Below the pieces are notes generated by a model. It did not search any database. It was not told the origin of the DNA and saw only the letters and a list, made by a program, of their open reading frames with translations. The position numbers were made by a program, and so were the translations under genes. From Yinghuangia soli (GTDB lineage Bacteria; Actinomycetota; Actinomycetes; Streptomycetales; Streptomycetaceae): DNA of 64,000 nucleotides. This document shows, piece by piece, positions 1 through 64,000 of the stretch. Every line of letters begins with the position of its first letter. Position 1 is the first letter of the stretch. The stretch is from assembly GCF_021502675.1 (NCBI RefSeq), contig NZ_JAKFHA010000021.1, positions 1 through 64,000 on the forward strand, given 5' to 3'.

Positions 1-1
1 G

Positions 2-853
2 TCCTTCAACATCATGGACACCAACTCGACCAAGGCCGAGTGGGACGAGGTCGCGCCCGAGATCGTGCGCATGTGGGAGCAGTACGACTACTCCTTCCAC
101 GGCGAGCACTTCACCGTGCCGACCCCGCACAACATCCTCCCGAAGCCGTACGGGCACTCGCACCCGCCGATCTGGATGGCGTGCGGCAACCCGGGCTCGT
201 TCGCCAAGGCCGGTTCGCTGGGTATCGGCGCGATCGCGTTCAACTTCGAGCCGATCTACAACCTGAAGGGCCGCATCGAGGCCTACAAGGAAGCCGCCGC
301 GAACCCCACCGAGATCCTCGGCGACTACCAGAACAACAACGTCATGATGACCAACGGCGTCATCTGCCTCTCGGACCGCAAGCGCGCCCGCGAGATCGCA
401 CTCAGCGGACACGCCGGGTATTTGGTCACCCTCGTGAACCTTTACCACGACACCATGCCCAAGTCGGCCGACGGCATCACCTGGCCCGCACCGCCCATGA
501 ATCTCGCCGATCTGGGCGGCGACGAGCTCCTGGACCAGCTCATCGCCGGCGGCTACCTGCTCTGCGGCACCCCCGACGAGGTCTGCGAACAGGTCGCGGC
601 GTACCAGGAAGTCGGCTGCGACCAGCTCGTGTTCGGCCTGAGTGCAAACACGTCGCACGAGGAGAACCTCGAGATGATCGAGCTCTTCGGCGACAAGGTC
701 ATCCCCGAGTTCGACAAGAACCCGGAGCACTCCACTGCCGTCTACCGCCGGGGGGCGACCGGCCCGAAGCACCCGCCGTTCAACGGCCCGGTCGACCCGG
801 ACCTGAAGCACACGGTGCTGCCGGCCAACGCGATCATCGCTCTCCAAGACTGA
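2..853 (+). CDS. LLM-class flavin-dependent oxidoreductase (5' truncated)
   Basis: The reading frame is open from the first bases of the window, so the N-terminus is missing and only 283 C-terminal residues are visible. These match the luciferase-like monooxygenase (bacterial luciferase / F420-dependent) superfamily: a PPIWMACGNPGSFAKAG segment, then YLLCGTPDEVCEQVAAYQEVGCDQLVFGL near the end, which is the typical last strand and helix pair of the TIM barrel. The family uses FMNH2 or F420H2 for oxygenation or redox of small organic substrates. A strong hairpin follows the stop and separates it from the convergent IclR gene. The cofactor and substrate cannot be told from this part. Confidence 0.85.
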   Translation, partial: SFNIMDTNSTKAEWDEVAPEIVRMWEQYDYSFHGEHFTVPTPHNILPKPYGHSHPPIWMACGNPGSFAKAGSLGIGAIAFNFEPIYNLKGRIEAYKEAAANPTEILGDYQNNNVMMTNGVICLSDRKRAREIALSGHAGYLVTLVNLYHDTMPKSADGITWPAPPMNLADLGGDELLDQLIAGGYLLCGTPDEVCEQVAAYQEVGCDQLVFGLSANTSHEENLEMIELFGDKVIPEFDKNPEHSTAVYRRGATGPKHPPFNGPVDPDLKHTVLPANAIIALQD

Positions 854-873
854 GGCCCTCTGCTTCTCCGTCT

Positions 874-911
874 CCCGTCGCCGCGGTGCCCGCCGACGCC
901 GCGGCGACGGG
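874..911. terminator. Hairpin between convergent genes
   Basis: A perfect 13-bp inverted repeat (CCCGTCGCCGCGG / CCGCGGCGACGGG) with a 12-base loop lies between the monooxygenase stop and the IclR stop. There is no T-tract, as is usual in high-GC actinomycetes. It could serve both directions. Confidence 0.6.
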
Positions 912-968
912 CTCCGCAGGGACCGACCGAACCAAGGCACCCTCGGCCCAGGACGCGGCCTCCGGGCG

Positions 969-1886
969 TCAGGCGGGACCGGCTGGAGGCTTCCCTCCGA
1001 TCGCATGCGTGATCCGCCTGCAGCTCCTGCGCAAGCGCTCACCTGTTCGTTCGATTTCGAGGGTGCTCAATTCACGGTGCGGTTGCAGGGAGAGGTTCAT
1101 TTGCGTGCGGCCTTCCGCGTCGAACACAGGGGCGCTGAGGACGCTGACCGCATGCCGACCCCGGCCCGTGAAGTCACGCGGCAGATACTCCGCCTGCACG
1201 AGTTCGGCGAGCAACGCCGCCACCATCGGCTGCAGGTTCTCGGCGAGTGGACCATCGCTCAGTTCCGCCAGCGCGTGACTCAAGCGCACCATCGCCAGAG
1301 TCAAGCGCTCGACGCTGTATCCGCGTTGGCGGATGGCCGCGAGGGAGTCGAGCAACGCCTCATGCGAGGCCGGCCGTTCGGTGCGGTCCAGCCAGTCGGC
1401 AATGACGTCGGGGGCGTCCCAGGCGACGAAAACTCCCCCGAAAGGCGGGGCCAAGGGGATGCGCTGCCCGACACGTCCGGCCGTAGGTCCGGCATCGCCA
1501 CCCGCTCGGGCCACGATCACCAAGTGCCCTTCGCTGCGGAGGGCCGCCGTTGCCTGCATCTCGAACTCCCCGGCCAGCGCCGAGACCTCGGTGTGCGCAA
1601 GGCGCACTGCCGGGTATGCGTCTTCCGCCGCGCGTCCGGCCGCCACGAGCGCAGGGCCGAGCGTGAACGTCTTGTCGGCCGGGTTGCGGATCAAGAAGTC
1701 CGCGTGCGTCAGACTGGAGGTCACTGCATGGCAGGTGGCCTTGTTCATTCCCAGCGCCCTGGCGATGTCGCTCAGGCTGAACGCCTGGGCAGGCCGGCCC
1801 ACCAGGAGTTGCAGGACGCCGACGACCCTGTCCGTCGGCGGCGACGTACTCGCCGTCGGCGGGTGCGGTTCGTCGAGCCTGCTCAT
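969..1886 (-). CDS. IclR-family transcriptional regulator
   Basis: A 305-residue regulator. The N-terminal winged helix-turn-helix (about residues 20-80) has FSLSDIARALGMNKATCHAVTSSL, followed by LIRNPADKTFTLGPALV, the usual IclR wing. The remaining two thirds form the effector-binding GAF-like domain (RVGQRIPLAPPFGGVFVAW). ATG at 1886 is chosen because GGGAG lies five bases upstream; the frame stays open further upstream but without a better start. It diverges from a zinc alcohol dehydrogenase, and the shared gap carries a composite TTCGAA-type element that recurs upstream of the UGSC operon. It is the likely regulator of both; whether it activates or represses is unknown. Confidence 0.88.
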   Translation of the reverse strand: MSRLDEPHPPTASTSPPTDRVVGVLQLLVGRPAQAFSLSDIARALGMNKATCHAVTSSLTHADFLIRNPADKTFTLGPALVAAGRAAEDAYPAVRLAHTEVSALAGEFEMQATAALRSEGHLVIVARAGGDAGPTAGRVGQRIPLAPPFGGVFVAWDAPDVIADWLDRTERPASHEALLDSLAAIRQRGYSVERLTLAMVRLSHALAELSDGPLAENLQPMVAALLAELVQAEYLPRDFTGRGRHAVSVLSAPVFDAEGRTQMNLSLQPHRELSTLEIERTGERLRRSCRRITHAIGGKPPAGPA

Positions 1887-1991
1887 GTTGCTCCCGAAAG
1901 TCTGATGGCAAAGGCCTGGGTGTCGAGGAGCCGCGCAACGGCCCCGAAGCCCGAAAGAGTTTCCCGCGCCCCTGGCGCAGCGAGGTAATCT

Positions 1992-2025
1992 TTCGAATAA
2001 TCGCACAGTCAGTTCGTATATTCGA
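1992..2025. promoter_or_regulatory. Composite 34-bp element, copy 1 (probable IclR operator)
   Basis: TTCGAA at 1992-1997 and GTTCGTATATTCGA at 2012-2025. The same two blocks occur at the same spacing at 9424-9457. The right block is a near-perfect palindrome (one mismatch from TCGAATATTCGA). It ends against the GAGGAG ribosome-binding site of the alcohol dehydrogenase, a position suited to blocking its expression. Confidence 0.6.
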
Positions 2026-2035
2026 GGAGCGAGTC

Positions 2036-3136
2036 ATGGGTGGCCACGCACGGGCGGCAGTCTTCCTGGGAGACGGAACCTACGAGGTAAGGGAGTTCCC
2101 GATCCCGGCCCCTCCGGCTGGCGGAGCGGTGCTCAAGGTCGAGGCGGTGGGTATGTGCGGCAGCGACGTCATGCAGTTCCACGGCCAGAGCCACGTCCCC
2201 GGCGAGGCCAGCCCCGTGATCCCCGGACACGAGATCGTCGGCCGACTGATCGACGTGACCCCAGAGGCCGCGGCCAACTGGGGTGTGGCCGAGGGCGACC
2301 GCGTATGCGTCGACGAGATCGTCAAATGCGGCCGCTGCGCGTCCTGTCTCGCCGGAGGCACGGGGCTGTGCGCCAACCTCCAGCTCTACGGCTACACCAT
2401 GGGCCCGGACCATGACGGCGGCCTCTGGGGCGGGTACGGGGAGTACCTGCGACTGTTGCCCAACACGCACGTGATGAAGGCGCCCGACGGCCTGACCGCG
2501 GCCGAGCTGACCGTCTTCGAACCGCTCGCGAACGCCCTGAACTGGGTGACCTCGGTGCGCGTCGGCCCCGGCGACGTCGTCGTCGTACAGGGCCCGGGCC
2601 ACCAGGGCCTGCTCTGCGCCGCCGCGGCCCTGGCCTGCGGAGCGAGCCAGGTCATCGTCACGGGGACCGGCGCCGACAGCCTGCGCCTCAAGACCGCCAC
2701 CGCACTGGGCGCGCACGAAGTGATCGATATCGAGGCGGAGGACGTCGTCACTCGGGTCGGTGAGCTGACCGGCGGGCGCATGGCGTCGGTGGTTATGGAC
2801 CTGACACCGGTGACCGCATCCGTGCGCACGGCCCTCGATCTCACCGGCATGGCCGGCGCGCGTATTGCCCTGGCCGGCCTCAAGCACTTCACCCCTGTCG
2901 ACGGCCTGCTCACCGACCTGATCACGCTGAAGAACATCAACGTGCAAGGCTGCGCCGGCTCCACTCCGGGCTCGATGGAGCAGGCCGTCCGGTTGCTCGC
3001 CGACCGGCCTGAGATCGCCCGCACGATGGCCGGGACGCACGTCAGCCTCGACACCATCGAGCACGGCATCGCGCTCCTCGAACGCCGAGCGGCCGGCGAA
3101 GACGCCGTCCACGTGAGCCTGGTCCACGCCGGATAG
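2036..3136 (+). CDS. Zinc-dependent alcohol dehydrogenase (MDR superfamily)
   Basis: A 366-residue medium-chain dehydrogenase. The N-terminal GroES-like domain has catalytic zinc ligands in VGMCGSDVMQFHG and IPGHEIVG, and a structural-zinc lobe CGRCASCLAGGTGLC near residue 100. The Rossmann domain carries a variant nucleotide loop, VQGPGHQGLL (about residue 185), instead of GxGxxG. The start is fixed by GAGGAG six bases before ATG. It should oxidise an alcohol or reduce an aldehyde or ketone with NAD(P). It diverges from the IclR gene and ends at a strong terminator. The specific substrate is unknown. Confidence 0.88.
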   Translation: MGGHARAAVFLGDGTYEVREFPIPAPPAGGAVLKVEAVGMCGSDVMQFHGQSHVPGEASPVIPGHEIVGRLIDVTPEAAANWGVAEGDRVCVDEIVKCGRCASCLAGGTGLCANLQLYGYTMGPDHDGGLWGGYGEYLRLLPNTHVMKAPDGLTAAELTVFEPLANALNWVTSVRVGPGDVVVVQGPGHQGLLCAAAALACGASQVIVTGTGADSLRLKTATALGAHEVIDIEAEDVVTRVGELTGGRMASVVMDLTPVTASVRTALDLTGMAGARIALAGLKHFTPVDGLLTDLITLKNINVQGCAGSTPGSMEQAVRLLADRPEIARTMAGTHVSLDTIEHGIALLERRAAGEDAVHVSLVHAG

Positions 3137-3157
3137 CACGCGGGCGGCGCCGAACAG

Positions 3158-3198
3158 CCGAAGGGCGTGGTCGGTATTTCGCCGACCACGCCCTTCGG
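3158..3198. terminator. Strong bidirectional terminator hairpin
   Basis: A perfect 17-bp stem (CCGAAGGGCGTGGTCGG and its complement) with a 7-base loop lies between the convergent alcohol dehydrogenase and amidohydrolase genes. Confidence 0.8.
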
Positions 3199-3210
3199 GG
3201 CAACCGTCGC

Positions 3211-4131
3211 TTATGGACGGTGAACGACTCGTGACGAGTCGGACGCTGTTTCCGCGAACCAAAGTCGATGGGCTGTGCCGGCAAGGATGGAGTCGCGCTG
3301 CGCTTGGGTACGTCTGCGAATGGCGTGTCCGGCGAGGGAAAGCATGCCGGGATAAGTCGGTTCGCGGGTCTGCGGAAAGTCCGAACCCCACGTCAGGCGC
3401 TCATCGCCGAAGGCGCTCGCCAAGTCGTCGATCACGTCTGCAGGGTCCTCCCCCGCCGCTTGCGCGCTCGCGAGCAAGTGAGTGGTCACCTTCACATGCA
3501 CGCCTGGCAGGTCCGCCAATTCACGGACAGGTGCCCGTCCGGCGGTACGGGCTCGGGCATCCGGAAATCCGCAGTGGTCGAGCGCGACGCGAAGGCTCGG
3601 GCGCGATCGAATCGACGGTCGCAGCAGCGGCAGTTGGTGCGCGAACGCGGTGAGGACGACGGTGAGGCCGACCTCCGCCGAGACATCCCAGACTGCCTCG
3701 GACGCAGGGTCGGTCAGCCATCGTGGGCCCGTAGCGTCCGGACCGCCGGAGACCGCGAACAGGCGCACTCCGGTGACACCCGGTTCCCGCGCGAGGTCGC
3801 GAAGCGCGCGGGCCGCGGCGGCCGGGGCTGCCATGTCCACGGCAACGACGGCGGCCGTACGTTCCGGATGTTCGGCCACCGCATCGAGGAGATACCTGCA
3901 GTCGTAGCCGTACGCCCCGACTCCCTGCACGAGCACGGTTCTGTGCACACCGCTGACCGCCTGGACGCGCAGTACCTCGGCTACCGAACAACTCCCGTCG
4001 CTCCAATAGTCGTTGCCGTCCCGAGTTCCGCCTGTCAGGGGATATCGCGCGGTGTCCGGCGACACGATGTGCACATGGGTGTCGACGATGTCTGCTGCGG
4101 TTTCGGGCACGACGGTTCCCGCCATTTCCAT
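3211..4131 (-). CDS. Amidohydrolase family 2 metal-dependent hydrolase
   Basis: A 306-residue TIM-barrel hydrolase. The DTHVHI metal motif is near residue 17, VALDHCG is in the middle, and TWGSDFPQTREP near residue 265 supplies the last metal-binding Asp. The type is COG3618 (2-pyrone-4,6-dicarboxylate lactonase-like / amidohydrolase_2), which opens lactones or decarboxylates cyclic acids. It is the last gene of the minus-strand run below the second alcohol dehydrogenase (76-bp gap). A second ATG at 4125 is possible, and neither start has a clear ribosome-binding site. Its position suggests a hydrolytic step after the redox steps of the cluster. Confidence 0.82.
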   Translation of the reverse strand: MEMAGTVVPETAADIVDTHVHIVSPDTARYPLTGGTRDGNDYWSDGSCSVAEVLRVQAVSGVHRTVLVQGVGAYGYDCRYLLDAVAEHPERTAAVVAVDMAAPAAAARALRDLAREPGVTGVRLFAVSGGPDATGPRWLTDPASEAVWDVSAEVGLTVVLTAFAHQLPLLRPSIRSRPSLRVALDHCGFPDARARTAGRAPVRELADLPGVHVKVTTHLLASAQAAGEDPADVIDDLASAFGDERLTWGSDFPQTREPTYPGMLSLAGHAIRRRTQAQRDSILAGTAHRLWFAETASDSSRVVHRP

Positions 4132-4207
4132 GAGTGGTCACTGCCAAGAGGTCGGGGCGCCGCCACGCGAAGCGAGTCGTGGCGGCACGGAATGCCAAGC
4201 CCTGTGT

Positions 4208-5314
4208 TCAGAAGGCCAGCACTCCGCGCGCAATGCGACCTTGGTGCATGTCGGTGAGCACCTCGTCGAAGCGGTCTGATGCGTAGACCTTCGACACGAG
4301 TGCGTCGAGGTCGAACCTGCCGTGGCGGTACAGCTCGATGATTGCCCGGATGTCCTCGTGCGGCCTGATCCCGCCGGCTCGCGTGCCGAGGATTCCGCGG
4401 TCGCACTGCAGAAGGTTGGCGATCCGGATGGTTGCCGTCGCCGTCTGGGACGGCTGGCCGACCGCGATGAGCGTGCCACCCCAATCCAGTGCTTCCATCG
4501 CGTTTTCGAGCACCGCCGGGACGCCGGTGCACTCGAAGATCCAGTCCACCCCGCCCGCTCCGGCAGGCCCCACCTTGGTGATGTCGCTGAAAGGCAGCAG
4601 CCCGCGAATTTCGTCGGCGACGTCGACCCCGTTGCCGGCCTGGACGAAGTCGGTCGCGCCGAACTGCCGTGCCAGATCGAACTTGCCCGGCACGGTGTCG
4701 ACGCCGACGATCCGGCCCGCCCCCTTCAGTCGAAGGGCTTGTACAGCGGACAGACCGACGCCGCCCAGGCCGATGACTGCCGCCGACTGGCCCGGCAGCA
4801 CGTTCGCGCGGTTGAACACAGCGCCGGCGCCGGTGGTGACACCGCAGGGGACCAGGCACGCGGAGGTGAGCGGCACGTCCTCCGGGATGGTCACGCACTG
4901 GATTTCCTTGACCAGGGTCAGCTCGGCGTACGTCGAGGCCCCGGCGAAGTTCCATACCGGCTCGCCGCCGATGGAGAACGGCGTGCTGCGGTTGCCGAGG
5001 GTCTGGCGGCAGCGGTTGGGGTGGCCGGTCTGGCAGTACCGGCACATGCCGCAGGCCGCGATGGTGGTGATCACCACGTGGTCGCCCGGCTTGACGGCGG
5101 TGACGCCCGCGCCGATCTTCTCGACGATGCCGGCGCCCTCGTGACCGAGGACCGCGGGGGCGGGCCACTCGATGACGCCCTCGAGGACGCTCACGTCGCT
5201 GTGGCACACGCCGCTCGCGGCGATCCGTACGAGGACCTCGCCGACCTCGGGGTCGCGTACCTCGACATCGTCCCGCGTCTCGACACCGTTGGCCGTGTGG
5301 AGGATCGCGCGCAT
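4208..5314 (-). CDS. Zinc-dependent alcohol dehydrogenase (class III-like MDR)
   Basis: A 368-residue zinc alcohol dehydrogenase. It has SGVCHSD and LGHEGAG (catalytic zinc), CGMCRYCQTGHPNRC (structural zinc), VPCGVTTG (third catalytic ligand) and GLGGVGLSAVQ (NAD-binding loop). Two ATGs occur six bases apart; GAGGAG directly abuts the first (5320) and sits six bases before the second, so 5314 is preferred. The sequence resembles actinobacterial NDMA-dependent and class III-type dehydrogenases, but no mycofactocin genes are seen here. It lies downstream of trxB (149-bp gap containing a 7-bp hairpin at 5436-5462). Confidence 0.88.
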   Translation of the reverse strand: MRAILHTANGVETRDDVEVRDPEVGEVLVRIAASGVCHSDVSVLEGVIEWPAPAVLGHEGAGIVEKIGAGVTAVKPGDHVVITTIAACGMCRYCQTGHPNRCRQTLGNRSTPFSIGGEPVWNFAGASTYAELTLVKEIQCVTIPEDVPLTSACLVPCGVTTGAGAVFNRANVLPGQSAAVIGLGGVGLSAVQALRLKGAGRIVGVDTVPGKFDLARQFGATDFVQAGNGVDVADEIRGLLPFSDITKVGPAGAGGVDWIFECTGVPAVLENAMEALDWGGTLIAVGQPSQTATATIRIANLLQCDRGILGTRAGGIRPHEDIRAIIELYRHGRFDLDALVSKVYASDRFDEVLTDMHQGRIARGVLAF

Positions 5315-5462
5315 GTACATCTCCTCAATAGTTGTCGGCAGCGACCGGAGCGGCGGGATCGGCCGCGAGCCAAGTCCTGTGGAGCCAGGCAGGGTTCATG
5401 GAGCGCAGCGCCCCGCTTCCGGGCATGCGGAGGGGGCGTCCGCCTTCGTCCCGACCGGACGC

Positions 5463-6407
5463 TTAGTGAGTCGGCCGTCGGGACGCGGCCAGGTAGCGTT
5501 CGGCGTCGAGGCCGGCGGCGCAACCGGTGCCGGCGGCAGTGATGGCCTGACGGTACGTGCGATCGACCAGGTCCCCGCAGGCGAACACACCCTCAAGGCT
5601 CGTCTGCGTGGTCGGGTGGGCGACCTGTACGTAGCCGTCGGCGTCGAGATCGACGAGCCCGCTGACCAGGTCGCTGCGCGGCGTGTGGCCGATGGCGATG
5701 AACAACCCGCTGACGGCGAGCTGCTGCTCGACGCCTGTGCGGGTATCTCGCAGCCGTACGCCGGCAAGCCTGTCGTCCCCGTGCAATTCCGCGACTTCGC
5801 TGTGCCACGCAAAGGCGATCTTCGGGTCGTCGAGAGCCCGTTGCTGCATGACCTTGCTGGCCCGCAACTCACCGCGGCGATGGATGACGGTCACGGACGC
5901 GGCAAATCGGGTGAGGAAGATGGCTTCCTCCAGCGCCGAGTCACCGCCGCCCACCACGGCAATGTGGTGCCCCCGGAAGAAGAAGCCGTCGCAGGTGGCG
6001 CACCACGACACACCGCGCCCGGACAACTCGTCTTCCCGCGGCAGTTCCAGCTTCCGGTAGGCCGAACCGGTGGCGAGGATGACGGCATGGGCACGGTGAG
6101 TTGCTCCGGAGCCATCCTTGACGGTCTTGACCGGGCCGTCGAGTTCGACTTCCACGATGTCGTCGGGTACCAGTGCGGCGCCGAAGCGTTCGGCTTGCCT
6201 GCGCAGATTGGCCATCAGGTCGGGGCCCATGATGCCGTCCGGCCAGCCAGGGAAGTTCTCGACCTCCGTGGTGTTCATGAGGGCGCCGCCCGCGGTGACC
6301 GCGCCTTCGAACACCAACGGGTTCAGGTCGGCGCGTGCCGCGTAGACGGCCGCGGTGTAGCCGGCGGGACCGGATCCGATGACGATCAGGTCGTGGATGT
6401 GGTTCAC
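5463..6407 (-). CDS. trxB: Thioredoxin reductase (NADPH, FAD)
   Basis: A 314-residue flavoprotein of the low-Mr thioredoxin reductase family. It has the FAD-binding GSGPAG at residues 11-16, the redox-active disulfide in WCATCD (Cys136/Cys139), the NADPH motif [10 protein letters not shown] (151-160) and the C-terminal VFACGDL with the Q-A-I-T-A-A-G flavin segment. GTG at 6407 is chosen because it forms a 4-base GTGA overlap with the stop of the upstream CxxC gene, so the two are translationally coupled. The usual partner thioredoxin is absent. Reducing power probably passes to the neighbouring CxxC and UGSC proteins, as TrxB feeds glycine reductase in clostridia. Confidence 0.93.
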
Positions 6408-6685
6408 GGGCCGGTCGTCTCCGCAGCGTCGTTCGGATAGCGGATCTCCACGGTCCATGGGGCGGAGGGGTCCAGGGTTCGGAGCCGCTGCAGTGCCATG
6501 CGTTCGGTGAGGTCCTTGGGTACAAGGCAGTCCGCACAGGCTGCGGGGCCGGCAGCGACGGTCATCAGGACGTGGTGGGGGGCGGGCTGGGCGCACGTCA
6601 TCAGGTAGTCGTCGGCGGCGAGTGTCTGCGCCAGCGGTGCGAGCGTCGCGGTGATATCCGCTTCGTCGATCCGGTTGTTGGTCAT
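6404..6685 (-). CDS. Small CxxC protein, candidate redox carrier
   Basis: A 93-residue protein of no family I can name with confidence. It has one further Cys (C31) and a CxxC pair in [11 protein letters not shown] (C50/C53), followed by an amphipathic helix and a WTVEIRYP strand. The strand-CxxC-helix-strand layout recalls a NifU-like or minimal thioredoxin-type fold; this is a resemblance only. The second ATG (6685) is preferred because CGAGGA touches the first ATG (6691) and is well spaced from the second. The stop overlaps the trxB start by four bases, which strongly suggests that it is the electron carrier served by TrxB. Confidence 0.7.
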
Positions 6686-6739
6686 GGCCATTCCTCGGGT
6701 TTCGGCGCTCCATCACGGCGGAACGCGGCCTTGGCGTGC

Positions 6740-7540
6740 TCAGTGAGTGGTCGGTGCGGGGCGGCTTCGGGAGAGGAACGCGCCCTTGTCCGAGAGAAGG
6801 AATTGACCTGTGGTGTGCGCGGCCAGGTCCGAAGCGAGGAGAAGGACGAGGTCGGCGAGGTCTTCCGGAGCGGAGAATTCGCCGTCGAGCGGGATGGACG
6901 CCTGGAGCGCCGCCCGGTGCTCGGCGCTGAACGCCTCGGCGACCTTCTGGGTGAGCGTGGTCCCCGGTGCGGCGGCGTTGACCCGGATGCGGTGCGGGGC
7001 GAGCTCGATGGCCAACGTTTGCGTGAGGTGGTTGATGCCTGCCTTCGCGGCGCCATAGGGCGCGAGTTGGACGGCGGGGCGGGTGGTCTCACCCGAGCTG
7101 ACGTTGACGATCACTCCGCCGCGGCCCGCCGGGATCATGGCCGCTGCTTCCGCCTGGCACGAGTACATCGTGGCGAGCAAGTTGCCTGCCACCACGTCCG
7201 CCATGGCCTGAGAAGACCAGTCGAGGTACGGTGCGGCACCGTGCTTGCCGAGCATGCCGACGTTGTTGACGCCGATGTTCAGCGCGCCGAAATGCCGCAC
7301 CGTCTCCTCGACCATGTCGTCCACCCGTCGCGGGTCCGTCATGTCGCCGACCAAGGCGAGCCCCTCACGCCCCTCGGCGCGGACAAGCTCCGACGTCTCG
7401 TGCGCGGCGGTAGCGACGATGTCGGTGACGGCGACGTTCGCGCCTGCCTGTGCCAGCCTGACGGCAATCGCCCGTCCGATGCCGGCGCCAGCGCCGGTGA
7501 CAAGCGCAGTCTGTCCCGCGAGAGAAATTGTGATGGTCAC
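6740..7540 (-). CDS. SDR-family oxidoreductase
   Basis: A 266-residue classical short-chain dehydrogenase. It has the TGAGAGIG cofactor loop near residue 15, NNVG near 92, a catalytic Ser in VNVSSGE and YGAAK with the catalytic Tyr and Lys. The acidic residue after the second strand (VTDI) favours NAD(H). The start is GTG with AAGGG about ten bases upstream. The C-terminal tail ([15 protein letters not shown]) departs from the usual GG-stretch ending. It lies between the small UGSC gene (81-bp gap) and the CxxC gene (54-bp gap) in one transcription unit. The substrate is unknown. Confidence 0.87.
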
Positions 7541-7621
7541 GGTTGATTACCCTTCGTGTGTGCCATTCCTCGGCGACGCCGTGCCCGGCTGACGGAGACC
7601 TGGGACGCGGTTGTGGGGTTA

Positions 7622-8155
7622 CTACACCGGTGTGGTGGTGGCGAGAAGGAGAGCGTTCTCGAGCGCCTCGAGTGCCATCGCGTCGAGTTCTGCGTCGGTC
7701 GACCCCCCGAGGGGGCCGCGGACAGTCAGCACCCGGGCGTTCCGGAGCCCATACAGCGAGGTCACCTGGTAGGCGAGTTCGGTGAACCCTGCCGTTGCCA
7801 GAAGGAGCGTGGGGATGCCGAGCTGCTCCAGGGCGACGGTGTCATGGCAGCTCCAGGACGTGCAGGACCCGCAGTCCGCCGAACCGGTGATGACCAGGTC
7901 CGCCGAAGCCTTGATCTGTTCGATCACCTCGGGTTCGGCGGGGAGTGCGGCGCTGACCTTCGGTATCTCCAGCGACACCACCGCGCCGGTGCGCTCGGCA
8001 AGCAGGCGTGCGATACCCCCTTGTATGTAGCCGGCGTGGGGCTTGAGGTTGTCCAGAACGGCGATTCGCGCGCCGTTCAACACCTCGATTCCAGGGGCGA
8101 GTTGCTTGGTGGGTTCGCCGACGCGGCCGGCCGGGTCGAGCAGAGTGACGGCCAT
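7622..8155 (-). CDS. UGSC-family (seleno)protein homologue, cysteine form
   Basis: A 177-residue protein of the UGSC family, first noted as a selenoprotein family in marine metagenomes. The signature here is SADCGSCTSWSCHD (residues 92-105). Cys95 (a TGC codon) replaces selenocysteine, Cys98 completes the redox pair, and a third Cys lies at 103. IAVLDNLKPHAGYI and GIPTLLLATAGF are conserved-looking strands of an alpha/beta fold. The biochemical role of the family is unproven. Neighbouring trxB and a CxxC protein argue for thiol-dependent reduction of a substrate. The gene starts about 100 bp after the large partner gene. Confidence 0.8.
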   Translation of the reverse strand: MAVTLLDPAGRVGEPTKQLAPGIEVLNGARIAVLDNLKPHAGYIQGGIARLLAERTGAVVSLEIPKVSAALPAEPEVIEQIKASADLVITGSADCGSCTSWSCHDTVALEQLGIPTLLLATAGFTELAYQVTSLYGLRNARVLTVRGPLGGSTDAELDAMALEALENALLLATTTPV

Positions 8156-8256
8156 GAGGCTGCTGCCTTTCTCTGGGGGTTAGATGTTTCCGGGTGAGTT
8201 GTCTGCGTCAGTGCGGGCTCGCGGTGCGAGCGCCCGGCACTCGAGGAGCTGCCCGG

Positions 8257-9345
8257 TCAGTCGACAGGGACGGTGACACTGCGGGTCAACCCCCAGCTGG
8301 GGATGACCATGGAGTGCTTGCCGGGGCCTCCGGCGACGAGAACGCGGATGTTGTCAGGGGATTCGGTCATCGGCTGCAGGTCGTCGTCCTGGAGGGCGCG
8401 CATCCAAGGCCGCCACATCGAGCTTTGGAAACTGCGGCGGAAGTCGCCGGCGCGGCGGCGTGCCTTCTCGAAGAGATACGCCTGGACGTCCTGGCGCGCC
8501 CATCCGGCGCCGGAGATGGTCGCCGCGTGCTCGGGGCCCAGAACGATGAAGTACTCGGCGCTGGAGACCACCGCGTTGTTGGTGCCGAAGGTCGCCATGA
8601 CCGTGGCAACCTTGTCCAGGATCGGTGCCGGCTCTCCGCGCGTTTCCATGTCGTGGATGTTGTGGGGGTTTTCCATGCCTGCGACCGTCACCGCGCTTCG
8701 GGCCCCCAGCCCGACCGCCCGGGGGTAGACGGGCCACGGACTGGCCTCCGCGTTCTCGGCGAAGCAGAACGTGTACTTCGAGGGCTGACCGTGGGTCGCG
8801 GCGTCGCCCATGCCGGCATCGCCCGCCCCGTGGGCGGTGCCGCCACCGATGTGGAGCAGCGCGAGGCGCACCGCCCGGCCGAGGGTGGCATTCGCTCGGT
8901 TGCCCGGGCCCAGCGTGCCTGTTCCCGAGTTGAATCCGCAGGCTCGGACGGCTTCTCCGTGCACCAGCACCATCACGGAGACCGGGTGCGTGGTCGAGTT
9001 GACGCCGCGGAGGTTGAACTCCGGGGCGCAGATGCCCCTGACCGCGGCGACCAGCAGGGGCAGCATGGGCGGCGTGCATCCCGCCATGACCGCGTTGACC
9101 GCCAGGACCCTCGGTGTCGCCTCGCCGAGCCGCGGGGGCAGCGCACCGATGATCTCGTCGGGATCGCCAGGGTAGGCGTCAAGCATCGCCGCCACCCGGT
9201 CCTCGGTGGGCGGCACCACGGGGAGGCCGTCACCCCAGCCGCGTTCCTGGAGCCAGGCGTAGACGGTGTCGGGATGGTCGTCCACCAGGACGTGGGCGTT
9301 GGCGTGGACGTCGTTGTCCGGGACGGTCGTTGCGGAGGCAGGCAT
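8257..9345 (-). CDS. Large partner protein of the UGSC system
   Basis: A 362-residue protein that, from memory of the family, is often encoded next to UGSC proteins and has no assigned function. Features are ERGWGDGLPVVPPTEDRV near residue 30, PPRLGEATPRVLAVNAVMAGC (which includes a Cys), GFNSGTGTLGPGNRANATLGRAVRL and FCFAENAEASPWP. It has no signal peptide or membrane span. ATG at 9345 is chosen over 9399 because the conserved part begins after it and a GGGA-type site precedes it. It is first in the minus-strand operon, below the composite IclR-type element. With the small UGSC protein it may form a substrate-converting complex; this is inferred. Confidence 0.72.
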   Translation of the reverse strand: MPASATTVPDNDVHANAHVLVDDHPDTVYAWLQERGWGDGLPVVPPTEDRVAAMLDAYPGDPDEIIGALPPRLGEATPRVLAVNAVMAGCTPPMLPLLVAAVRGICAPEFNLRGVNSTTHPVSVMVLVHGEAVRACGFNSGTGTLGPGNRANATLGRAVRLALLHIGGGTAHGAGDAGMGDAATHGQPSKYTFCFAENAEASPWPVYPRAVGLGARSAVTVAGMENPHNIHDMETRGEPAPILDKVATVMATFGTNNAVVSSAEYFIVLGPEHAATISGAGWARQDVQAYLFEKARRRAGDFRRSFQSSMWRPWMRALQDDDLQPMTESPDNIRVLVAGGPGKHSMVIPSWGLTRSVTVPVD

Positions 9346-9719
9346 AAGGGATCCCGTGGTCGAGAGGTCAGCTGGGAATAGTGGCGAGGCTAGGCGCACC
9401 GTCCTCCGACCACAAGGGCATCGTTCGAAATACCAGTTAATGCGTTCGAATATTCGACCGTGTCGGTCTCACTGGCCGAGTCGTCCGGCCTGGACGACGC
9501 CGTCGTTGCCGAGCAGCACCCCTTGGCGAGCGCCGAAGCCTCCTTCTTTTTGTGTATTGCCTATGTTAATTTCTGCGCCGCACTCGACGAAGCCACGTCG
9601 GCCGTTCGCCGACCCCATGGCCGACCTTCCCGGGAACGCACTCGTGCTCCCTCCCACAGACGCCTGACCCCGCGGCCCAGACGAGGGTGAGTCCTCGTGC
9701 GGCCACGAGAAGAGGAACC
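9346..9719. promoter_or_regulatory. Divergent control region, UGSC operon / MFS transporter
   Basis: A 374-bp gap with no credible gene. It holds the second composite TTCGAA element near the UGSC side and an AT-rich patch around 9547-9570 (TTTTTGTGTATTGCCTATG) that could be the promoter of the MFS gene. The rest shows nothing recognisable. Confidence 0.6.
9424..9457. promoter_or_regulatory. Composite 34-bp element, copy 2 (probable IclR operator)
   Basis: TTCGAA at 9424-9429 and GTTCGAATATTCGA at 9444-9457, the same two blocks and spacing as at 1992-2025. Here TCGAATATTCGA is a perfect 12-bp palindrome. It lies 79 bp upstream of the UGSC operon start and 263 bp before the MFS gene. Confidence 0.65.
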
Positions 9720-11375
9720 ATGGCCGACAATGCGCGCATAGCTGAACCACCTGACGAACGAGGCGTCGGAGGCGGCGGATCCGCCCGTCTCGACGACGCA
9801 TCGCCCGGTCGCATCATCGCCGTCGCCGCGATCATCATTCTGTTCGCCGAGGCGATGGTGCTGCAGTACGCCATGGTCCTGCCGGCCGTCCAGAAGATCG
9901 GCGGGACCTGGCCCGAAGTAGGCAGCAATCTCAGCTGGATGGTCATCATCGTCGGGGTCGTCGCCGGTGCGACCCTGCCCATCGTCAGCAAACTCGCGGA
10001 CCTGCACGGCAAGCGCCGCGTCTTGCTGCTGTGCAGCAGTACGTTCCTGGCCGGGTCCTTGCTGTGCGCGGTGACGGACTCCTGGACACTGTTCCTGGTC
10101 GGCCGGGCTCTGCAGTCCACCGCCGGGGCGATGATCGCCATCGGCGTGGGTCTCGTGCGCGACCTGCTCCCCCGCCGTCACATCCCCGTCGCCATCGGGG
10201 CCCTGGCCGCGGGCTTCGGACTGTCCGGAGTGGTCAGCCCGTTCGTCGGCGGAGCCCTCACGGACCACTACAGCTGGCGGGCGCTGTTCTGGTTCCTGGT
10301 CGTGTACAGCGTTGTGATCACGATCCTCATGGTCCTGTTCGTTCCCGAAAGCAACGTTCGGGTACGCGAAAAGCTCGACTGGCAGGGCGCGCTCCTCGTT
10401 GGCGCGGGCGTCGCCCTCGCGCTTGTCTACCTCAGCAACGGGCAGGCCTGGGGCTGGGGAAGGCCGAGCGCCTGGGGCTACCTCGCGGCCGGCCTGGCAC
10501 TGCTGGTGGCATTCGCCGTATGGGAGGCAAAGTCGCCGTCGCCCATGATGGACCCGCGTCTGCTCCGCTCCGCGAAGGTGTCGCTCGTCCTGGGCGCGTA
10601 CTTCTTCGGCAACATGGTCATCGGCGGTGTCGGCTACGCCGTCCCGTACATGGCCCAGACCGACGCGGCCGCAATCAAGGACCAGGTGCTGCAGGGCGCG
10701 GCGGCTGCCGCCGGACAGCCCGTGGAGGTCATGCAGCAGGCCATCACGTTCGAAGGGGACCTGGGGTATGCCTTCGGGTTCGGGCTCCTGGCCTTCGCCG
10801 TGCACATCACGATCGGCATGTCCGCGACCAGCATGACCGCCGGACCCCTCGCGGGGGCGTGGGGTCGGACCAGGGGTCTGCGCAGCCCGCTGATCGCGGG
10901 TATGTCGGTCATGACGGCGGCGTGTGCGATGCTCGCATTGTGGCACGGCAGTTGGTTCACCGTGCTGCTTGTCTACGCCGTCTACGGCCTCGGTTTCGGC
11001 GCGTTCTACTCAGCGAGCAACAACCTGATCGTCGAGGCAGTCCCGGAAAGCCAGTCTTCGATCGGCGCGGGCATGCTCAATGTGGCCGGCAACTTCGGTG
11101 CGGCGGTGGGGACCGCCATGATCACCGCGATCCTGTCGGCACACCCCCTGCAGATGGTGTCCCCGAGTCCCACCGGACAGGGCACGGCGACCACGGATAT
11201 CCCGCAGGTCTACACGGACACGGGCTGGACGCTGTCCCTGTGGGCCCTCGGCATCGCCGGCCTGATCGGGATCGTGGTCACGGTACTGCTGAAGTCGGGA
11301 CGTGCTCCGGCAACTGGCGGTGAAGCACCCGACGCGGCGGTGGGATCGCGCGAGCTGGACGCCACGCCTGCCTGA
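9720..11375 (+). CDS. MFS transporter, DHA2-like (about 14 TM)
   Basis: A 551-residue major-facilitator protein with a 30-residue hydrophilic N-terminus. The first span is IIAVAAIIILFAEAMVL. The loop 2-3 motif is KLADLHGKRRVLLL and motif C is GFGLSGVVSPFVGGAL. The count of hydrophobic stretches fits the 14-span drug:H+ antiporter-2 architecture. ATG at 9720 has AGAGGA four bases upstream, whereas the longer frame from 9687 lacks a site. It diverges from the UGSC operon and shares its control region, so it probably moves the pathway substrate or product across the membrane; the direction is unknown. Confidence 0.85.
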   Translation: MADNARIAEPPDERGVGGGGSARLDDASPGRIIAVAAIIILFAEAMVLQYAMVLPAVQKIGGTWPEVGSNLSWMVIIVGVVAGATLPIVSKLADLHGKRRVLLLCSSTFLAGSLLCAVTDSWTLFLVGRALQSTAGAMIAIGVGLVRDLLPRRHIPVAIGALAAGFGLSGVVSPFVGGALTDHYSWRALFWFLVVYSVVITILMVLFVPESNVRVREKLDWQGALLVGAGVALALVYLSNGQAWGWGRPSAWGYLAAGLALLVAFAVWEAKSPSPMMDPRLLRSAKVSLVLGAYFFGNMVIGGVGYAVPYMAQTDAAAIKDQVLQGAAAAAGQPVEVMQQAITFEGDLGYAFGFGLLAFAVHITIGMSATSMTAGPLAGAWGRTRGLRSPLIAGMSVMTAACAMLALWHGSWFTVLLVYAVYGLGFGAFYSASNNLIVEAVPESQSSIGAGMLNVAGNFGAAVGTAMITAILSAHPLQMVSPSPTGQGTATTDIPQVYTDTGWTLSLWALGIAGLIGIVVTVLLKSGRAPATGGEAPDAAVGSRELDATPA

Positions 11376-11386
11376 AACGAGGACGC

Positions 11387-11428
11387 GCCGGTGGGCCGGG
11401 CCTGGGGAACCCGGCCCGGCCCACCGGC
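11387..11428. terminator. Bidirectional terminator hairpin
   Basis: A 16-bp perfect stem (GCCGGTGGGCCGGGCC and its complement) with a 10-base loop lies between the convergent MFS and SDR genes. Confidence 0.75.
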
Positions 11429-11452
11429 TGTCCCGTTCCTCGGGGCCGGTGC

Positions 11453-12241
11453 TCAGTGGAACAGCATGGGCGCGGTCGGCCGCGGGGAGGCGGCCGGGCC
11501 CGCGAGGAAGCCCCCGTCGACCGTGAAGTCGGCGCCTGTCGTGTAGGACGCGCCCGACGAGGCAAGGAAGGCGGCCATGTGCGCGACCTCCTCCGGCTCG
11601 CCGGCGCGGCCAAGAGGCAGTCCGTCGAACCGCTTGTCCCTCTCGGCACCGCTGCGGTCGCCGGGAAGCATCGCGGTGCGGATGGGGCCGGGCACGATGG
11701 TGTTGACGCGGATTCCGTCACGGCCCAGTTCCATCGCGGCGGTCCGGGTCAGTCCGCGTACCCCCCATTTGGACGCGGAGTACGCGGCGGCCCAGGCCTG
11801 CCCTTGCATGCCACTTGCCGAGGCGACGTTGATCACCACGCCGCCGCCGGCCGCGCGCATGGTGGGTATCACGGCGCGCAGGCCGAGGAAGGGGCCCAGC
11901 AGGTTGATGTCGAGGATGCGCCGGAAGTCGTCGGCGGTCTCGTCCTCGATCGCAACGATCCGCATCGCGGCGGCGTTGTTGACGAGAATATCGAGTCCGC
12001 CGAAACGTTCTTTGGTCGCCTCGACCGCTTGGTTCCAGGCCTCTTCGCTGGAGACGTCCAGCTCGATGTAGGCGGCGTCAGGGCCCAGCTCGTCGGCGAG
12101 AGCCGCGCCTTGCGCCTTCTGAACGTCCGCGATGGCGACGAAGGCACCGCACTGGGCGAAGAGTCGCGCCTCGGCGGCGCCCTGCCCCTGTGCCGCTCCG
12201 GTGATGAGGGCGACCTTGCCCTTGAGGTCGTACACGTACAT
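11453..12241 (-). CDS. SDR-family oxidoreductase (mycofactocin-type SDR-like)
   Basis: A 262-residue short-chain dehydrogenase. It starts MYVYDLKGKVALITGAAQG and has the glycine loop TGAAQGQG, NNAA near residue 90, VASASG and YSASK catalytic residues and VDGGF near the end. ATG at 12241 is preceded by GAAGGGACG; the longer open frame to 12628 overlaps the neighbouring VOC gene and is rejected. The proline-rich tail GPAASPRPTAPMLFH extends beyond the usual end. It lies 35 bp downstream of the VOC-like gene and probably shares its promoter. The likely role is oxidation of a hydroxyl on a lipid- or terpenoid-like substrate. Confidence 0.87.
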   Translation of the reverse strand: MYVYDLKGKVALITGAAQGQGAAEARLFAQCGAFVAIADVQKAQGAALADELGPDAAYIELDVSSEEAWNQAVEATKERFGGLDILVNNAAAMRIVAIEDETADDFRRILDINLLGPFLGLRAVIPTMRAAGGGVVINVASASGMQGQAWAAAYSASKWGVRGLTRTAAMELGRDGIRVNTIVPGPIRTAMLPGDRSGAERDKRFDGLPLGRAGEPEEVAHMAAFLASSGASYTTGADFTVDGGFLAGPAASPRPTAPMLFH

Positions 12242-12276
12242 CGTCCCTTCGGTGGTGGATGGCGGCGGCGTGGCTG

Positions 12277-12843
12277 TCAAGCGTTCGGAACGTGCCACTG
12301 CAGTTCGATGTGCTGGCCGAGGCTGACCAGGCCGCAGGCAATGACGTCGGTGCGGATGAACGCCTGGACCATCGTGTCGGTGGCCGCGTCCGGGTCCCCG
12401 GGCCGGAAGACCCCGGCGATGCTGATGCGGCCGGCCAACTCGGGATCGTCGCGCCCCGCCGCTTCGATGCGGCGCAGTGATTCCTCGAGTTCCGTGTCGG
12501 ACGCGACCTTCAACCCGAAGTGATAGGAGTACTGGGGGTGATCCCGCATGTGATCCAGCCATGCGGACCTGGCCTCCCCCAGCGGCCCGCCTGCCGCGGC
12601 CAGGCCGAGTTGCTGCTCGAAGGCCCATTGCTCGGGCGTCACCTCGGATGCGTACAGGATGTTGCCGAGGTAGTCGGTGACCGTGGGCTCGACCATGGCG
12701 CTGAAGAAGTGGCCGCCACGGTCGACCACGCGGCAGCCCAGAAGCTCCAAGACGCTCTTGGCGAGGGCGCGTTCGCCTGGTCGATAGAGCAGTTCCGCAT
12801 GGGTAATGCGGCGCAGCGGCACAGGGTCGGGGGCAGCGGTCAT
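12277..12843 (-). CDS. VOC/glyoxalase-like protein, hypothetical
   Basis: A 188-residue protein. It opens with PLRRITHAELLYRPGERALAKSVLELLGCRVVDRG, the strand-helix-strand pattern of a vicinal-oxygen-chelate module, and ends with HIELQWHVPNA, which could supply a second module edge with His/Glu metal ligands. The match is weak and another fold is possible. ATG at 12843 is preferred to GTG at 12846: GGAG is better spaced, and the distance to the upstream palindrome (33 bp) then equals that at the CaiB gene. It is divergent from the aldo/keto reductase and first gene of a two-gene unit with the SDR. Confidence 0.6.
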   Translation of the reverse strand: MTAAPDPVPLRRITHAELLYRPGERALAKSVLELLGCRVVDRGGHFFSAMVEPTVTDYLGNILYASEVTPEQWAFEQQLGLAAAGGPLGEARSAWLDHMRDHPQYSYHFGLKVASDTELEESLRRIEAAGRDDPELAGRISIAGVFRPGDPDAATDTMVQAFIRTDVIACGLVSLGQHIELQWHVPNA

Positions 12844-12875
12844 CACCGGCTCCAGATGATCGGCTCGATTTCCAA

Positions 12876-12894
12876 CATAGCTATCATGGCTATG
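12876..12894. promoter_or_regulatory. 19-bp palindromic operator, copy 1
   Basis: CATAGCTATCATGGCTATG is a palindrome with one mismatched pair. A copy with three differences occurs at 18529-18547. It lies 33 bp upstream of the VOC-like gene's ATG. The size and symmetry suit a TetR-type regulator. Confidence 0.6.
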
Positions 12895-12936
12895 ATTGAG
12901 CTACAAGGCTCAAGCGTTGCCCAGGGCCCTCTTTTC

Positions 12937-12951
12937 GTGTAAGCGTTACAC
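12937..12951. promoter_or_regulatory. GTGTAA-GCG-TTACAC palindrome
   Basis: A perfect 6-3-6 inverted repeat 55 bp upstream of the aldo/keto reductase start. Related elements occur at 18585-18602 (GTAA-GCG-TTAC core) and 52757-52771 (GCGTAA-CAC-TTACGC). It resembles LacI/GalR-type half-sites; the LacI gene at 14879-15880 is a candidate binder. Confidence 0.5.
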
Positions 12952-13006
12952 ATATCCTGCGCGGCACGCGAGAGCGGACGTGTCCACAAGGCCCCAAGGA
13001 GCAAAT

Positions 13007-13942
13007 GTGCAGAGCTCTGCCATCGGTCGATCCGGACTGAAGGTCTCGGCCCTCGGCCTCGGCTGCAACAACTTCGGGATGAAGATCGACCAGGCCGCGG
13101 CGGAGGGCGTCGTCAACGCGGCAATCGACGCAGGCGTCACGCTGTTCGACACCGCAGACATATACGCGAAGGGGCAGTCGGAGGAGATCCTCGGCGCCGC
13201 ACTCGGTTCGCGCCGCGACAGCGTGGTGATCGCCAGCAAGTTCGGGGCGCCAATGGCACCCGGTCCGTACGGCGGAGGTTCCTCGCGGCGCCATATCGTC
13301 CGCGCGTGCGAGGCGAGCCTCAGCCGCTTGGGCACCGACTACATCGACCTCTACTACCAGCACTACGCGGACCCGGACACGCCCGTAGAGGAGACGTTGC
13401 GCGCACTCGACGACCTGGTGCGCGCCGGCAAGGTCCGGTACGTGGCGACGTCGAACGTCGGTGGATGGCAGCTCGCCGACGCTGTCCACACCGCCCGGAG
13501 TCTCGGCACCGCGGGATTCACGGCCGTCCAGGTGGAGTGGAACCTGCTCGCCCGAGATGTCGAGCGCGACCTTGTGCCCGCTGCCGAGCACTTCGGAGTC
13601 GGAGTTATCCCGTACTTCCCCCTGGCCTCGGGCCTGCTGACCGGCAAGTACCGGTCCGGTGCCGAGTTCCCGGAGGGCTCGCGCCTCGCGGCGCTGCCGT
13701 ACTTCGCGGGAGTCGCGACCGAGTCGAATCTCGCGGCGGTCGAACGCCTGCGCTCTCTCGCGGACAAGTCCGGACGCACCATGGCCGGGCTCGCGCTCTC
13801 CTGGCTGGCGGCCCAGCCGTCGGTGCCCTCCGTGCTGGTCGGCGCGACCTCGGCGGAACAGGTGGCGGCCAACGCCGCAGCCCTGGAAGCGCTGCCAGTC
13901 GACCTTCTCGCCGACATCACCGCGGCAGTGGACGAGGCCTGA
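13007..13942 (+). CDS. Aldo/keto reductase
   Basis: A 311-residue TIM-barrel reductase of the AKR superfamily. The catalytic tetrad is visible: Asp and Tyr in FDTADIYAKG, Lys in VVIASKFG and His in LYYQHYADP. The nucleotide-binding end has SVLVGATSAEQV. It reduces carbonyls with NADPH. GTG at 13007 has AAGGAG six bases upstream; the longer frame from 12896 would run through the GTAA palindrome and is rejected. It is divergent from the VOC-like gene and followed by a long-loop hairpin. Confidence 0.9.
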   Translation: MQSSAIGRSGLKVSALGLGCNNFGMKIDQAAAEGVVNAAIDAGVTLFDTADIYAKGQSEEILGAALGSRRDSVVIASKFGAPMAPGPYGGGSSRRHIVRACEASLSRLGTDYIDLYYQHYADPDTPVEETLRALDDLVRAGKVRYVATSNVGGWQLADAVHTARSLGTAGFTAVQVEWNLLARDVERDLVPAAEHFGVGVIPYFPLASGLLTGKYRSGAEFPEGSRLAALPYFAGVATESNLAAVERLRSLADKSGRTMAGLALSWLAAQPSVPSVLVGATSAEQVAANAAALEALPVDLLADITAAVDEA

Positions 13943-13944
13943 CT

Positions 13945-14008
13945 GCCGCCCTCCGCAAGCCCGATGGACGCACGGCGAGCCGGCGGACCCGGGATTGCGG
14001 AGGGCGGC
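13945..14008. terminator. Long-loop inverted repeat between convergent genes
   Basis: Arms of 14 bp (GCCGCCCTCCGCAA and its complement) separated by 36 bases lie between the aldo/keto reductase and the cutinase. It is probably a bidirectional terminator; the long loop lowers certainty. Confidence 0.5.
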
Positions 14009-14018
14009 GTCAAGCCGC

Positions 14019-14702
14019 TCAGATGCGTGCCGCGACGAAGTCCGCGGCCGGACCGCTGTGCTGCGGCTGGGCGTACGCACCGTGGGCATTGGCGTCCCAG
14101 CCGCCCCCGCAGATCGGGTCGCCGGCCGCGCAGTCGTCGAGGGTGCGGGACTGGTAAGTGCCGGTCACCTGGCGGTAGGTCGGGAAGCCTCGGATCGGGT
14201 TGCCGTAGAGCACCACCGCCTTCACCTTCGGTTCGATCCCCGCCGGGATGACGGCGACCGTGGGGCCGCCGACGAGCGCGCCGTCGCTGCCGACCCCGAT
14301 GGCGTTGTCGACGACATTCGCGCCCTGCGAGTAGCCCACCAGCACGAACACCTGGTCCGGGCAGGCCACAGCCTGGGCCCTGAGATGCTGGACGAGGTCC
14401 CAGTTCCCCACCGACGCGGACCACGGCTCAAGGCTGGCCGGGTAGTTCACCCTGTAGTAGGACACGGACTTTCCTGCGGTCCGGGCATCGAGGGCTGCCG
14501 CGAAGTTCTCGAACACCGGGTCGGGAAGCGTGTTCGGCGCAGTGCCGTCACCCCCGAAAACGGTTCCACCCGCGTACGCGACGTCGACATCGGCGCAGGA
14601 CGCAGCTACGGCCTGTTCGGCGGTCGCGAAGGTTAGTGCGCTGGCAGCAAGGGCGGTGGCGGTCGCCACCGCGATTCTTGCGGTGGTACGGCGTCGTGGC
14701 AT
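14019..14702 (-). CDS. Secreted cutinase-family serine esterase
   Basis: A 227-residue alpha/beta hydrolase. A Sec signal peptide starts at MPRRRTTARIAVATATALAAS and is likely cut after AEQAVA-A near residue 33. The nucleophile is in VLVGYSQGANV, the Asp in DDCAAGDPICGGG and the His in NAHGAY, with paired Cys residues typical of cutinases. ATG at 14702 (GAGAGG six bases upstream) puts the signal peptide at the N-terminus. Mycobacterial and streptomycete relatives hydrolyse cutin, polyesters or lipids outside the cell. It is monocistronic and faces the aldo/keto reductase. Confidence 0.9.
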   Translation of the reverse strand: MPRRRTTARIAVATATALAASALTFATAEQAVAASCADVDVAYAGGTVFGGDGTAPNTLPDPVFENFAAALDARTAGKSVSYYRVNYPASLEPWSASVGNWDLVQHLRAQAVACPDQVFVLVGYSQGANVVDNAIGVGSDGALVGGPTVAVIPAGIEPKVKAVVLYGNPIRGFPTYRQVTGTYQSRTLDDCAAGDPICGGGWDANAHGAYAQPQHSGPAADFVAARI

Positions 14703-14878
14703 CGGGGGCCTCTCAGTAGGGGCGCGCCGGGTGCTTTGCACGGGCGCTAATGGGAGCGCGGCCCCACCCTTGGGCAACGAAAACCACAGAGAGGCCGCGT
14801 GACGTGACTCAGATCACTAACGCGCGTAAGTGCTGGCTATTTTTACCACCAGGTAACAAGAGCTTCAAGGTGAACTGC

Positions 14879-15880
14879 TCAGCTGGATGCGCGGATCACG
14901 ATGTCCGGTGTCCACACCGGCGGTTCGTCCGCGGTCGGGCGAGCTGCCCCGCCTGTCCCGAGGCGTTGCAGGACCCAGTGAGCGAGCATGGCCCCGAAAG
15001 GCTTGCCCGAGCTGCGGATGGTCGTCAGCGCCGGACAGGTGTAGCGGGCAGCAGGGATGTCGTCCGCGCCGATCACCGCCAGGTCGACCGGCACGACCAC
15101 GTCTGAGGCCCATGCGGCCTGCAACACCGCCATGGCAACCTCATCGTTGAACGCAGCCACCGCAGTGGGGGCATCCTCGGCCAACCATCCGCGCAGCACC
15201 GGCGTGAAGTCGCCGTCGGCAGGCATGCGCCGCACGGACACCCCGGCGAGACCCAGACTTAGTGCGGTCTGGTCGACGCCCGCCAGTCGCCGCTCCGACA
15301 TCGATACCAGCCTGGAATCGGCCGGATGGACGTAGCCGATGCGGACGTGGCCGCGCCCCGCCAGGTGGCCGGCCTGCGCCACGCCTACCGTGCGCCCGGC
15401 GTCGTCGCGGGGAGGCGGCGGATCAGCCGGTCCGGGCAGCACCGCCCGTGCACCGCGCGCCCGGAACGCCGCGACCTGGTCTCCGTCGAACGGCAGCAAC
15501 CCCGCGACCGCCACCGGCGCCACCGCGGCCGCCAGTGCGAGGGCCGGCTGCCGGTCCGGGCCGGCCCGGTGCGTCACCAGCAACAAATCGTGGGCGGCCA
15601 ACACCCGGTCCATTTCGGTAACCAGTTCATCCACGGTCGCACTCGCCGGGAAATCCGGCAGACACAACAGCACCGTGCTGCCCCGCCCGCGCGACAACGC
15701 CTGTGCCGGTCCGTTCGGGGTATAGCCGAGCCGCTCCGCAGCGGCCAGCACCTTCTCCCGGGTGGCCGGCGAAATCGTCTGGTTCGGCGCGTCGTTCAGG
15801 ACGAAGCTCACCGTCGACCGGGACACCCCCGATTCCCGCGCAACGTCAGCGCTGGTCACCCGCGATCCACGACGCGCCAC
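14879..15880 (-). CDS. LacI-family transcriptional regulator (LacI-1)
   Basis: A 333-residue regulator. The N-terminal helix-turn-helix and hinge helix are VTSADVARESGVSRSTVSFVLN and LGYTPNGPAQALSRG. The periplasmic-binding-protein-like effector domain follows (VAGLLPFDGD, IGADDIPAARYTCPALTTI). GTG at 15880 is chosen because GGAGG lies five bases upstream. The typical LacI inducers are sugars, but the neighbours are lipid-type enzymes. The GTAA-GCG-TTAC elements at 12937 and 18585, on either side of this gene, are candidate operators; this is inferred from position and symmetry only. Confidence 0.9.
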   Translation of the reverse strand: MARRGSRVTSADVARESGVSRSTVSFVLNDAPNQTISPATREKVLAAAERLGYTPNGPAQALSRGRGSTVLLCLPDFPASATVDELVTEMDRVLAAHDLLLVTHRAGPDRQPALALAAAVAPVAVAGLLPFDGDQVAAFRARGARAVLPGPADPPPPRDDAGRTVGVAQAGHLAGRGHVRIGYVHPADSRLVSMSERRLAGVDQTALSLGLAGVSVRRMPADGDFTPVLRGWLAEDAPTAVAAFNDEVAMAVLQAAWASDVVVPVDLAVIGADDIPAARYTCPALTTIRSSGKPFGAMLAHWVLQRLGTGGAARPTADEPPVWTPDIVIRASS

Positions 15881-16022
15881 CAAGACCTCCCCTGCCCGGG
15901 CCGCAAGGGCACTCCGCCATCGCAACCGTCCGGGGCCACCCTACGCAGTCACACCGGAGGAGGCGGCGGGCATGCGGTCCGGGGAGGCGGCGGCCGGGTC
16001 AGGCGTGTCTGCCCTTTCGCGC

Positions 16023-16490
16023 TCACGCCATGTCGGGCGGGACCACCGGTCGGTCCAGGGTGAACTCGCGGCGTCGGATCCGCCATCCTGACGGGGTGCG
16101 CACCACGTGGTCGACGAACCGGCCCGAGGTGTTCACGGTGCCGCCGGCGTCCGCGCCCATGCGCAGCATGCCAAGCATGTAGTAATGCACGGCGGCTCCA
16201 TCTTCGGTCGGTGCGATCCACAGGTTCGCGACGACGTGCCACGCCTGGGCGCCGGTCCACTTCTCGGTGTCGCGGGCATGTTGGATCTGGGCCTGCAGAC
16301 CGACGTACTCACCGATGCCGACGAGGACGGTCACCACGTCTTCGGTGAAAAGATCAGCGAAGCGGTGGTAGGCGGCATAGTCCGAGTAGTGGCAGAAGCG
16401 CGCCGGGAGTTCAGCGATCTCCAAGCGATCCTGAAGGGACAGCCCTGGCTGCTCGACATCGTGCGCTTCATCTGCTCTTGCCGCGGTCAT
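16023..16490 (-). CDS. SnoaL-like / NTF2-fold protein
   Basis: A 155-residue single-domain protein of the SnoaL_4 type: LSLQDRLEIAELPARFCHYSDYAAYHRFADLF, then WHVVANLWIAPTEDGA and a final SGWRIRRREFTLDRP strand. The cone-shaped NTF2 fold is shared by ketosteroid isomerase-like enzymes and dehydratases acting on polycyclic or lipid substrates. ATG at 16490 overlaps the upstream SDR stop by four bases (ATGA), so the two are translationally coupled. It probably acts on the product or substrate of that SDR. A catalytic Asp/His pair is plausible (HYSDYAAYH) but cannot be assigned. Confidence 0.82.
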   Translation of the reverse strand: MTAARADEAHDVEQPGLSLQDRLEIAELPARFCHYSDYAAYHRFADLFTEDVVTVLVGIGEYVGLQAQIQHARDTEKWTGAQAWHVVANLWIAPTEDGAAVHYYMLGMLRMGADAGGTVNTSGRFVDHVVRTPSGWRIRRREFTLDRPVVPPDMA

Positions 16491-17248
16491 GATGTGTAGG
16501 ACCCGCCGTTGAGGTGGAAGGTCTGCCCCGTGATCCACGACGCCTCCTGCGAAGCAAGGTAGGCGCACAGTGCACCCGCATCCTCGGGAACGCCGATGCG
16601 GCCGACCGGCAGATGCGCGGCCAACTCGCGTGTGCGCGTGGCCTCACGGCCGCTCGCAGCAGGGTCGATCAGCCCCAAAGCAATGGTGTTCGCGGTGATG
16701 CCGTCGGACGCGTTCTCGATGGCCAAGTGGCGCATGAAAGAGATCGCACCACCCTTGGCAGCTGCGTATAGGGAGACGCCTATCCCTTGCCCGATCACCC
16801 CGGAGCCCGATGCGATGGTGACGATGCGTCCATGTCGGCGGGCGGCCATGCCGTCGATGACGGCTTTGACGCAGTTCATGACGCCGAACAGGTTCACCTC
16901 GGTGAAACGCCGCCAATCGGCGGGGTCGGTGTCCCGGAACGAGGTCGGCCGGAAAGCACCCGCCCCGGCGTTGCCGACGTTGTTGACCAGGATGTCGACC
17001 GGCGCGATCCGGCGTTCGAAGGTGCGCACCGCGTCGGCCACGGCGCCGAGGTCGGTGACGTCGAACGCGACGGCGTGGGCCTGACCTCCGGCGTCGCGGA
17101 CCCGTCGGACGGTCCCGTCAGCCCGGGCCGGATCGATGTCGTTGACGACCACTTGCGCGCCCTGTCCGGCCAACGTGCAGGCGATTCCGGCGCCCACCCC
17201 CTGCCCGGCTCCCGTGATCAGGGCGGTTCTGCCGTTGAGCTCGAACAC
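16487..17248 (-). CDS. SDR-family oxidoreductase
   Basis: A 253-residue short-chain dehydrogenase. It has VFELNGRTALITGAGQGVGAG at the start, VNDIDP favouring NAD, NNVG, IASGSG with the catalytic Ser and LYAAAKGG with Tyr and Lys. It ends in LNGGSYTS. GTG at 17248 has AGGAG seven bases upstream and the reading frame begins at the expected first strand; GTG at 17275 is an alternative. It lies 60 bp downstream of the CaiB gene and is coupled to the SnoaL-like gene, suggesting a CoA-ester or alicyclic degradation unit. Confidence 0.87.
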   Translation of the reverse strand: MFELNGRTALITGAGQGVGAGIACTLAGQGAQVVVNDIDPARADGTVRRVRDAGGQAHAVAFDVTDLGAVADAVRTFERRIAPVDILVNNVGNAGAGAFRPTSFRDTDPADWRRFTEVNLFGVMNCVKAVIDGMAARRHGRIVTIASGSGVIGQGIGVSLYAAAKGGAISFMRHLAIENASDGITANTIALGLIDPAASGREATRTRELAAHLPVGRIGVPEDAGALCAYLASQEASWITGQTFHLNGGSYTS

Positions 17249-17308
17249 GTGCGTACTCCTGGAGTTGCGTTCCACGGTCGGGGTCCTCTGCCCTGCTGGG
17301 CGCGTTCC

Positions 17309-18496
17309 TCATCCCGGCGGGGCGACCACGCCGAGAGCATCGCGAATCGCCGCGGTGTGCTCACCGAGAAGTGGTGGCGCGCGCCGAATCGGCGGTCGCT
17401 GCCCGTCGATCCTCAGCGGCGAGGCGACGAGCTTGACCTCGCCGTGCGGATGCTTGGCGGTCTGTACCAGTCCGGCGGCACTGACCTGGTCTTCGAGGAA
17501 GACCTCGTCGAGGCGGTTCACCGGCGCGCATGCGACCGCCGCCCTTCCCAGCTCAGCCTCCCAGACCTTCGTGGGCTCCCGCACAAAGGTCGCCGCGAGC
17601 AGGTCGTCCAGCTTCACCCGGTGCGCCAGCCGAGACGCGTTGTCCGCGAACTGGGGGTCGTCGGCCAGAGCCGGCCGCCCGACGGCGGCGCACAGCGCGG
17701 CGAACTGCCTGTTGCTGGTGGCGCCTATGACGATCTGACCGTCGGCCGTGGGCATCGGGCCATACGGCGCGACATTGGGATGCAGGTTCCCTATCAAACC
17801 GGGAACCGCCCCGCCGACGAGGTGATTCGCGGCCTGGTTGATCAGCGCGGATACCCCGCATTCGAAGAGCGGCACCTCGACGCGCGCGGCCCTGCGGCCC
17901 TGATCAGCGTGTCGACCGAGGAGGGCTCCCAGCGCTCCGATCGCCGCATACAGCCCGGTGACGACGTCCACTACGGGAAACCCGACTTTGGTCGGGCCGG
18001 TGAGCTCATGCCCGGTCACGGACATGATCCCGGAACGGGCTTGGGCCATGGCGTCGTAGCCCGGCAAATCTCCCAACGGGCCGCTCGAGGACGCACCGCG
18101 GATGGAGACCCACACAGCATGCGGACTGCTGTCACGAACTGCGTCCAACCCGAGAGACATCAACTGTCGGGGCAGGAAGTTCTCGATCACCACGTCGCAC
18201 TCTGCGGCCAAGGACTTGACCACGTCCAGGTCGGCCGGCTCGCGCAAGTCGAGCACCATGGCTCGGCGATTCCGGTTGATCGCAAGGTAGTACGCCGCGT
18301 CGGCGCCGTGGAACGGAGGACCCCATCGCCGCGTTTCATCGCCTTCGGGCGCTTCGACTTTGATCACGTCGGCGCCCAGATCGGCCAGCACGGTCGCGGC
18401 CAGAGGCCCGGCGAGCACGCGCGACAAGTCGAGTACGCGCACGCCGGCCAGAGGCAGGGTCGGGTCGTGGGTTTCTGTGTCTTCGGGCCAGGTCAT
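17309..18496 (-). CDS. CaiB/BaiF family CoA-transferase (class III)
   Basis: A 395-residue class III CoA-transferase. It has PLAGVRVLDLSRVLAGPLAATVLADLGADVIKVEAP near the N-terminus, RNRRAMVLDL and the catalytic Asp in LPGYDAMAQARSGIMSVTG near residue 155. The family moves CoA between carboxylic acids. ATG at 18496 has AAAGG seven bases upstream. It is the first gene of a CaiB-SDR-SnoaL unit, divergent from an acyl-CoA synthetase, and together they can make and exchange CoA esters. The shared promoter holds a 19-bp palindrome at -33 from the ATG. Confidence 0.92.
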   Translation of the reverse strand: MTWPEDTETHDPTLPLAGVRVLDLSRVLAGPLAATVLADLGADVIKVEAPEGDETRRWGPPFHGADAAYYLAINRNRRAMVLDLREPADLDVVKSLAAECDVVIENFLPRQLMSLGLDAVRDSSPHAVWVSIRGASSSGPLGDLPGYDAMAQARSGIMSVTGHELTGPTKVGFPVVDVVTGLYAAIGALGALLGRHADQGRRAARVEVPLFECGVSALINQAANHLVGGAVPGLIGNLHPNVAPYGPMPTADGQIVIGATSNRQFAALCAAVGRPALADDPQFADNASRLAHRVKLDDLLAATFVREPTKVWEAELGRAAVACAPVNRLDEVFLEDQVSAAGLVQTAKHPHGEVKLVASPLRIDGQRPPIRRAPPLLGEHTAAIRDALGVVAPPG

Positions 18497-18528
18497 GCGG
18501 CAGCCTTTCGCCTTCGGCCAGTCGTCAT

Positions 18529-18547
18529 CATGGCTATCATGACCATG
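18529..18547. promoter_or_regulatory. 19-bp palindromic operator, copy 2
   Basis: CATGGCTATCATGACCATG, 16 of 19 bases identical to the copy at 12876-12894 and in the same orientation. It also lies exactly 33 bp from the minus-strand start codon (CaiB). Confidence 0.6.
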
Positions 18548-18584
18548 TTGGATTCCGACAGATCTTGCTTGCGCCGCTCTTTAA

Positions 18585-18602
18585 TGTAAGCGTTACGCAT
18601 AT
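18585..18602. promoter_or_regulatory. GTAA-GCG-TTAC element with ACGCATAT tail
   Basis: TGTAAGCGTTACGCATAT differs at one base from the 18 bases at 12938-12955. It lies upstream of the acyl-CoA synthetase. Confidence 0.5.
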
Positions 18603-18676
18603 AGTGCGCCCGTTCGGGTCGCGTTACGCTGCCTGCCCGGCAGCCAGTGAAGCCCCTTGATTCCAGGAGCTCTTCG

Positions 18677-20260
18677 GTGACCTCAGTTGCCTCCTCAACG
18701 CCCCCCGCACGTGCCCGGCGGCACGGGCTCGCCGATCTGCTGGCGCGTTCCGCGGTCCGGACCCCGGACAAGACCGCGGTGGTCTTCGGGGAGCTGCGGC
18801 AGAGCTTCGCGGAGCTGGACGCGCTGGTCACGCGGACCGCGGCGGGGTTCGCGGCGCGCGGGGTGGCCAAGGGCGACCGGATCGTGCTGCTGGCCCGGAA
18901 CTCGCACGGGTTCGCGGTGGCGTACTTCGCGCTGGCCCGGATCGGCGCGGTGTCGGTGCCGGTGAACTTCATGCTCACCCCGCCCGAGGTCGCCTACGTC
19001 CTCACCCACTCCGGCGCGGTCGGGGTCGTGGCGGGCGCGGACCTGGTGGTGACCGCGGACGCGGCGCTCGCGGAGGCGGGGCTGGACGTGACGGCTCTGA
19101 AGGTCCGCGCGGTGATCGGCGAGACCGAGGGCTGGGAGCCGTTCGCCGCACTCGGCGCCTCGGACGCGGCATGCCCCGAGGTGGACCTGGACGACGACGA
19201 CCCGGTGCAGATCATGTACACCTCCGGCACCGAGTCCCGCCCCAAGGGCGCGGTGATGACCAGCCGGAACCTCCTCGCCCAGTACACCACCGCGATCGTG
19301 GACGGCGGGATGAGCGCGGACGACGTGGAGATCCACGCGCTGCCGCTCTACCACTGCGCCCAGCTGCACTGCTTCCTGACCCCGGACGTCTACCTGGGCG
19401 CGACGTCGATCATCCTGCCCGCGCCCGACGCCGCGACCATCCTGGCGACGGTGGAGGCGGAGCGCGTCACGAAGCTGTTCTGCCCGCCGACGGTGTGGAT
19501 CGCGCTGCTGCGGCACCCGGACTTCGACACCCGCGACCTGTCCTCGCTGCGCAAGGGCTACTACGGCGCAGCCGCGATGCCCGTCGAGGTCCTCGCCGAA
19601 CTGCGCCGCCGACTCCCGCAGTTGGCGCTCTACAACTTCTACGGCCAGACCGAGATGTCCCCGGTCGCGACCATCCTCGGCCCCGCCGACCAGGAACGGA
19701 AGGCCGGTTCCGCGGGCCGGGCGGGGCTCAACGTCGAGACCCGGGTGGTGGACGACAACGACGAACCCGTCCCGGCCGGGGTGGTCGGGGAGATCGTGCA
19801 CCGCGGCCCGCACACCATGCTCGGCTACTGGAACGACCCCGACCGCACCGCCGAGGCGTTCCGCAACCAGTGGTTCCACAGCGGCGACCTGGGCGTCCTG
19901 GACGACGAGGGCTACCTCACCATCGTCGACCGCAAGAAGGACATGGTGAAGACCGGCGGCGAGAACGTCGCCGGACGCGAAGTCGAAGAAGTCATCCACG
20001 CCCACCCCGCCGTCGCCGAGGCGGCAGTGTTCGGGATCACCCACCCGTACTGGATCGAAGCCGTCACCGCCGTCATCGTCCCCAAGCCCGGCGAGAAGAT
20101 CGAACCCGACGAGATCACCGCGCACTGCCGCGAACACCTCGCCGGGTTCAAAGTCCCCAAATACGTCGTGATCACCGAAGCCCTGCCGAAGAACCCCAGC
20201 GGCAAAATCCTCAAGCGCGAACTACGCGACGCCTATGCGCACTTGGCCCATACGGAATAG
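18677..20260 (+). CDS. AMP-dependent acyl-CoA synthetase (FadD/ANL superfamily)
   Basis: A 527-residue adenylate-forming enzyme. It has the P-loop MYTSGTESRPKGAVMTSRN, LYNFYGQTEMSP, SGDLGVLDDEGYLTIVDRKKDMVKTGGENV (hinge and A8 motif) and a C-terminal KNPSGKILKRELR with the catalytic Lys. It activates a carboxylic acid with ATP and CoA; the chain type is not predictable. GTG at 18677 has AGGAG six bases upstream; ATG at 18647 lacks a site. It is divergent from the CaiB gene and shares its control region. It is unusually rich in G+C at third positions, even for this window. Confidence 0.93.
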   Translation: MTSVASSTPPARARRHGLADLLARSAVRTPDKTAVVFGELRQSFAELDALVTRTAAGFAARGVAKGDRIVLLARNSHGFAVAYFALARIGAVSVPVNFMLTPPEVAYVLTHSGAVGVVAGADLVVTADAALAEAGLDVTALKVRAVIGETEGWEPFAALGASDAACPEVDLDDDDPVQIMYTSGTESRPKGAVMTSRNLLAQYTTAIVDGGMSADDVEIHALPLYHCAQLHCFLTPDVYLGATSIILPAPDAATILATVEAERVTKLFCPPTVWIALLRHPDFDTRDLSSLRKGYYGAAAMPVEVLAELRRRLPQLALYNFYGQTEMSPVATILGPADQERKAGSAGRAGLNVETRVVDDNDEPVPAGVVGEIVHRGPHTMLGYWNDPDRTAEAFRNQWFHSGDLGVLDDEGYLTIVDRKKDMVKTGGENVAGREVEEVIHAHPAVAEAAVFGITHPYWIEAVTAVIVPKPGEKIEPDEITAHCREHLAGFKVPKYVVITEALPKNPSGKILKRELRDAYAHLAHTE

Positions 20261-20347
20261 TGCACAGGAGCAACGGCAGGACGCAGAGGACGTCGGCTTC
20301 TCCTGCACAAGCGGACGAGCCGCGCTGTGCCCGCGTCCCTCAAGGCC

Positions 20348-20364
20348 AGCTCGTACCCCGAGCT
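20348..20364. terminator. Short hairpin between convergent genes
   Basis: AGCTCG and CGAGCT with a 5-base loop, after the acyl-CoA synthetase and before the TetR stop. A weak terminator candidate. Confidence 0.3.
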
Positions 20365-20420
20365 AGCTGCTCAGTCGTACTCCGCCATCTGCCTCAACAG
20401 CGCACTGGCGAAGGCAACGG

Positions 20421-21179
20421 TCAAGGCTCCAAGCCCGTACTGCTGAATATCGGTACCAGCGCCGCCTGTCGGGCCTCGGCCACGCGCGGCCGTCCCGACT
20501 TTGCCACGCCCTTTCCCGACCGGTTCGCCATCGCGGCGATTGCGTCGACGGTGCTGTCGATGACAACGTCGTAGAGGCGCTCGAAGGCCGTCGGCAGTGC
20601 ATCGACGACCGGTCCGACGCGGCGCTGTTCCTCCTCGGTCGCCTGTTCCAAAGCTTGCTTCATGAGCGGGACCATGTCGACAGACGGGGTCCGCTTCGCA
20701 GCGAGCGTGGCCTGTCCCACGATGGTGGTTCCGACGAGCGCGATGGCGAGCGCCATGTCCTCGTCGTCCAACCGCAGAGGGCTCAACACCCCAGTCAGCA
20801 GGCTGAACGACGGCAACCACGCCGGCTGCCGGGTGGAGGCGATGTACGGCAGCAGCTGGGGATACGGCCGCAGGTGCTCCAGGCTCAGCAGCATCCACTC
20901 ACGGAGCTTCTCCTGCCACGTCAGGCCCTCGGGCGCGGTGAAACGCATGTCCGCCAGCACCCGGTCGGCCACTGCATGAAGGAGGTCGTCGCGATCGGGG
21001 AAGTAGCGGTACAACGCCATGGGCGCGGAGTCGGCAGCGTCCGCCACCCGCTTGATCGTCAACGGCTCGGTCGGGTCGTCGTACACCAACCCGACCGCCG
21101 CCTCGACGATCTGCTCGCGGGACAGGCGCGCAGGTCGTCCCCGTCCGCGCGTAGGTCCGCCTGTCGAGCCTTGGGTCAT
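20421..21179 (-). CDS. TetR-family transcriptional regulator (TetR-1)
   Basis: A 252-residue regulator. The basic N-terminus GPTRGRGRPARLSREQIVEAAVGLV leads to the helix-turn-helix LTIKRVADAADSAPMALYRYFPDRDDLL. The C-terminal domain (LRPYPQLLPYIASTRQPAWLPSF) is of the TetR_C type that binds a small hydrophobic ligand. ATG at 21179 has GGAGG eight bases upstream. It faces the acyl-CoA synthetase and is a candidate for the 19-bp palindromes at 12876 and 18529. Its own promoter (21228-21246) has TTACGCGTATGAC, related to the TTACGCATAT tails. Confidence 0.9.
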   Translation of the reverse strand: MTQGSTGGPTRGRGRPARLSREQIVEAAVGLVYDDPTEPLTIKRVADAADSAPMALYRYFPDRDDLLHAVADRVLADMRFTAPEGLTWQEKLREWMLLSLEHLRPYPQLLPYIASTRQPAWLPSFSLLTGVLSPLRLDDEDMALAIALVGTTIVGQATLAAKRTPSVDMVPLMKQALEQATEEEQRRVGPVVDALPTAFERLYDVVIDSTVDAIAAMANRSGKGVAKSGRPRVAEARQAALVPIFSSTGLEP

Positions 21180-21333
21180 CCCGGATCCCTCCACCACGCT
21201 GCACCCGCACCTGGCGGTGCCGTGACCCCAGATTACGCGTATGACCTACGCATTCGGAGGTCGGATAGCGGGAGGGTGGCAAGATCCCCGCCTCGTCGGC
21301 TGCAGCCTGTGCGCCCGACGAGGTGCCTGGAGC

Positions 21334-21987
21334 CTAGCGGCCTGCGTTCTCCTGGCCGGTTCGGTCCGCCTCCAGGGTGCCCAGCCATACCGCGGTCAGG
21401 GTGTCCAGCATCGCGGATCGTTCGCGTCCCCAGAGGCCGGCCTGCCAGGACGGCATGAATGTCTCCAGCTGGTTGATCAGCAAGAACGCGCGGCGCTTGG
21501 CTTCGGGCCGGGTGAAGTGCGTCCAGCGCTCCGGCGGCTGGAGGAGTGCATGGATGAACCGCTGCTGGTGCTCCAGGTGCTGCTCGCGCAGCGTGTGCGG
21601 AAGGTGCTCGGCGAAGACTTTGAGGGCCTTCTTGTTCCCGTCGGCGTCTACGTACCGGGTGAGCCAGCCGCGAATCGTGGCATGCGACCAGTCGGGCAGC
21701 GTGCCGAATTCCACGAACATGCTTTCGGTGTCACGCCAGATTCGAGCAGCCAGCTCGGCGACGATGTCGGCCTTGCCGGAGAAGTGCAAGTAGAAAGTGG
21801 CTCGCGCCGCCCCTGCGCGGGCGACTACATCGTCGATGGTGGCCGCCTCGTACCCCTTCTCTTCGAAGACGTCGACTGCCGCGGCCAGCAGACGCCGACG
21901 CGTGAGCTGCTTGTGCTGGGCACGCAGGTCCGAGGCCGGGACGGCGGGATCCGCGGCGCCGGCACGTCGGCGGGTAGGCGTTGGCAT
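21334..21987 (-). CDS. TetR-family transcriptional regulator (TetR-2)
   Basis: A 217-residue regulator with helix-turn-helix RRRLLAAAVDVFEEKGYEAATIDDVVARAGAARATFYLHFSGKADIV, a near-consensus TetR DNA-binding domain. The ligand domain is FVEFGTLPDWSHATIRGWLTRYV onward. The start is uncertain: ATG at 21987 has only GCGGA, and GTG at 22029 lies seven bases after the stop of the esterase gene. Either way it is co-transcribed with the esterase, which diverges from the Baeyer-Villiger monooxygenase. It is the best candidate for the palindrome at 23134-23148. Confidence 0.88.
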   Translation of the reverse strand: MPTPTRRRAGAADPAVPASDLRAQHKQLTRRRLLAAAVDVFEEKGYEAATIDDVVARAGAARATFYLHFSGKADIVAELAARIWRDTESMFVEFGTLPDWSHATIRGWLTRYVDADGNKKALKVFAEHLPHTLREQHLEHQQRFIHALLQPPERWTHFTRPEAKRRAFLLINQLETFMPSWQAGLWGRERSAMLDTLTAVWLGTLEADRTGQENAGR

Positions 21988-22035
21988 TCCGCAAGCGTAG
22001 TCAGTCCGCTTGTCTGAGTGCGCAACCACGGTGCG

Positions 22036-23004
22036 TCAGCCTTCCGCGGCGGCGCCGGCTCCCCTGCCTACTGCTCCGCGCAGACGCCGACAGGCATGGT
22101 CGAGCGCATCGGATGCGGCGGGCACGCGGGCGTAGTACGAGAGGAACCCGTGAGCGGTCCCTTTGACCTCCAGGACCTCGATGGATCCGCCGACGGCATT
22201 CACTGTCTCGGCGTACGCGTAGGCGTCATCGACGTTCAGGTCGAATTCCGGGGTGACGATCAACGCAGGGGGAAGCCCGGTGAAGTCGTCGGCGTGGAGC
22301 GGTGAGACGTACGGGTGCCGCAGGTCCGCGGAACCCGCGTACGTCCGCCACATGGACTGCGACGTCTGCCGGTTGACCATCGGCGCGTCGGCGTTCGCGA
22401 CGGTGGCTGGCCGCTCGGAGACAGCATCCAGGCCCGGGTAGGCGAGCAGTTGGAAGGCGAAGCGCGGGCCTTGCCGGTCCCGGGCCATATGGCCCGCGAC
22501 GGCGGCGAGGTTCCCGCCGGCGCTGTCGCCGCCGACAGCCACGCTCTCCGGGTCGATACCCACCTCTGCGGCATGCTCGACAACCCAGCAGGCCGCCGCA
22601 TAGAAGTCCTCGGCGGCGGCGGGAAAGACGTGCTCGGGCGCGAGGCGGTACTCGACGGACACCACGACACAGCCACTGCGGTTGGCGATCTCACGACAGA
22701 GACCGTCGTGGGTCTCGATGCTGCAGATGGACCACCCGCCCCCATGTGCGAAGACCAGCGCAGGCAGCCCTTCGTCGGCCGTCGGGTAGTAGAAGCGGAC
22801 GGGAACGTCTCCGTCCGGCCCGGGAATCGTCCGGTCGGCTACGGCATGCACGTCGGGGCGGGGTTGGAGGGCGGCGGCTGCATCGCTGCGTTCGCGGATG
22901 GCGACCACGGACTCGGGCGTGACCACAGGCAGCGGGGGTATCGCCGCCATGATCGCTGCGAACTCGGGCACGAGGGCGAATTGCCCCGCTTCAAGGTCCG
23001 TCAT
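22036..23004 (-). CDS. Alpha/beta hydrolase, hormone-sensitive-lipase family esterase
   Basis: A 322-residue esterase. The oxyanion-hole motif is FAHGGGWSI near residue 88. The nucleophile is in VAVGGDSAGGNLAAV (about 160), the Asp in VTPEFDLNVDD and the His in KGTAHGFLSYY. This is HSL/family IV. ATG at 23004 has GGAGG nine bases upstream. It diverges from the Baeyer-Villiger monooxygenase: a BVMO turns a ketone into an ester and an esterase hydrolyses it, a pairing known from several ketone-degradation operons. The substrate is likely a cyclic or linear ketone-derived ester. Confidence 0.92.
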   Translation of the reverse strand: MTDLEAGQFALVPEFAAIMAAIPPLPVVTPESVVAIRERSDAAAALQPRPDVHAVADRTIPGPDGDVPVRFYYPTADEGLPALVFAHGGGWSICSIETHDGLCREIANRSGCVVVSVEYRLAPEHVFPAAAEDFYAAACWVVEHAAEVGIDPESVAVGGDSAGGNLAAVAGHMARDRQGPRFAFQLLAYPGLDAVSERPATVANADAPMVNRQTSQSMWRTYAGSADLRHPYVSPLHADDFTGLPPALIVTPEFDLNVDDAYAYAETVNAVGGSIEVLEVKGTAHGFLSYYARVPAASDALDHACRRLRGAVGRGAGAAAEG

Positions 23005-23070
23005 GAGTACGCGCCTCCACTCGTCGCACCTTCACCTGCGTGACGACAACTTAGCCCTTCAGTAGACACG

Positions 23071-23102
23071 ATGTCCATCAAAGAGTCTCTCTGTATGGAC
23101 AT
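23071..23102. promoter_or_regulatory. Inverted ATGTCCAT / ATGGACAT repeat
   Basis: ATGTCCAT at 23071-23078 and its complement ATGGACAT at 23095-23102 lie in the esterase/BVMO divergent promoter. It may be a second operator, or two half-sites 24 bp apart. Confidence 0.45.
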
Positions 23103-23133
23103 GCCCAAGCCGCACGTGCATGATGACTTTCGC

Positions 23134-23148
23134 TAGACAGTCTGTCTA
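23134..23148. promoter_or_regulatory. Perfect 15-bp palindrome before the BVMO gene
   Basis: TAGACAG-T-CTGTCTA ends 22 bp upstream of the chosen BVMO ATG (23171). It is a typical TetR-operator shape; TetR-2 nearby is the candidate binder. Its position argues against the longer BVMO reading frame from 23120. Confidence 0.6.
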
Positions 23149-23170
23149 TTTCATGGCTACGGAGACTGGC

Positions 23171-25114
23171 ATGACGACCCCCCGTACCTTTGTCCACCAT
23201 CGGCCTGTCCCGAGCGACCTCCCCCTCAGTGGCCCAGGTGTTGACGCCGCGTCAGTGCGTGCGCAGCTCGCCGGGGCCGATCCGCGGACCCTGCTGATGG
23301 TGCTCACTCACCTGACCCGCGACTTGTCCCTCCTCGAGCGGTTCGCGAAGGTCTGCGACCCGTCGCACGCCGAGACCGGCGCGGAGCCGGACGCGGACGC
23401 AATACGCGACCTGCTGGCCGAGGTACTGACGAGCGGTCGGCCCGTCGACACGACGCCCCTGACCGATGCGTTGTTCCAGCGCCTCGCGTCGGCCTACGTT
23501 CACGAGCCGGTGGACGAGGAGTTCATCCCGCTCCTTCTCGATCAGTGCGGCTTCGCGAAGCTGGCGCCTGAGCCCTCGCACCCCCCGAAGGCCCTCTCGC
23601 GGCAGAGGGACTTCCACGTCGCGGTTATCGGTGCCGGGCTTTCCGGCATCTGCGCGGGCGTCAAACTCGGCGAAGCGGGTTACAGCTACCGCATCTACGA
23701 TCGCAACGAGGACGTCGGCGGCACCTGGCTCACCAACGTGTACCCGGGCGTCGGGGTGGACACCCCCAGCCACTTCTACTCCTACTCCTTCGAAGTCAAC
23801 CCGGACTGGCCCGAGTTCTACTCCAAGGGCGAGTACGTGCTCGACTACCTGCGCCGCTGTGCGGACGGGTACGGGGTGCGGGACCACGTCGAGTTCCAGA
23901 CCGAAGTCCTCAGCTGCGCCTACGACGACGCCTCCAAGCGCTGGGCCGTCACGGTTCGCGATCGCCGAGGCCAGGAGCGCGTCGACTGGGCCGATGCGGT
24001 GATCACCGCCATAGGTGTATTCCAGGGCGCGGTACGCCCCGACATCCCTGGCCTCGACGAGTTCGCCGGCATCGCCGTGCACACGGCCGAGTGGGATCCC
24101 GACCTCGATCTCACTGGTCGGCGGGTGGCGATGATCGGCACCGGCGCCAGCTCGATGCAGGTCGGACCGGCTATCGTCGACGATGTCGCCCAGTTGACGG
24201 TCTTCCAGCGCAGTCCTTCGTGGATCATGCCCCGCCGCAAGGATGACCTCACCGTCTCCGAGGGGGCCAACTGGGCCATGCGGCACGTACCCTTCTACGG
24301 CGAATGGTTCCGGTTCTTCACCTACTGGTTCGCGTCCGACGGCAACTTCGTGCGCGTCGTGATCGACCCCGAGTGGCACATGCCGGAAGTCTCGGTGTCC
24401 AAGCCCAGCGAAGACCTTCGGCAGTGGCTGCTGGCGTACGCCCGCGAAGAACTCGCCGACCGGCCGGACCTCCTGGAACGCGTGATTCCGGACTACCCGC
24501 CGTTCGGCAAGCGGATCCTGCGGGACAGCAACTGGTACCGGATGCTGAGGCAGGACCACGTCGAGCTGGTCACCGATGCCATCGAACGCGCCACGACGGG
24601 CGGACTGGTCACCGCGGACGGCCGCGAGGTCCCCGCGGACGTACTGATCCTCGCCACCGGCTACCAGGTGCTGCCGATGCTCGGTCAGATCGATATCACG
24701 GGCCGGAACGGAACAGCCCTGACCGATGTCTGGGGCCACGATGAGCCGCGTGCCCATCTGGGCACGACCGTGCCGGGTTTTCCGAACCTGTTCGTGCTGG
24801 CCGGGCCCAACAGCGCGCCGAACCACGGCGCCGGCGTCAACATCCTTGCGGAGAGCCAGATCCACTACATCGTGGGATGCCTCGATCTGCTCCACGAACG
24901 CGGCGCGCGGGTTCTGGAGCCGCGGCAGGACGTACACGACGCCTACAACGAGCGGGTGGACGAAGCGCTCGAAGGACGCGTGTGGAGCCACCCGAGCGTC
25001 CGCAGCTACTACCAGAACAGCAGCGGCCGCGTGATCGTGTCGTGCCCGTGGCGCCTGGTCGACTACTGGTCGATGCTCCGCGTTCCTGACGAGGATGAGT
25101 ACATCCTGAGCTGA
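23171..25114 (+). CDS. Baeyer-Villiger-type flavin monooxygenase
   Basis: A 647-residue class B monooxygenase. After a 130-residue N-terminal extension, the FAD motif VIGAGLSGICAGVKL is near residue 153, NEDVGGTWLTNVYPGVGVDTPSH next, the BVMO fingerprint FAGIAVHTAEWD near 298 (Asp where Pro is usual) and the NADPH motif MIGTGASSMQ. It inserts oxygen next to a ketone using NADPH and O2. ATG at 23171 has GGAG six bases upstream and lies after a perfect palindrome. The N-terminal extension resembles that of 4-hydroxyacetophenone monooxygenase-type enzymes. The product ester is probably cleaved by the divergent esterase. Confidence 0.92.
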   Translation: MTTPRTFVHHRPVPSDLPLSGPGVDAASVRAQLAGADPRTLLMVLTHLTRDLSLLERFAKVCDPSHAETGAEPDADAIRDLLAEVLTSGRPVDTTPLTDALFQRLASAYVHEPVDEEFIPLLLDQCGFAKLAPEPSHPPKALSRQRDFHVAVIGAGLSGICAGVKLGEAGYSYRIYDRNEDVGGTWLTNVYPGVGVDTPSHFYSYSFEVNPDWPEFYSKGEYVLDYLRRCADGYGVRDHVEFQTEVLSCAYDDASKRWAVTVRDRRGQERVDWADAVITAIGVFQGAVRPDIPGLDEFAGIAVHTAEWDPDLDLTGRRVAMIGTGASSMQVGPAIVDDVAQLTVFQRSPSWIMPRRKDDLTVSEGANWAMRHVPFYGEWFRFFTYWFASDGNFVRVVIDPEWHMPEVSVSKPSEDLRQWLLAYAREELADRPDLLERVIPDYPPFGKRILRDSNWYRMLRQDHVELVTDAIERATTGGLVTADGREVPADVLILATGYQVLPMLGQIDITGRNGTALTDVWGHDEPRAHLGTTVPGFPNLFVLAGPNSAPNHGAGVNILAESQIHYIVGCLDLLHERGARVLEPRQDVHDAYNERVDEALEGRVWSHPSVRSYYQNSSGRVIVSCPWRLVDYWSMLRVPDEDEYILS

Positions 25115-25253
25115 CTCCAAGGCAGCGCTCCAACGTTCGGCGGTTGCCCTCTCGACGATTCCAGCGTACGTATTACACAAATCTGTTCACCTGTCGGCGT
25201 GAGCTCCATGAGGCGTCCACGCCGACAGGGGTGCCTGAGTGGCAGGAGTGCAT

Positions 25254-25736
25254 GTGACCCCCCACGACCACCTCGCGGCCCACCAGTTGATTCACCGCTG
25301 GTGGTTCAACTACGACGAAGGCCGCCTCGAGGTCCTCGCCGGACTTCTCTCGGACGACTGCCACCTCGCGTCCCATACCGAGACCGGGCAGCACCCGCAC
25401 GAGGAGTTCATTCGCTCCGACAATCGCGGCCCCGATGCTGCGATGGCCTGGACAAGGGAGCACCGGAAGCACAGCCCCTACCCCTTGCGGCACCACGCGG
25501 CGAACATCCACGTCACGGCGGAGCGCGACGAGGAGGTCGACCTCTCCTCCTACCTGTTCGTCACCCAGATCGTCGATCGTTCGCCGAGCACCCTCTCCAG
25601 TGGCATCGTCCACTGGACACTGGTCAGGACCGGCGGCGGCTACAAGATCCGGCGCAAGGAGGTTGTGTTGGACTCGATCGAGTCCGCGGCCTTCCACGAG
25701 GTGGACTTCGTCGCGGACCGCCAGAAGTCCTGGTAG
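25254..25736 (+). CDS. SnoaL-like / NTF2-fold protein
   Basis: A 160-residue protein of the SnoaL_4 type: HLAAHQLIHRWWFNYDEGRLEVLAGLLSDDCHLASHTETG, a middle VDLSSYLFVTQIVDR strand and a final GGGYKIRRKEVVLDS. GTG at 25254 has GGAG six bases upstream; GTG at 25239 would add five residues. It lies 139 bp after the BVMO gene on the same strand, possibly as a downstream gene of that unit. Members are often fused to or paired with ring-hydroxylating or monooxygenase systems. The catalytic role is unknown. Confidence 0.8.
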   Translation: MTPHDHLAAHQLIHRWWFNYDEGRLEVLAGLLSDDCHLASHTETGQHPHEEFIRSDNRGPDAAMAWTREHRKHSPYPLRHHAANIHVTAERDEEVDLSSYLFVTQIVDRSPSTLSSGIVHWTLVRTGGGYKIRRKEVVLDSIESAAFHEVDFVADRQKSW

Positions 25737-25759
25737 CTCCAGGCAGGACGCCCGCAAGG

Positions 25760-25796
25760 CTGCGGCGGCCCGGCGAAGCACGCAGGGCCGCCGCAG
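25760..25796. terminator. Bidirectional terminator hairpin
   Basis: A perfect 12-bp stem (CTGCGGCGGCCC and its complement) with a 13-base loop lies between the convergent SnoaL-like and cholesterol-oxidase-like genes. Confidence 0.65.
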
Positions 25797-25857
25797 TTGC
25801 CGCCGAGTCGGCGGTCTCGGCGAGGCTTCCCAGGGAGGCGGGGACGGCCGTGATCCG

Positions 25858-27615
25858 TCAGTCCAGGAGGCTGTTCAGGAACGAGTTGGAGAACACCTTG
25901 TGGGGGTCGTACTGATTGAGTTGGGCAACCGCTGCGTCCCAGTTGTTGCCCGCAGGCAGGCCGACCCGGAACTGGTTCGGAACGGTGGCCGACAGCATCG
26001 TGCCGTCGGCCCAGGCTGCTGTGCCGCTGTAGCCCCAGCCCTTCGACCACTCCGGGCGCACCTGCGCGTATGCGCCGGAATAGTTGGCGAAGACCCATTG
26101 CTCGGTCTCACGGTAGAACTGCTGGCTGTACGGCGTTCCGGGCACCGTCAGGACGTCCAGCCACACCGCGACGTCCCACTCCGGGTGGTCCGGCCGGTTC
26201 CGCACCGCTGACAGCGTCGGAGGCACGGCCCCCGAGACTTGGGCGTCGGCGGGATTGTCCAGACCGGTGACGCGGATCTCCAGCGGGCCGTTCATCGGGT
26301 AGCGGCCCTGGCCGGCATACGTGTTCAGCGCGTTCTTGTAGTACGCGTAGAACTCGGCGACGACTTTCTGGATGTTGGCCCGCCTGGTGAGCACGGCGTA
26401 TCCGTTGGCGTGCACCCGCATGGTGGTCGGCTTGACGTACAGCATCGTGTTCTTCGACCAGCCCCACAGGTCCCAGCTGCCCGTGGTGATCAGCCCCGCC
26501 GCGACCACACCGAACTGCGTCTGGCAGAACGTCGGAGTCAGATTGGCCGCTCCGGCGGTGATCTGCCCGAGGAGGTCGGCCGCGCCCTCCGACAGGAAGT
26601 CGCTGAAGGGGTAGTTGTAGGGACTCCCGACCTCTTTGGCCAGGAACGGCTTCGTCGGGGTGACCGACCACACCTTGAGCCAGGGATTGTCGGTGAAGGG
26701 GAACCAAATCGCCTCGACGCGACCTGTGCGGTCGACGAAGCCGGCGAACGAATTGCTTCCTGCCGTTGCGGGTTGGGCGAACAGATCGTCTGCCCCGATG
26801 TTGACCCAGCTCTGGCACCGCAGACGCTTGTTGGCGCCGACGCGGAGTGTCACCTCGGTGACGAAACCGCGGCCGAGGTTCACCAGCAGGGCCCCGATGG
26901 CCGGATCGTTGCGCTGGAAGGTCCGCAGCCTGTAGGCGTTTGCCGCGGGATCCCACACCACGGCGGCGAGCGAAACGATCAGATTGCTGAGCGTCCCGAA
27001 GGTATGGCCGGGGGTGGCGGATTCCCCGGTCTTGGGAACAGCGGTACCGTGCCCGTCGATGGCAAGCACACCGCCGAGGCTGAGGTCGCCGGGGGCAGGA
27101 GTCGCGGTGAGGCCGAGGCCGACGTTCTCCAGCGCCTGCAACAGGGCCATCATCGAGACCCCTGTCTGAGCCGTGACACTCGCCGGGTTGCCGGCGGAGA
27201 CGGCCACGGCTTTGAGGTGCTGGGTGGTGTCGAGCAGCAGGATGTTCGTCGGCGCGCCTTGCTGGATCAGCAGGGGCGACCAGTTGTGGCTGAAGCCCTT
27301 CGCCCGAAGCTTCCACCCTTGCGCGCGCGCCCAGTTCGCGAGCGCGACTACCTGCTCCGGTGTCGCGGGGGCGCACGTCCAGACGTCGTCGACGCGAGTT
27401 TCGCCTGACCAGTTGCGGTAGCCCTGGAGGTACGCGGTGACTCCCGATGGAAGCCCGGGCGGAGCCGGTACGGCAGCATCCGCAGCCTCGACTCGGAACG
27501 CCGGGGTCCACTGGGCTGCCGTGAGCGCAGCGGCTCCGACGAGCCCCCCGAGGAGCGCGCGCCGGCCTACGCCGGCTGCCGTGCCGGCGTCGTTGGTGTC
27601 GAGCCGATCGTTCAT
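25858..27615 (-). CDS. FAD-linked oxidase, cholesterol-oxidase (class II)-like, Tat-exported
   Basis: A 585-residue VAO-type flavoprotein. A twin-arginine signal (GRRALLGGLVGAAALTAAQW) starts near residue 17. The FAD-binding half has TCAPATPEQVVALANWARAQGWKLRAKGFSHNWSPL and GDLSLGGVLAIDGHGTAVP. The second half resembles the cholesterol oxidase substrate-binding domain, up to QYDPHKVFSNSFL at the C-terminus. His in GFSHNW is a possible site of covalent FAD attachment. ATG at 27615 has AAAGGG upstream. Class II enzymes oxidise and isomerise cholesterol to cholest-4-en-3-one; other secreted alcohol oxidases share the fold, so the substrate needs testing. Confidence 0.85.
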   Translation of the reverse strand: MNDRLDTNDAGTAAGVGRRALLGGLVGAAALTAAQWTPAFRVEAADAAVPAPPGLPSGVTAYLQGYRNWSGETRVDDVWTCAPATPEQVVALANWARAQGWKLRAKGFSHNWSPLLIQQGAPTNILLLDTTQHLKAVAVSAGNPASVTAQTGVSMMALLQALENVGLGLTATPAPGDLSLGGVLAIDGHGTAVPKTGESATPGHTFGTLSNLIVSLAAVVWDPAANAYRLRTFQRNDPAIGALLVNLGRGFVTEVTLRVGANKRLRCQSWVNIGADDLFAQPATAGSNSFAGFVDRTGRVEAIWFPFTDNPWLKVWSVTPTKPFLAKEVGSPYNYPFSDFLSEGAADLLGQITAGAANLTPTFCQTQFGVVAAGLITTGSWDLWGWSKNTMLYVKPTTMRVHANGYAVLTRRANIQKVVAEFYAYYKNALNTYAGQGRYPMNGPLEIRVTGLDNPADAQVSGAVPPTLSAVRNRPDHPEWDVAVWLDVLTVPGTPYSQQFYRETEQWVFANYSGAYAQVRPEWSKGWGYSGTAAWADGTMLSATVPNQFRVGLPAGNNWDAAVAQLNQYDPHKVFSNSFLNSLLD

Positions 27616-28384
27616 GGTGTCCCTTTCCCTTGCGAGTGACCGGCCCGGATCGTCGACGGACGATCGAGCGGAACTGCATGATCCGGTTCCGGTTCGTGCC
27701 ACGGGGATGCCTCCCCGTCGCGCTTGGGGAGGGACGTTCGGGAACGCAGGTGTGCCAGGTGGGCGTGCTGATCAAGCCCTCGCAAGTGCCGACCGGGGTC
27801 ACTTGGGCTCGGCAAAGCCGCCGGGATGCATCCTTGCAATGCGCTGCCGGCGCAATCCGGGTCGTCATCCGACAGGCGAGGTAGCGCGTGCAACCTTCCG
27901 AGTAGAGTGCGCCGCCGCGCACCCCAAGTCAAGCCGTTCCCCACTGGTGACACGTGTCAATTTACGTGGGCGCAAAGCAAAACACGGGCAGTTTCTTCCC
28001 TTTGCGAGCACATAACCGATACGTCGGGCACCCGCGCAGCGGGTGCGCTACGCCGCTCCGCGAGCCTGGCGCCCGGGGAAGGCACGCGCCTCGGGCGATG
28101 TTGCGCAACACCCGACATGGAAACCCGACTTGGCGCGCGAGTCGACCCAGGACCAAAATTTCGTACTCGTTACACTAATGCTCTTCATCAATCAAGGGCA
28201 TAGGCGTCGGCTAGGCTCCGGCGCCCAGCGCGGTTGATGTCGCCCACAGATCCGTTTCAGGCCTCAGGTCTGCTTCGTTGATCCGGGTGTGCGACTGGGG
28301 GACGTCGCGTGTTCGGGCACCACACCACCCATTCGTTCAGAGCGGGCCGGCTCGGCCGCCCCTCCCCAGCCATGGCAGGCGAAC
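27616..28384. promoter_or_regulatory. 769-bp divergent intergenic region with several palindromes
   Basis: No credible gene is visible; the open frames here lack family features. The region holds a LacI-type operator copy (27880-27895), a 12-bp palindrome TGACACGTGTCA (27948-27959), a hairpin GCACCCGC-GCA-GCGGGTGC (28028-28046) and a 12-bp palindrome TGTTGCGCAACA (28099-28110). A lower-GC patch around 28150-28200 (TTACACTAATG) may hold the promoter of the solute-binding protein. Confidence 0.5.
27880..27895. promoter_or_regulatory. LacI-type operator, copy H
   Basis: GGTAGCGCGTGCAACC is one base from the complement of the consensus GGTTGCGCGCGCTACC seen at seven other intergenic sites. It lies 265 bp upstream of the cholesterol-oxidase-like gene. 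A degenerate partner (10 of 16 bases) sits 38 bp to the left. Confidence 0.5.
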
Positions 28385-29968
28385 GTGTTTCGCTTCACCT
28401 TCGCGCCCATCCGCCGCCGCGGGAGTCGTGCTTTCGCCATAGCGGCAGCTGCGGCTCTCCTGGTCACAACCTCCTGCGCGCCCGAGGGACAGGACAAGCC
28501 CAACGCGCAGCTCACTCCCGGCCAGGGAGGCGTCCTACGCGTGGCTATCCCGGCAGACCCCGGCTCCCTGGATCCGTTCACCACACCCGCATACGCCGTG
28601 GCGTACGGGAACGTGCTGTCCGCGATCTACGACCCGCTGGTGTGGGCCGATCCAGCTACAGGCACCGTCCAGCCCAACATCGCCGAGTCACTCACCGCCG
28701 ACGGTGACGCTCGCGTGTGGACCCTCACGATCCGTCCGAACGTGGCGTTCTCCGACGGACAGCCATTCGACGCAGCAGCAGTCAAGGCGAACTGGCTCGC
28801 CCATGCGGAGCCCGCAACCGGATCGGCGGGTGCCGTCGTCGCTGCAGGGCTCAAACTGACGATCACGGCACCCCTACGCCTGAGCATTGAACTACCCAGC
28901 CCCAACGCGAACTTCGACCGCGCGGTCGCGAACAACCTGGCCTACATCGCCTCCCCGCGTGCCCTGGCCGACCTCAACACCCTGCGCGCCAGCCCGGTAG
29001 GCGCCGGCCCCTTCGTGCTGGCCGAACGCAAACCTGGCGAACAGCTCACACTACGAAGGAACCCGCGCTACTGGCAGGCTGGCCGCCCCTACCTCGATCG
29101 ACTCGAATTCCGCGTCGCCCCACCGGGTAAAAGCCTGCCCGAAGCTGTGGACGCGGGCGGCATCGATCTTGCGTCGTTCAGCGACCCCATGCAGGCCAAG
29201 GAGGCCACTGATCAGGAATTGGGTGTGATTCGCCTGAGTCTGAGCGGCGGGCTCATGCTCGCCTTCAACACCCGCAAGCCGCCGTTCGACAACCCGGCGA
29301 CCCGCCGGGCAGTCGCCAACAGTCTCAGCACGGCGGAGATCAACCGCCGATTCTTCGCCGATGCAGGGACCCCGGCGCAGGGGATCTTCGCACTCGCGTC
29401 GCCGCTCGCGAGCCCGCAGCTCGCGGCACCGAACGACGACCGAGAAGCGGCACGTGCCGCATTCGACACCCTGACTCTCGGTGGCACTCGCCCGGTGCGG
29501 TTCTCACTATTGATCGTCGGCGGCGGTCAAGACCCCAATTCCCAGGCCGGCTACATCAGACAACAGGTCGAGCAATTCCCTGGCGTGCACTTGCAGATCG
29601 AGGATGTCGACACGCCGACGCTCATCCGGCGCACGATTGCCGGGGATTTCGACATCGCAGTTTCCGGCATGTGGATGAGCGACCCGGAGCCGGTTCTGTA
29701 CGACTTCCTGCGGCCTGGGAGCCCTACCAACGTCAGCGGGTACTCGAACGCCGTGGTGACCGAGGCCATGAATAGCGGCCGCCTGTCCACCGACACCGAG
29801 AGCAGACGCGCGGCATATACACGTGTACAACTGCGGCTCAACGAGGACGTGCCCTTCTGGGTCTACCAAGAGGCCGCCAGCACCGTCGTCTTCGCTCCAA
29901 CAGTCACGGGCGTCCAGCCCTACAACGACGGCCTGGTGCTGTTCGACCGCGTAGGCCTGCGCGCCTGA
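28385..29968 (+). CDS. Solute-binding lipoprotein, ABC family 5 (peptide/nickel type)
   Basis: A 527-residue extracellular binding protein. The N-terminus is basic (RRRGSRAFAIAAAAALLVTTSCAPEG), with a lipobox around TTSC near residue 31. Family-5 features follow: GGVLRVAIPADPGSLDPF, then IYDPLVWADPATGTVQPNIAESLTADGDARVWTLTIRPNVAFSDGQPFDAAAVKANW. GTG at 28385 is preferred because it gives a normal lipoprotein signal; GTG at 28289 would add 32 unlikely residues. No permease or ATPase genes of the same system are nearby, so it is an orphan binding protein. The ligand is probably a peptide or an oligosaccharide. Confidence 0.9.
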   Translation: MFRFTFAPIRRRGSRAFAIAAAAALLVTTSCAPEGQDKPNAQLTPGQGGVLRVAIPADPGSLDPFTTPAYAVAYGNVLSAIYDPLVWADPATGTVQPNIAESLTADGDARVWTLTIRPNVAFSDGQPFDAAAVKANWLAHAEPATGSAGAVVAAGLKLTITAPLRLSIELPSPNANFDRAVANNLAYIASPRALADLNTLRASPVGAGPFVLAERKPGEQLTLRRNPRYWQAGRPYLDRLEFRVAPPGKSLPEAVDAGGIDLASFSDPMQAKEATDQELGVIRLSLSGGLMLAFNTRKPPFDNPATRRAVANSLSTAEINRRFFADAGTPAQGIFALASPLASPQLAAPNDDREAARAAFDTLTLGGTRPVRFSLLIVGGGQDPNSQAGYIRQQVEQFPGVHLQIEDVDTPTLIRRTIAGDFDIAVSGMWMSDPEPVLYDFLRPGSPTNVSGYSNAVVTEAMNSGRLSTDTESRRAAYTRVQLRLNEDVPFWVYQEAASTVVFAPTVTGVQPYNDGLVLFDRVGLRA

Positions 29969-29990
29969 CCTCCTGCTCTGCCAACGGACA

Positions 29991-30029
29991 CGGGGCAGCG
30001 CCACGAACGGGGGGCGTGGCGCTGCCCCG
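29991..30029 (+). terminator. Terminator of the solute-binding protein gene
   Basis: A perfect 15-bp stem (CGGGGCAGCGCCACG and its complement) with a 9-base loop starts 22 bp after the stop codon. Confidence 0.75.
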
Positions 30030-30095
30030 AAGCGAAAACGCCGTGCGCGCCCCCGGCGGGCCCGGCGGCCGCGTTTGGAGGGATGGCACCGCACC

Positions 30096-30163
30096 GGGGG
30101 GGGGGCGGGCGCCCCCCCCCCCCCACCCCCGGGCCCCCCCCCCCCCGCCCCCCCCCGCCGCCG
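30096..30163. repeat. G/C homopolymer tracts
   Basis: A run of ten G is followed by runs of about 13, 5, 13 and 9 C with single interruptions. It is non-coding, between the terminator at 29991 and the Ddn-like gene. It may fold as a G-C hairpin or a G-quadruplex, or it may include sequencing error. Confidence 0.85.
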
Positions 30164-30200
30164 CAGTTTGCAGGTATGTCTCCGAAGCAGTTCGCAGCGC

Positions 30201-30647
30201 TCAGTGGCCGGCGGGGGTGATCTCCAGGACGAAGACAGGGATCTCGCGGTCCGTCTTCTCCTGGTATTCCGCGTAGTCCGGGTACGCAGCGAGTGCACGT
30301 GCCCACCACAGGTTCTTTTCGTCCCCGACAACCTGCCGAGCAGTCATGTCCTGACGCTGCGGCCCGTCCTGGAGTTCGACGCGCGGGTCAGCGATGAGGT
30401 TGTGGTACCACTGCGGGTGTCGGGGAGCCCCACCTTGCGACGCGACCGCCGCGTACACCCCGTCGTGCTCGATGCACATGACCGGCGTCTTGCGGAGGTT
30501 CCCGCTGGTCGCCCCCAGCGTCGTCAGCAACACCACAGGCATTCCCCGGAATGTGGTGCTCTCCAGGCCTCCAGAGCCTTCGTACGCCGCAACGTGGTCG
30601 CGCACCCATTTCTGGGCGCTCGGCTCGTACTCGCCCTTCAACGGCAT
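30201..30647 (-). CDS. Deazaflavin (F420)-dependent nitroreductase-family protein
   Basis: A 148-residue split-barrel protein of the Ddn / F420H2-dependent quinone reductase family. It has [58 protein letters not shown], the classic family stretch that binds F420, and [22 protein letters not shown] at the end. ATG at 30647 has GGAGG upstream. It implies an F420-producing host. Its promoter carries a 21-bp palindrome shared with the oxygenase gene at the right edge. The role may be reduction of a quinone or a lipid-like substrate. Confidence 0.92.
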
Positions 30648-30718
30648 GATGCCCCCTCCAGTCTCCGAAGCTCACGGTCCCGCACGCGTTTCTCCCGTAG
30701 CGGCGCCGTCGGGCCAAT

Positions 30719-30739
30719 TTAGCGTATGGCATTCACTAA
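30719..30739. promoter_or_regulatory. 21-bp palindromic operator, copy 1
   Basis: Arms TTAGCGTATG and CATTCACTAA around one central base (eight of ten pairs match), 72 bp upstream of the Ddn-like gene. A copy with 17 of 21 identical bases is at 63894-63914. Confidence 0.6.
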
Positions 30740-30751
30740 TAGGTGTGCGGC

Positions 30752-31924
30752 TCAGAGCGAGTTGGCTCGCGCGACTCGTCCGAGCCAGCCGAGGCTCGGC
30801 TTGGGCCGGCGCTCGAAGGTGCTCCGGTCGACCGCGATGAGGCCGAACGTCGGATCCCAACGGCCCCATTCGAAGTTGTCGAGGAGACTCCAGTGCAGGT
30901 ACCCACGGACGTCGATGCCGCTCTCGATGGCCTGATGCATATCGCGCAATCCTGCGCTCGTGTACGCGATTCGGCGCTCGTCGTCGGCGGTGGCGATCCC
31001 GTGTTCGCTGACCACGATCGGTACGTCTCCGACAACCTCGTGCGTGTGCCGCAAGGCAATCCCGAGCGCGTCCGGCCGGTACGCCCAGCCCATCAGGGTG
31101 TTGTCAGGGTGCTCGGGGTGCGGAACGATGCCGTCGTCGTCCACCATCTGGCTCGTGTACGACTGCACGCCGACGAAGTCGTCATCCCGAGCCGGCTCCA
31201 GGTACATGTCCTCCCACAGGTGCTGCATCTCCGCGTGCTTGGCCTCACTCCCCGGCACGGGCACGAGTGCCTGGTTCGCCACGGTCCAGCCGACGTTCGC
31301 GCCGACTGCCTCGCGGATCAACGGCGCGACCGCCCGGTGTGCTGCGATGAGAGCCTCACCGACCTCGACGTCCGGGAGCGCCCCGACGAACTGGTAATCC
31401 TTGCCCTCCGCGATACGACGCTGCTGGCCGTGGTTCACCGCGAGCACGTTCGGCTCGTTGATCGTGCAGACCCACCGGACACCGTCAAGGATGGTGCAGG
31501 CCTGCTCCACGTAGCGGGTGAAGAGGTCGGTCGCGTCGTCCGCGAGCCACGCTCCGTTGTCCCCGAACCAGATGGGGTGGGTGAAGTGGTGGAGGCTGAC
31601 GACAGGGGTGATGCCGAGCCGGATCGCGGCGTCGATCATCCTCCGGTAGTGCGCCAACTCTGCGCGCGAGAACTTGCCGGGGCTCGGCTCGATACGGGAC
31701 CACTCGATACTGAAGCGGTAGGCATTCAGGCCCGCTTCGGCCAGCAGCCTCATGTCCTCTTCGTAGCGGTGATAGCTGTCGAGCGCATCACCGCTGAACT
31801 GCACGCCGAAGTCCGCGGCCACGTGCTCGAGTTGCCACCAGTCGTTGTTGAGGTTGTTGCCTTCGATCTGATGCGCGGCGGTCGACGCTCCCCAGAGAAA
31901 GCCTTCGGGGAAGGTACGGTCCAT
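30752..31924 (-). CDS. GH1 beta-glucosidase/beta-glycosidase
   Basis: A 390-residue glycoside hydrolase family 1 enzyme. It has FLWGASTAAHQIEG at residues 9-22, the acid/base Glu157 in CTINEPN and the nucleophile Glu307 in IVVSEHGIA (His replaces the usual Asn of ENG), with LHWSLLDNFEW near the C-terminus. It is slightly shorter than typical bacterial members (about 450). No signal peptide is seen, so it acts in the cytoplasm. ATG at 31924 has GGAGAG seven bases upstream. It is 94 bp downstream of the MFS gene and probably cleaves the beta-glycoside that this transporter brings in. Confidence 0.93.
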   Translation of the reverse strand: MDRTFPEGFLWGASTAAHQIEGNNLNNDWWQLEHVAADFGVQFSGDALDSYHRYEEDMRLLAEAGLNAYRFSIEWSRIEPSPGKFSRAELAHYRRMIDAAIRLGITPVVSLHHFTHPIWFGDNGAWLADDATDLFTRYVEQACTILDGVRWVCTINEPNVLAVNHGQQRRIAEGKDYQFVGALPDVEVGEALIAAHRAVAPLIREAVGANVGWTVANQALVPVPGSEAKHAEMQHLWEDMYLEPARDDDFVGVQSYTSQMVDDDGIVPHPEHPDNTLMGWAYRPDALGIALRHTHEVVGDVPIVVSEHGIATADDERRIAYTSAGLRDMHQAIESGIDVRGYLHWSLLDNFEWGRWDPTFGLIAVDRSTFERRPKPSLGWLGRVARANSL

Positions 31925-32018
31925 GCTGACTCTCCTCGGAGTTTTCGGTGACTGCCGGTGGTTGTTCGCGGCTGGGTTTCGCTGCCCTACGCCTGGGCGA
32001 GGCGGAAGGGGGAGTCGG

Positions 32019-33485
32019 CTACTCCTCGGTCGGCGGCCCGGCGTCCATCTGCGCAACAGGCCTCAGGCGGGGGACAAGGAAGGTGGTCAGCAGCACCAGC
32101 AACAGCGCCACTGCAGCCCACCGGAACACGTTCACGTACCCCTGGTCGAGGTAGAACTGCGTGCCTTGGACGACGGTGCCGTCCCGGGCCAGGATCGCGT
32201 AGGACGCCGCGATGGCAACCGAGGCGATGATGCCGAGGACAAGCCCCTGCACCATGTTGGCGATTCCCTGTTCCTCGGGTTCCACGGCCTCCATGATCAT
32301 CACGTACACCGTCGAGATGACCATGCCGTAGCCGACGGAGAACACCATCGAGACGACCGCCAGTTGGGCAGCCGAATAGTGATACGAGGCCAGCAGGAGG
32401 AGCCCGATCGCGGCAACGACCAAACCGGCCCTCAGCGGGAGTCGGCTGTCGATCCGGCGGACCGCGAACCCTGTCGCGGCACCCGTGGCCAGCATGAGGA
32501 TGTTCGCCGGCAGCCCGATCACCGCGTTGTGCGTGACGCTGAATCCGAGGCCGTCGGACACCCCGGGAATGTCGGGGTACAACGGAAGCAGCTGCAGAAT
32601 GGGCCCGACCGCGGAGAGCACGCCGAGCGCGGCAGCCGTGGTCAGGAAGACCGACCAGACCGGCCGACGCTTCAGCATCCCCAGAGGGACCATCGGGTGG
32701 GCTACGCGCGCCTGGGAGATCACGAACACCACCAGGCCCAAGGCTCCGCCGACCATGAAGGCGAGCGTGCCGGTCGAAGTCCACCCCCAGTCGGAACCCT
32801 TGCCGACGCCGTAGGTGATGGCGGTGACGCTCCCGCCCAGCAGCAGGCCGCCGATCCAGTCCATGTGGACGTCGGTCCGGGCAATCGGCGGCGTGCTCGG
32901 CATGAAGAAGATCAGCAGCAGCAAACCGATCGCCGTGGCGATCACGAAGCTCCACAGCGCCCCCCGGAAGCCGAAGTCGTCCAGCAGCCAGCCGGACAAG
33001 AACGGGCCGCCGATCGCAACCAGGCCGACCCCTGAGGCGACGATGCTGCTCGCGGTGGCGGCTTGCTTGGGTGGGAAGAGCTCGCGGATCGCTGCATACG
33101 CCAAGATGCTGATGGGTGCATAGAAGCCCGCAATCGCACGCCCGGCGATCATCACCCCGAAGGTCGGAGCCACCGCTGCGATCACGTCCCCGATCAGCCC
33201 GAGCACCGTGATGGCGATCATCACCGTACGACGGCCGAAGATGTCGGCGGCCTTCATCACGTACGGGGTGACCAGCGTTCCCACCACGCCGGTGGCCAGC
33301 GCGAACCAGGCGATCTGCGTGGTGTGGAAGTGCATGGCGATCTGCGCCTGCGCAGAGCCGCCGACCAGCGCGATGAGCGTCAAGAGCTGGGTAGGCCACA
33401 GCAAAGCAAGAACGATGAGAGCAGCCATGAGCCCGCGGCGTGGTTCGGGTCGGCGGTCCGCCACGGGAGCGGGGAAGGTTTGCAT
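32019..33485 (-). CDS. MFS transporter, DHA2-like
   Basis: A 488-residue major-facilitator protein. It begins MQTFPAPVADRRPEPRRG, then the first span LMAALIVLALLWPTQLLTLIALVG. The loop motif is KAADIFGRRTVMIAI and motif C is GVGLVAIGGPFLSGWLL. It is related in layout to the MFS gene at 9720, including a DWxGxLL segment before span 7. ATG at 33485 is chosen; the longer frame to 33632 has no transporter features. It heads an MFS-GH1 unit behind a pair of LacI-type operators, so its cargo is probably a beta-glycoside or its product. Confidence 0.87.
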   Translation of the reverse strand: MQTFPAPVADRRPEPRRGLMAALIVLALLWPTQLLTLIALVGGSAQAQIAMHFHTTQIAWFALATGVVGTLVTPYVMKAADIFGRRTVMIAITVLGLIGDVIAAVAPTFGVMIAGRAIAGFYAPISILAYAAIRELFPPKQAATASSIVASGVGLVAIGGPFLSGWLLDDFGFRGALWSFVIATAIGLLLLIFFMPSTPPIARTDVHMDWIGGLLLGGSVTAITYGVGKGSDWGWTSTGTLAFMVGGALGLVVFVISQARVAHPMVPLGMLKRRPVWSVFLTTAAALGVLSAVGPILQLLPLYPDIPGVSDGLGFSVTHNAVIGLPANILMLATGAATGFAVRRIDSRLPLRAGLVVAAIGLLLLASYHYSAAQLAVVSMVFSVGYGMVISTVYVMIMEAVEPEEQGIANMVQGLVLGIIASVAIAASYAILARDGTVVQGTQFYLDQGYVNVFRWAAVALLLVLLTTFLVPRLRPVAQMDAGPPTEE

Positions 33486-33869
33486 GGCTGTGGTACCTCT
33501 TTGCACAGACCGGCCGACGTGCTGCCGGCAGGTTGATCGGGTGTGACGACTACGATCTGGCGCCCGCCGCGGTGCCGTGCGGGACGCGCGCCGGCTGGCG
33601 CGCTCCGAGACGGCGGCGTCGGCCGCGATCACCGCGGTGGCGGGACTCGGCGCATGCGGTCAGCGAAGCGTCTGGGGACCAGGCATCAGGCTGCCCTGGG
33701 CGGCGCTGTGACCGCGGATGCGAGCCCGTAGTGCTGCGCTCAAATCAAATCCCTGGTCCGATTGGTCCCGAGTCCTGCGCAATGATGATGGTTGCGCGCG
33801 CTACCCGCCGAAGGTAGCCGATCGCAAGTAGCACGCGCAACCCTTTGGCGGACCAAGATCGCCGACCTG
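33486..33869. promoter_or_regulatory. Control region of the MFS-GH1 unit
   Basis: A 384-bp gap without a gene, between the ABC exporter stop and the MFS start. It holds two LacI-type operators near its right end (33790-33842), about 305 bp before the MFS start. The rest shows nothing recognisable. Confidence 0.55.
33790..33842. promoter_or_regulatory. Paired LacI-type operators A and B
   Basis: GGTTGCGCGCGCTACC (33790-33805) and, inverted, AGTAGCACGCGCAACC (33827-33842), spaced 37 bp start to start. Confidence 0.7.
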
Positions 33870-35702
33870 CTATGTCGTCCGTGGTCGATCCGAGGCCGCG
33901 GCACCTCGACGGAACTGCGCTGCGTGCAGGGCACGGTAAGCACCGCCCGTCCTGGCCACGAGCTCTTGGTGAGTGCCTTGTTCGACGATTCGTCCTCGCT
34001 CCATGACCACGATCGTGTCGGCGTCGCGGATCGTGGACAGACGATGGGCGATCACAAACGCGGTCCGCCCCTCACGCAGCCGGGCCATGGCCTGCTGGAT
34101 CAGCACCTCGGTACGGGTGTCGACGGAACTGGTCGCCTCATCCAGGATCAGGATCGTGGGGTCGGCGAGAAAGGCTCTGGCAATGGTGAGGAGCTGCTTC
34201 TCCCCCGCGCTGAGGCCGGCCCCGCCCTCATCGTCCAGCACCGTTTCGTATCCGGCCGGCAGTGTGCGGATGAAGCGGTCGGCATGAGCGGATCTGGCGG
34301 CCGCGACCACCTGTTCCCGCGTGGCATGCCGGGCGCCGTAGGCGATGTTGTCGGCAATCGTGCCGCCGAAAAGCCACGTGTCCTGCAGCACCATGCCGAT
34401 GCGGGATCGAAGGTCGGCGCGGGACATGGTCGCGATGTCGACTCCGTCGAGGGTGATGCGTCCTCCGGTGATCTCGTAGAACCGCATCAGGAGATTGACG
34501 AGCGTGGTCTTGCCCGCGCCGGTGGGCCCGACAATGGCCACGGTGTGACCGGGTTCCGCAACCAGAGACAGCGACTCGATCAGCGGCTCGGCCAGGGTGT
34601 ACCTGAAAGAGACGTCCTCGAATGCGACGCGGCCGGCACCCGATGACGGCACAGGCACGGCAGGCTCGGGCTTCTCCTCGCTCGCGTCGAGCAGGTCGAA
34701 CACCCGCTCGGCCGAGGCCATCCCGGACTGAACCATGCCCAGCATGCCCGCGATCATCCCGAGCGGCTGACTGAACTGCCGGGAGAACTGGACGAAGGCC
34801 TGGACTTCGCCGACGGTGAGCGCCCCGGAGGCGATCCGGAGGCCGCCGACGGCCGCAACGAGCACGTAGTTGAGGTTGCCCACGAACATCATCAGGGGCT
34901 GGGTCAGTCCTGACGTTGCCTGGGCGCGCCGAGAAGCCTCGTAAAGGCTCTCGTTCTCGGCGTCGAACGCCGCGAGCGCCTGGTCCTCGCGGCCGAAGGC
35001 CTTGACCAGGGCGTGCCCTGTGTACATCTCCTCGATGTGGCCGTTGAGGCGCCCCGTGTGGCGCCACTGTCGGGTGAACTCGGGCTGGGAGCGCTTGCCG
35101 ATCCACGCCATTGCGAGCAAGGAGAGCGGCACGGTCAGCAAGGCGATCAGCGCCAGCAGCCAGGAGATCCAGAACATCACCCCGAGAACCGCGACGATGG
35201 TCAACGCCGACATGACCAGCTGACCGACGACCTGCTGCAGGCACTGCGCGAGGTTGTCGATGTCGTTGGTGACCCGGCTGATGATGTCGCCGCGCCGCTT
35301 GCGGTCGTAGTAGCTCAGCGGAATCCGGGAGAGCTTGCGCTCGACGTCGTGCCGCATCTGACGAGCGGCATGTTGCACGGCGGTGTTCGCGAGGCGGCCT
35401 TGCACGACACCGCACAGCCCCCCGGCGACGTAGACCGCTGCCGTCCAGGCGAGCACCCGGGCCACGGCCCCGAAGTCGATGCCCGCGCCGGCGTCGTCCA
35501 GGATGCCGCTGACGACGAGGTCGGTCGCATGGCCCAGCAGAACCGGGCCGGCCACGGTCAGGCCAACACTGGCCACGCCGAGTACGAGCAGCGCGGTGAA
35601 CTGTCCGCGCCGCTGAGCCAACAGCCGCACGGTGCGGGCTGCGGTCCCGACGAAATCCGACGAGTGCTCAGGGTGGTCGGCGTCGGTCTTGGCGCCGCTC
35701 AC
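33870..35702 (-). CDS. ABC exporter half-transporter (TMD-NBD), subunit 2
   Basis: A 610-residue type IV exporter subunit. Six spans (GQFTALLVLGVASVGLTVAGPVLL onward) are followed by a nucleotide-binding domain with Walker A VGPTGAGKTTLV, signature GLSAGEKQLLTIARA (Ala in place of the second Gly) and Walker B ILILDEATSSVDTRTE. The ATG overlaps the stop of the upstream subunit gene by four bases (ATGA), so the two form a heterodimer. Such pairs usually export drugs, lipids or peptides. It is the last gene of the lac-gal run, an odd place for an exporter; a role in sugar or glycoside efflux is only inferred. Confidence 0.92.
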   Translation of the reverse strand: MSGAKTDADHPEHSSDFVGTAARTVRLLAQRRGQFTALLVLGVASVGLTVAGPVLLGHATDLVVSGILDDAGAGIDFGAVARVLAWTAAVYVAGGLCGVVQGRLANTAVQHAARQMRHDVERKLSRIPLSYYDRKRRGDIISRVTNDIDNLAQCLQQVVGQLVMSALTIVAVLGVMFWISWLLALIALLTVPLSLLAMAWIGKRSQPEFTRQWRHTGRLNGHIEEMYTGHALVKAFGREDQALAAFDAENESLYEASRRAQATSGLTQPLMMFVGNLNYVLVAAVGGLRIASGALTVGEVQAFVQFSRQFSQPLGMIAGMLGMVQSGMASAERVFDLLDASEEKPEPAVPVPSSGAGRVAFEDVSFRYTLAEPLIESLSLVAEPGHTVAIVGPTGAGKTTLVNLLMRFYEITGGRITLDGVDIATMSRADLRSRIGMVLQDTWLFGGTIADNIAYGARHATREQVVAAARSAHADRFIRTLPAGYETVLDDEGGAGLSAGEKQLLTIARAFLADPTILILDEATSSVDTRTEVLIQQAMARLREGRTAFVIAHRLSTIRDADTIVVMERGRIVEQGTHQELVARTGGAYRALHAAQFRRGAAASDRPRTT

Positions 35703-37432
35703 GCCGCTTCCTCCTCGGTCAGCTGTGAGAGGACGATTTCCCGGTAGGTCGGGTTGCCGGCAAGGAGTTCGGGATGCGTACCCTCGCCAACGATGCGGCC
35801 TGCGTCGAGAACCACGATCCGATCCGCGTCACGGATGCTGTTCACCCTCTGGGCGACCACAATGACGGCGGCTTCCGAGGTTTCTCGGGCCAGCGCGGCG
35901 CGCAGCCGCGCATCGGTGGCATAGTCCAACGCCGAGAAGGAGTCGTCGAACAGGTACACCTGCGGACGGCCCACCAGCGCTCGGGCTATGGCGAGGCGTT
36001 GCCGCTGCCCGCCGGAGACGTTGCCGCCCCCCTGGGCGATCCGCGCGTCGAGGCCGTCAGGGAGTGCCGCGACGAAGTCGCGCGCCTGGGCGATCTCCAG
36101 AGCGCGCCAGAGGTCTTCATCGGTGGCGCCGGGTGCGCCGTAGCGCAGGTTCGAGGCGACGGTGCCGGAGAAGAGGAACGGGCGCTGCGGGACGTAGCCG
36201 ACCGTGCCGGCGAGCACGGCCGGGTCGAGTTCGCGGACATCGACTCCGCCGACCAGGACCCGGCCGTCCGTGGCATCCGACAGGCGGGGGATCAGGGCCA
36301 GCAGGGTGCTCTTGCCGCTCCCGGTGCCACCGATGATCGCGGTCGTCTCTCCTGGGCCCACGCTGAGGGACACGGCCTCGAGCACGCTCTTCTCCGCTCC
36401 CGGAAACCGGAAGGTGATGTCGCACAGCTCGACGTGGCCGCGGCGGATGAGCGTGTGGACCGGCCGTAGCGGCGGAGCCACCGAGCTTTGCGTCTCGAGG
36501 ACTTCGACGATGCGCCGGGCGCTGACCTCGGCCCGCGGGATCCACAGCAGCATGAATGTGGCCATCACCGCGGCCATCAGCATCATGAGCACGTAACTGA
36601 TGAACGCCGTCAGGCCGCCGATGGTCATCTCGCCGTCGGCCACGCGCTGGGCGCCGAACCACAGGACGGCGACGCCCGCGACGTTGGCGATGGTCATCAC
36701 GGCCGGGAACATCCAGGCCATCACGTGACCGACGCGCAGCGACACATCCGTGAGATCGCTGTTCGCGGCTCCGAAGCGGCGGCTTTCGTGTTCTTCCTTG
36801 ACGAAGGCGCGGATGACCCGGAGCCCGGTTATCTGTTCGCGCAGAATGCGGTTCACCGTGTCGACGCTCGTCTGCAGGGCGGTCGACAGCGGTGCCAGGC
36901 GGCGGAGGATCGCGCCGATCGCGACGCCCAGGACAGGAATGAGCACGACGAGAGCGAGTGAAAGCCCAGGGTCCTGGTCAATGGCCAGCGCAACTCCGCC
37001 CAGGCACATGATGGGTGCGGAGACCATCAGGGTCAGCGTGAGCAGGACCAGCATCTGCACCTGCTGAACGTCGTTCGTGGTCCTCGTGATCAGCGACGGC
37101 GCACCGAAGCGGCCCAACTCGCGTGCGGAAAAGGTCTGCACGTGGGCGAAGACGGCCCGGCGGACGTCCCGTCCGAAGGCCATACCCACGCGCGCGCCGA
37201 TCCGGGCCGCGCCGTAGGCGCACACCAGCTGGGTGAGTGCGATGGCCGCCATGACTGCGCCGGCGTAGACGATGTAGCGCTGGTCGTTGTGCGCCACCCC
37301 GTGGTCGAGGATCCGGGCGTTCAGGTTGGGCAGGTACAAGGTGGCCGCGGTCTGGACGAGCTGGAGGACCATGAGCAGCGCTACGGCACGGGAGTAGGGC
37401 CGGAGGTGGTCTCGCACCAGTCGGATCAGCAC
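35699..37432 (-). CDS. ABC exporter half-transporter (TMD-NBD), subunit 1
   Basis: A 577-residue partner subunit. It starts VLIRLVRDHLRPYSRAVALLM, has six spans, Walker A IGGTGSGKSTLL, signature NVSGGQRQRLAIARA and Walker B VYLFDDSFSALD. Here the catalytic Glu after Walker B is Asp (FDDS), as in the degenerate site of heterodimeric exporters such as TM287/288. GTG at 37432 has GGAGG six bases upstream. It is 81 bp downstream of galM, and no terminator is seen between them. Confidence 0.92.
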   Translation of the reverse strand: MLIRLVRDHLRPYSRAVALLMVLQLVQTAATLYLPNLNARILDHGVAHNDQRYIVYAGAVMAAIALTQLVCAYGAARIGARVGMAFGRDVRRAVFAHVQTFSARELGRFGAPSLITRTTNDVQQVQMLVLLTLTLMVSAPIMCLGGVALAIDQDPGLSLALVVLIPVLGVAIGAILRRLAPLSTALQTSVDTVNRILREQITGLRVIRAFVKEEHESRRFGAANSDLTDVSLRVGHVMAWMFPAVMTIANVAGVAVLWFGAQRVADGEMTIGGLTAFISYVLMMLMAAVMATFMLLWIPRAEVSARRIVEVLETQSSVAPPLRPVHTLIRRGHVELCDITFRFPGAEKSVLEAVSLSVGPGETTAIIGGTGSGKSTLLALIPRLSDATDGRVLVGGVDVRELDPAVLAGTVGYVPQRPFLFSGTVASNLRYGAPGATDEDLWRALEIAQARDFVAALPDGLDARIAQGGGNVSGGQRQRLAIARALVGRPQVYLFDDSFSALDYATDARLRAALARETSEAAVIVVAQRVNSIRDADRIVVLDAGRIVGEGTHPELLAGNPTYREIVLSQLTEEEAA

Positions 37433-37513
37433 ACTCGTCCTCCGAGCATGGGCAATGGAGCAGCATCGAATCACGTATGAGATACACAAAATAGCGGACC
37501 GCGAGGAGCCCTT

Positions 37514-38572
37514 TCAGGGCGTCGATCGCGGTGGCTCCGCACCGACACCGAAGCGGTATTCAGTGACCGAGGCGTATCCCTGTTCTGGGCGCAGGACCGT
37601 GGACGGGTACTCCGGGCGGTTGGGGGCGTCGGGAAAGTGCTGGGTCTCCAGGCACACTGCATGGTGCCGATCGAACGGTGCTGTAAGGAAGTTGCCGGTG
37701 TAGACCTGGATGCCCGGTTCGGTGGTCCACACCTCGAGGGCCCTGCCGGTGGGAGGGTGCGTGAGACGGGCCGCTCGGCGCGGAGTGGGTGAGACTCCCC
37801 CGCGCAGGGCGAAGCAGTGATCCAGGCCTCCGGCCGCGACGATGCCCGGGTGCGAATTGGCCAGCGTCTCCCCGAGTCGGCCGCCCAGCGCGAAAGGGGT
37901 CCCTGCAGTGGGTGCAAGAGGGCCCAGGGGTATCTGCGTCGCGTCGGTCGCCAGATACATGTCGGCTTCCACCGTCAGCGCGTGGTCGCTGACGCTGTCG
38001 CTCTCCGCCAGGTTCCAATAGGCGTGCTGGGTGAGGTTGATGACCGTCGGCCGGTCGGTGGCCGCGCGGTAGCGCACCGCGAGCGTGCCGTGTTCGTCGA
38101 GGCTGTAGATCACGTGGACGTCGAGGTTGCCGGGGAACCCCATGTCCCCGTGCGGGCTGCGCAGTCGCAGGGCGACCCCGGCGCTGTCGGGCGTGCGGAT
38201 CCCGGACGCGTCCCAGACCCGCCGGTGGAAGCCGTCCGGTCCACCATGCAGGGTGTGCGGTCCGTCGTTGGCTTCCAACTTGTGCTCGCTGCCGTCCAGG
38301 ACAAACCGGCCATGCGCGATGCGGTTGGCGTAGCGCCCGACGACCGCACCGAGGTAGGAGGGGTCGGCTGCGTATGCCTCGACGGAGGGCAGGCCGAGGA
38401 CGGTTTCGAGGGAGCCAGCGTCCGCCGTGGGGATCCGACACGACTGGAGCGTCGCTCCGTAGGTCAGGACGGCGGCACTGTGGCCTCCCGGGGCGCGGAG
38501 CACCCAGCGGTGGACCGGCGTCCCGTCCGGCGCGTGGCCGAAAGGGTGCTCGGTGACGCTCAGACCGGACAT
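37514..38572 (-). CDS. galM: Aldose 1-epimerase (galactose mutarotase)
   Basis: A 352-residue mutarotase. It has VVGRYANRIAHGRF near residue 78, NLTQHAYWNL with the catalytic His near 179, and the catalytic Glu in ETQHFPDAPNRPEYPSTVLRPEQ near 315. It interconverts the alpha and beta anomers of galactose released by LacZ, feeding GalK. The start overlaps the end of galK by 13 bases. It is the last Leloir gene before the ABC exporter pair. Confidence 0.95.
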   Translation of the reverse strand: MSGLSVTEHPFGHAPDGTPVHRWVLRAPGGHSAAVLTYGATLQSCRIPTADAGSLETVLGLPSVEAYAADPSYLGAVVGRYANRIAHGRFVLDGSEHKLEANDGPHTLHGGPDGFHRRVWDASGIRTPDSAGVALRLRSPHGDMGFPGNLDVHVIYSLDEHGTLAVRYRAATDRPTVINLTQHAYWNLAESDSVSDHALTVEADMYLATDATQIPLGPLAPTAGTPFALGGRLGETLANSHPGIVAAGGLDHCFALRGGVSPTPRRAARLTHPPTGRALEVWTTEPGIQVYTGNFLTAPFDRHHAVCLETQHFPDAPNRPEYPSTVLRPEQGYASVTEYRFGVGAEPPRSTP

Positions 38573-39696
38573 GGGCCGGCTCCCTGCGACGGCTGGACGG
38601 ACAGGAACACAGGCTCGGGAAGGCCGGCTTCCTTTGCTGCAGCAGATACCGCGTCCGCCACGGCATCGCGGCGGTCGCCGTCCACAAGGGCGAGCACCGA
38701 GCCTCCGAAGCCGCCTCCGATCATGCGCGCGCCGTAGGCGCCCGCGGCAACGGCCGCATCGGCGGCGCTGTCCAACTCGACGCTGCTGACCTGGTAGTCG
38801 TCGCGCAGGGATCGATGCGAGGCGGAGAGCAGGGCGCCGAGGCCCCGCGGGTCGGCGCCGCCTTCCAGCAGCGCCACCGTGTCGGTGACCCGAGCGTTCT
38901 CCGTGACCACATGGCGGGTGCGCCGGGCGAGCACGGGATCGATAGTCGGCAGTGCCGCCGGGAGCGCATGCGGCTCCAGGTCACGCAAGGAGGCGATGCC
39001 GAGGTGTCCGCATGCCTCGGCGCATTCGCGGCGCCTGCGGGCGTATTCACCGTCGACGAGCCGATGCGGCGCCTGGGTGTCGATGACCAGCAGATCCAGT
39101 CCCGCGGTGGCCGCGTCGAAGGGCACGTGCCTGACGGTCATGTCCCGGGTGTCGAGGAACAGCAGGTGGCCGGCCTGGGAGAGCATGGCCGCCGACTGAT
39201 CCATGACGCCGCAGGGCATGCCGACGAAGTCGTTCTCGGCTTTGTGGGCGACATCGATGAGCATTCGCTGTTCCAGCCGGAGGCCAAACAGTTCGTTCAG
39301 GGCACCGGCCACGGCGCATTCCAGCGCGGCGGAGGACGAGAGGCCGGCGCCGCGCGGCACGTCCCCGTCGATGTGGATGTCGACGCCGTGCACCGCGTGG
39401 CCTCGGCGCGCCAGCTCCCAGACGACGCCGGCGGCATATGCAGCGCCCCCGGACACGGCCCCCGGAGTCAGGTCCGTCAAGTCCATGGAGTCGACCGCAT
39501 CGGGGACCTGCGCGGAAGCGATGCGGACGAGCCCGTCGGATCGCGGCGCCACACGCGCGGTCACACCGTGCGGAATCGCGGCCGGAAGAACGAATCCGTC
39601 GTTGTAGTCCGTGTGTTCGCCGATGACGTTGATGCGGCCGGGGGCCCGCCAGGCGAGAGTGGGGACGCGGTCAAACACGTCGTTGAAGGTGGTCAT
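38560..39696 (-). CDS. galK: Galactokinase
   Basis: A 378-residue GHMP kinase. The galactokinase signature is WRAPGRINVIGEHTDYNDGFVLP near residue 20. The ATP motif is PRGAGLSSSAALE near 118, and GARMIGGGFGGSVLAL near 335 is the third GHMP motif. It phosphorylates galactose at C1. ATG at 39696 overlaps the galE stop by four bases (ATGA); the longer frame to 40038 is rejected because it would lie inside galE. Confidence 0.95.
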   Translation of the reverse strand: MTTFNDVFDRVPTLAWRAPGRINVIGEHTDYNDGFVLPAAIPHGVTARVAPRSDGLVRIASAQVPDAVDSMDLTDLTPGAVSGGAAYAAGVVWELARRGHAVHGVDIHIDGDVPRGAGLSSSAALECAVAGALNELFGLRLEQRMLIDVAHKAENDFVGMPCGVMDQSAAMLSQAGHLLFLDTRDMTVRHVPFDAATAGLDLLVIDTQAPHRLVDGEYARRRRECAEACGHLGIASLRDLEPHALPAALPTIDPVLARRTRHVVTENARVTDTVALLEGGADPRGLGALLSASHRSLRDDYQVSSVELDSAADAAVAAGAYGARMIGGGFGGSVLALVDGDRRDAVADAVSAAAKEAGLPEPVFLSVQPSQGAGPCPV

Positions 39697-40655
39697 GCAA
39701 TGTCCTTTGCGGTGTGGAAGGCCCAGGCGTCGCCGACGATGGTCCGCAGCTCCGGATGTCGGGGCCGCCAACCGAGCAGCGCCTGCGCGCGCTCCGCCGA
39801 GGCGACCAGTGCCGCCGGGTCGCCAGGACGGCGCGGCCCTTCCAGCGCGGGTATGGAGCGACCGGTCACCAGCCGCGCGGTGTCGATGACTTCGCGTACG
39901 GAGAAGCCGGTGCCATTGCCGAGGTTGTATATCTCGTGCTTGCCGGCCGCGGCGTTCTCCAAGGCGAGCAGATGGGCTCGTGCCAGGTCGGCGACGTGGA
40001 TGTAGTCCCGGACGCATGTGCCGTCCGTAGTGTCCCAATCAGTGCCGTGGATGACGATGTGGTCCCGCTTCCCCTGCGCCACATCCAGGATGAGTGGGAT
40101 GAGGTGGCTCTCGCGGGCGTGGCGCTCGCCGAGGCCGGCGTGTGCGCCCGCAACGTTGAAGTAGCGCAGCGACACCGCAGCCAGGCCGTATGCGCGTGCG
40201 TAAGAGTCGAGCAGTTGATCAACGGCCAGCTTGGAAGCTCCGTACGGGTTGGTCGGCCGCGCCTCCGCAGTCTCGCGAACGGGTGTAGTGGTCGGGTCTC
40301 CATACACAGCTGCGGTGGAGGAGAAGACGAAGCGAGGCACGCTGTGCTGCCGGGCCGCGTCGGCCAAGGCAAGGGAGCCGACGACGTTCGCCTGCCAGTA
40401 GGCGGCAGGGTCGGCTACAGAGTCCGCAACCAGCGATCGGGCGGCCAAGTGGACGACCGCGTCATAACGTTCGCGCGACATGACATTGCCTGCGGTGCGT
40501 ATGTCGGCCTGGACGAACTCGGCGGCGGCCGGGACAGCGTCGCGGTGTCCGGTCGAGAGGTCGTCCAGAACGGTCACCGCATGCCCGGCCTCCAGGAGCA
40601 CGGCAGTGGTCACCGACCCGATGTAGCCGGCTCCGCCGGTCACCAACACGCGCAT
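39693..40655 (-). CDS. galE: UDP-glucose 4-epimerase
   Basis: A 320-residue extended SDR. It has MRVLVTGGAGYIGS at the N-terminus, SSTAAVYG with the catalytic Ser, and NPYGASK with Tyr and Lys. RYFNVAGAHAGLGERH and NLGNGTGFSVREVI are typical GalE segments. It interconverts UDP-galactose and UDP-glucose. ATG at 40655 shares one base with the galT stop (TGATG). Confidence 0.95.
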   Translation of the reverse strand: MRVLVTGGAGYIGSVTTAVLLEAGHAVTVLDDLSTGHRDAVPAAAEFVQADIRTAGNVMSRERYDAVVHLAARSLVADSVADPAAYWQANVVGSLALADAARQHSVPRFVFSSTAAVYGDPTTTPVRETAEARPTNPYGASKLAVDQLLDSYARAYGLAAVSLRYFNVAGAHAGLGERHARESHLIPLILDVAQGKRDHIVIHGTDWDTTDGTCVRDYIHVADLARAHLLALENAAAGKHEIYNLGNGTGFSVREVIDTARLVTGRSIPALEGPRRPGDPAALVASAERAQALLGWRPRHPELRTIVGDAWAFHTAKDIA

Positions 40656-41761
40656 CACATTGCTCCGTCGTCGCCGCGGAGCATGGCGGCGGCGCGTTCG
40701 GGGGCAATGTCGTTGATGAACACGTCCATGCCGGACTCGGACCCCGCCAGAAACTTCAGCTTTCCGGGGCTTCGCCTGGTGGAGAACAACTCGAGGTGAA
40801 GCCAAGAGACTTCGCGATCACGGCGGACGGGGGCCTGGTGCCACGCGGCAATGTACGGCATCGGCATCCCGAACACCGCATCCAGGCGGCGCAGGACGTC
40901 CAGGTAGACCAGCGCCAGGTCGTCCCGCGCCGCCTTGTCGAGCGCGGGCAGATCGGGGACGCGACGCAGCGGATACAGGTGCACCTCGAACGGCCAGCGC
41001 GCCGCGGCCGGGACGAAGGCGGCCCAGTGCTCGGTACGGACGATGACCCTTACGCCTGCATCCAGTTCCGCTTGGAGTAGGTCTTCGTACAGGTCGCGTC
41101 CGGTGCGGTCGCGGTACCCGCGGACGTTCTGCAGGATGCGCTGCGTCCGAGGGGCGACGAACGGGTATCCGAAGATCTGGCCATGGGGGTGCGCCAGGGT
41201 GACTCCGATTTCCACGCCCCGGTTCTCGAAGACGAATACCTGCTCTATGTCCGGGACTTCGGCCAACGCCGCGGTGCGATCGCTCCATGCATCGATGACC
41301 GTGCGCACTCGCACCGGTGCCAAGTCACCAAACGAGGCGTTGTGGTCGCTGGTGAAGCAGACCACCTCGCACCGGCCGAGGCCGGCGCGCACGGCGTGCG
41401 CGTCGTCGGCCGCGGCCGGCACCCCCGGGACCAGGTCAGGCTCGGGGGACGTCATGGCCAGGGACGGGAATCGGTTCTCGAAGACCGCGACGTCGTAGGC
41501 CCGGGCGGGGATTTCGGTGTCGCGGGATTCTGTGGACGGGCACAGGGGGCAGGCATCGTCGCTCGGCAGGTGGGTGCGCCCCTGACGATGCGTGGCAACC
41601 ACGACCCACTCCCCGCGCAAGGGGTCGAAGCGCAGCGCGGAGGCGGGTTGGTGCGCCGGCAGTTCGCGGCGGTCCGCCGGGACACCGTCGGCGGGGATCT
41701 CGGTGTCGAAGTAGTAGACGAGTTCTCGGCCGTCCGCGAGCCGGTCGGTCAGTTTGTGCAT
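40655..41761 (-). CDS. galT: Galactose-1-phosphate uridylyltransferase
   Basis: A 368-residue HIT-superfamily enzyme. It has a zinc-site CPLCPS near residue 70, FENRFPSL, and the active site HPHGQIFGYPF near 178; WLHLELFSTRRSPGKLKFLAGSE carries the family's C-terminal metal ligands. It exchanges UDP between glucose and galactose 1-phosphates. ATG at 41761 has a weak GAGAG upstream. It lies 40 bp downstream of lacZ. Confidence 0.95.
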   Translation of the reverse strand: MHKLTDRLADGRELVYYFDTEIPADGVPADRRELPAHQPASALRFDPLRGEWVVVATHRQGRTHLPSDDACPLCPSTESRDTEIPARAYDVAVFENRFPSLAMTSPEPDLVPGVPAAADDAHAVRAGLGRCEVVCFTSDHNASFGDLAPVRVRTVIDAWSDRTAALAEVPDIEQVFVFENRGVEIGVTLAHPHGQIFGYPFVAPRTQRILQNVRGYRDRTGRDLYEDLLQAELDAGVRVIVRTEHWAAFVPAAARWPFEVHLYPLRRVPDLPALDKAARDDLALVYLDVLRRLDAVFGMPMPYIAAWHQAPVRRDREVSWLHLELFSTRRSPGKLKFLAGSESGMDVFINDIAPERAAAMLRGDDGAM

Positions 41762-41801
41762 GTCTTGCTCTCTGTTGCCGGGTCGATCGCCATCGGGGCC
41801 G

Positions 41802-46136
<4,335 letters not shown>

Positions 46137-46168
46137 CCCGGCCCGCCGCAGGCAGCCCAGGGCCACCC

Positions 46169-46186
46169 CTCAGGCTTCGGCCTGAG
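46169..46186 (+). terminator. UUCG-tetraloop hairpin
   Basis: CTCAGGC-TTCG-GCCTGAG, a 7-bp stem capped by a stable tetraloop, 32 bp after the Gfo/Idh stop. Confidence 0.6.
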
Positions 46187-46254
46187 CCTTCCGGTCCGCC
46201 GGACCATACTGGAAATCCGAGGTCCGTAATCGGGGTCGTGAAAGCGGTCGGAAC

Positions 46255-48336
46255 GTGGAGCAGCGACTCGTGGCTGGGCTGGGCCTTTCGCCGACGTGGG
46301 CCGAACAGCTGGCAGCCGCGGTCTTCACCCAGGACATCGTGGCGCTTGCAGTGTTCGACACAGATCTACGCGTCGTCGCCACCAACATCACCGCGAAAAC
46401 GTTTCCACAGCTGCCGATCCGTGTGGGCGATGACGCGAACGCGCTCTTCCCGGCCCTGGGTCTCCACGACGTGACCCCGCTCCTCCGATGCACCCTCACT
46501 TCGGGCAACGCCTCGGTCCGTCTGCAGCCGCTGGCGGCGCAGGCGTCCGACGGCGACCTGCTACACCTGAGCATCGGCGCGTTTCGCGTCTCGTCGGAGG
46601 ATGGCGCACCTCTGGGGCTGCTGGTGACATTCGACAACGTGACCGAGCAAGTGTCGGCTGAATCCAGGATGGGGTTGGTTCGCGCAGCCGCAGCGATCAT
46701 CGGAACGTCTTTGGACGTCACCGAAACCGCGCAGCAGTTGGCGGCCGTCCTGGTCCCGGGGGTGGCGGACATGGTCGCGGTGGACCTTGCCGAATCGATC
46801 CTCATCGGCGACGAGCCCGAAGCGGATGCGGCGACGGGCTACACGCCCACAGTGCGCGCAGCCGTTGCCCAGATCGGTCCCTCCTGGCCCGCCTCACTGG
46901 TTCAGGTCGGAGAAGCACCGCCGATCCCGCCGGACAATCCGGAGGCTTTGGCGTTGCACAGGGGCGTGCCTGTGCTGGTGCCACACGTGCTCACCGACCT
47001 CACCACTCCTTCGGGTTTGTTGAGCCGCCTCCTGCCCGAAGGCGGCCACAGCCTCGCGGCCGCCCCTCTGTTCGCCCGTGGCCTCCTGCTCGGCGCGGTG
47101 CAGATATGGCGCACGGATCGCCCTGAGCCGTTCGACGACGAGGACGCGCGTCTTCTTCAGGAGGTCGCTTCACGGGCCGCGCTCAGCGTGGACAACGCGC
47201 GTCGCTATACCCGTGAACGCCGTGTCGCGCTGGCCTTGCAGCACAGTTTGCTGCCCGAGGAACGCACCGACGAGCCTGCCGCCACGACGTTCGGCGCGTA
47301 CCTTCCGGCCTCGGCCGGTGTGGGTGGCGACTGGTACGACGTCATCCCTCTGTCGTCGCTCCGTGTGGCTTTGGTGGTGGGCGACGTGGTGGGTCACGGA
47401 CTCCAGGCAAGCGCCGCGATGGGGCGCTTGCGCACCGCGGTACAAGCACTCGCCGACATGGATCTGCCGCCGGACGAGCTGCTGACCCATGTCGACGACC
47501 TGGTTGTACGTATGCCTGGCAGCCCCGACGACGCATCGACCACCGGTGCCACCTGCCTGTACGTCGAATACGACCCGGTCGGCGGACTCTGCAGGATGGC
47601 CTCCGCGGGGCATCCGCCCCCCGTTGTCGTCGAGCCAGGAAGGAGACCGCGGTACGTGGATCTGGAACCTGGCCCCCCTCTGGGGGTGGGTGGCATGCCG
47701 TTCGAGGTTGCCGACCTGACTCTGGCCCCGGAGAGCGTGCTGGTGTTGTACAGCGACGGTCTGGTTTCAGGACCGGAGCACGACCTCGAGACCGGCATGC
47801 AGGCGCTTCTGGATCAGGTCGACCGATTCGACTGCGCTCACCGTGACCTCGACAAAGCGGGTCACGACCTCCTGGAAACCGTTTCGTCGGGCACCCGGAC
47901 CGACGACGCCACGCTTCTGCTCGCCCGGGTGCATCCCTTGCCGCAAGGTGACAGCATCACTTGGGAGTTCCCGGCCGATCCCGCCTGCGTCAGCAAGGCG
48001 CGCGACCTCGTCACCGCGCAGCTCACGCAGTGGCGGTTGGAGGAACTCGCTTTCCCGACCGAACTCGTCGTCAGCGAGTTGGTGACGAACGCGGTCCGCT
48101 ACGGCGGAGGGCCGATCAAGCTGCGCCTGATCCGTGGCAGCGTGCTGGTGTGCGAGGTGTCCGACCCCAGCAACACGCAGCCGCGGCTGCGCCGTGCACG
48201 CAGCACGGATGAGGGAGGTAGAGGGTTGTTCCTCGTCGCCCAGCTCACCCAGCGGTGGGGCAGCCGGTACGGCCAGTCCGGCAAGACCATTTGGGCCGAG
48301 CAGGCACTGGACACGGAACCGACATTCTCGTTCTGA
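46255..48336 (+). CDS. SpoIIE-type PP2C phosphatase with PAS, GAF and HATPase domains
   Basis: A 693-residue signalling protein. It has a PAS-like sensor (about 25-130), a GAF domain (140-320, LLPEGGHSLAAAPLFARGLLLGAVQIW) and a SpoIIE phosphatase (340-560) with VGGDWYDVIPL and VVGDVVGHG, plus DDATLLL for metal-binding Asp residues. A RsbW-like ATPase (565-690) has ELVVSELVTNAVRYGGGP and DEGGRGLFLVAQL. Such proteins act on an anti-anti-sigma factor to switch sigma activity. No sigma, RsbV or anti-sigma gene is adjacent. GTG at 46255 has a weak ribosome-binding site. The link to sugar genes is unclear. Confidence 0.92.
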   Translation: MEQRLVAGLGLSPTWAEQLAAAVFTQDIVALAVFDTDLRVVATNITAKTFPQLPIRVGDDANALFPALGLHDVTPLLRCTLTSGNASVRLQPLAAQASDGDLLHLSIGAFRVSSEDGAPLGLLVTFDNVTEQVSAESRMGLVRAAAAIIGTSLDVTETAQQLAAVLVPGVADMVAVDLAESILIGDEPEADAATGYTPTVRAAVAQIGPSWPASLVQVGEAPPIPPDNPEALALHRGVPVLVPHVLTDLTTPSGLLSRLLPEGGHSLAAAPLFARGLLLGAVQIWRTDRPEPFDDEDARLLQEVASRAALSVDNARRYTRERRVALALQHSLLPEERTDEPAATTFGAYLPASAGVGGDWYDVIPLSSLRVALVVGDVVGHGLQASAAMGRLRTAVQALADMDLPPDELLTHVDDLVVRMPGSPDDASTTGATCLYVEYDPVGGLCRMASAGHPPPVVVEPGRRPRYVDLEPGPPLGVGGMPFEVADLTLAPESVLVLYSDGLVSGPEHDLETGMQALLDQVDRFDCAHRDLDKAGHDLLETVSSGTRTDDATLLLARVHPLPQGDSITWEFPADPACVSKARDLVTAQLTQWRLEELAFPTELVVSELVTNAVRYGGGPIKLRLIRGSVLVCEVSDPSNTQPRLRRARSTDEGGRGLFLVAQLTQRWGSRYGQSGKTIWAEQALDTEPTFSF

Positions 48337-48383
48337 GTGATACCGGACCACGCTCGGCAGCACGCCGCCCCCATCGCCAAGGG

Positions 48384-49388
48384 TCAGCCAAGTGTGGACC
48401 TGCGTGCCACGACCCGCGTGTCCAGCGCAGTCCACGTGGAGGTGACCGGTCGACCGTCGGCCTCGTGCAGCGCGACAGCTGCCAAGTAGCGCGCGGCCTC
48501 GACCGTGTCCATACGGATACTCGACAGGGGCGGGACGAACAGCGACGCGATGGGGCTGTCGTCGTGGCCGATGACCGCCAGGTCTTGAGGCACCCGGAGC
48601 CCCGCCTCGATGGCCGCGCCTGCGACCGTGGCGGCGACGTCGTCGTTGTAGGCGACAACAGCGGTGACGCCATCGTCGTGCCAGATGCGCACGGCTTCGG
48701 CGGACGAGCCGTCGCGATGGTCGACCGAACGCAAGGCGACGGTCTCCATGCCCAGCTCTTCGGCGCGTTGCATAGCGGCATCGGCTCGGCTGCGCTGCAG
48801 TTCGATCATCTGGGGATCGTTGAGCGCAGCCACCGCGATCCGGCGGTGGCCGAGTTCGTGGAGGTGGTCCACCTGCATGCGAGCGCCTTCGGCGACGCCG
48901 GGCGCCTGGTCGTACCGCGCCGACTCCCCTGGGCGGGGCCTGATGCGGCGAACCCCGGCCGCGCGCATGGACATGACCTCTTCGGGCGTGAAGGTGGTCC
49001 ATCCGATCACGACGTCCGGGCCCAGCGTTTCCCACAATGGCGGAATACCGCCCAGGGGACGCGCCTGCGGCTGCGTCACGAGTGCATAGCCGGCCTCGGC
49101 CAGGACACGCGCCCCCTCGTCCAACGACGCCTGCATGCTCGGACCGAGAAGGCGATCGGGCAGCACCAGCAGGATGATCTTGCTCCGGCCGCGCGCGAGG
49201 TCGGCAGCGGCGCGGTTGGGCTGGTAGCCGAGGCGCGCCGCCGATTCCAGGACGCGGGCACGGGTGGCCTCGGAGATCTTCTTGCCCGGCGTGCTGTTCA
49301 GCACGAAACCCACCGTGGCACGGGAGACCCCGACATCCTTGGCAATGTCCGCCGACGTGACACGGCGTGAAGCGGCCACTTCCGGCAC
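48384..49388 (-). CDS. LacI-family transcriptional regulator (LacI-2, probable regulon master)
   Basis: A 334-residue regulator. The helix-turn-helix is RRVTSADIAKDVGVSRATVGFVLNSTPGKKI and the hinge helix LGYQPNRAAADLARG. The effector domain has VVIGWTTFTPEEV and AVIGHDDSPIASLFVPPLSSI. GTG at 49388 has AAAGGGGG upstream. It is divergent from a GH3 gene, and two GGTTGCGCGCGCTACC-type operators lie in the 173-bp gap. The same sequence precedes lacZ, MFS-GH1, the HAAT transporter and the cholesterol-oxidase-like gene, making this the most likely binder. Confidence 0.93.
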   Translation of the reverse strand: MPEVAASRRVTSADIAKDVGVSRATVGFVLNSTPGKKISEATRARVLESAARLGYQPNRAAADLARGRSKIILLVLPDRLLGPSMQASLDEGARVLAEAGYALVTQPQARPLGGIPPLWETLGPDVVIGWTTFTPEEVMSMRAAGVRRIRPRPGESARYDQAPGVAEGARMQVDHLHELGHRRIAVAALNDPQMIELQRSRADAAMQRAEELGMETVALRSVDHRDGSSAEAVRIWHDDGVTAVVAYNDDVAATVAGAAIEAGLRVPQDLAVIGHDDSPIASLFVPPLSSIRMDTVEAARYLAAVALHEADGRPVTSTWTALDTRVVARRSTLG

Positions 49389-49416
49389 GGCGCCCCCTTT
49401 CGGATTTATCAGCGCG

Positions 49417-49470
49417 TGTTGCGCGCGCTACCTGGACATCATAACCTGCGCCCTAGTTGCGCGCGCTACC
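49417..49470. promoter_or_regulatory. Paired LacI-type operators E and F
   Basis: TGTTGCGCGCGCTACC (49417-49432) and AGTTGCGCGCGCTACC (49455-49470), direct repeats 38 bp apart, between the LacI-2 and GH3 genes. This suggests autoregulation. Confidence 0.8.
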
Positions 49471-49561
49471 TAGGGGTGGCGCCCCACGAGAGTCCACCGA
49501 TGGCGCCTCCCCCGCCGGTGTCGACCCCGCCCGCAGCACAGGACCGCCGAAAGGACCCCCC

Positions 49562-51823
49562 TTGCCGACCATCGACCCCGCCGACCTCTCACTGGAGCAG
49601 AAGGCCAAGATCCTCACCGGCCGCGACCACACCACCAGCCACCCTCTCGACGAACTCGGCATACCCGCGATCGTCCTCATCGACGGTCCCCACGGCGTGC
49701 GGCCCCCGTACTCGGCCTCCGACCATCTGGGCATCAATGAGAGCCAGCCGGCCACGTGCTTCCCCCCGGCGGTAGCCGTGGGATCCAGCTGGGACCCCGA
49801 GGTCGCCGCGCAGGTGGGCGAGGCCGTCGCGCGCGAGGCGCGGTCGTACGGCATCGATGTCGTCCTCGGGCCGGGGATCAACATCAAGCGCTCTCCGCTG
49901 TGCGGGCGCAACTTCGAGTACTACTCCGAAGACCCTTTGCTGTCCGGCGCCTTGGCGTCGTCCCACGTGCAGGCGATGCAGGCGGCCGGCGCCGGCGCGT
50001 CGCTCAAGCACTTCGCCGTGAACAACCAGGAGACCGAGCGCATCCAGGTGAGCGCGGACGTCGATGAACGCACCTTGCGGGAGATCTACTTTCCCGCGTT
50101 CGAGCAGGTGGTGAAGGAGGCCGCACCGGCCACGGTCATGTGCTCGTACAACCGCATCAACGGCGTCCACGCCTCGCAGAACCACTGGCTGCTCACCGAT
50201 GTCCTGCGCGACGAGTGGGGCTACGACGGTCTCGTCATCTCCGACTGGGGAGCGGTCCACGACCGCGTGGAGGCCCTGGCCGCGGGCATGGACTTGGCGA
50301 TGCCGATGGACTGGGGAGCCGGAGAGTCGGCCCTGATCGCCGCGGTCCGATCGGGCGCGCTCGAGGAATCCGTGCTCGACACGAGTGTCCGCCGCATCCT
50401 CGACCTCGCCGGGACGGCCACCGGAGCTGCTGCCGTCGCAGCCGGAGCCACGGAGAGCTTCGACGTCGACGCCCATCACGCGCTCGCGCGGCAACTGGCC
50501 GCGGAGTGCGCGGTTCTGTTGAAGAACGAGGACTGTGTGCTTCCCCTTGCGCCAGAGGCGGCGCTTGCCGTCATCGGCGCGTTCGCCATGGCCCCCCGCT
50601 TCCAGGGGGGAGGCAGCTCGCACATCAACGCGACGCGCAGCGACAGCGCGATCGACGAACTCAGGGCGCTGGCGGCGAATCCGGACAAGGTGCAGTACGC
50701 GTCCGGCTTCACCCTCAAGGGCACCGACGAAGCGATGATCGCGGAAGCCGTCTCTGTGGCGCGTGAGGCCGACGTCGCCGTGGTGTTCGCGGGATTGGCG
50801 GAGGCGGACGAGTCCGAAGGGTACGACCGCGAGACGATCGCCCTGCCTGCGGCGCAGGTCGAGGTGATCCGGGCGGTCGCTGCGGCGGCGGCGCGCACGG
50901 TCGTGGTGCTCTCGAACGGCGGAGTGGTCTCCCTCGAAGGCTGGCACGACGAGGTCGACGCCATTCTCGAAGGCTGGCTCCTGGGCCAGGCCGGCGGAGG
51001 CGCCCTCGCCGACCTGCTGTTCGGCGTCGCGAATCCGTCCGGCCGGCTGGCCGAGACCATCCCCCTCCGGCTCGAGGACAACCCGTCCTTCCTCAACTTC
51101 CCCGGCGAACTGGGCCATGTGCGCTACGGCGAAGGCGTCATGGTCGGCTACCGCTACTACTCCAGCGTCGGCATACCGGTCCGCTATCCGTTCGGCCACG
51201 GTCTGAGCTACACGACGTTCACCACCAGCGCTCTCGAGGTCGCGGCCACCGGCGACGACACCGCGGATGTCTCGTTCACTGTCACCAACACCGGCTCGCG
51301 CCCCGGCAAGCACGTTGTGCAGGTCTACGTCGCGACCGAGGCCGGTCCGGTTCGCAGGCCTGCCCGTGAACTCCGCGCCTTCACCAAGGTGGCACTGGAG
51401 CCCGGAGGCTCCTGTCGCGTGACCCTCGCGCTCGGCCGCCGCGCGTTCGCCTTCTACAACGTCCATGAAGCGGACTGGCGGGTCTCGGCCGGCGCATACA
51501 CCATCCAAATCGGCGACAGCGCCGACGACATCGTCGCCGAAGCGGTTATCGAGCTGCCAGGCGACGCCCCGAAGGCGTTGCCGCTGACCATCGAGTCCTC
51601 CCTCGGCGACTGGTTCGCCCACCCTGTCGTCGGTCCGGAACTCACCGCGAGGCTCAGCGCCGCGGCGCCGGCCCCTGAGGGCCCGGAGGAGGCCGAGGAA
51701 AGCGCTCGACTGCTGCGCATGGCCGCACCCATGCCCATGAGCCAGTTCTTTCTGTACGCCCCCCTCGGCGATGACGACCGCGAGCATCTCCTCGCCCTCG
51801 CGATCGCCACACATTCCCCCTGA
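49562..51823 (+). CDS. GH3 beta-glycosidase (beta-glucosidase type)
   Basis: A 753-residue glycoside hydrolase family 3 enzyme. The (beta/alpha)8 domain has DGPHGVRPP, GPGINIKRSPLCGRNFEYYSEDP and KHFAVNNQE. The nucleophile is Asp228 in LVISDWGAVHD. The alpha/beta sandwich has FQGGGSSHINATRSD and AGLAEADESEGYDRE, followed by a fibronectin-III-like domain (VSFTVTNTGSRPGKHVVQVY). An extra helical tail ends PMPMSQFFLYAPLG. The start is TTG at 49562 with AAGGA seven bases upstream; ATG at 49457 lies inside operator F. There is no signal peptide. Confidence 0.93.
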   Translation: MPTIDPADLSLEQKAKILTGRDHTTSHPLDELGIPAIVLIDGPHGVRPPYSASDHLGINESQPATCFPPAVAVGSSWDPEVAAQVGEAVAREARSYGIDVVLGPGINIKRSPLCGRNFEYYSEDPLLSGALASSHVQAMQAAGAGASLKHFAVNNQETERIQVSADVDERTLREIYFPAFEQVVKEAAPATVMCSYNRINGVHASQNHWLLTDVLRDEWGYDGLVISDWGAVHDRVEALAAGMDLAMPMDWGAGESALIAAVRSGALEESVLDTSVRRILDLAGTATGAAAVAAGATESFDVDAHHALARQLAAECAVLLKNEDCVLPLAPEAALAVIGAFAMAPRFQGGGSSHINATRSDSAIDELRALAANPDKVQYASGFTLKGTDEAMIAEAVSVAREADVAVVFAGLAEADESEGYDRETIALPAAQVEVIRAVAAAAARTVVVLSNGGVVSLEGWHDEVDAILEGWLLGQAGGGALADLLFGVANPSGRLAETIPLRLEDNPSFLNFPGELGHVRYGEGVMVGYRYYSSVGIPVRYPFGHGLSYTTFTTSALEVAATGDDTADVSFTVTNTGSRPGKHVVQVYVATEAGPVRRPARELRAFTKVALEPGGSCRVTLALGRRAFAFYNVHEADWRVSAGAYTIQIGDSADDIVAEAVIELPGDAPKALPLTIESSLGDWFAHPVVGPELTARLSAAAPAPEGPEEAEESARLLRMAAPMPMSQFFLYAPLGDDDREHLLALAIATHSP

Positions 51824-51904
51824 TCGCACCCTGCGCTCATTCGCGCTCCATCCCGCGCGACGGCCGTCAGTACGCCCGCCGCCTGATACCGACCAAAGGA
51901 CGAG

Positions 51905-52678
51905 ATGATGCCGTTCACCCCCGTTCCCGGCCGCTTCCACGGCTCCACCGCTTTGATCACCGGCGCCGCATCCGGCATCGGCCGGGCGACCGCCTTGCGG
52001 TTGGCCGCCGAGGGCGCCCGGGTTTTCGCGGTGGACATCGCCGCAGACGGCTTGGCGGACACCGCAGAGTCCGCTGCCGGGCTCGCCGGCGAGATCGTCA
52101 CTCGCGTCACGGATGTCGCCGACAGGGAGGAGTGTTTCGCTGCCGTGGCCGAGGCCGTCGCGACGTACGGCCACCTCGATGTGCTCGGCAACATCGCCGG
52201 CATCGCGCGGGCCGAGCACGTGCTGGAGGTCTCCGAGGCGCATTACCGGCGCATGATGGCGGTCAACACCGACGCTTGCTTCTTCCTGGCCCAGGCTGCG
52301 ATCCCCCACCTGCTGGAGACCGGCGGCAACATCGTGAACGTGGCGTCGAACGCCGGGCTCATGGGGCAGGCCTACACGGTCGCCTATTGCATGTCCAAGG
52401 GCGCGCTGGTGCAGATGACCCGTTCCCTCGCCTGGGAGTTCATCCAGACGCCGCTACGCGTGAACGCAATAGCCCCCGGCGGGGTGGAAACCGCCCTCGT
52501 CAGCGGCTTCCAAGTGCCGTCGGACGTCGACTTCTCCCTCATGGCGCGCTACGGGACCCCGCGTCCCATGGCACAGGCCGAGGACGTCGCGGCGCTGTTC
52601 TGCTTTGTGGCATCCGACGAGGCTCGCAACATCAATGGCGCCGTACTCTCGACCGACAGCGGCGTCACTGCCGGGTAG
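51905..52678 (+). CDS. SDR-family oxidoreductase
   Basis: A 257-residue short-chain dehydrogenase. It has LITGAASGIGRATALRL, VDIAADG favouring NAD, NIAG near residue 98, VASNAG with the catalytic Ser and YCMSK with Tyr and Lys. It ends LSTDSGVTAG. ATG at 51905 follows AAAGGACGAG, with a second ATG directly after it. It lies 81 bp downstream of GH3 on the same strand and is probably co-transcribed; it may oxidise an aglycone alcohol released by the glycosidase. Confidence 0.87.
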   Translation: MMPFTPVPGRFHGSTALITGAASGIGRATALRLAAEGARVFAVDIAADGLADTAESAAGLAGEIVTRVTDVADREECFAAVAEAVATYGHLDVLGNIAGIARAEHVLEVSEAHYRRMMAVNTDACFFLAQAAIPHLLETGGNIVNVASNAGLMGQAYTVAYCMSKGALVQMTRSLAWEFIQTPLRVNAIAPGGVETALVSGFQVPSDVDFSLMARYGTPRPMAQAEDVAALFCFVASDEARNINGAVLSTDSGVTAG

Positions 52679-52695
52679 AGGCCGGGCGCAGCCAT

Positions 52696-52734
52696 GACTG
52701 CCCACGCTCTGGCGACGGACGGGCGTGGGCAGTC
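52696..52734 (+). terminator. Terminator-like hairpin after the SDR gene
   Basis: A perfect 12-bp stem (GACTGCCCACGC and its complement) with a 15-base loop starts 18 bp after the stop. Confidence 0.6.
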
Positions 52735-52756
52735 GGGCATCCGGACACGGAACCCC

Positions 52757-52771
52757 GCGTAACACTTACGC
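52757..52771. promoter_or_regulatory. GCGTAA-CAC-TTACGC palindrome
   Basis: A perfect 6-3-6 inverted repeat related to the GTGTAA-GCG-TTACAC site at 12937-12951. It is 506 bp before the transporter start. Confidence 0.45.
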
Positions 52772-53019
52772 AAAATTCCGCGACGGATGGTTCATCCGTC
52801 CTGGTCCGACCACGAGCGCCGGCCGCCCCATAACGCCGACCCAATCCCCGCATTTTCGCGTCGCGAACGCCCTGGCAACCACGGATCGGAAACGGTCGCC
52901 CCCGACCCGATCGCGCTGATAAGCGCAGGTCAGGAGGCATGCGCTCGGCGATTTCAGTCGCGCGCACAGAGAGCACCGCGCGCGCTGGATCAGAACTCGC
53001 GAAAAACCTCAAGACGACT

Positions 53020-53035
53020 AGTAGCGCGCGCAACC
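53020..53035. promoter_or_regulatory. LacI-type operator, copy G
   Basis: AGTAGCGCGCGCAACC is one base from the complement of the consensus. As at site D, CCAT and a G-run follow. It is a single site; no partner is seen 38 bp away. Confidence 0.65.
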
Positions 53036-53276
53036 CATTGGGGTTAGGCTCCACACACCTCGCAGTTAACCTGCACGACATGTGAAGCCGACTGTCGCGT
53101 CCGTCTTCCTCTCGAAACCGCCGGTTCACGCCGTTGCGCGACCGCTGATACATCCGGCGCGCGCCCACGTTCGGCAGTCGTTCCCCGCCTGCTCCGAACC
53201 CTTCGAGAACGCCCTTTCCGGAGAGTCCCATGCTGAAGCCCACCCCCCGTCGGCCATGTCCTGACAGGCGGAACCC

Positions 53277-55508
53277 GTGAGCGCGCCACAGGCCGCCGGG
53301 TTCGCCTCCGACGCAGAGCAGCCGGCGTCGGCGGCAGGTCTGGCGGCCGGGCTCATCGACGCCGAGGCCGAGCGCCGCGAGCGTCAGGCAGAGTCCCAGC
53401 GCGACGTTGTGTTCGCCGATGAACTTCTGCCCGGCGTGGGCGATGCCGAGGTCACCTTGCGGCAGGGACTCGCGGCCGGGGGTTCGGCGACGTTCCTGAC
53501 GCTGGTCACGCTCGCGGCGATGGACGAACTGGAATCGGCCGCCCTGGGCGTGCTGGCGCCGGACATCCGCGACTCCTTCGGGATGAGCAACGGCGCCATC
53601 GTCTTCATCTCGGCGGCCTCGGGCGCCTTCCTGGTCCTCGGCGCGCTGCCGATGGGGCTGCTGGCAGACCGGTATCGGCGCAGCCGTGTGATCGGTTGGG
53701 CCGGAGTCGCGTTCTCCGCCATGGTGTTCGCCTGCGGCCTCGCGGCCAACGCATTCCTGTTCTTCCTCGCCCGCTTCGGCGTCGGCGTGGCCAAGTCGAG
53801 CACGCTCCCCGTGCACGGCTCGATGCTGGCCGACACCTACCCGATCGGCGTCCGCGGGCGCATCGCCACGGTGAACGCCGGCGCGGCCAGAACCATCGGC
53901 GCGCTCAGCCCGCTCGCGGTCGGCGGCATTGCCGCGCTGGCCGGTGGCAGCGAAGGGTGGCGCTGGCCGTTCCTGATCCTCGGCCTGCCTGCCCTGGCCG
54001 TCGCCGTCTGGGCTTTCCGCCTGCCGGACCCGCCGCGCGGCCAGCACGAGATGAAGTCCGTACTCGGCGAGGTCGTCGAGGACACGAATCCGATGCCGAT
54101 CTCCATGGAGGCCGCGTTCGCCCGGCTCATGCAGATCCGGACCATCAAGACCTGCATCATCGCGTTCTCCGCGCTGGGCTTCACGCTGTTCACCTCCGGG
54201 ATCCTCGGCAATCTCTGGGCCGAGGACCGCTTCGACATGTCCACGTTCGAACGCGGCGTCTGGGGATCGGTCGGCGGCGTGTCGCTGCTGTTGGCGCTCC
54301 CCTTCGTCGGGCCGCGATACGACCGGCTGTACCGGCGTGATCCCGCCCGCGCGCTTTCGCTGCTGGGCTACCTGATCCTCCCGGGCGCAGCGCTGATCCC
54401 GATCCAGTGGTTCATGCCGACCGGCTGGGCGTTCATGGTCGCGGGCATACCGGCCGCGATCCTGTCCTCGGTCACTTTCGCCATGGTCGGCCCGGTGATG
54501 CAGTCGGTGGTCCCCTACCGCCTGCGCGGGCTGGGCTCGGCGCTCTCGGCGATCTACATCTTCTTCATCGGCGCCACGGGCGGCGCACTGCTGTCCGGCC
54601 TCATCAGCGATGCGTACGATCCGCGCGTCGCGGTGCTGCTCATCGGTGTCCCCGCCACGGGCATCGGCGGCTTCCTCATCATCCGCAGCGCGTCGTTCAT
54701 CAAGAACGACCTGTCCATGGTGGTGCATGAACTTCGCGAGGAACTCGAAGAACGCGACCGGCAGTTGGAGGACCCGGAGAACATTCCGGTGCTTCAGGTC
54801 AACAACGTCGACTTCTCCTACGGCCATGTCCAGGTCCTGTTCGACGTCGCCTTCGACGTGCGCCGTGGCGAGACACTCGCGCTGCTGGGCACCAACGGCG
54901 CCGGCAAGTCGACGATCCTGAAGGTGATCTGCGGCCTGGGGACCCCGTCGCGAGGCGTGGTGCGGCTCAACGGCAGGACCATCACCTATGTCGCTCCCGA
55001 GCAGCGGGGCCGCTACGGCGTCCATCTGTTGCCCGGCGGCAAGGGCGTCTTCCCGGACATGACCGTGCGGGAGAACCTGGAGATGGCCGCGTTCCGTCTC
55101 CGCAAGGACACCGAGGACCGCGAACGCCGTTTCGCCTACGTTCTGGATCTCTTCCCGGACCTGCGAGACCGCCAGTCCCAGCAAGCGGGTTCGCTCTCAG
55201 GCGGCCAGCAGCAGATGCTCGCCCTGGCGATGGTGCTCATGCACGATCCCGAAGTGCTGCTCATCGACGAGCTCTCCCTCGGACTGGCGCCGGTGGTGGT
55301 ACAGGACCTGCTCGCGATCCTGGAACGGCTCAAGGCGGACGGCCTGACCATCGTCGTTGTCGAGCAGTCCCTCAACATCGCCCTCGCCATCGCCGACCGC
55401 GCGGTGTTTCTGGAGAAGGGCCAGGTCCGCTTTGAAGGACCGGCCCGTGAACTGGCCGAACGCGACGACCTCGCCCGCGCGGTCTTCCTCGGCAAGGAAG
55501 GGGGCTGA
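53277..55508 (+). CDS. MFS transporter fused to a LivF-type ABC ATPase
   Basis: A 743-residue fusion. Residues about 60-480 form an MFS permease: LAPDIRDSFGMSNGAIVFISAASGAFLVLGALPMGLLADRYRRSRVIGWAG has the first spans and loop motif, and LSALYIF-like segments continue. A charged helix (HELREELEERDRQLED) joins it to an ATPase at 500-743 with Walker A GTNGAGKST (about 538), signature LSGGQQQ (about 640) and Walker B LLIDELSLGLAP. The ATPase is of the LivF (HAAT) type. The start is GTG at 53277. It is six bases before the LivHMG gene, so the ATPase half should serve that permease. Confidence 0.92.
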   Translation: MSAPQAAGFASDAEQPASAAGLAAGLIDAEAERRERQAESQRDVVFADELLPGVGDAEVTLRQGLAAGGSATFLTLVTLAAMDELESAALGVLAPDIRDSFGMSNGAIVFISAASGAFLVLGALPMGLLADRYRRSRVIGWAGVAFSAMVFACGLAANAFLFFLARFGVGVAKSSTLPVHGSMLADTYPIGVRGRIATVNAGAARTIGALSPLAVGGIAALAGGSEGWRWPFLILGLPALAVAVWAFRLPDPPRGQHEMKSVLGEVVEDTNPMPISMEAAFARLMQIRTIKTCIIAFSALGFTLFTSGILGNLWAEDRFDMSTFERGVWGSVGGVSLLLALPFVGPRYDRLYRRDPARALSLLGYLILPGAALIPIQWFMPTGWAFMVAGIPAAILSSVTFAMVGPVMQSVVPYRLRGLGSALSAIYIFFIGATGGALLSGLISDAYDPRVAVLLIGVPATGIGGFLIIRSASFIKNDLSMVVHELREELEERDRQLEDPENIPVLQVNNVDFSYGHVQVLFDVAFDVRRGETLALLGTNGAGKSTILKVICGLGTPSRGVVRLNGRTITYVAPEQRGRYGVHLLPGGKGVFPDMTVRENLEMAAFRLRKDTEDRERRFAYVLDLFPDLRDRQSQQAGSLSGGQQQMLALAMVLMHDPEVLLIDELSLGLAPVVVQDLLAILERLKADGLTIVVVEQSLNIALAIADRAVFLEKGQVRFEGPARELAERDDLARAVFLGKEGG

Positions 55509-55514
55509 GCCGCC

Positions 55515-58385
55515 ATGGAAATGCCCACACTGCAACTGCTGTTCGACGGCGCGGTCACCGGTCTGGTCATCGGCCTGCTGGCCATGGGCATCGTGCTCGT
55601 GCACCGCTCCACCCGCGTCATCAACTTCGCGGTGGCCAACATGGGCCTGGTCGGATCGGTGCTGTTCGCCCTGCTGGTGGTGCGCTGGCACGTGCCGTAC
55701 TGGTTCGCCCTTCCTGTCGCGTTGGCCGCCGGTGCGCTGTTCGGCGCAATCGTGGACATCGCCGTAATCCGAAGGCTGTTCACCGCCCCGCGCGTGATCG
55801 TCCTGGTCGCCACCATAGGCATCGCCCAACTGGCGCTGACCGTGGTCACCGCGTACCCGGACCTCGACGACTACACCACGGAGTACTACCCCGTGCCGTG
55901 GAGCGGCACCTGGGAGCCGGTCGACAGCTTGCAGATCACCGGTGCCCAGCTCAGCATCCTGGTGACCGTGCCGGTGGCGGCGATCCTGCTCGGCTGGTTC
56001 CTCGGTGGGACGGTACTCGGCAAGACCGTCAAAGCATCCGCCTCCAACCCGGAACTGGCCCGGTTGAAGGGCATCAGCCCGAAGGTCGTGTCCACAGCGG
56101 TCTGGGCTTTGGCGGGTCTGCTGGGCACTCTGTGCCTGATCCTGATCTCCGCGCAGAACAAGTCGCTCGCCCAGATCGCCACGCTGGGGCCGACGACGTT
56201 GCTGCGGGCCCTTGCGGCCGCCGTCATCGCGCGTATGACGTCGTTCCGGGTTGCCCTGCTCGCCGGCGTCGGCCTGGGTGTGCTGCAGGCCTTCATCCAG
56301 TTCAACTGGCTGGACCAGCCCGGCCTCAGCGACATGGCAGTGCTGGTGATCGTGTTGGTGGCCGTGTTCTTCGTCAGCCGCGGCCGCGACACCGAAGCAT
56401 CGGCGTTCTCCTTCGCCCCCAAGGTCAAGCCGATTCCGGAGCGCCTCCGCGGCTTCTGGTGGGTTCGCAACCTGGAGCGGGCCGGTTTCATCCTGCTTGG
56501 GCTCCTTGCCATCGTGCTGCCTCTGCTGGTCACACAACCGTCCCGGCATCTGCTCTACACCGTGATGCTCGGGTACGCGATCTGCGCCGCCTCGGTCACG
56601 ATCCTGACCGGCTGGGCGGGGCAACTCTCCCTGGGCCAGATGGCGTTCGCCGGTCTGGGCGCGCTCACCGCCGCGTCGCTCAACCGCGGGCTGCGCATCG
56701 AGTTCGGCGACACGGTGTACGCGTTCCGCGGCCTGACCTTCCCGGCCGCGGTCGTAGTCGCGTCCCTGTTCACCGCCGTGCTGGCGGCGGTCGTCGGGGC
56801 CGGCGCCCTGGGGGTCCGAGGCCTGCTGCTGGCGGTCAGCACGTTCGCGTTCGCGGTGGCCTGCGAGCAGTACCTCTACCGGCGCGACGTGTTCCATGAC
56901 GAGGGCGGCCGCAGCACGGCGTCGTTCCCACGCAGTACGGTCTTCGGCATCGACGTGTCCACTCAGCGCGCGTACTACTACCTCGTGCTCGTGGTGCTGG
57001 TGATCGTGCTGGTCGTGGTCGCACGGCTGCGCAAGTCCGGTGTCGGACGGACCACGATCGGGGTGCGCGACAATCCCTCGACGGCAGCGGCCTACACCGT
57101 GTCCGCGACGCGCGTGAAGTTGCGCGCCTTCGCGCTGGCCGGCGGCATTGCGGGACTCGGCGGAGCGCTGCTGGCCGGCGCGGTGCAGACAGTCCCCTAC
57201 ACCGACAAGTACTTCCTCAGCCCGGACTCCCTCACCCTGGTGTCCATCGTGGTCATCGGCGGGCTCGGGTCGGTCTCGGGTTCGGTCCTCGGCGCACTGT
57301 GGGTCATCGGTCTGCCGTCCTTCATGTCGGGCAACGAACTGGTGCCGTTGCTGACTTCCAGTCTCGGCCTGCTCATTCTCCTGCTTTACTTCCCCGGCGG
57401 CCTTGTGCAGATCGGCTACTCGGCACGAGACGCGCTGCTGGGCTGGGCTGACCGGAAGCTCGGCCCCGCACCTGCGGTCAAGACCCGCACGACGGCGCCG
57501 ACAGCGGTGATCCGGCCGCGTCGCGAGCCGGTGCCGGACGACAAGGCCGTCCTCGCCGTCTCGGACATCGGCGTGCGCTTCGGCGGCCGCAAGGCGGTCG
57601 ACGGGGTGTCCGTCGAAGTGCGGCCGAACGAGATCATCGGCCTGATCGGCACCAACGGCGCGGGCAAGTCAACACTGATGAACGCGATCGGCGGCTTCGT
57701 TCCCGCAACGGGCACCGTGGAGTTGCTCGGCCGGGACGTCTCGGGGTCGGCACCGGCCGCCCGCGCCCGGCTAGGGCTCGGACGCACGTTCCAGGCCGCG
57801 ACCTTGTTCCCTGAACTGACCGTCCGCGAAACCGTCCAGATCGCCCTGGAGGCCCGCGGCCGCACGGGACTGCTGTCCACCGCGCTGCATCTGCCGCACA
57901 CGTTCACGCGGGAAAGGGCCAAGCGGTCCGACGCCGACGACCTGATCGACTTCCTGGGCCTGGGCCGGTACGCCGACGCATTCATCGGGGACCTGTCCAC
58001 CGGCACGCGCCGGATCGTCGAACTCGCCGGCCTGCTCGCGCTCGACGCACGGGTGTTGTGCCTGGATGAGCCGACTGCCGGCGTCGCACAGCGCGAGACC
58101 GAGGCCTTCGGGCCGCTGATCCAGGAGATCCGCCGCGAGCTCGGTGCGTCGATGCTGGTCATCGAGCACGACATGCCGCTGATCATGGGCATCTCCGACC
58201 GGGTGTACTGCCTGGAGACCGGACGGGTCATCGCCGAAGGCGAACCGGACACGGTCCGCAACGACCCGAAGGTCATCGCGAGCTACCTCGGCACCGACGA
58301 ACGCGCCATCGAGCGCAGCGGCAAGTCGCCGAGCACCTTGGCCCCCGGCCAGGCCGCTCCGGCGGACACCACCGTGCCGGCATGA
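55515..58385 (+). CDS. LivH-LivM-LivG fusion, HAAT-family permease/ATPase
   Basis: A 956-residue three-part fusion. LivH-like permease (1-290) has GAVTGLVIGLLAMGIVLVHRSTRVINFA. LivM-like permease (about 308-645) has TGWAGQLSLGQMAFAGLGALTAA and GGLGSVSGSVLGALWV. LivG-like ATPase (about 680-930) has Walker A GTNGAGKST (about 712), signature LSTGTRR (about 827) and Walker B VLCLDEPTAG. These parts are separate genes in most bacteria. The stop overlaps the binding-protein start by four bases (ATGA). With the LivF part of the preceding gene this makes a complete importer. Confidence 0.94.
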   Translation: MEMPTLQLLFDGAVTGLVIGLLAMGIVLVHRSTRVINFAVANMGLVGSVLFALLVVRWHVPYWFALPVALAAGALFGAIVDIAVIRRLFTAPRVIVLVATIGIAQLALTVVTAYPDLDDYTTEYYPVPWSGTWEPVDSLQITGAQLSILVTVPVAAILLGWFLGGTVLGKTVKASASNPELARLKGISPKVVSTAVWALAGLLGTLCLILISAQNKSLAQIATLGPTTLLRALAAAVIARMTSFRVALLAGVGLGVLQAFIQFNWLDQPGLSDMAVLVIVLVAVFFVSRGRDTEASAFSFAPKVKPIPERLRGFWWVRNLERAGFILLGLLAIVLPLLVTQPSRHLLYTVMLGYAICAASVTILTGWAGQLSLGQMAFAGLGALTAASLNRGLRIEFGDTVYAFRGLTFPAAVVVASLFTAVLAAVVGAGALGVRGLLLAVSTFAFAVACEQYLYRRDVFHDEGGRSTASFPRSTVFGIDVSTQRAYYYLVLVVLVIVLVVVARLRKSGVGRTTIGVRDNPSTAAAYTVSATRVKLRAFALAGGIAGLGGALLAGAVQTVPYTDKYFLSPDSLTLVSIVVIGGLGSVSGSVLGALWVIGLPSFMSGNELVPLLTSSLGLLILLLYFPGGLVQIGYSARDALLGWADRKLGPAPAVKTRTTAPTAVIRPRREPVPDDKAVLAVSDIGVRFGGRKAVDGVSVEVRPNEIIGLIGTNGAGKSTLMNAIGGFVPATGTVELLGRDVSGSAPAARARLGLGRTFQAATLFPELTVRETVQIALEARGRTGLLSTALHLPHTFTRERAKRSDADDLIDFLGLGRYADAFIGDLSTGTRRIVELAGLLALDARVLCLDEPTAGVAQRETEAFGPLIQEIRRELGASMLVIEHDMPLIMGISDRVYCLETGRVIAEGEPDTVRNDPKVIASYLGTDERAIERSGKSPSTLAPGQAAPADTTVPA

Positions 58386-59764
58386 GCGTGCCGCCCGCGA
58401 ACCCACCGCCCTCCCCGGATGCAGCACGCACCACCACGACCAGGAACGGATCACGCCTCATGTACACCCCGCACCGCGCGAGACACCGCGCCGCAATCGT
58501 GCTCGCCGCGGCCGTGACGCTCGTCGCCACCGGCTGCACCGCCGAGAAGAAGGACGGCAACGCGGGTTCGCCGGGCAGCCAGGCCGCACCGCCCGCACCC
58601 AAGGTGGCGCCTGGGGTGACCGCGGACAGCATCAAGATCGGCATCACGTACCCCGACATGGCGAGCATTCGGCAGTTCGTCAACATCGACTATGGCGACT
58701 TCGAGCTCGCGTACAACACCCTCATCAAGAAGATCAACGATGCGGGTGGCATCAACGGCCGCAAGATCGTCCCGGTCTACGGCAAGATCAACCTCATCTC
58801 GCCGGCCGCCGCTCAGGAGACCTGCGTCAAGCTCACCCAGGACGAGAAGGTCTTCGCGGTCCTCGGCAGCTTCAACGGCGACGAGCCGCTGTGCTACGTG
58901 CAGACCAACAAGACGGCCGCCGTCGGCGGGCAACTCACCGCCAAGCGCTACGCACAAGCGCAAGCCCCGTGGTTCGCGTTCTATCGCGGCGGCGACGAGC
59001 TGTCCGAGGGCATGTCCCTGCTCGCAGCGAACAACAGTCTCGCGGGCAAGAAGGTGGCCGTGGTCTCGAACATCAACGAGCAGGCCGTCATGAAGGACAC
59101 CGTCATCCCGGCGCTGCAGAAGCTCGGCGTCACCCCTGTCGAGACCGGCGTCCTGGACGCACCGCCGCAAGACCCGGCTGCCGTCGGCCAGCAGACCGGC
59201 GTCTTCATCCAGAAGTTCCAGGCCGCCGGGGCAGACACGGTCGTGGTGGTCGGCAGCATGGGCGCCTCGTTCCCGCAGGTGCTCGAACAGACCAAGTACC
59301 GGCCTCGGCTCCTCTTCACCGATGTCGGCCAGGCCAACGGCTACACCGGGGACAAGGCAAAGCACGACTTCAGCACACTGAACGACGCGGCGGCACTCGG
59401 GTTCCGCGGGGGCTGGGACGCATCGGGCAACCAAGACTGCGTGGCCGCCCTCGAGGCGGCCGCACCAGACCTCAAGGGAAAGCTCGTCGACGCGGCCACC
59501 CTCCCGCCGGGCGCCCCGAACCCGGGGGCTTCCGCCTCGCAGGCCTGCCAGAACCTGGCTCTGTTCAAGGCCATCGCCGACAAGGCCGGCAAGGACCTCA
59601 GCTACGAGACATTCCAGAACGCCGGCTTCACGCTCGGCTCGCTGCCCATTCCGACTTACAGCGATCCGGCCGTCTATGCGCGTGAGACCCCGCACGGCAA
59701 CATCCCGGTGCGTCTCTGGAAGTACGACCCGGCCACGCAAAAGTTCGCCGTTTCGACCGGCTGA
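58382..59764 (+). CDS. LivK-like substrate-binding lipoprotein
   Basis: A 460-residue periplasmic-binding-protein type I lipoprotein. The lipobox LVATGCTAEKK is followed by a Gly/Pro/Ala linker, then APGVTADSIKIGITYPDMASIRQFVNIDYGDFELAYNTLIKKINDAGGINGRKIVPVYG, the classic Leu/Ile/Val-binding start. ATG at 58382 overlaps the permease stop; ATG at 58460 would give a shorter, more normal signal peptide, so the start is uncertain. LivK-type proteins bind amino acids, amides, urea or aromatic acids; the regulon context here suggests a glycoside or its aglycone, which is inferred. Confidence 0.9.
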   Translation: MSVPPANPPPSPDAARTTTTRNGSRLMYTPHRARHRAAIVLAAAVTLVATGCTAEKKDGNAGSPGSQAAPPAPKVAPGVTADSIKIGITYPDMASIRQFVNIDYGDFELAYNTLIKKINDAGGINGRKIVPVYGKINLISPAAAQETCVKLTQDEKVFAVLGSFNGDEPLCYVQTNKTAAVGGQLTAKRYAQAQAPWFAFYRGGDELSEGMSLLAANNSLAGKKVAVVSNINEQAVMKDTVIPALQKLGVTPVETGVLDAPPQDPAAVGQQTGVFIQKFQAAGADTVVVVGSMGASFPQVLEQTKYRPRLLFTDVGQANGYTGDKAKHDFSTLNDAAALGFRGGWDASGNQDCVAALEAAAPDLKGKLVDAATLPPGAPNPGASASQACQNLALFKAIADKAGKDLSYETFQNAGFTLGSLPIPTYSDPAVYARETPHGNIPVRLWKYDPATQKFAVSTG

Positions 59765-59773
59765 CCTCATGCC

Positions 59774-59808
59774 GATGGCGGCCCGGTACCGGGGCCCGGG
59801 CCGCCATC
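59774..59808 (+). terminator. Terminator after the HAAT transporter operon
   Basis: A perfect 13-bp stem (GATGGCGGCCCGG and its complement) with a 9-base loop starts nine bases after the stop. Transcription of the following GH3 gene then needs read-through or its own promoter in 59809-59951, where none is obvious. Confidence 0.65.
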
Positions 59809-59951
59809 ACCCCCTTGGCGATCGTGAACACGCCTGGCGGTCGATCAAGGACATGGTCGAATCAGCCCGATCAGGCGACACGTTCCGCCCTTCGACTCAT
59901 CGGCGCGCACGCCGTGCGCCCTGCGACGAACCGCTCCAAAGGACTGACGAC

Positions 59952-62591
59952 ATGGTGAGTGACGCCGTCTACCGCGACCCTTCACGCTCTGTGGAGGACC
60001 GCGTCGGCGACCTGCTGAGCAGGATGACCCTCGAGGAGAAGGCCGCGCAGACGGCGGCACCGTTCGGCTCCGCCGTCGACGTCCACACGCCGCCGGAGGC
60101 CGGGTGGGGGACGGTCGTCGCCTCGTTGTCGACGCTCGATCTGCCGCCTCGCGAAGCGGCCAAGCGGGGGAACGAGTTGCAGCGCAAGCACGTCGAGGGC
60201 ACCCGACTCGGCATTCCGGTGCTCATCGCCGAGGAGGCCCTCGTCGGATTGAAGGTGCGCGACGCGACGACCTTCCCGGACGCGATCGCGCAGGCCGCCA
60301 CCTGGGAGCCGGAGATCGTCGAGCAGATGGGGCGGACGATCGGGCGCCAGATGGTGGCGTTGGGCGTCCGTCAGGCCCTGTCGCCGCTCGCCGACGTCGC
60401 CCGCGACCCGCGATGGGGCCGGGTCGAGGAGACGTACGGGGAAGACCCGTACCTGGTGGGGAACATGGCAACGGCGTTCGTGCGCGGTCTCCAGAACGCC
60501 GTCGGCGGGGTCCCTGTCATCGCCACCCTCAAGCACTTCCTCGGATACAGCGCGAGCGAAGGCGGCCGCAACACCGAGCCGGCCCACCTCGGACCGCGTG
60601 AAGTCCGCGAAATCCACGCCCTGCCTTTCGAGATGGCCATCCGGGCCGGTGGAGCAAGCGCGGTCATGCCGTCGTACAACGACATCGATGGCGTGCCGGT
60701 CACCGGATCCGGCCAGTACCTCGGCAAGCTGCTGCGCGAAGACCTGGGGTTCGACGGGCACGTGATCAGCGACCTGGGGGCCGTCAACCAGCTGTACACC
60801 AAGCACGGCACCGCCGAAGGCACCCCGGCGGCGCTGGCACAGGCACTGCGCGCCGGAGTCGACGCTGATCTGGACAACCGGGTCTCCGCCGCGCAGGTGG
60901 CCGAGGCGATCCGGTCCGGCTTGCTGTCCGAGGCCGATCTGGACAGGGCGGTCGCCGCCGTCCTGCGCGCCAAGTTCCGGCTGGGCCTCTTCGACACCCC
61001 GTACGCGGATCTGGACCTCGTTCCCGAGACCCTGGACGCCCCGGGCGAGCGCGCGCTCGCCCGCACGATTGCGGAGAAGTCGGTGATCCTTCTCAAGAAC
61101 GATCCCGTCGACGGCACGAATCTGCTGCCGCTGAGCCCCGACGTGGGCACCATTGCGGTGATCGGCCCCAACGCCGACCGCGCACTCGGCCAGCTTGGGA
61201 ACTACAGCTACCAGGTCCTGGACAGCATGGTCAGGCGGTTCGCGCACGCGGCCGATCCTCTGGCGAAGCCGGAGGACGTGGCCGAACTGGCCGGCAAGAC
61301 GGGCGCGGACGACGTCAGCCTGTTGGTCGAGTCCGTACCGGTGGTGACGTTCCTGGAGGGCATTCGCGCCCGTGTGGGCCGTGACACCGCCGTGCTGTTC
61401 GAGCAGGGGTGTGGCATCGCAACCGACGACCGCTCCGGCTTCGACGCCGCCGTGCGGGCCGCGACGGCGGCAGAAGTGGCCGTCGTCGTGGTCGGCGACC
61501 AGGCGGGTATCACCGCCTTCGGCACCGTCGGCGAGGGGCTCGACAGCGCCACGTGCGCCCTTCCCGGTGTGCAACGCGAACTGGTCGAGGCCATCGTCGC
61601 CACGGGCACGCCCACGGTGGTGGTGCTCAGCCACGGACGCGCGTTCGTGCTGGACTGGATGGCCGACTCGGTGCCCGCCATCGTCAGTTCCTTCTTCGGC
61701 GGCGAGGAAGCCGGCAGCGCGGCCGCGGCAGTGCTCTTCGGCGACGTCAACCCTGCAGGGCGCTTGCCCATCGCGCTCCTCGGCTCGGTGGGAGCCGCGC
61801 CGGTGCCCTACTGGCGCAACCAGCAGCCGTTCGCCTACGTGGACGGGTCGACCGCCGCGGTCTTCCCGTTCGGCCACGGGCTCAGCTACACCTCGTTCGC
61901 TTACCGGGACCTCGCGGTCGAGGCACTGGACGTCCCGACCGACGGCGTGGTGCGGCTGGCGTTCACTGTGGAGAACACCGGTGATCGGGACGGGGAAGAG
62001 GTCGTGCAGGTGTACGGCCGCGACGTGGTCGGCCGCACCGTACGGCCGGCCCGCGTGCTGGTGGCCTTCCGCAGGATCCCGCTGGCGGCCGGAGCTGCTG
62101 CCCGGGTGACGGTCGAGGTACCGGCGAGCATGTTCGCACTGTGGGACGAGCCGGACGGCTGGGTCGTCGAGCCCGGTGAGGTGCGTTTCGTCATCGGCAG
62201 TTCGTCGACCGACGCACGGCTGCGCCATGCCGTGACACTGGTCGGCGACGAGGTCCGACTCGGCGGAGACCGCGCGCTGTTCAGCACCACGACGGTGCAG
62301 GACGCGGCCACCGCCGTCGACGAGTTCGAAGACGCGACCCGCCCCCCTGCGCTCCACGGCACCCTCGTCCCGATCACCGCGGACAGCACCGTGCGGGAGT
62401 GTCTGGATCACCCCCTCGCGGGCCCCGCGCTTCTGGAGCTGCTCGGCGGGCTGGACGAAGATGCCCTGGCGGCCGCCTTCGGAGTCTCCCTGACCCAGAT
62501 GGTGACGTACAGCGCGGGACGGTTCACGCAGCCGATGCTTGATGACCTTCTCGTCAAGGCCAACCCTCGGGCCGGCGCCGCCGAAGCCTGA
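59952..62591 (+). CDS. GH3 beta-glycosidase (xylosidase/glucosidase type)
   Basis: An 879-residue family 3 enzyme. It starts MVSDAVYRDPSRSVEDRVGDLLSRMTLEEKAAQ. It has LADVARDPRWGRVEETYGEDPYLVG and KHFLGYSASEGGRNTEPAHLGPRE. The nucleophile is Asp274 in HVISDLGAVNQ (Leu replaces the usual Trp). The sandwich and fibronectin-like domains follow (FPFGHGLSYTSFAY, LAFTVENTGDRDGEEVVQVYGRD), and a tail ends GVSLTQMVTYS. It differs from the other GH3 by about 125 residues and by motif detail, so substrates likely differ. ATG at 59952 has AAAGGA upstream. There is no signal peptide. Confidence 0.92.
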   Translation: MVSDAVYRDPSRSVEDRVGDLLSRMTLEEKAAQTAAPFGSAVDVHTPPEAGWGTVVASLSTLDLPPREAAKRGNELQRKHVEGTRLGIPVLIAEEALVGLKVRDATTFPDAIAQAATWEPEIVEQMGRTIGRQMVALGVRQALSPLADVARDPRWGRVEETYGEDPYLVGNMATAFVRGLQNAVGGVPVIATLKHFLGYSASEGGRNTEPAHLGPREVREIHALPFEMAIRAGGASAVMPSYNDIDGVPVTGSGQYLGKLLREDLGFDGHVISDLGAVNQLYTKHGTAEGTPAALAQALRAGVDADLDNRVSAAQVAEAIRSGLLSEADLDRAVAAVLRAKFRLGLFDTPYADLDLVPETLDAPGERALARTIAEKSVILLKNDPVDGTNLLPLSPDVGTIAVIGPNADRALGQLGNYSYQVLDSMVRRFAHAADPLAKPEDVAELAGKTGADDVSLLVESVPVVTFLEGIRARVGRDTAVLFEQGCGIATDDRSGFDAAVRAATAAEVAVVVVGDQAGITAFGTVGEGLDSATCALPGVQRELVEAIVATGTPTVVVLSHGRAFVLDWMADSVPAIVSSFFGGEEAGSAAAAVLFGDVNPAGRLPIALLGSVGAAPVPYWRNQQPFAYVDGSTAAVFPFGHGLSYTSFAYRDLAVEALDVPTDGVVRLAFTVENTGDRDGEEVVQVYGRDVVGRTVRPARVLVAFRRIPLAAGAAARVTVEVPASMFALWDEPDGWVVEPGEVRFVIGSSSTDARLRHAVTLVGDEVRLGGDRALFSTTTVQDAATAVDEFEDATRPPALHGTLVPITADSTVRECLDHPLAGPALLELLGGLDEDALAAAFGVSLTQMVTYSAGRFTQPMLDDLLVKANPRAGAAEA

Positions 62592-62618
62592 ACCCACGGC
62601 GCAACCGGCGGCCCGCTT

Positions 62619-62663
62619 GCAGGCGCCACGATCCGACTTCCCCGCCAGGATCGTGGCGCCTGC
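62619..62663. terminator. Terminator hairpin after GH3
   Basis: A perfect 16-bp stem (GCAGGCGCCACGATCC and its complement) with a 13-base loop, 28 bp after the GH3 stop. Confidence 0.8.
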
Positions 62664-62686
62664 GTCTTGCCGTGTGACAGCGGAAA

Positions 62687-62717
62687 GCCTCGCCCCCGAT
62701 GCCGGCGGGGGCGAGGC
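62687..62717 (-). terminator. Terminator hairpin of the oxygenase gene
   Basis: An 11-bp stem GCCTCGCCCCC / GGGGGCGAGGC with a 9-base loop, 13 bp past the minus-strand stop at 62730. It stands back to back with the GH3 terminator. Confidence 0.75.
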
Positions 62718-62729
62718 TGTCTGCGGTGG

Positions 62730-63776
62730 TCAGGCGGTCGGTGTGGCCCAGTCGGTGGCCGGGCTGATGGAGTATGCGGAGATCAGCGCGCGGATGAACT
62801 CCTTGTCGTGCAGCGGGTCCGAGGGCTCGGCGACGTTCATGCCGCGGGCGTGCATGTCGGCGAGCAGGCGCTCGAACACGACGTCATGCGTGAGGTCGTC
62901 GGAGTGATCCATGCTCTTCTTCACCTCGTCGAGGTCCTTGTAGACCTCGGCGTTCCAGTGGACCAACAGGCGCATCTGGTTCGGCTGGTAGGTGTGCACG
63001 GTCGCGCCGTCAGTGGTGACGGCCCACTCGTCGCGGGCAGCGTCGTAGCCGATGAGCGACCGATGTTTCATGCCGGTGACATCGCGCTCGTCGGGGCGGC
63101 CGACGGGGTCGCCGCGGTGGAACATCATCTCGTTCTGGACGACGACGCCCTTGTTCCACAGCGGGTGTTCGAGGCGCTGCGGTTCCCCGAGAGGCCCGTC
63201 GGGCCAGTACGTGAACGTCCCGTTCTCGCCGAGATACCACCACGTGATCACCTGCGCCATCTTGACGACGTGCTCGGTGAACAGGCCGGAGCGGCCCATG
63301 ACGTTCTGCAGCCAGATCGGCGAGTTCTCGAAGCGGACACCGCGGAACGTGACCGCGTCGAGGTGAGACGACAGGCCGCTGTGGTGGGGGCCGCACAGGT
63401 TGAACAGCATCATGGTCGGGCGGGCATACTGCGCACCCCAGTAGTCTTTGGCCAGTTCGAGGAACCGGGCGTTGTAGAAGCAGTCGTGCAGTTCCGGGTA
63501 GTGGAGCACGGAGTTCTCGGCGAAGAATCCGCGGAAGTGCGCCGATGCGATGTCGTCGAGGGTGAAGTCGATACGCTCGGGAACGCCCCCGTTCGAGGTT
63601 GCCAACAACTCCTCGACGGAGTCGAAGTGGTGGGCGGTGATCGTGGGCCACGGCCCCCGCTCCTTGAGTACGCCCAGTATGCGTTCGTGCTGGTCGTCCG
63701 AGTAGAGGTCCTGGACCACCCGCGGTGCGGATGCGGGCCTGAGCACGTTGTTGAGGTGCTGAATGTCGATGGTCAT
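62730..63776 (-). CDS. Putative Fe(II)/2-oxoglutarate-type oxygenase
   Basis: A 348-residue protein I cannot place with certainty. LSSHLDAVTFRGVRFENSPIWLQNVMG gives an H-x-D, and VVVQNEMMFHRGDPVGRPDERD gives a downstream His, together a possible facial triad of the phytanoyl-CoA-dioxygenase superfamily; MKHRSLIGYD could hold a 2-oxoglutarate Arg. No signal peptide or membrane span is seen. ATG at 63776 has AGGAG nine bases upstream. Its promoter carries a 21-bp palindrome also present before the F420-type reductase at 30201, suggesting joint control. Confidence 0.6.
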   Translation of the reverse strand: MTIDIQHLNNVLRPASAPRVVQDLYSDDQHERILGVLKERGPWPTITAHHFDSVEELLATSNGGVPERIDFTLDDIASAHFRGFFAENSVLHYPELHDCFYNARFLELAKDYWGAQYARPTMMLFNLCGPHHSGLSSHLDAVTFRGVRFENSPIWLQNVMGRSGLFTEHVVKMAQVITWWYLGENGTFTYWPDGPLGEPQRLEHPLWNKGVVVQNEMMFHRGDPVGRPDERDVTGMKHRSLIGYDAARDEWAVTTDGATVHTYQPNQMRLLVHWNAEVYKDLDEVKKSMDHSDDLTHDVVFERLLADMHARGMNVAEPSDPLHDKEFIRALISAYSISPATDWATPTA

Positions 63777-63893
63777 CGCGATTTTCTCCTGGCCTGCCTC
63801 TGCAAAGGTACCGACGGCCGGCGGGCGCATGAACAGGTAAGGCTCCAAACCGAGCCTGGGCGCCCCTGCACGGCTGATCATGTACGAGAGGCT

Positions 63894-63914
63894 TTAGTGT
63901 ATGACATCCGCTAA
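63894..63914. promoter_or_regulatory. 21-bp palindromic operator, copy 2
   Basis: Arms TTAGTGTATG and CATCCGCTAA around one central base, 118 bp upstream of the oxygenase ATG. It is 17 of 21 identical to 30719-30739; in both, mismatches fall at the same two arm positions. It overlaps the predicted stop codon of the edge gene. Confidence 0.6.
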
Positions 63915-64000
63915 ATATCTGGGGTGGTCTCTCCCGACTGATCCACGGATGCGCCAGGCTCTCGCGGGCCGAGCGCCTTGCGGATGTGACCGCAGCACTC
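63911..64000 (-). CDS. C-terminal end of a truncated gene (tentative)
   Basis: The minus strand is open from the right edge for 29 codons (ending RKALGPREPGASVDQSGETTPDI) to a TAG at 63911. The hydrophilic, proline-rich ending is consistent with the tail of a regulator, but a chance open frame this short cannot be excluded. Confidence 0.3.
   Translation of the reverse strand, partial: ECCGHIRKALGPREPGASVDQSGETTPDI

Follow-up and report, generated by a model that had tools for sequence, protein, structure and literature searches.

The window, the whole stretch of DNA analysed here, comprises the first 64 kb of contig C14 (142,658 bp) in the 9.7-Mb draft genome of Yinghuangia soli. It holds the gene of a putative cholesterol oxidase, a long divergent intergenic gap and a group of sugar-related genes that share a predicted operator of a LacI-type regulator, LacI-2. 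The genes of this putative regulon were delimited with a simple codon-based gene caller and assigned by Pfam and NCBIfam, one transcript being assumed for each string of genes. The features are:

25858-27615, minus strand: class II (VAO-family) cholesterol oxidase homologue of 585 amino acids (PF09129, PDB 3js8 and residue columns in 45 alignment rows)
27669-27691, minus strand: dyad CGGAAC-N11-GTTCCG in the predicted 5' leader of the oxidase
27880-27894, plus strand: predicted LacI-2 operator GGTAGCGCGTGCAAC, spanning roughly +4 to +18 relative to the predicted oxidase start
27904-27932, minus strand: predicted oxidase promoter, -35 TTGACT (27932-27927), 17 nt, -10 CACTCT (27909-27904)
27948-27959, no strand: palindrome TGACACGTGTCA upstream of the -35, a probable ancestral element
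28099-28110, no strand: palindrome TGTTGCGCAACA
28385-29968, plus strand: divergent lipoprotein, family 5 extracellular solute-binding protein (PF00496)
30752-31924, minus strand: GH1 beta-glycosidase, nearest solved relative SGR_2426
32019-33485, minus strand: MFS transporter whose best NCBIfam match, to the DHA2 efflux family, stays under the model cut-off
33791-33842, no strand: two predicted LacI-2 operators before the MFS-GH1 pair (33791 exact, 33828 with two mismatches)
33870-37432, minus strand: two ABC exporter half-transporters (ABC_membrane and ABC_tran) at the end of the GH2-gal string
37514-41761, minus strand: galM, galK, galE and galT of the Leloir pathway (family matches)
41802-44852, minus strand: GH2 beta-galactosidase of the LacZ type, which opens the string (family matches)
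45010-45061, no strand: two predicted LacI-2 operators between GH2 and a GFO/IDH/MocA gene at 45150 (45010 with two mismatches, 45047 exact)
48384-49388, minus strand: LacI-2 regulator (family match)
49418-49470, no strand: two exact predicted LacI-2 operators between lacI-2 and GH3 (49418 and 49456)
49562-51823, plus strand: GH3 glycosidase (family matches)
53020-53034, plus strand: predicted LacI-2 operator before transporter genes, one mismatch
53277-59764, plus strand: branched-chain-amino-acid-type ABC importer, i.e. an MFS-ATPase fusion, a permease-ATPase fusion and a binding lipoprotein (family matches)
59952-62591, plus strand: second GH3 glycosidase (family match)

Counted from its first GTG, the reading frame of the oxidase covers 25858-27702 on the minus strand. 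The ATG at 27615, with AAGGGAAAGGGA upstream, is the better start and yields 585 residues with the N-terminus MNDRLDTNDAGTAAGVGRRALLGG, in which GVGRRALLGG and a hydrophobic stretch form a Tat-type signal. PF09129 matched residues 264-584 with an E value of 3.9e-150 over model positions 1-320 of 321, so that the substrate domain is full length, and PF01565 (FAD_binding_4) matched with 1.6e-10. Relatives of solved structure that span nearly the whole mature protein are the class II cholesterol oxidases 3js8 (E 1.1e-217), 1i19 and 2i0k. In the alignment H110, E446 and R448 fall on the positions of His121, Glu475 and Arg477 of the B. sterolicum enzyme, of which His121 binds FAD covalently and the other two are catalytic according to the accessible part of PMC7588053. 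Conservation at these columns was nearly complete, with E446 and R448 kept in 45 of 45 rows and H110 and E301 in 44 of 45, a Frankia row (L049) being the sole exception at both of the latter. E301 presumably corresponds to Glu311 and is likewise predicted to be an FAD-linking or catalytic residue. The 45 rows of the alignment and tree derive from the loci of homologue searches and two paralogues; Y. seranimata entered twice, and L050-L053 as well as many weaker family matches lacking loci were left out. Homologues with E < 1e-30 occurred in 68 of 150 genomes of the family. With FAD_binding_4 and a full PF09129 present and His, Glu and Arg kept, the protein is almost certainly a class II cholesterol oxidase (3-beta-hydroxysteroid oxidase), predicted to be exported. 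The preliminary description of a cholesterol-oxidase-like flavoprotein with a Tat signal is thus borne out by the N-terminus, PF09129, the match to 3js8 and the conserved FAD and catalytic residues. As a protein the oxidase is an ordinary new member of its family.

Between the oxidase ATG at 27615 and the divergent start at 28385 lies a gap of exactly 769 bp (27616-28384). The LacI-type operator (27880) and the two perfect 12-bp palindromes that had been reported for it are all present. The number of palindromes was rejected as evidence, because a first-order Markov model of the gap (2000 samples) predicted 0.34 palindromes and gave a borderline P of 0.052 for at least two in 769 bp. The palindrome at 27948 is nevertheless beyond chance by its conservation and its frequency in the genome, where it was found with up to one mismatch at 38 places versus 2 for the reversed pattern. 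Of these, 15 places were opened (L067-L081); several stood 50-350 bp before genes that by eye looked exported, transport-related or redox-related, and four (L076, L077, L080 and L081) fell within a called gene. A reading of this palindrome as a KstR site was discarded, since the best KstR-like regulators in three genomes scored below the model cut-off; sub-cut-off matches to the KstR model also came up in 13 of 14 control genomes. The KstR motif also differs from the palindrome. The exact form of the palindrome at 28099 is unique in the genome and the pattern is mildly enriched (26 places versus 9 reversed); neither the genome frequency nor the palindrome-count model lends support to a function. 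It was considered as a half-spaced LacI site, GTTGC/GCAAC being common to both, but this reading gained no support, the spacing being 4 bp shorter, the exact form unique and the enrichment mild.

A consensus scan of 27600-28420 found no promoter; thus the -35/-10 call for the oxidase rests on conservation. The alignment took in seven upstream regions from two genera: three belong to the window copy, a second copy on contig C1 and the copy in Y. seranimata, and four come from genomes of another genus, g4 (probably Embleya). All seven show, in this order, (C/T)GACACGTGTCACC, TTGAC(A/T), a 17-nt spacer and a -10 that ends with CT, with a spacing between palindrome and -35 that differs among them. 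Nearer to the gene CGGAA-N13-TTCCG was kept in 7/7. Because the palindrome at 27948 is conserved together with the promoter layout across copies, we regard it as part of the ancestral control of the oxidase. A third copy on contig C22 has CGACACGTGTCG instead, about 50 bp before the ATG. In a test of the CGGAA-N13-TTCCG dyad, in which a strict motif resolved only four loci, three had the dyad and the C22 copy was without it. None of the 13 g2 loci had the palindrome at 27948 within 800 bp. The upstream survey extended over 47 loci, including six that were left unresolved (L024, L025, L046, L047, L049 and L053), one with no usable upstream DNA (L051) and one with 543 bases only (L023). One-mismatch palindromes near the gene start of L029 and L032 were excluded from the conserved count.

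The operator motif GGTAGCGCGYGCAAC is the 15-mer of 27880, one position allowing either C or T. It occurred exactly six times in the 9.7-Mb genome, 6/6 on C14 (27880, 33791, 45047, 49418, 49456 and 76038). Up to one mismatch gave 13 rows, against 3 rows for the reversed pattern. Of the 13, 11 were on C14, where they mark 10 places because one matched on both strands, and 2 were on other contigs. An exact search of 394 genomes of the family including Y. soli was positive in three, with six matches in Y. soli and one in each of two others, while the reversed pattern matched once in one genome. At an estimated two operator matches per 3.3 Gb, the expectation for a gap of 769 bp is about five in ten million. 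The operator at 27880 is far beyond chance. With two weaker sites of two mismatches (33828 and 45010) the 10 places make up 12 sites in eight promoter regions between 27.9 and 76.1 kb. Operator-like sequences with three mismatches at 27318 and 19330, both inside genes and retrieved by a scan with up to three mismatches, were dropped as chance. A search of the 393 other genomes of the family did not find the operator set in any. Hence the coupling has no independent replicate, and conservation of the operator in relatives could not serve as an argument.

Beyond the window operators stand before a GH2 gene (64957) and a GH43 gene (67743), before a GDSL esterase gene (71886) and a GH78 rhamnosidase gene (73228), and before a binding protein gene (76203). 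The predicted oxidase promoter holds an operator that also stands before lacI-2 and in six other promoter regions, mostly of glycoside genes, which strongly supports at the sequence level the earlier proposal that the oxidase belongs partly to a glycoside regulon. Because of this operator the oxidase is very probably co-regulated with the glycoside hydrolases, the galactose genes, the importers and the exporters, and membership in the LacI-2 regulon is highly probable. A second LacI gene of the window (14879-15826) was rejected as the source of the regulator, as its recognition helix differs and no such operator is nearby.

SGR_2426, the solved relative of the GH1 enzyme, acts on beta-1,2-linked glucose as stated in the accessible part of PMC12369401. 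The binding protein of the importer, considered as a guide to the imported substrate, had no solved relative at E 1e-5. The sugars implied by the gene families of the regulon are galactose, glucose, pentose and rhamnose. This is the sugar set of many saponins. Judged by N-terminal hydrophobicity only, the glycosidases of the regulon have no export-like N-terminus, while the oxidase has one; accordingly placed, the glycosidases look cytoplasmic.

Assignment of the operators to a LacI-2-type repressor is favoured by a parallel locus on contig C48, where a LacI with 60% identity to LacI-2 has variant sites at the same place. This LacI adjoins a GH3 (67%) and a solute-binding lipoprotein (59%), and C48 also carries homologues of the BVMO (74%), the alpha/beta hydrolase (75%), the SDR and the TetR genes of the window. 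Its two operators CTAGCGCGCGCTAG and CTAGCACGCGCAAG, both between lacI and GH3, have the outermost base G changed to C. Operators of the C48 type were further seen before GH78 and an importer on C28 and at Y. seranimata C17 and C18, with no site in G018; the reversed control gave 2 rows per strand in the Y. soli genome. In the stretches fetched for C28 and Y. seranimata C17, GH78 and the importer were present and no oxidase was found. The data suggest that the regulon of the window is a duplicated and retuned version.

The genome encodes two further copies of the oxidase, at C1:755717-757471 (79% amino acid identity) and C22:67405-69126 (71%); the nearest named relative of the window oxidase is a Y. 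seranimata protein with 78% identity. The 45-row tree joined the window copy with the C1 copy and the Y. seranimata protein in one clade (support 100/98), within which C1 and Y. seranimata paired (96/76); C22 branched earlier, and the whole group had support of 100/99. By eye the C1 copy and the single Y. seranimata copy have like neighbours, i.e. polyphosphate kinase 2-like, trehalose-synthesis-like and murC-like genes, and because of this match the C1 copy is probably ancestral. Tree and neighbourhoods together mark the window copy as an old duplicate whose surroundings are new. The LacI-2 operator occurs in the window copy only, within a stretch that has no counterpart in C1, Y. seranimata and the other aligned copies. 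The C1 and Y. seranimata copies keep the promoter layout without a LacI-2 operator, and an exact search of the whole genome found none at the C1 or C22 paralogues. The simplest reading would be that an old oxidase promoter gained a LacI operator.

Local sugar regulons of the LacI family typically combine an autoregulated LacI with palindromic operators that stand in pairs before the genes of hydrolases and transporters. The Y. soli locus resembles them in having paired lacI-2 operators before its own regulator gene, hydrolases and transporters. It differs by the addition of a sterol oxidase gene and efflux-like transporters, and by an importer of the branched-chain-amino-acid type in place of the usual sugar importer. 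The class II oxidases of B. sterolicum (1i19), Chromobacterium sp. (3js8) and Rhodococcus (ChoRI and ChoRII) likewise have the VAO FAD domain, a full PF09129 and the His/Glu/Arg residues; unlike these, the Y. soli gene appears to sit in a LacI glycoside regulon. The accessible part of PMC7588053 reports that class II oxidases of R. erythropolis accept plant sterols and suggests that ChoRII acts at the start of phytosterol degradation; in Y. soli, by contrast, no KshA was found. The nearest studied analogue is Sphingobium sp. RC1, whose catabolism of alpha-tomatine involves glycoside hydrolases of GH3, GH39 and GH106 and 3-beta-HSD dehydrogenases, so far as PMC10653915 was accessible. There sugars are removed and a second enzyme oxidises the freed 3-beta-hydroxyl, as we propose for Y. 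soli; in contrast to the 3-beta-HSD and other hydrolases of RC1, Y. soli would use an exported oxidase with a LacI operator set and exporter genes. In the accessible text of PMC10096415, cholesterol oxidase is mentioned solely as an enzyme known from Rhodococcus. Judged by title and opening of the abstract, none of the matches listed, which exclude most subscription literature, described a LacI glycoside regulon that includes a cholesterol oxidase. The coupling of oxidase and regulon is new to us; the enzyme itself is of a known kind.

How could the oxidase act within the regulon? Without glycoside, LacI-2 would block transcription of the oxidase gene by binding over the predicted transcription start. 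A glycoside bearing galactose, glucose, pentose or rhamnose would enter the cell and lose its sugars in the cytoplasm. Because the glycosidases lack obvious export signals and the oxidase is exported, the aglycone would need re-export, and the ABC pair or the DHA2-like MFS protein of the regulon might expel its hydrophobic 3-beta-hydroxy core. Outside the cell the oxidase would then convert the core into a 3-keto product, as detoxification or modification rather than for growth on the ring system. KshA (PF19298), the one marker family used for aerobic 9,10-seco steroid degradation, was found in 0 of 3 genomes of the genus, which are drafts (Y. soli 96% complete); in the same kind of search 40 of 197 genomes of the class exceeded the family cut-off. 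Plain degradation of a steryl glycoside is opposed by the cytoplasmic-looking glycosidases versus the exported oxidase and by the KshA result, while import, deglycosylation inside, export of the aglycone and oxidation outside fit both the compartment split and the lack of a KshA match. This order of export and oxidation remains doubtful. A steroid-like aglycone as substrate is a somewhat better prospect, still at slightly less than even odds. The earlier guess of a sterol or aglycone released from a steryl glycoside is plausible. By gene family, the hydrolases and the oxidase would fit a cluster for saponin catabolism like that of RC1.

The operator at 27880 might serve the divergent lipoprotein gene at 28385, the oxidase being merely adjacent. 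Homologues of this lipoprotein adjoin the paralogous lacI-GH3 pair on C48, so it does belong to the neighbourhood. Yet the operator lies 490 bp from the lipoprotein start and overlaps the predicted start of the conserved oxidase promoter, and on C48 both variant operators are situated between lacI and GH3 with none before the lipoprotein genes, which makes this explanation improbable. Hardly more credible is an ordinary exported sterol oxidase, directed against fungal or animal membranes or serving as a peroxide source, that received a chance operator when a duplication placed it beside a sugar locus. The occurrence of homologues in 68 of 150 family genomes and the different neighbourhoods of the other two copies, both without a LacI-2 operator, would agree with it. 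On the other hand, only 2 of the 393 other family genomes have an exact operator, once each, and for this reason its placement in the oxidase promoter is unlikely to be accidental.

A more serious competitor, although still on the unlikely side, is a regulon for triterpenoid or flavonoid glycosides with an oxidase that acts on a non-steroid alcohol or has drifted in specificity within the class II fold. GH78 rhamnosidases, GH43 and GH1/GH3 enzymes suit many plant glycosides. The sugars of the regulon fit triterpene or flavonoid glycosides as well, the C28 and Y. seranimata C17 loci combine GH78 and importer without an oxidase in the stretches fetched, and the lack of a KshA match in the three genomes points in the same direction. 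Against this, the PF09129 domain is complete and all four active-site positions that were compared are conserved, and sterols, plant sterols among them, are substrates of two class II enzymes characterised from Rhodococcus (PMC7588053, accessible part).

Taken together, we favor the view, with a probability of roughly 0.6, that an exported class II oxidase is co-regulated by LacI-2 and acts on an exported aglycone. A more detailed version of this view is speculative and rather improbable as a whole. Here a toxic steroidal glycoside of plants would be imported, its sugars eaten and the intact aglycone expelled, to be modified outside by an exported oxidase that was recruited through operator capture after gene duplication; the organism would feed on and detoxify saponins without being capable of steroid degradation.

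The natural role of bacterial cholesterol oxidases outside steroid degraders is often unclear. If the proposed coupling is true, it would connect these enzymes to the use of plant glycosides and provide a case in which a gene copy was rewired by one operator added to an old promoter. It would also offer an inducer-based, testable route to saponin-modifying enzymes.

Palindromes resembling TGACACGTGTCA were strongly over-represented in the whole genome, occurring with at most one mismatch in 38 places versus 2 for the reversed control. They were often followed by CACC. Examples are the element at 27948 of the window, upstream of the -35 of the oxidase gene, and the sites L067, L068, L070, L071 and L072 inspected elsewhere in the genome.

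The genes considered here are as follows.

Genes and gene groups in the window and on two other loci
16487-25736, enzyme genes (BVMO, alpha/beta hydrolase, SDR, CoA ligase, CoA-transferase) and two TetR regulators
30201-30647, F420H2-dependent quinone reductase homologue, adjoining the GH1 gene
46270-48336, SpoIIE-type phosphatase (GAF, PAS and HATPase domains), flanked by the GFO/IDH/MocA gene and lacI-2
53277-58385, ABC importer made of fusions (MFS domain with ABC ATPase; permease domains with second ATPase)
L133:1459-2106, KstR-like TetR regulator, match below the model cut-off
L121:3456-19534 (contig C48), paralogous cluster of the window with LacI, GH3, solute-binding lipoprotein, BVMO, hydrolase, SDR and TetR genes

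None of the operators of the regulator LacI-2 in the window was assigned to the phosphatase gene. The MFS-ATPase fusion was detected in 7 of 150 family genomes (E 1e-150) with 1 to 5 copies each, and at this threshold it was restricted to the genera g1 and g4, the latter probably Embleya. One homologue lies close to a GH3 gene on the large Embleya replicon NZ_CP108785.1.

All three genomes from the genus encode such a sub-cut-off KstR-like regulator, yet the 3-ketosteroid 9-alpha-hydroxylase KshA was found in none of them. In Y. soli the 3' end of the regulator gene is overlapped by a TGACACGTGTCG site.

The LacI-2 operators did not cover the group from BVMO to CoA-transferase, and homologues of several of its genes adjoin the lacI-GH3 pair on C48. 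This paralogous cluster carries the variant operator CTAGCGCGCGCTAG, and the comparison with the window suggests a duplication of the regulon with altered specificity.
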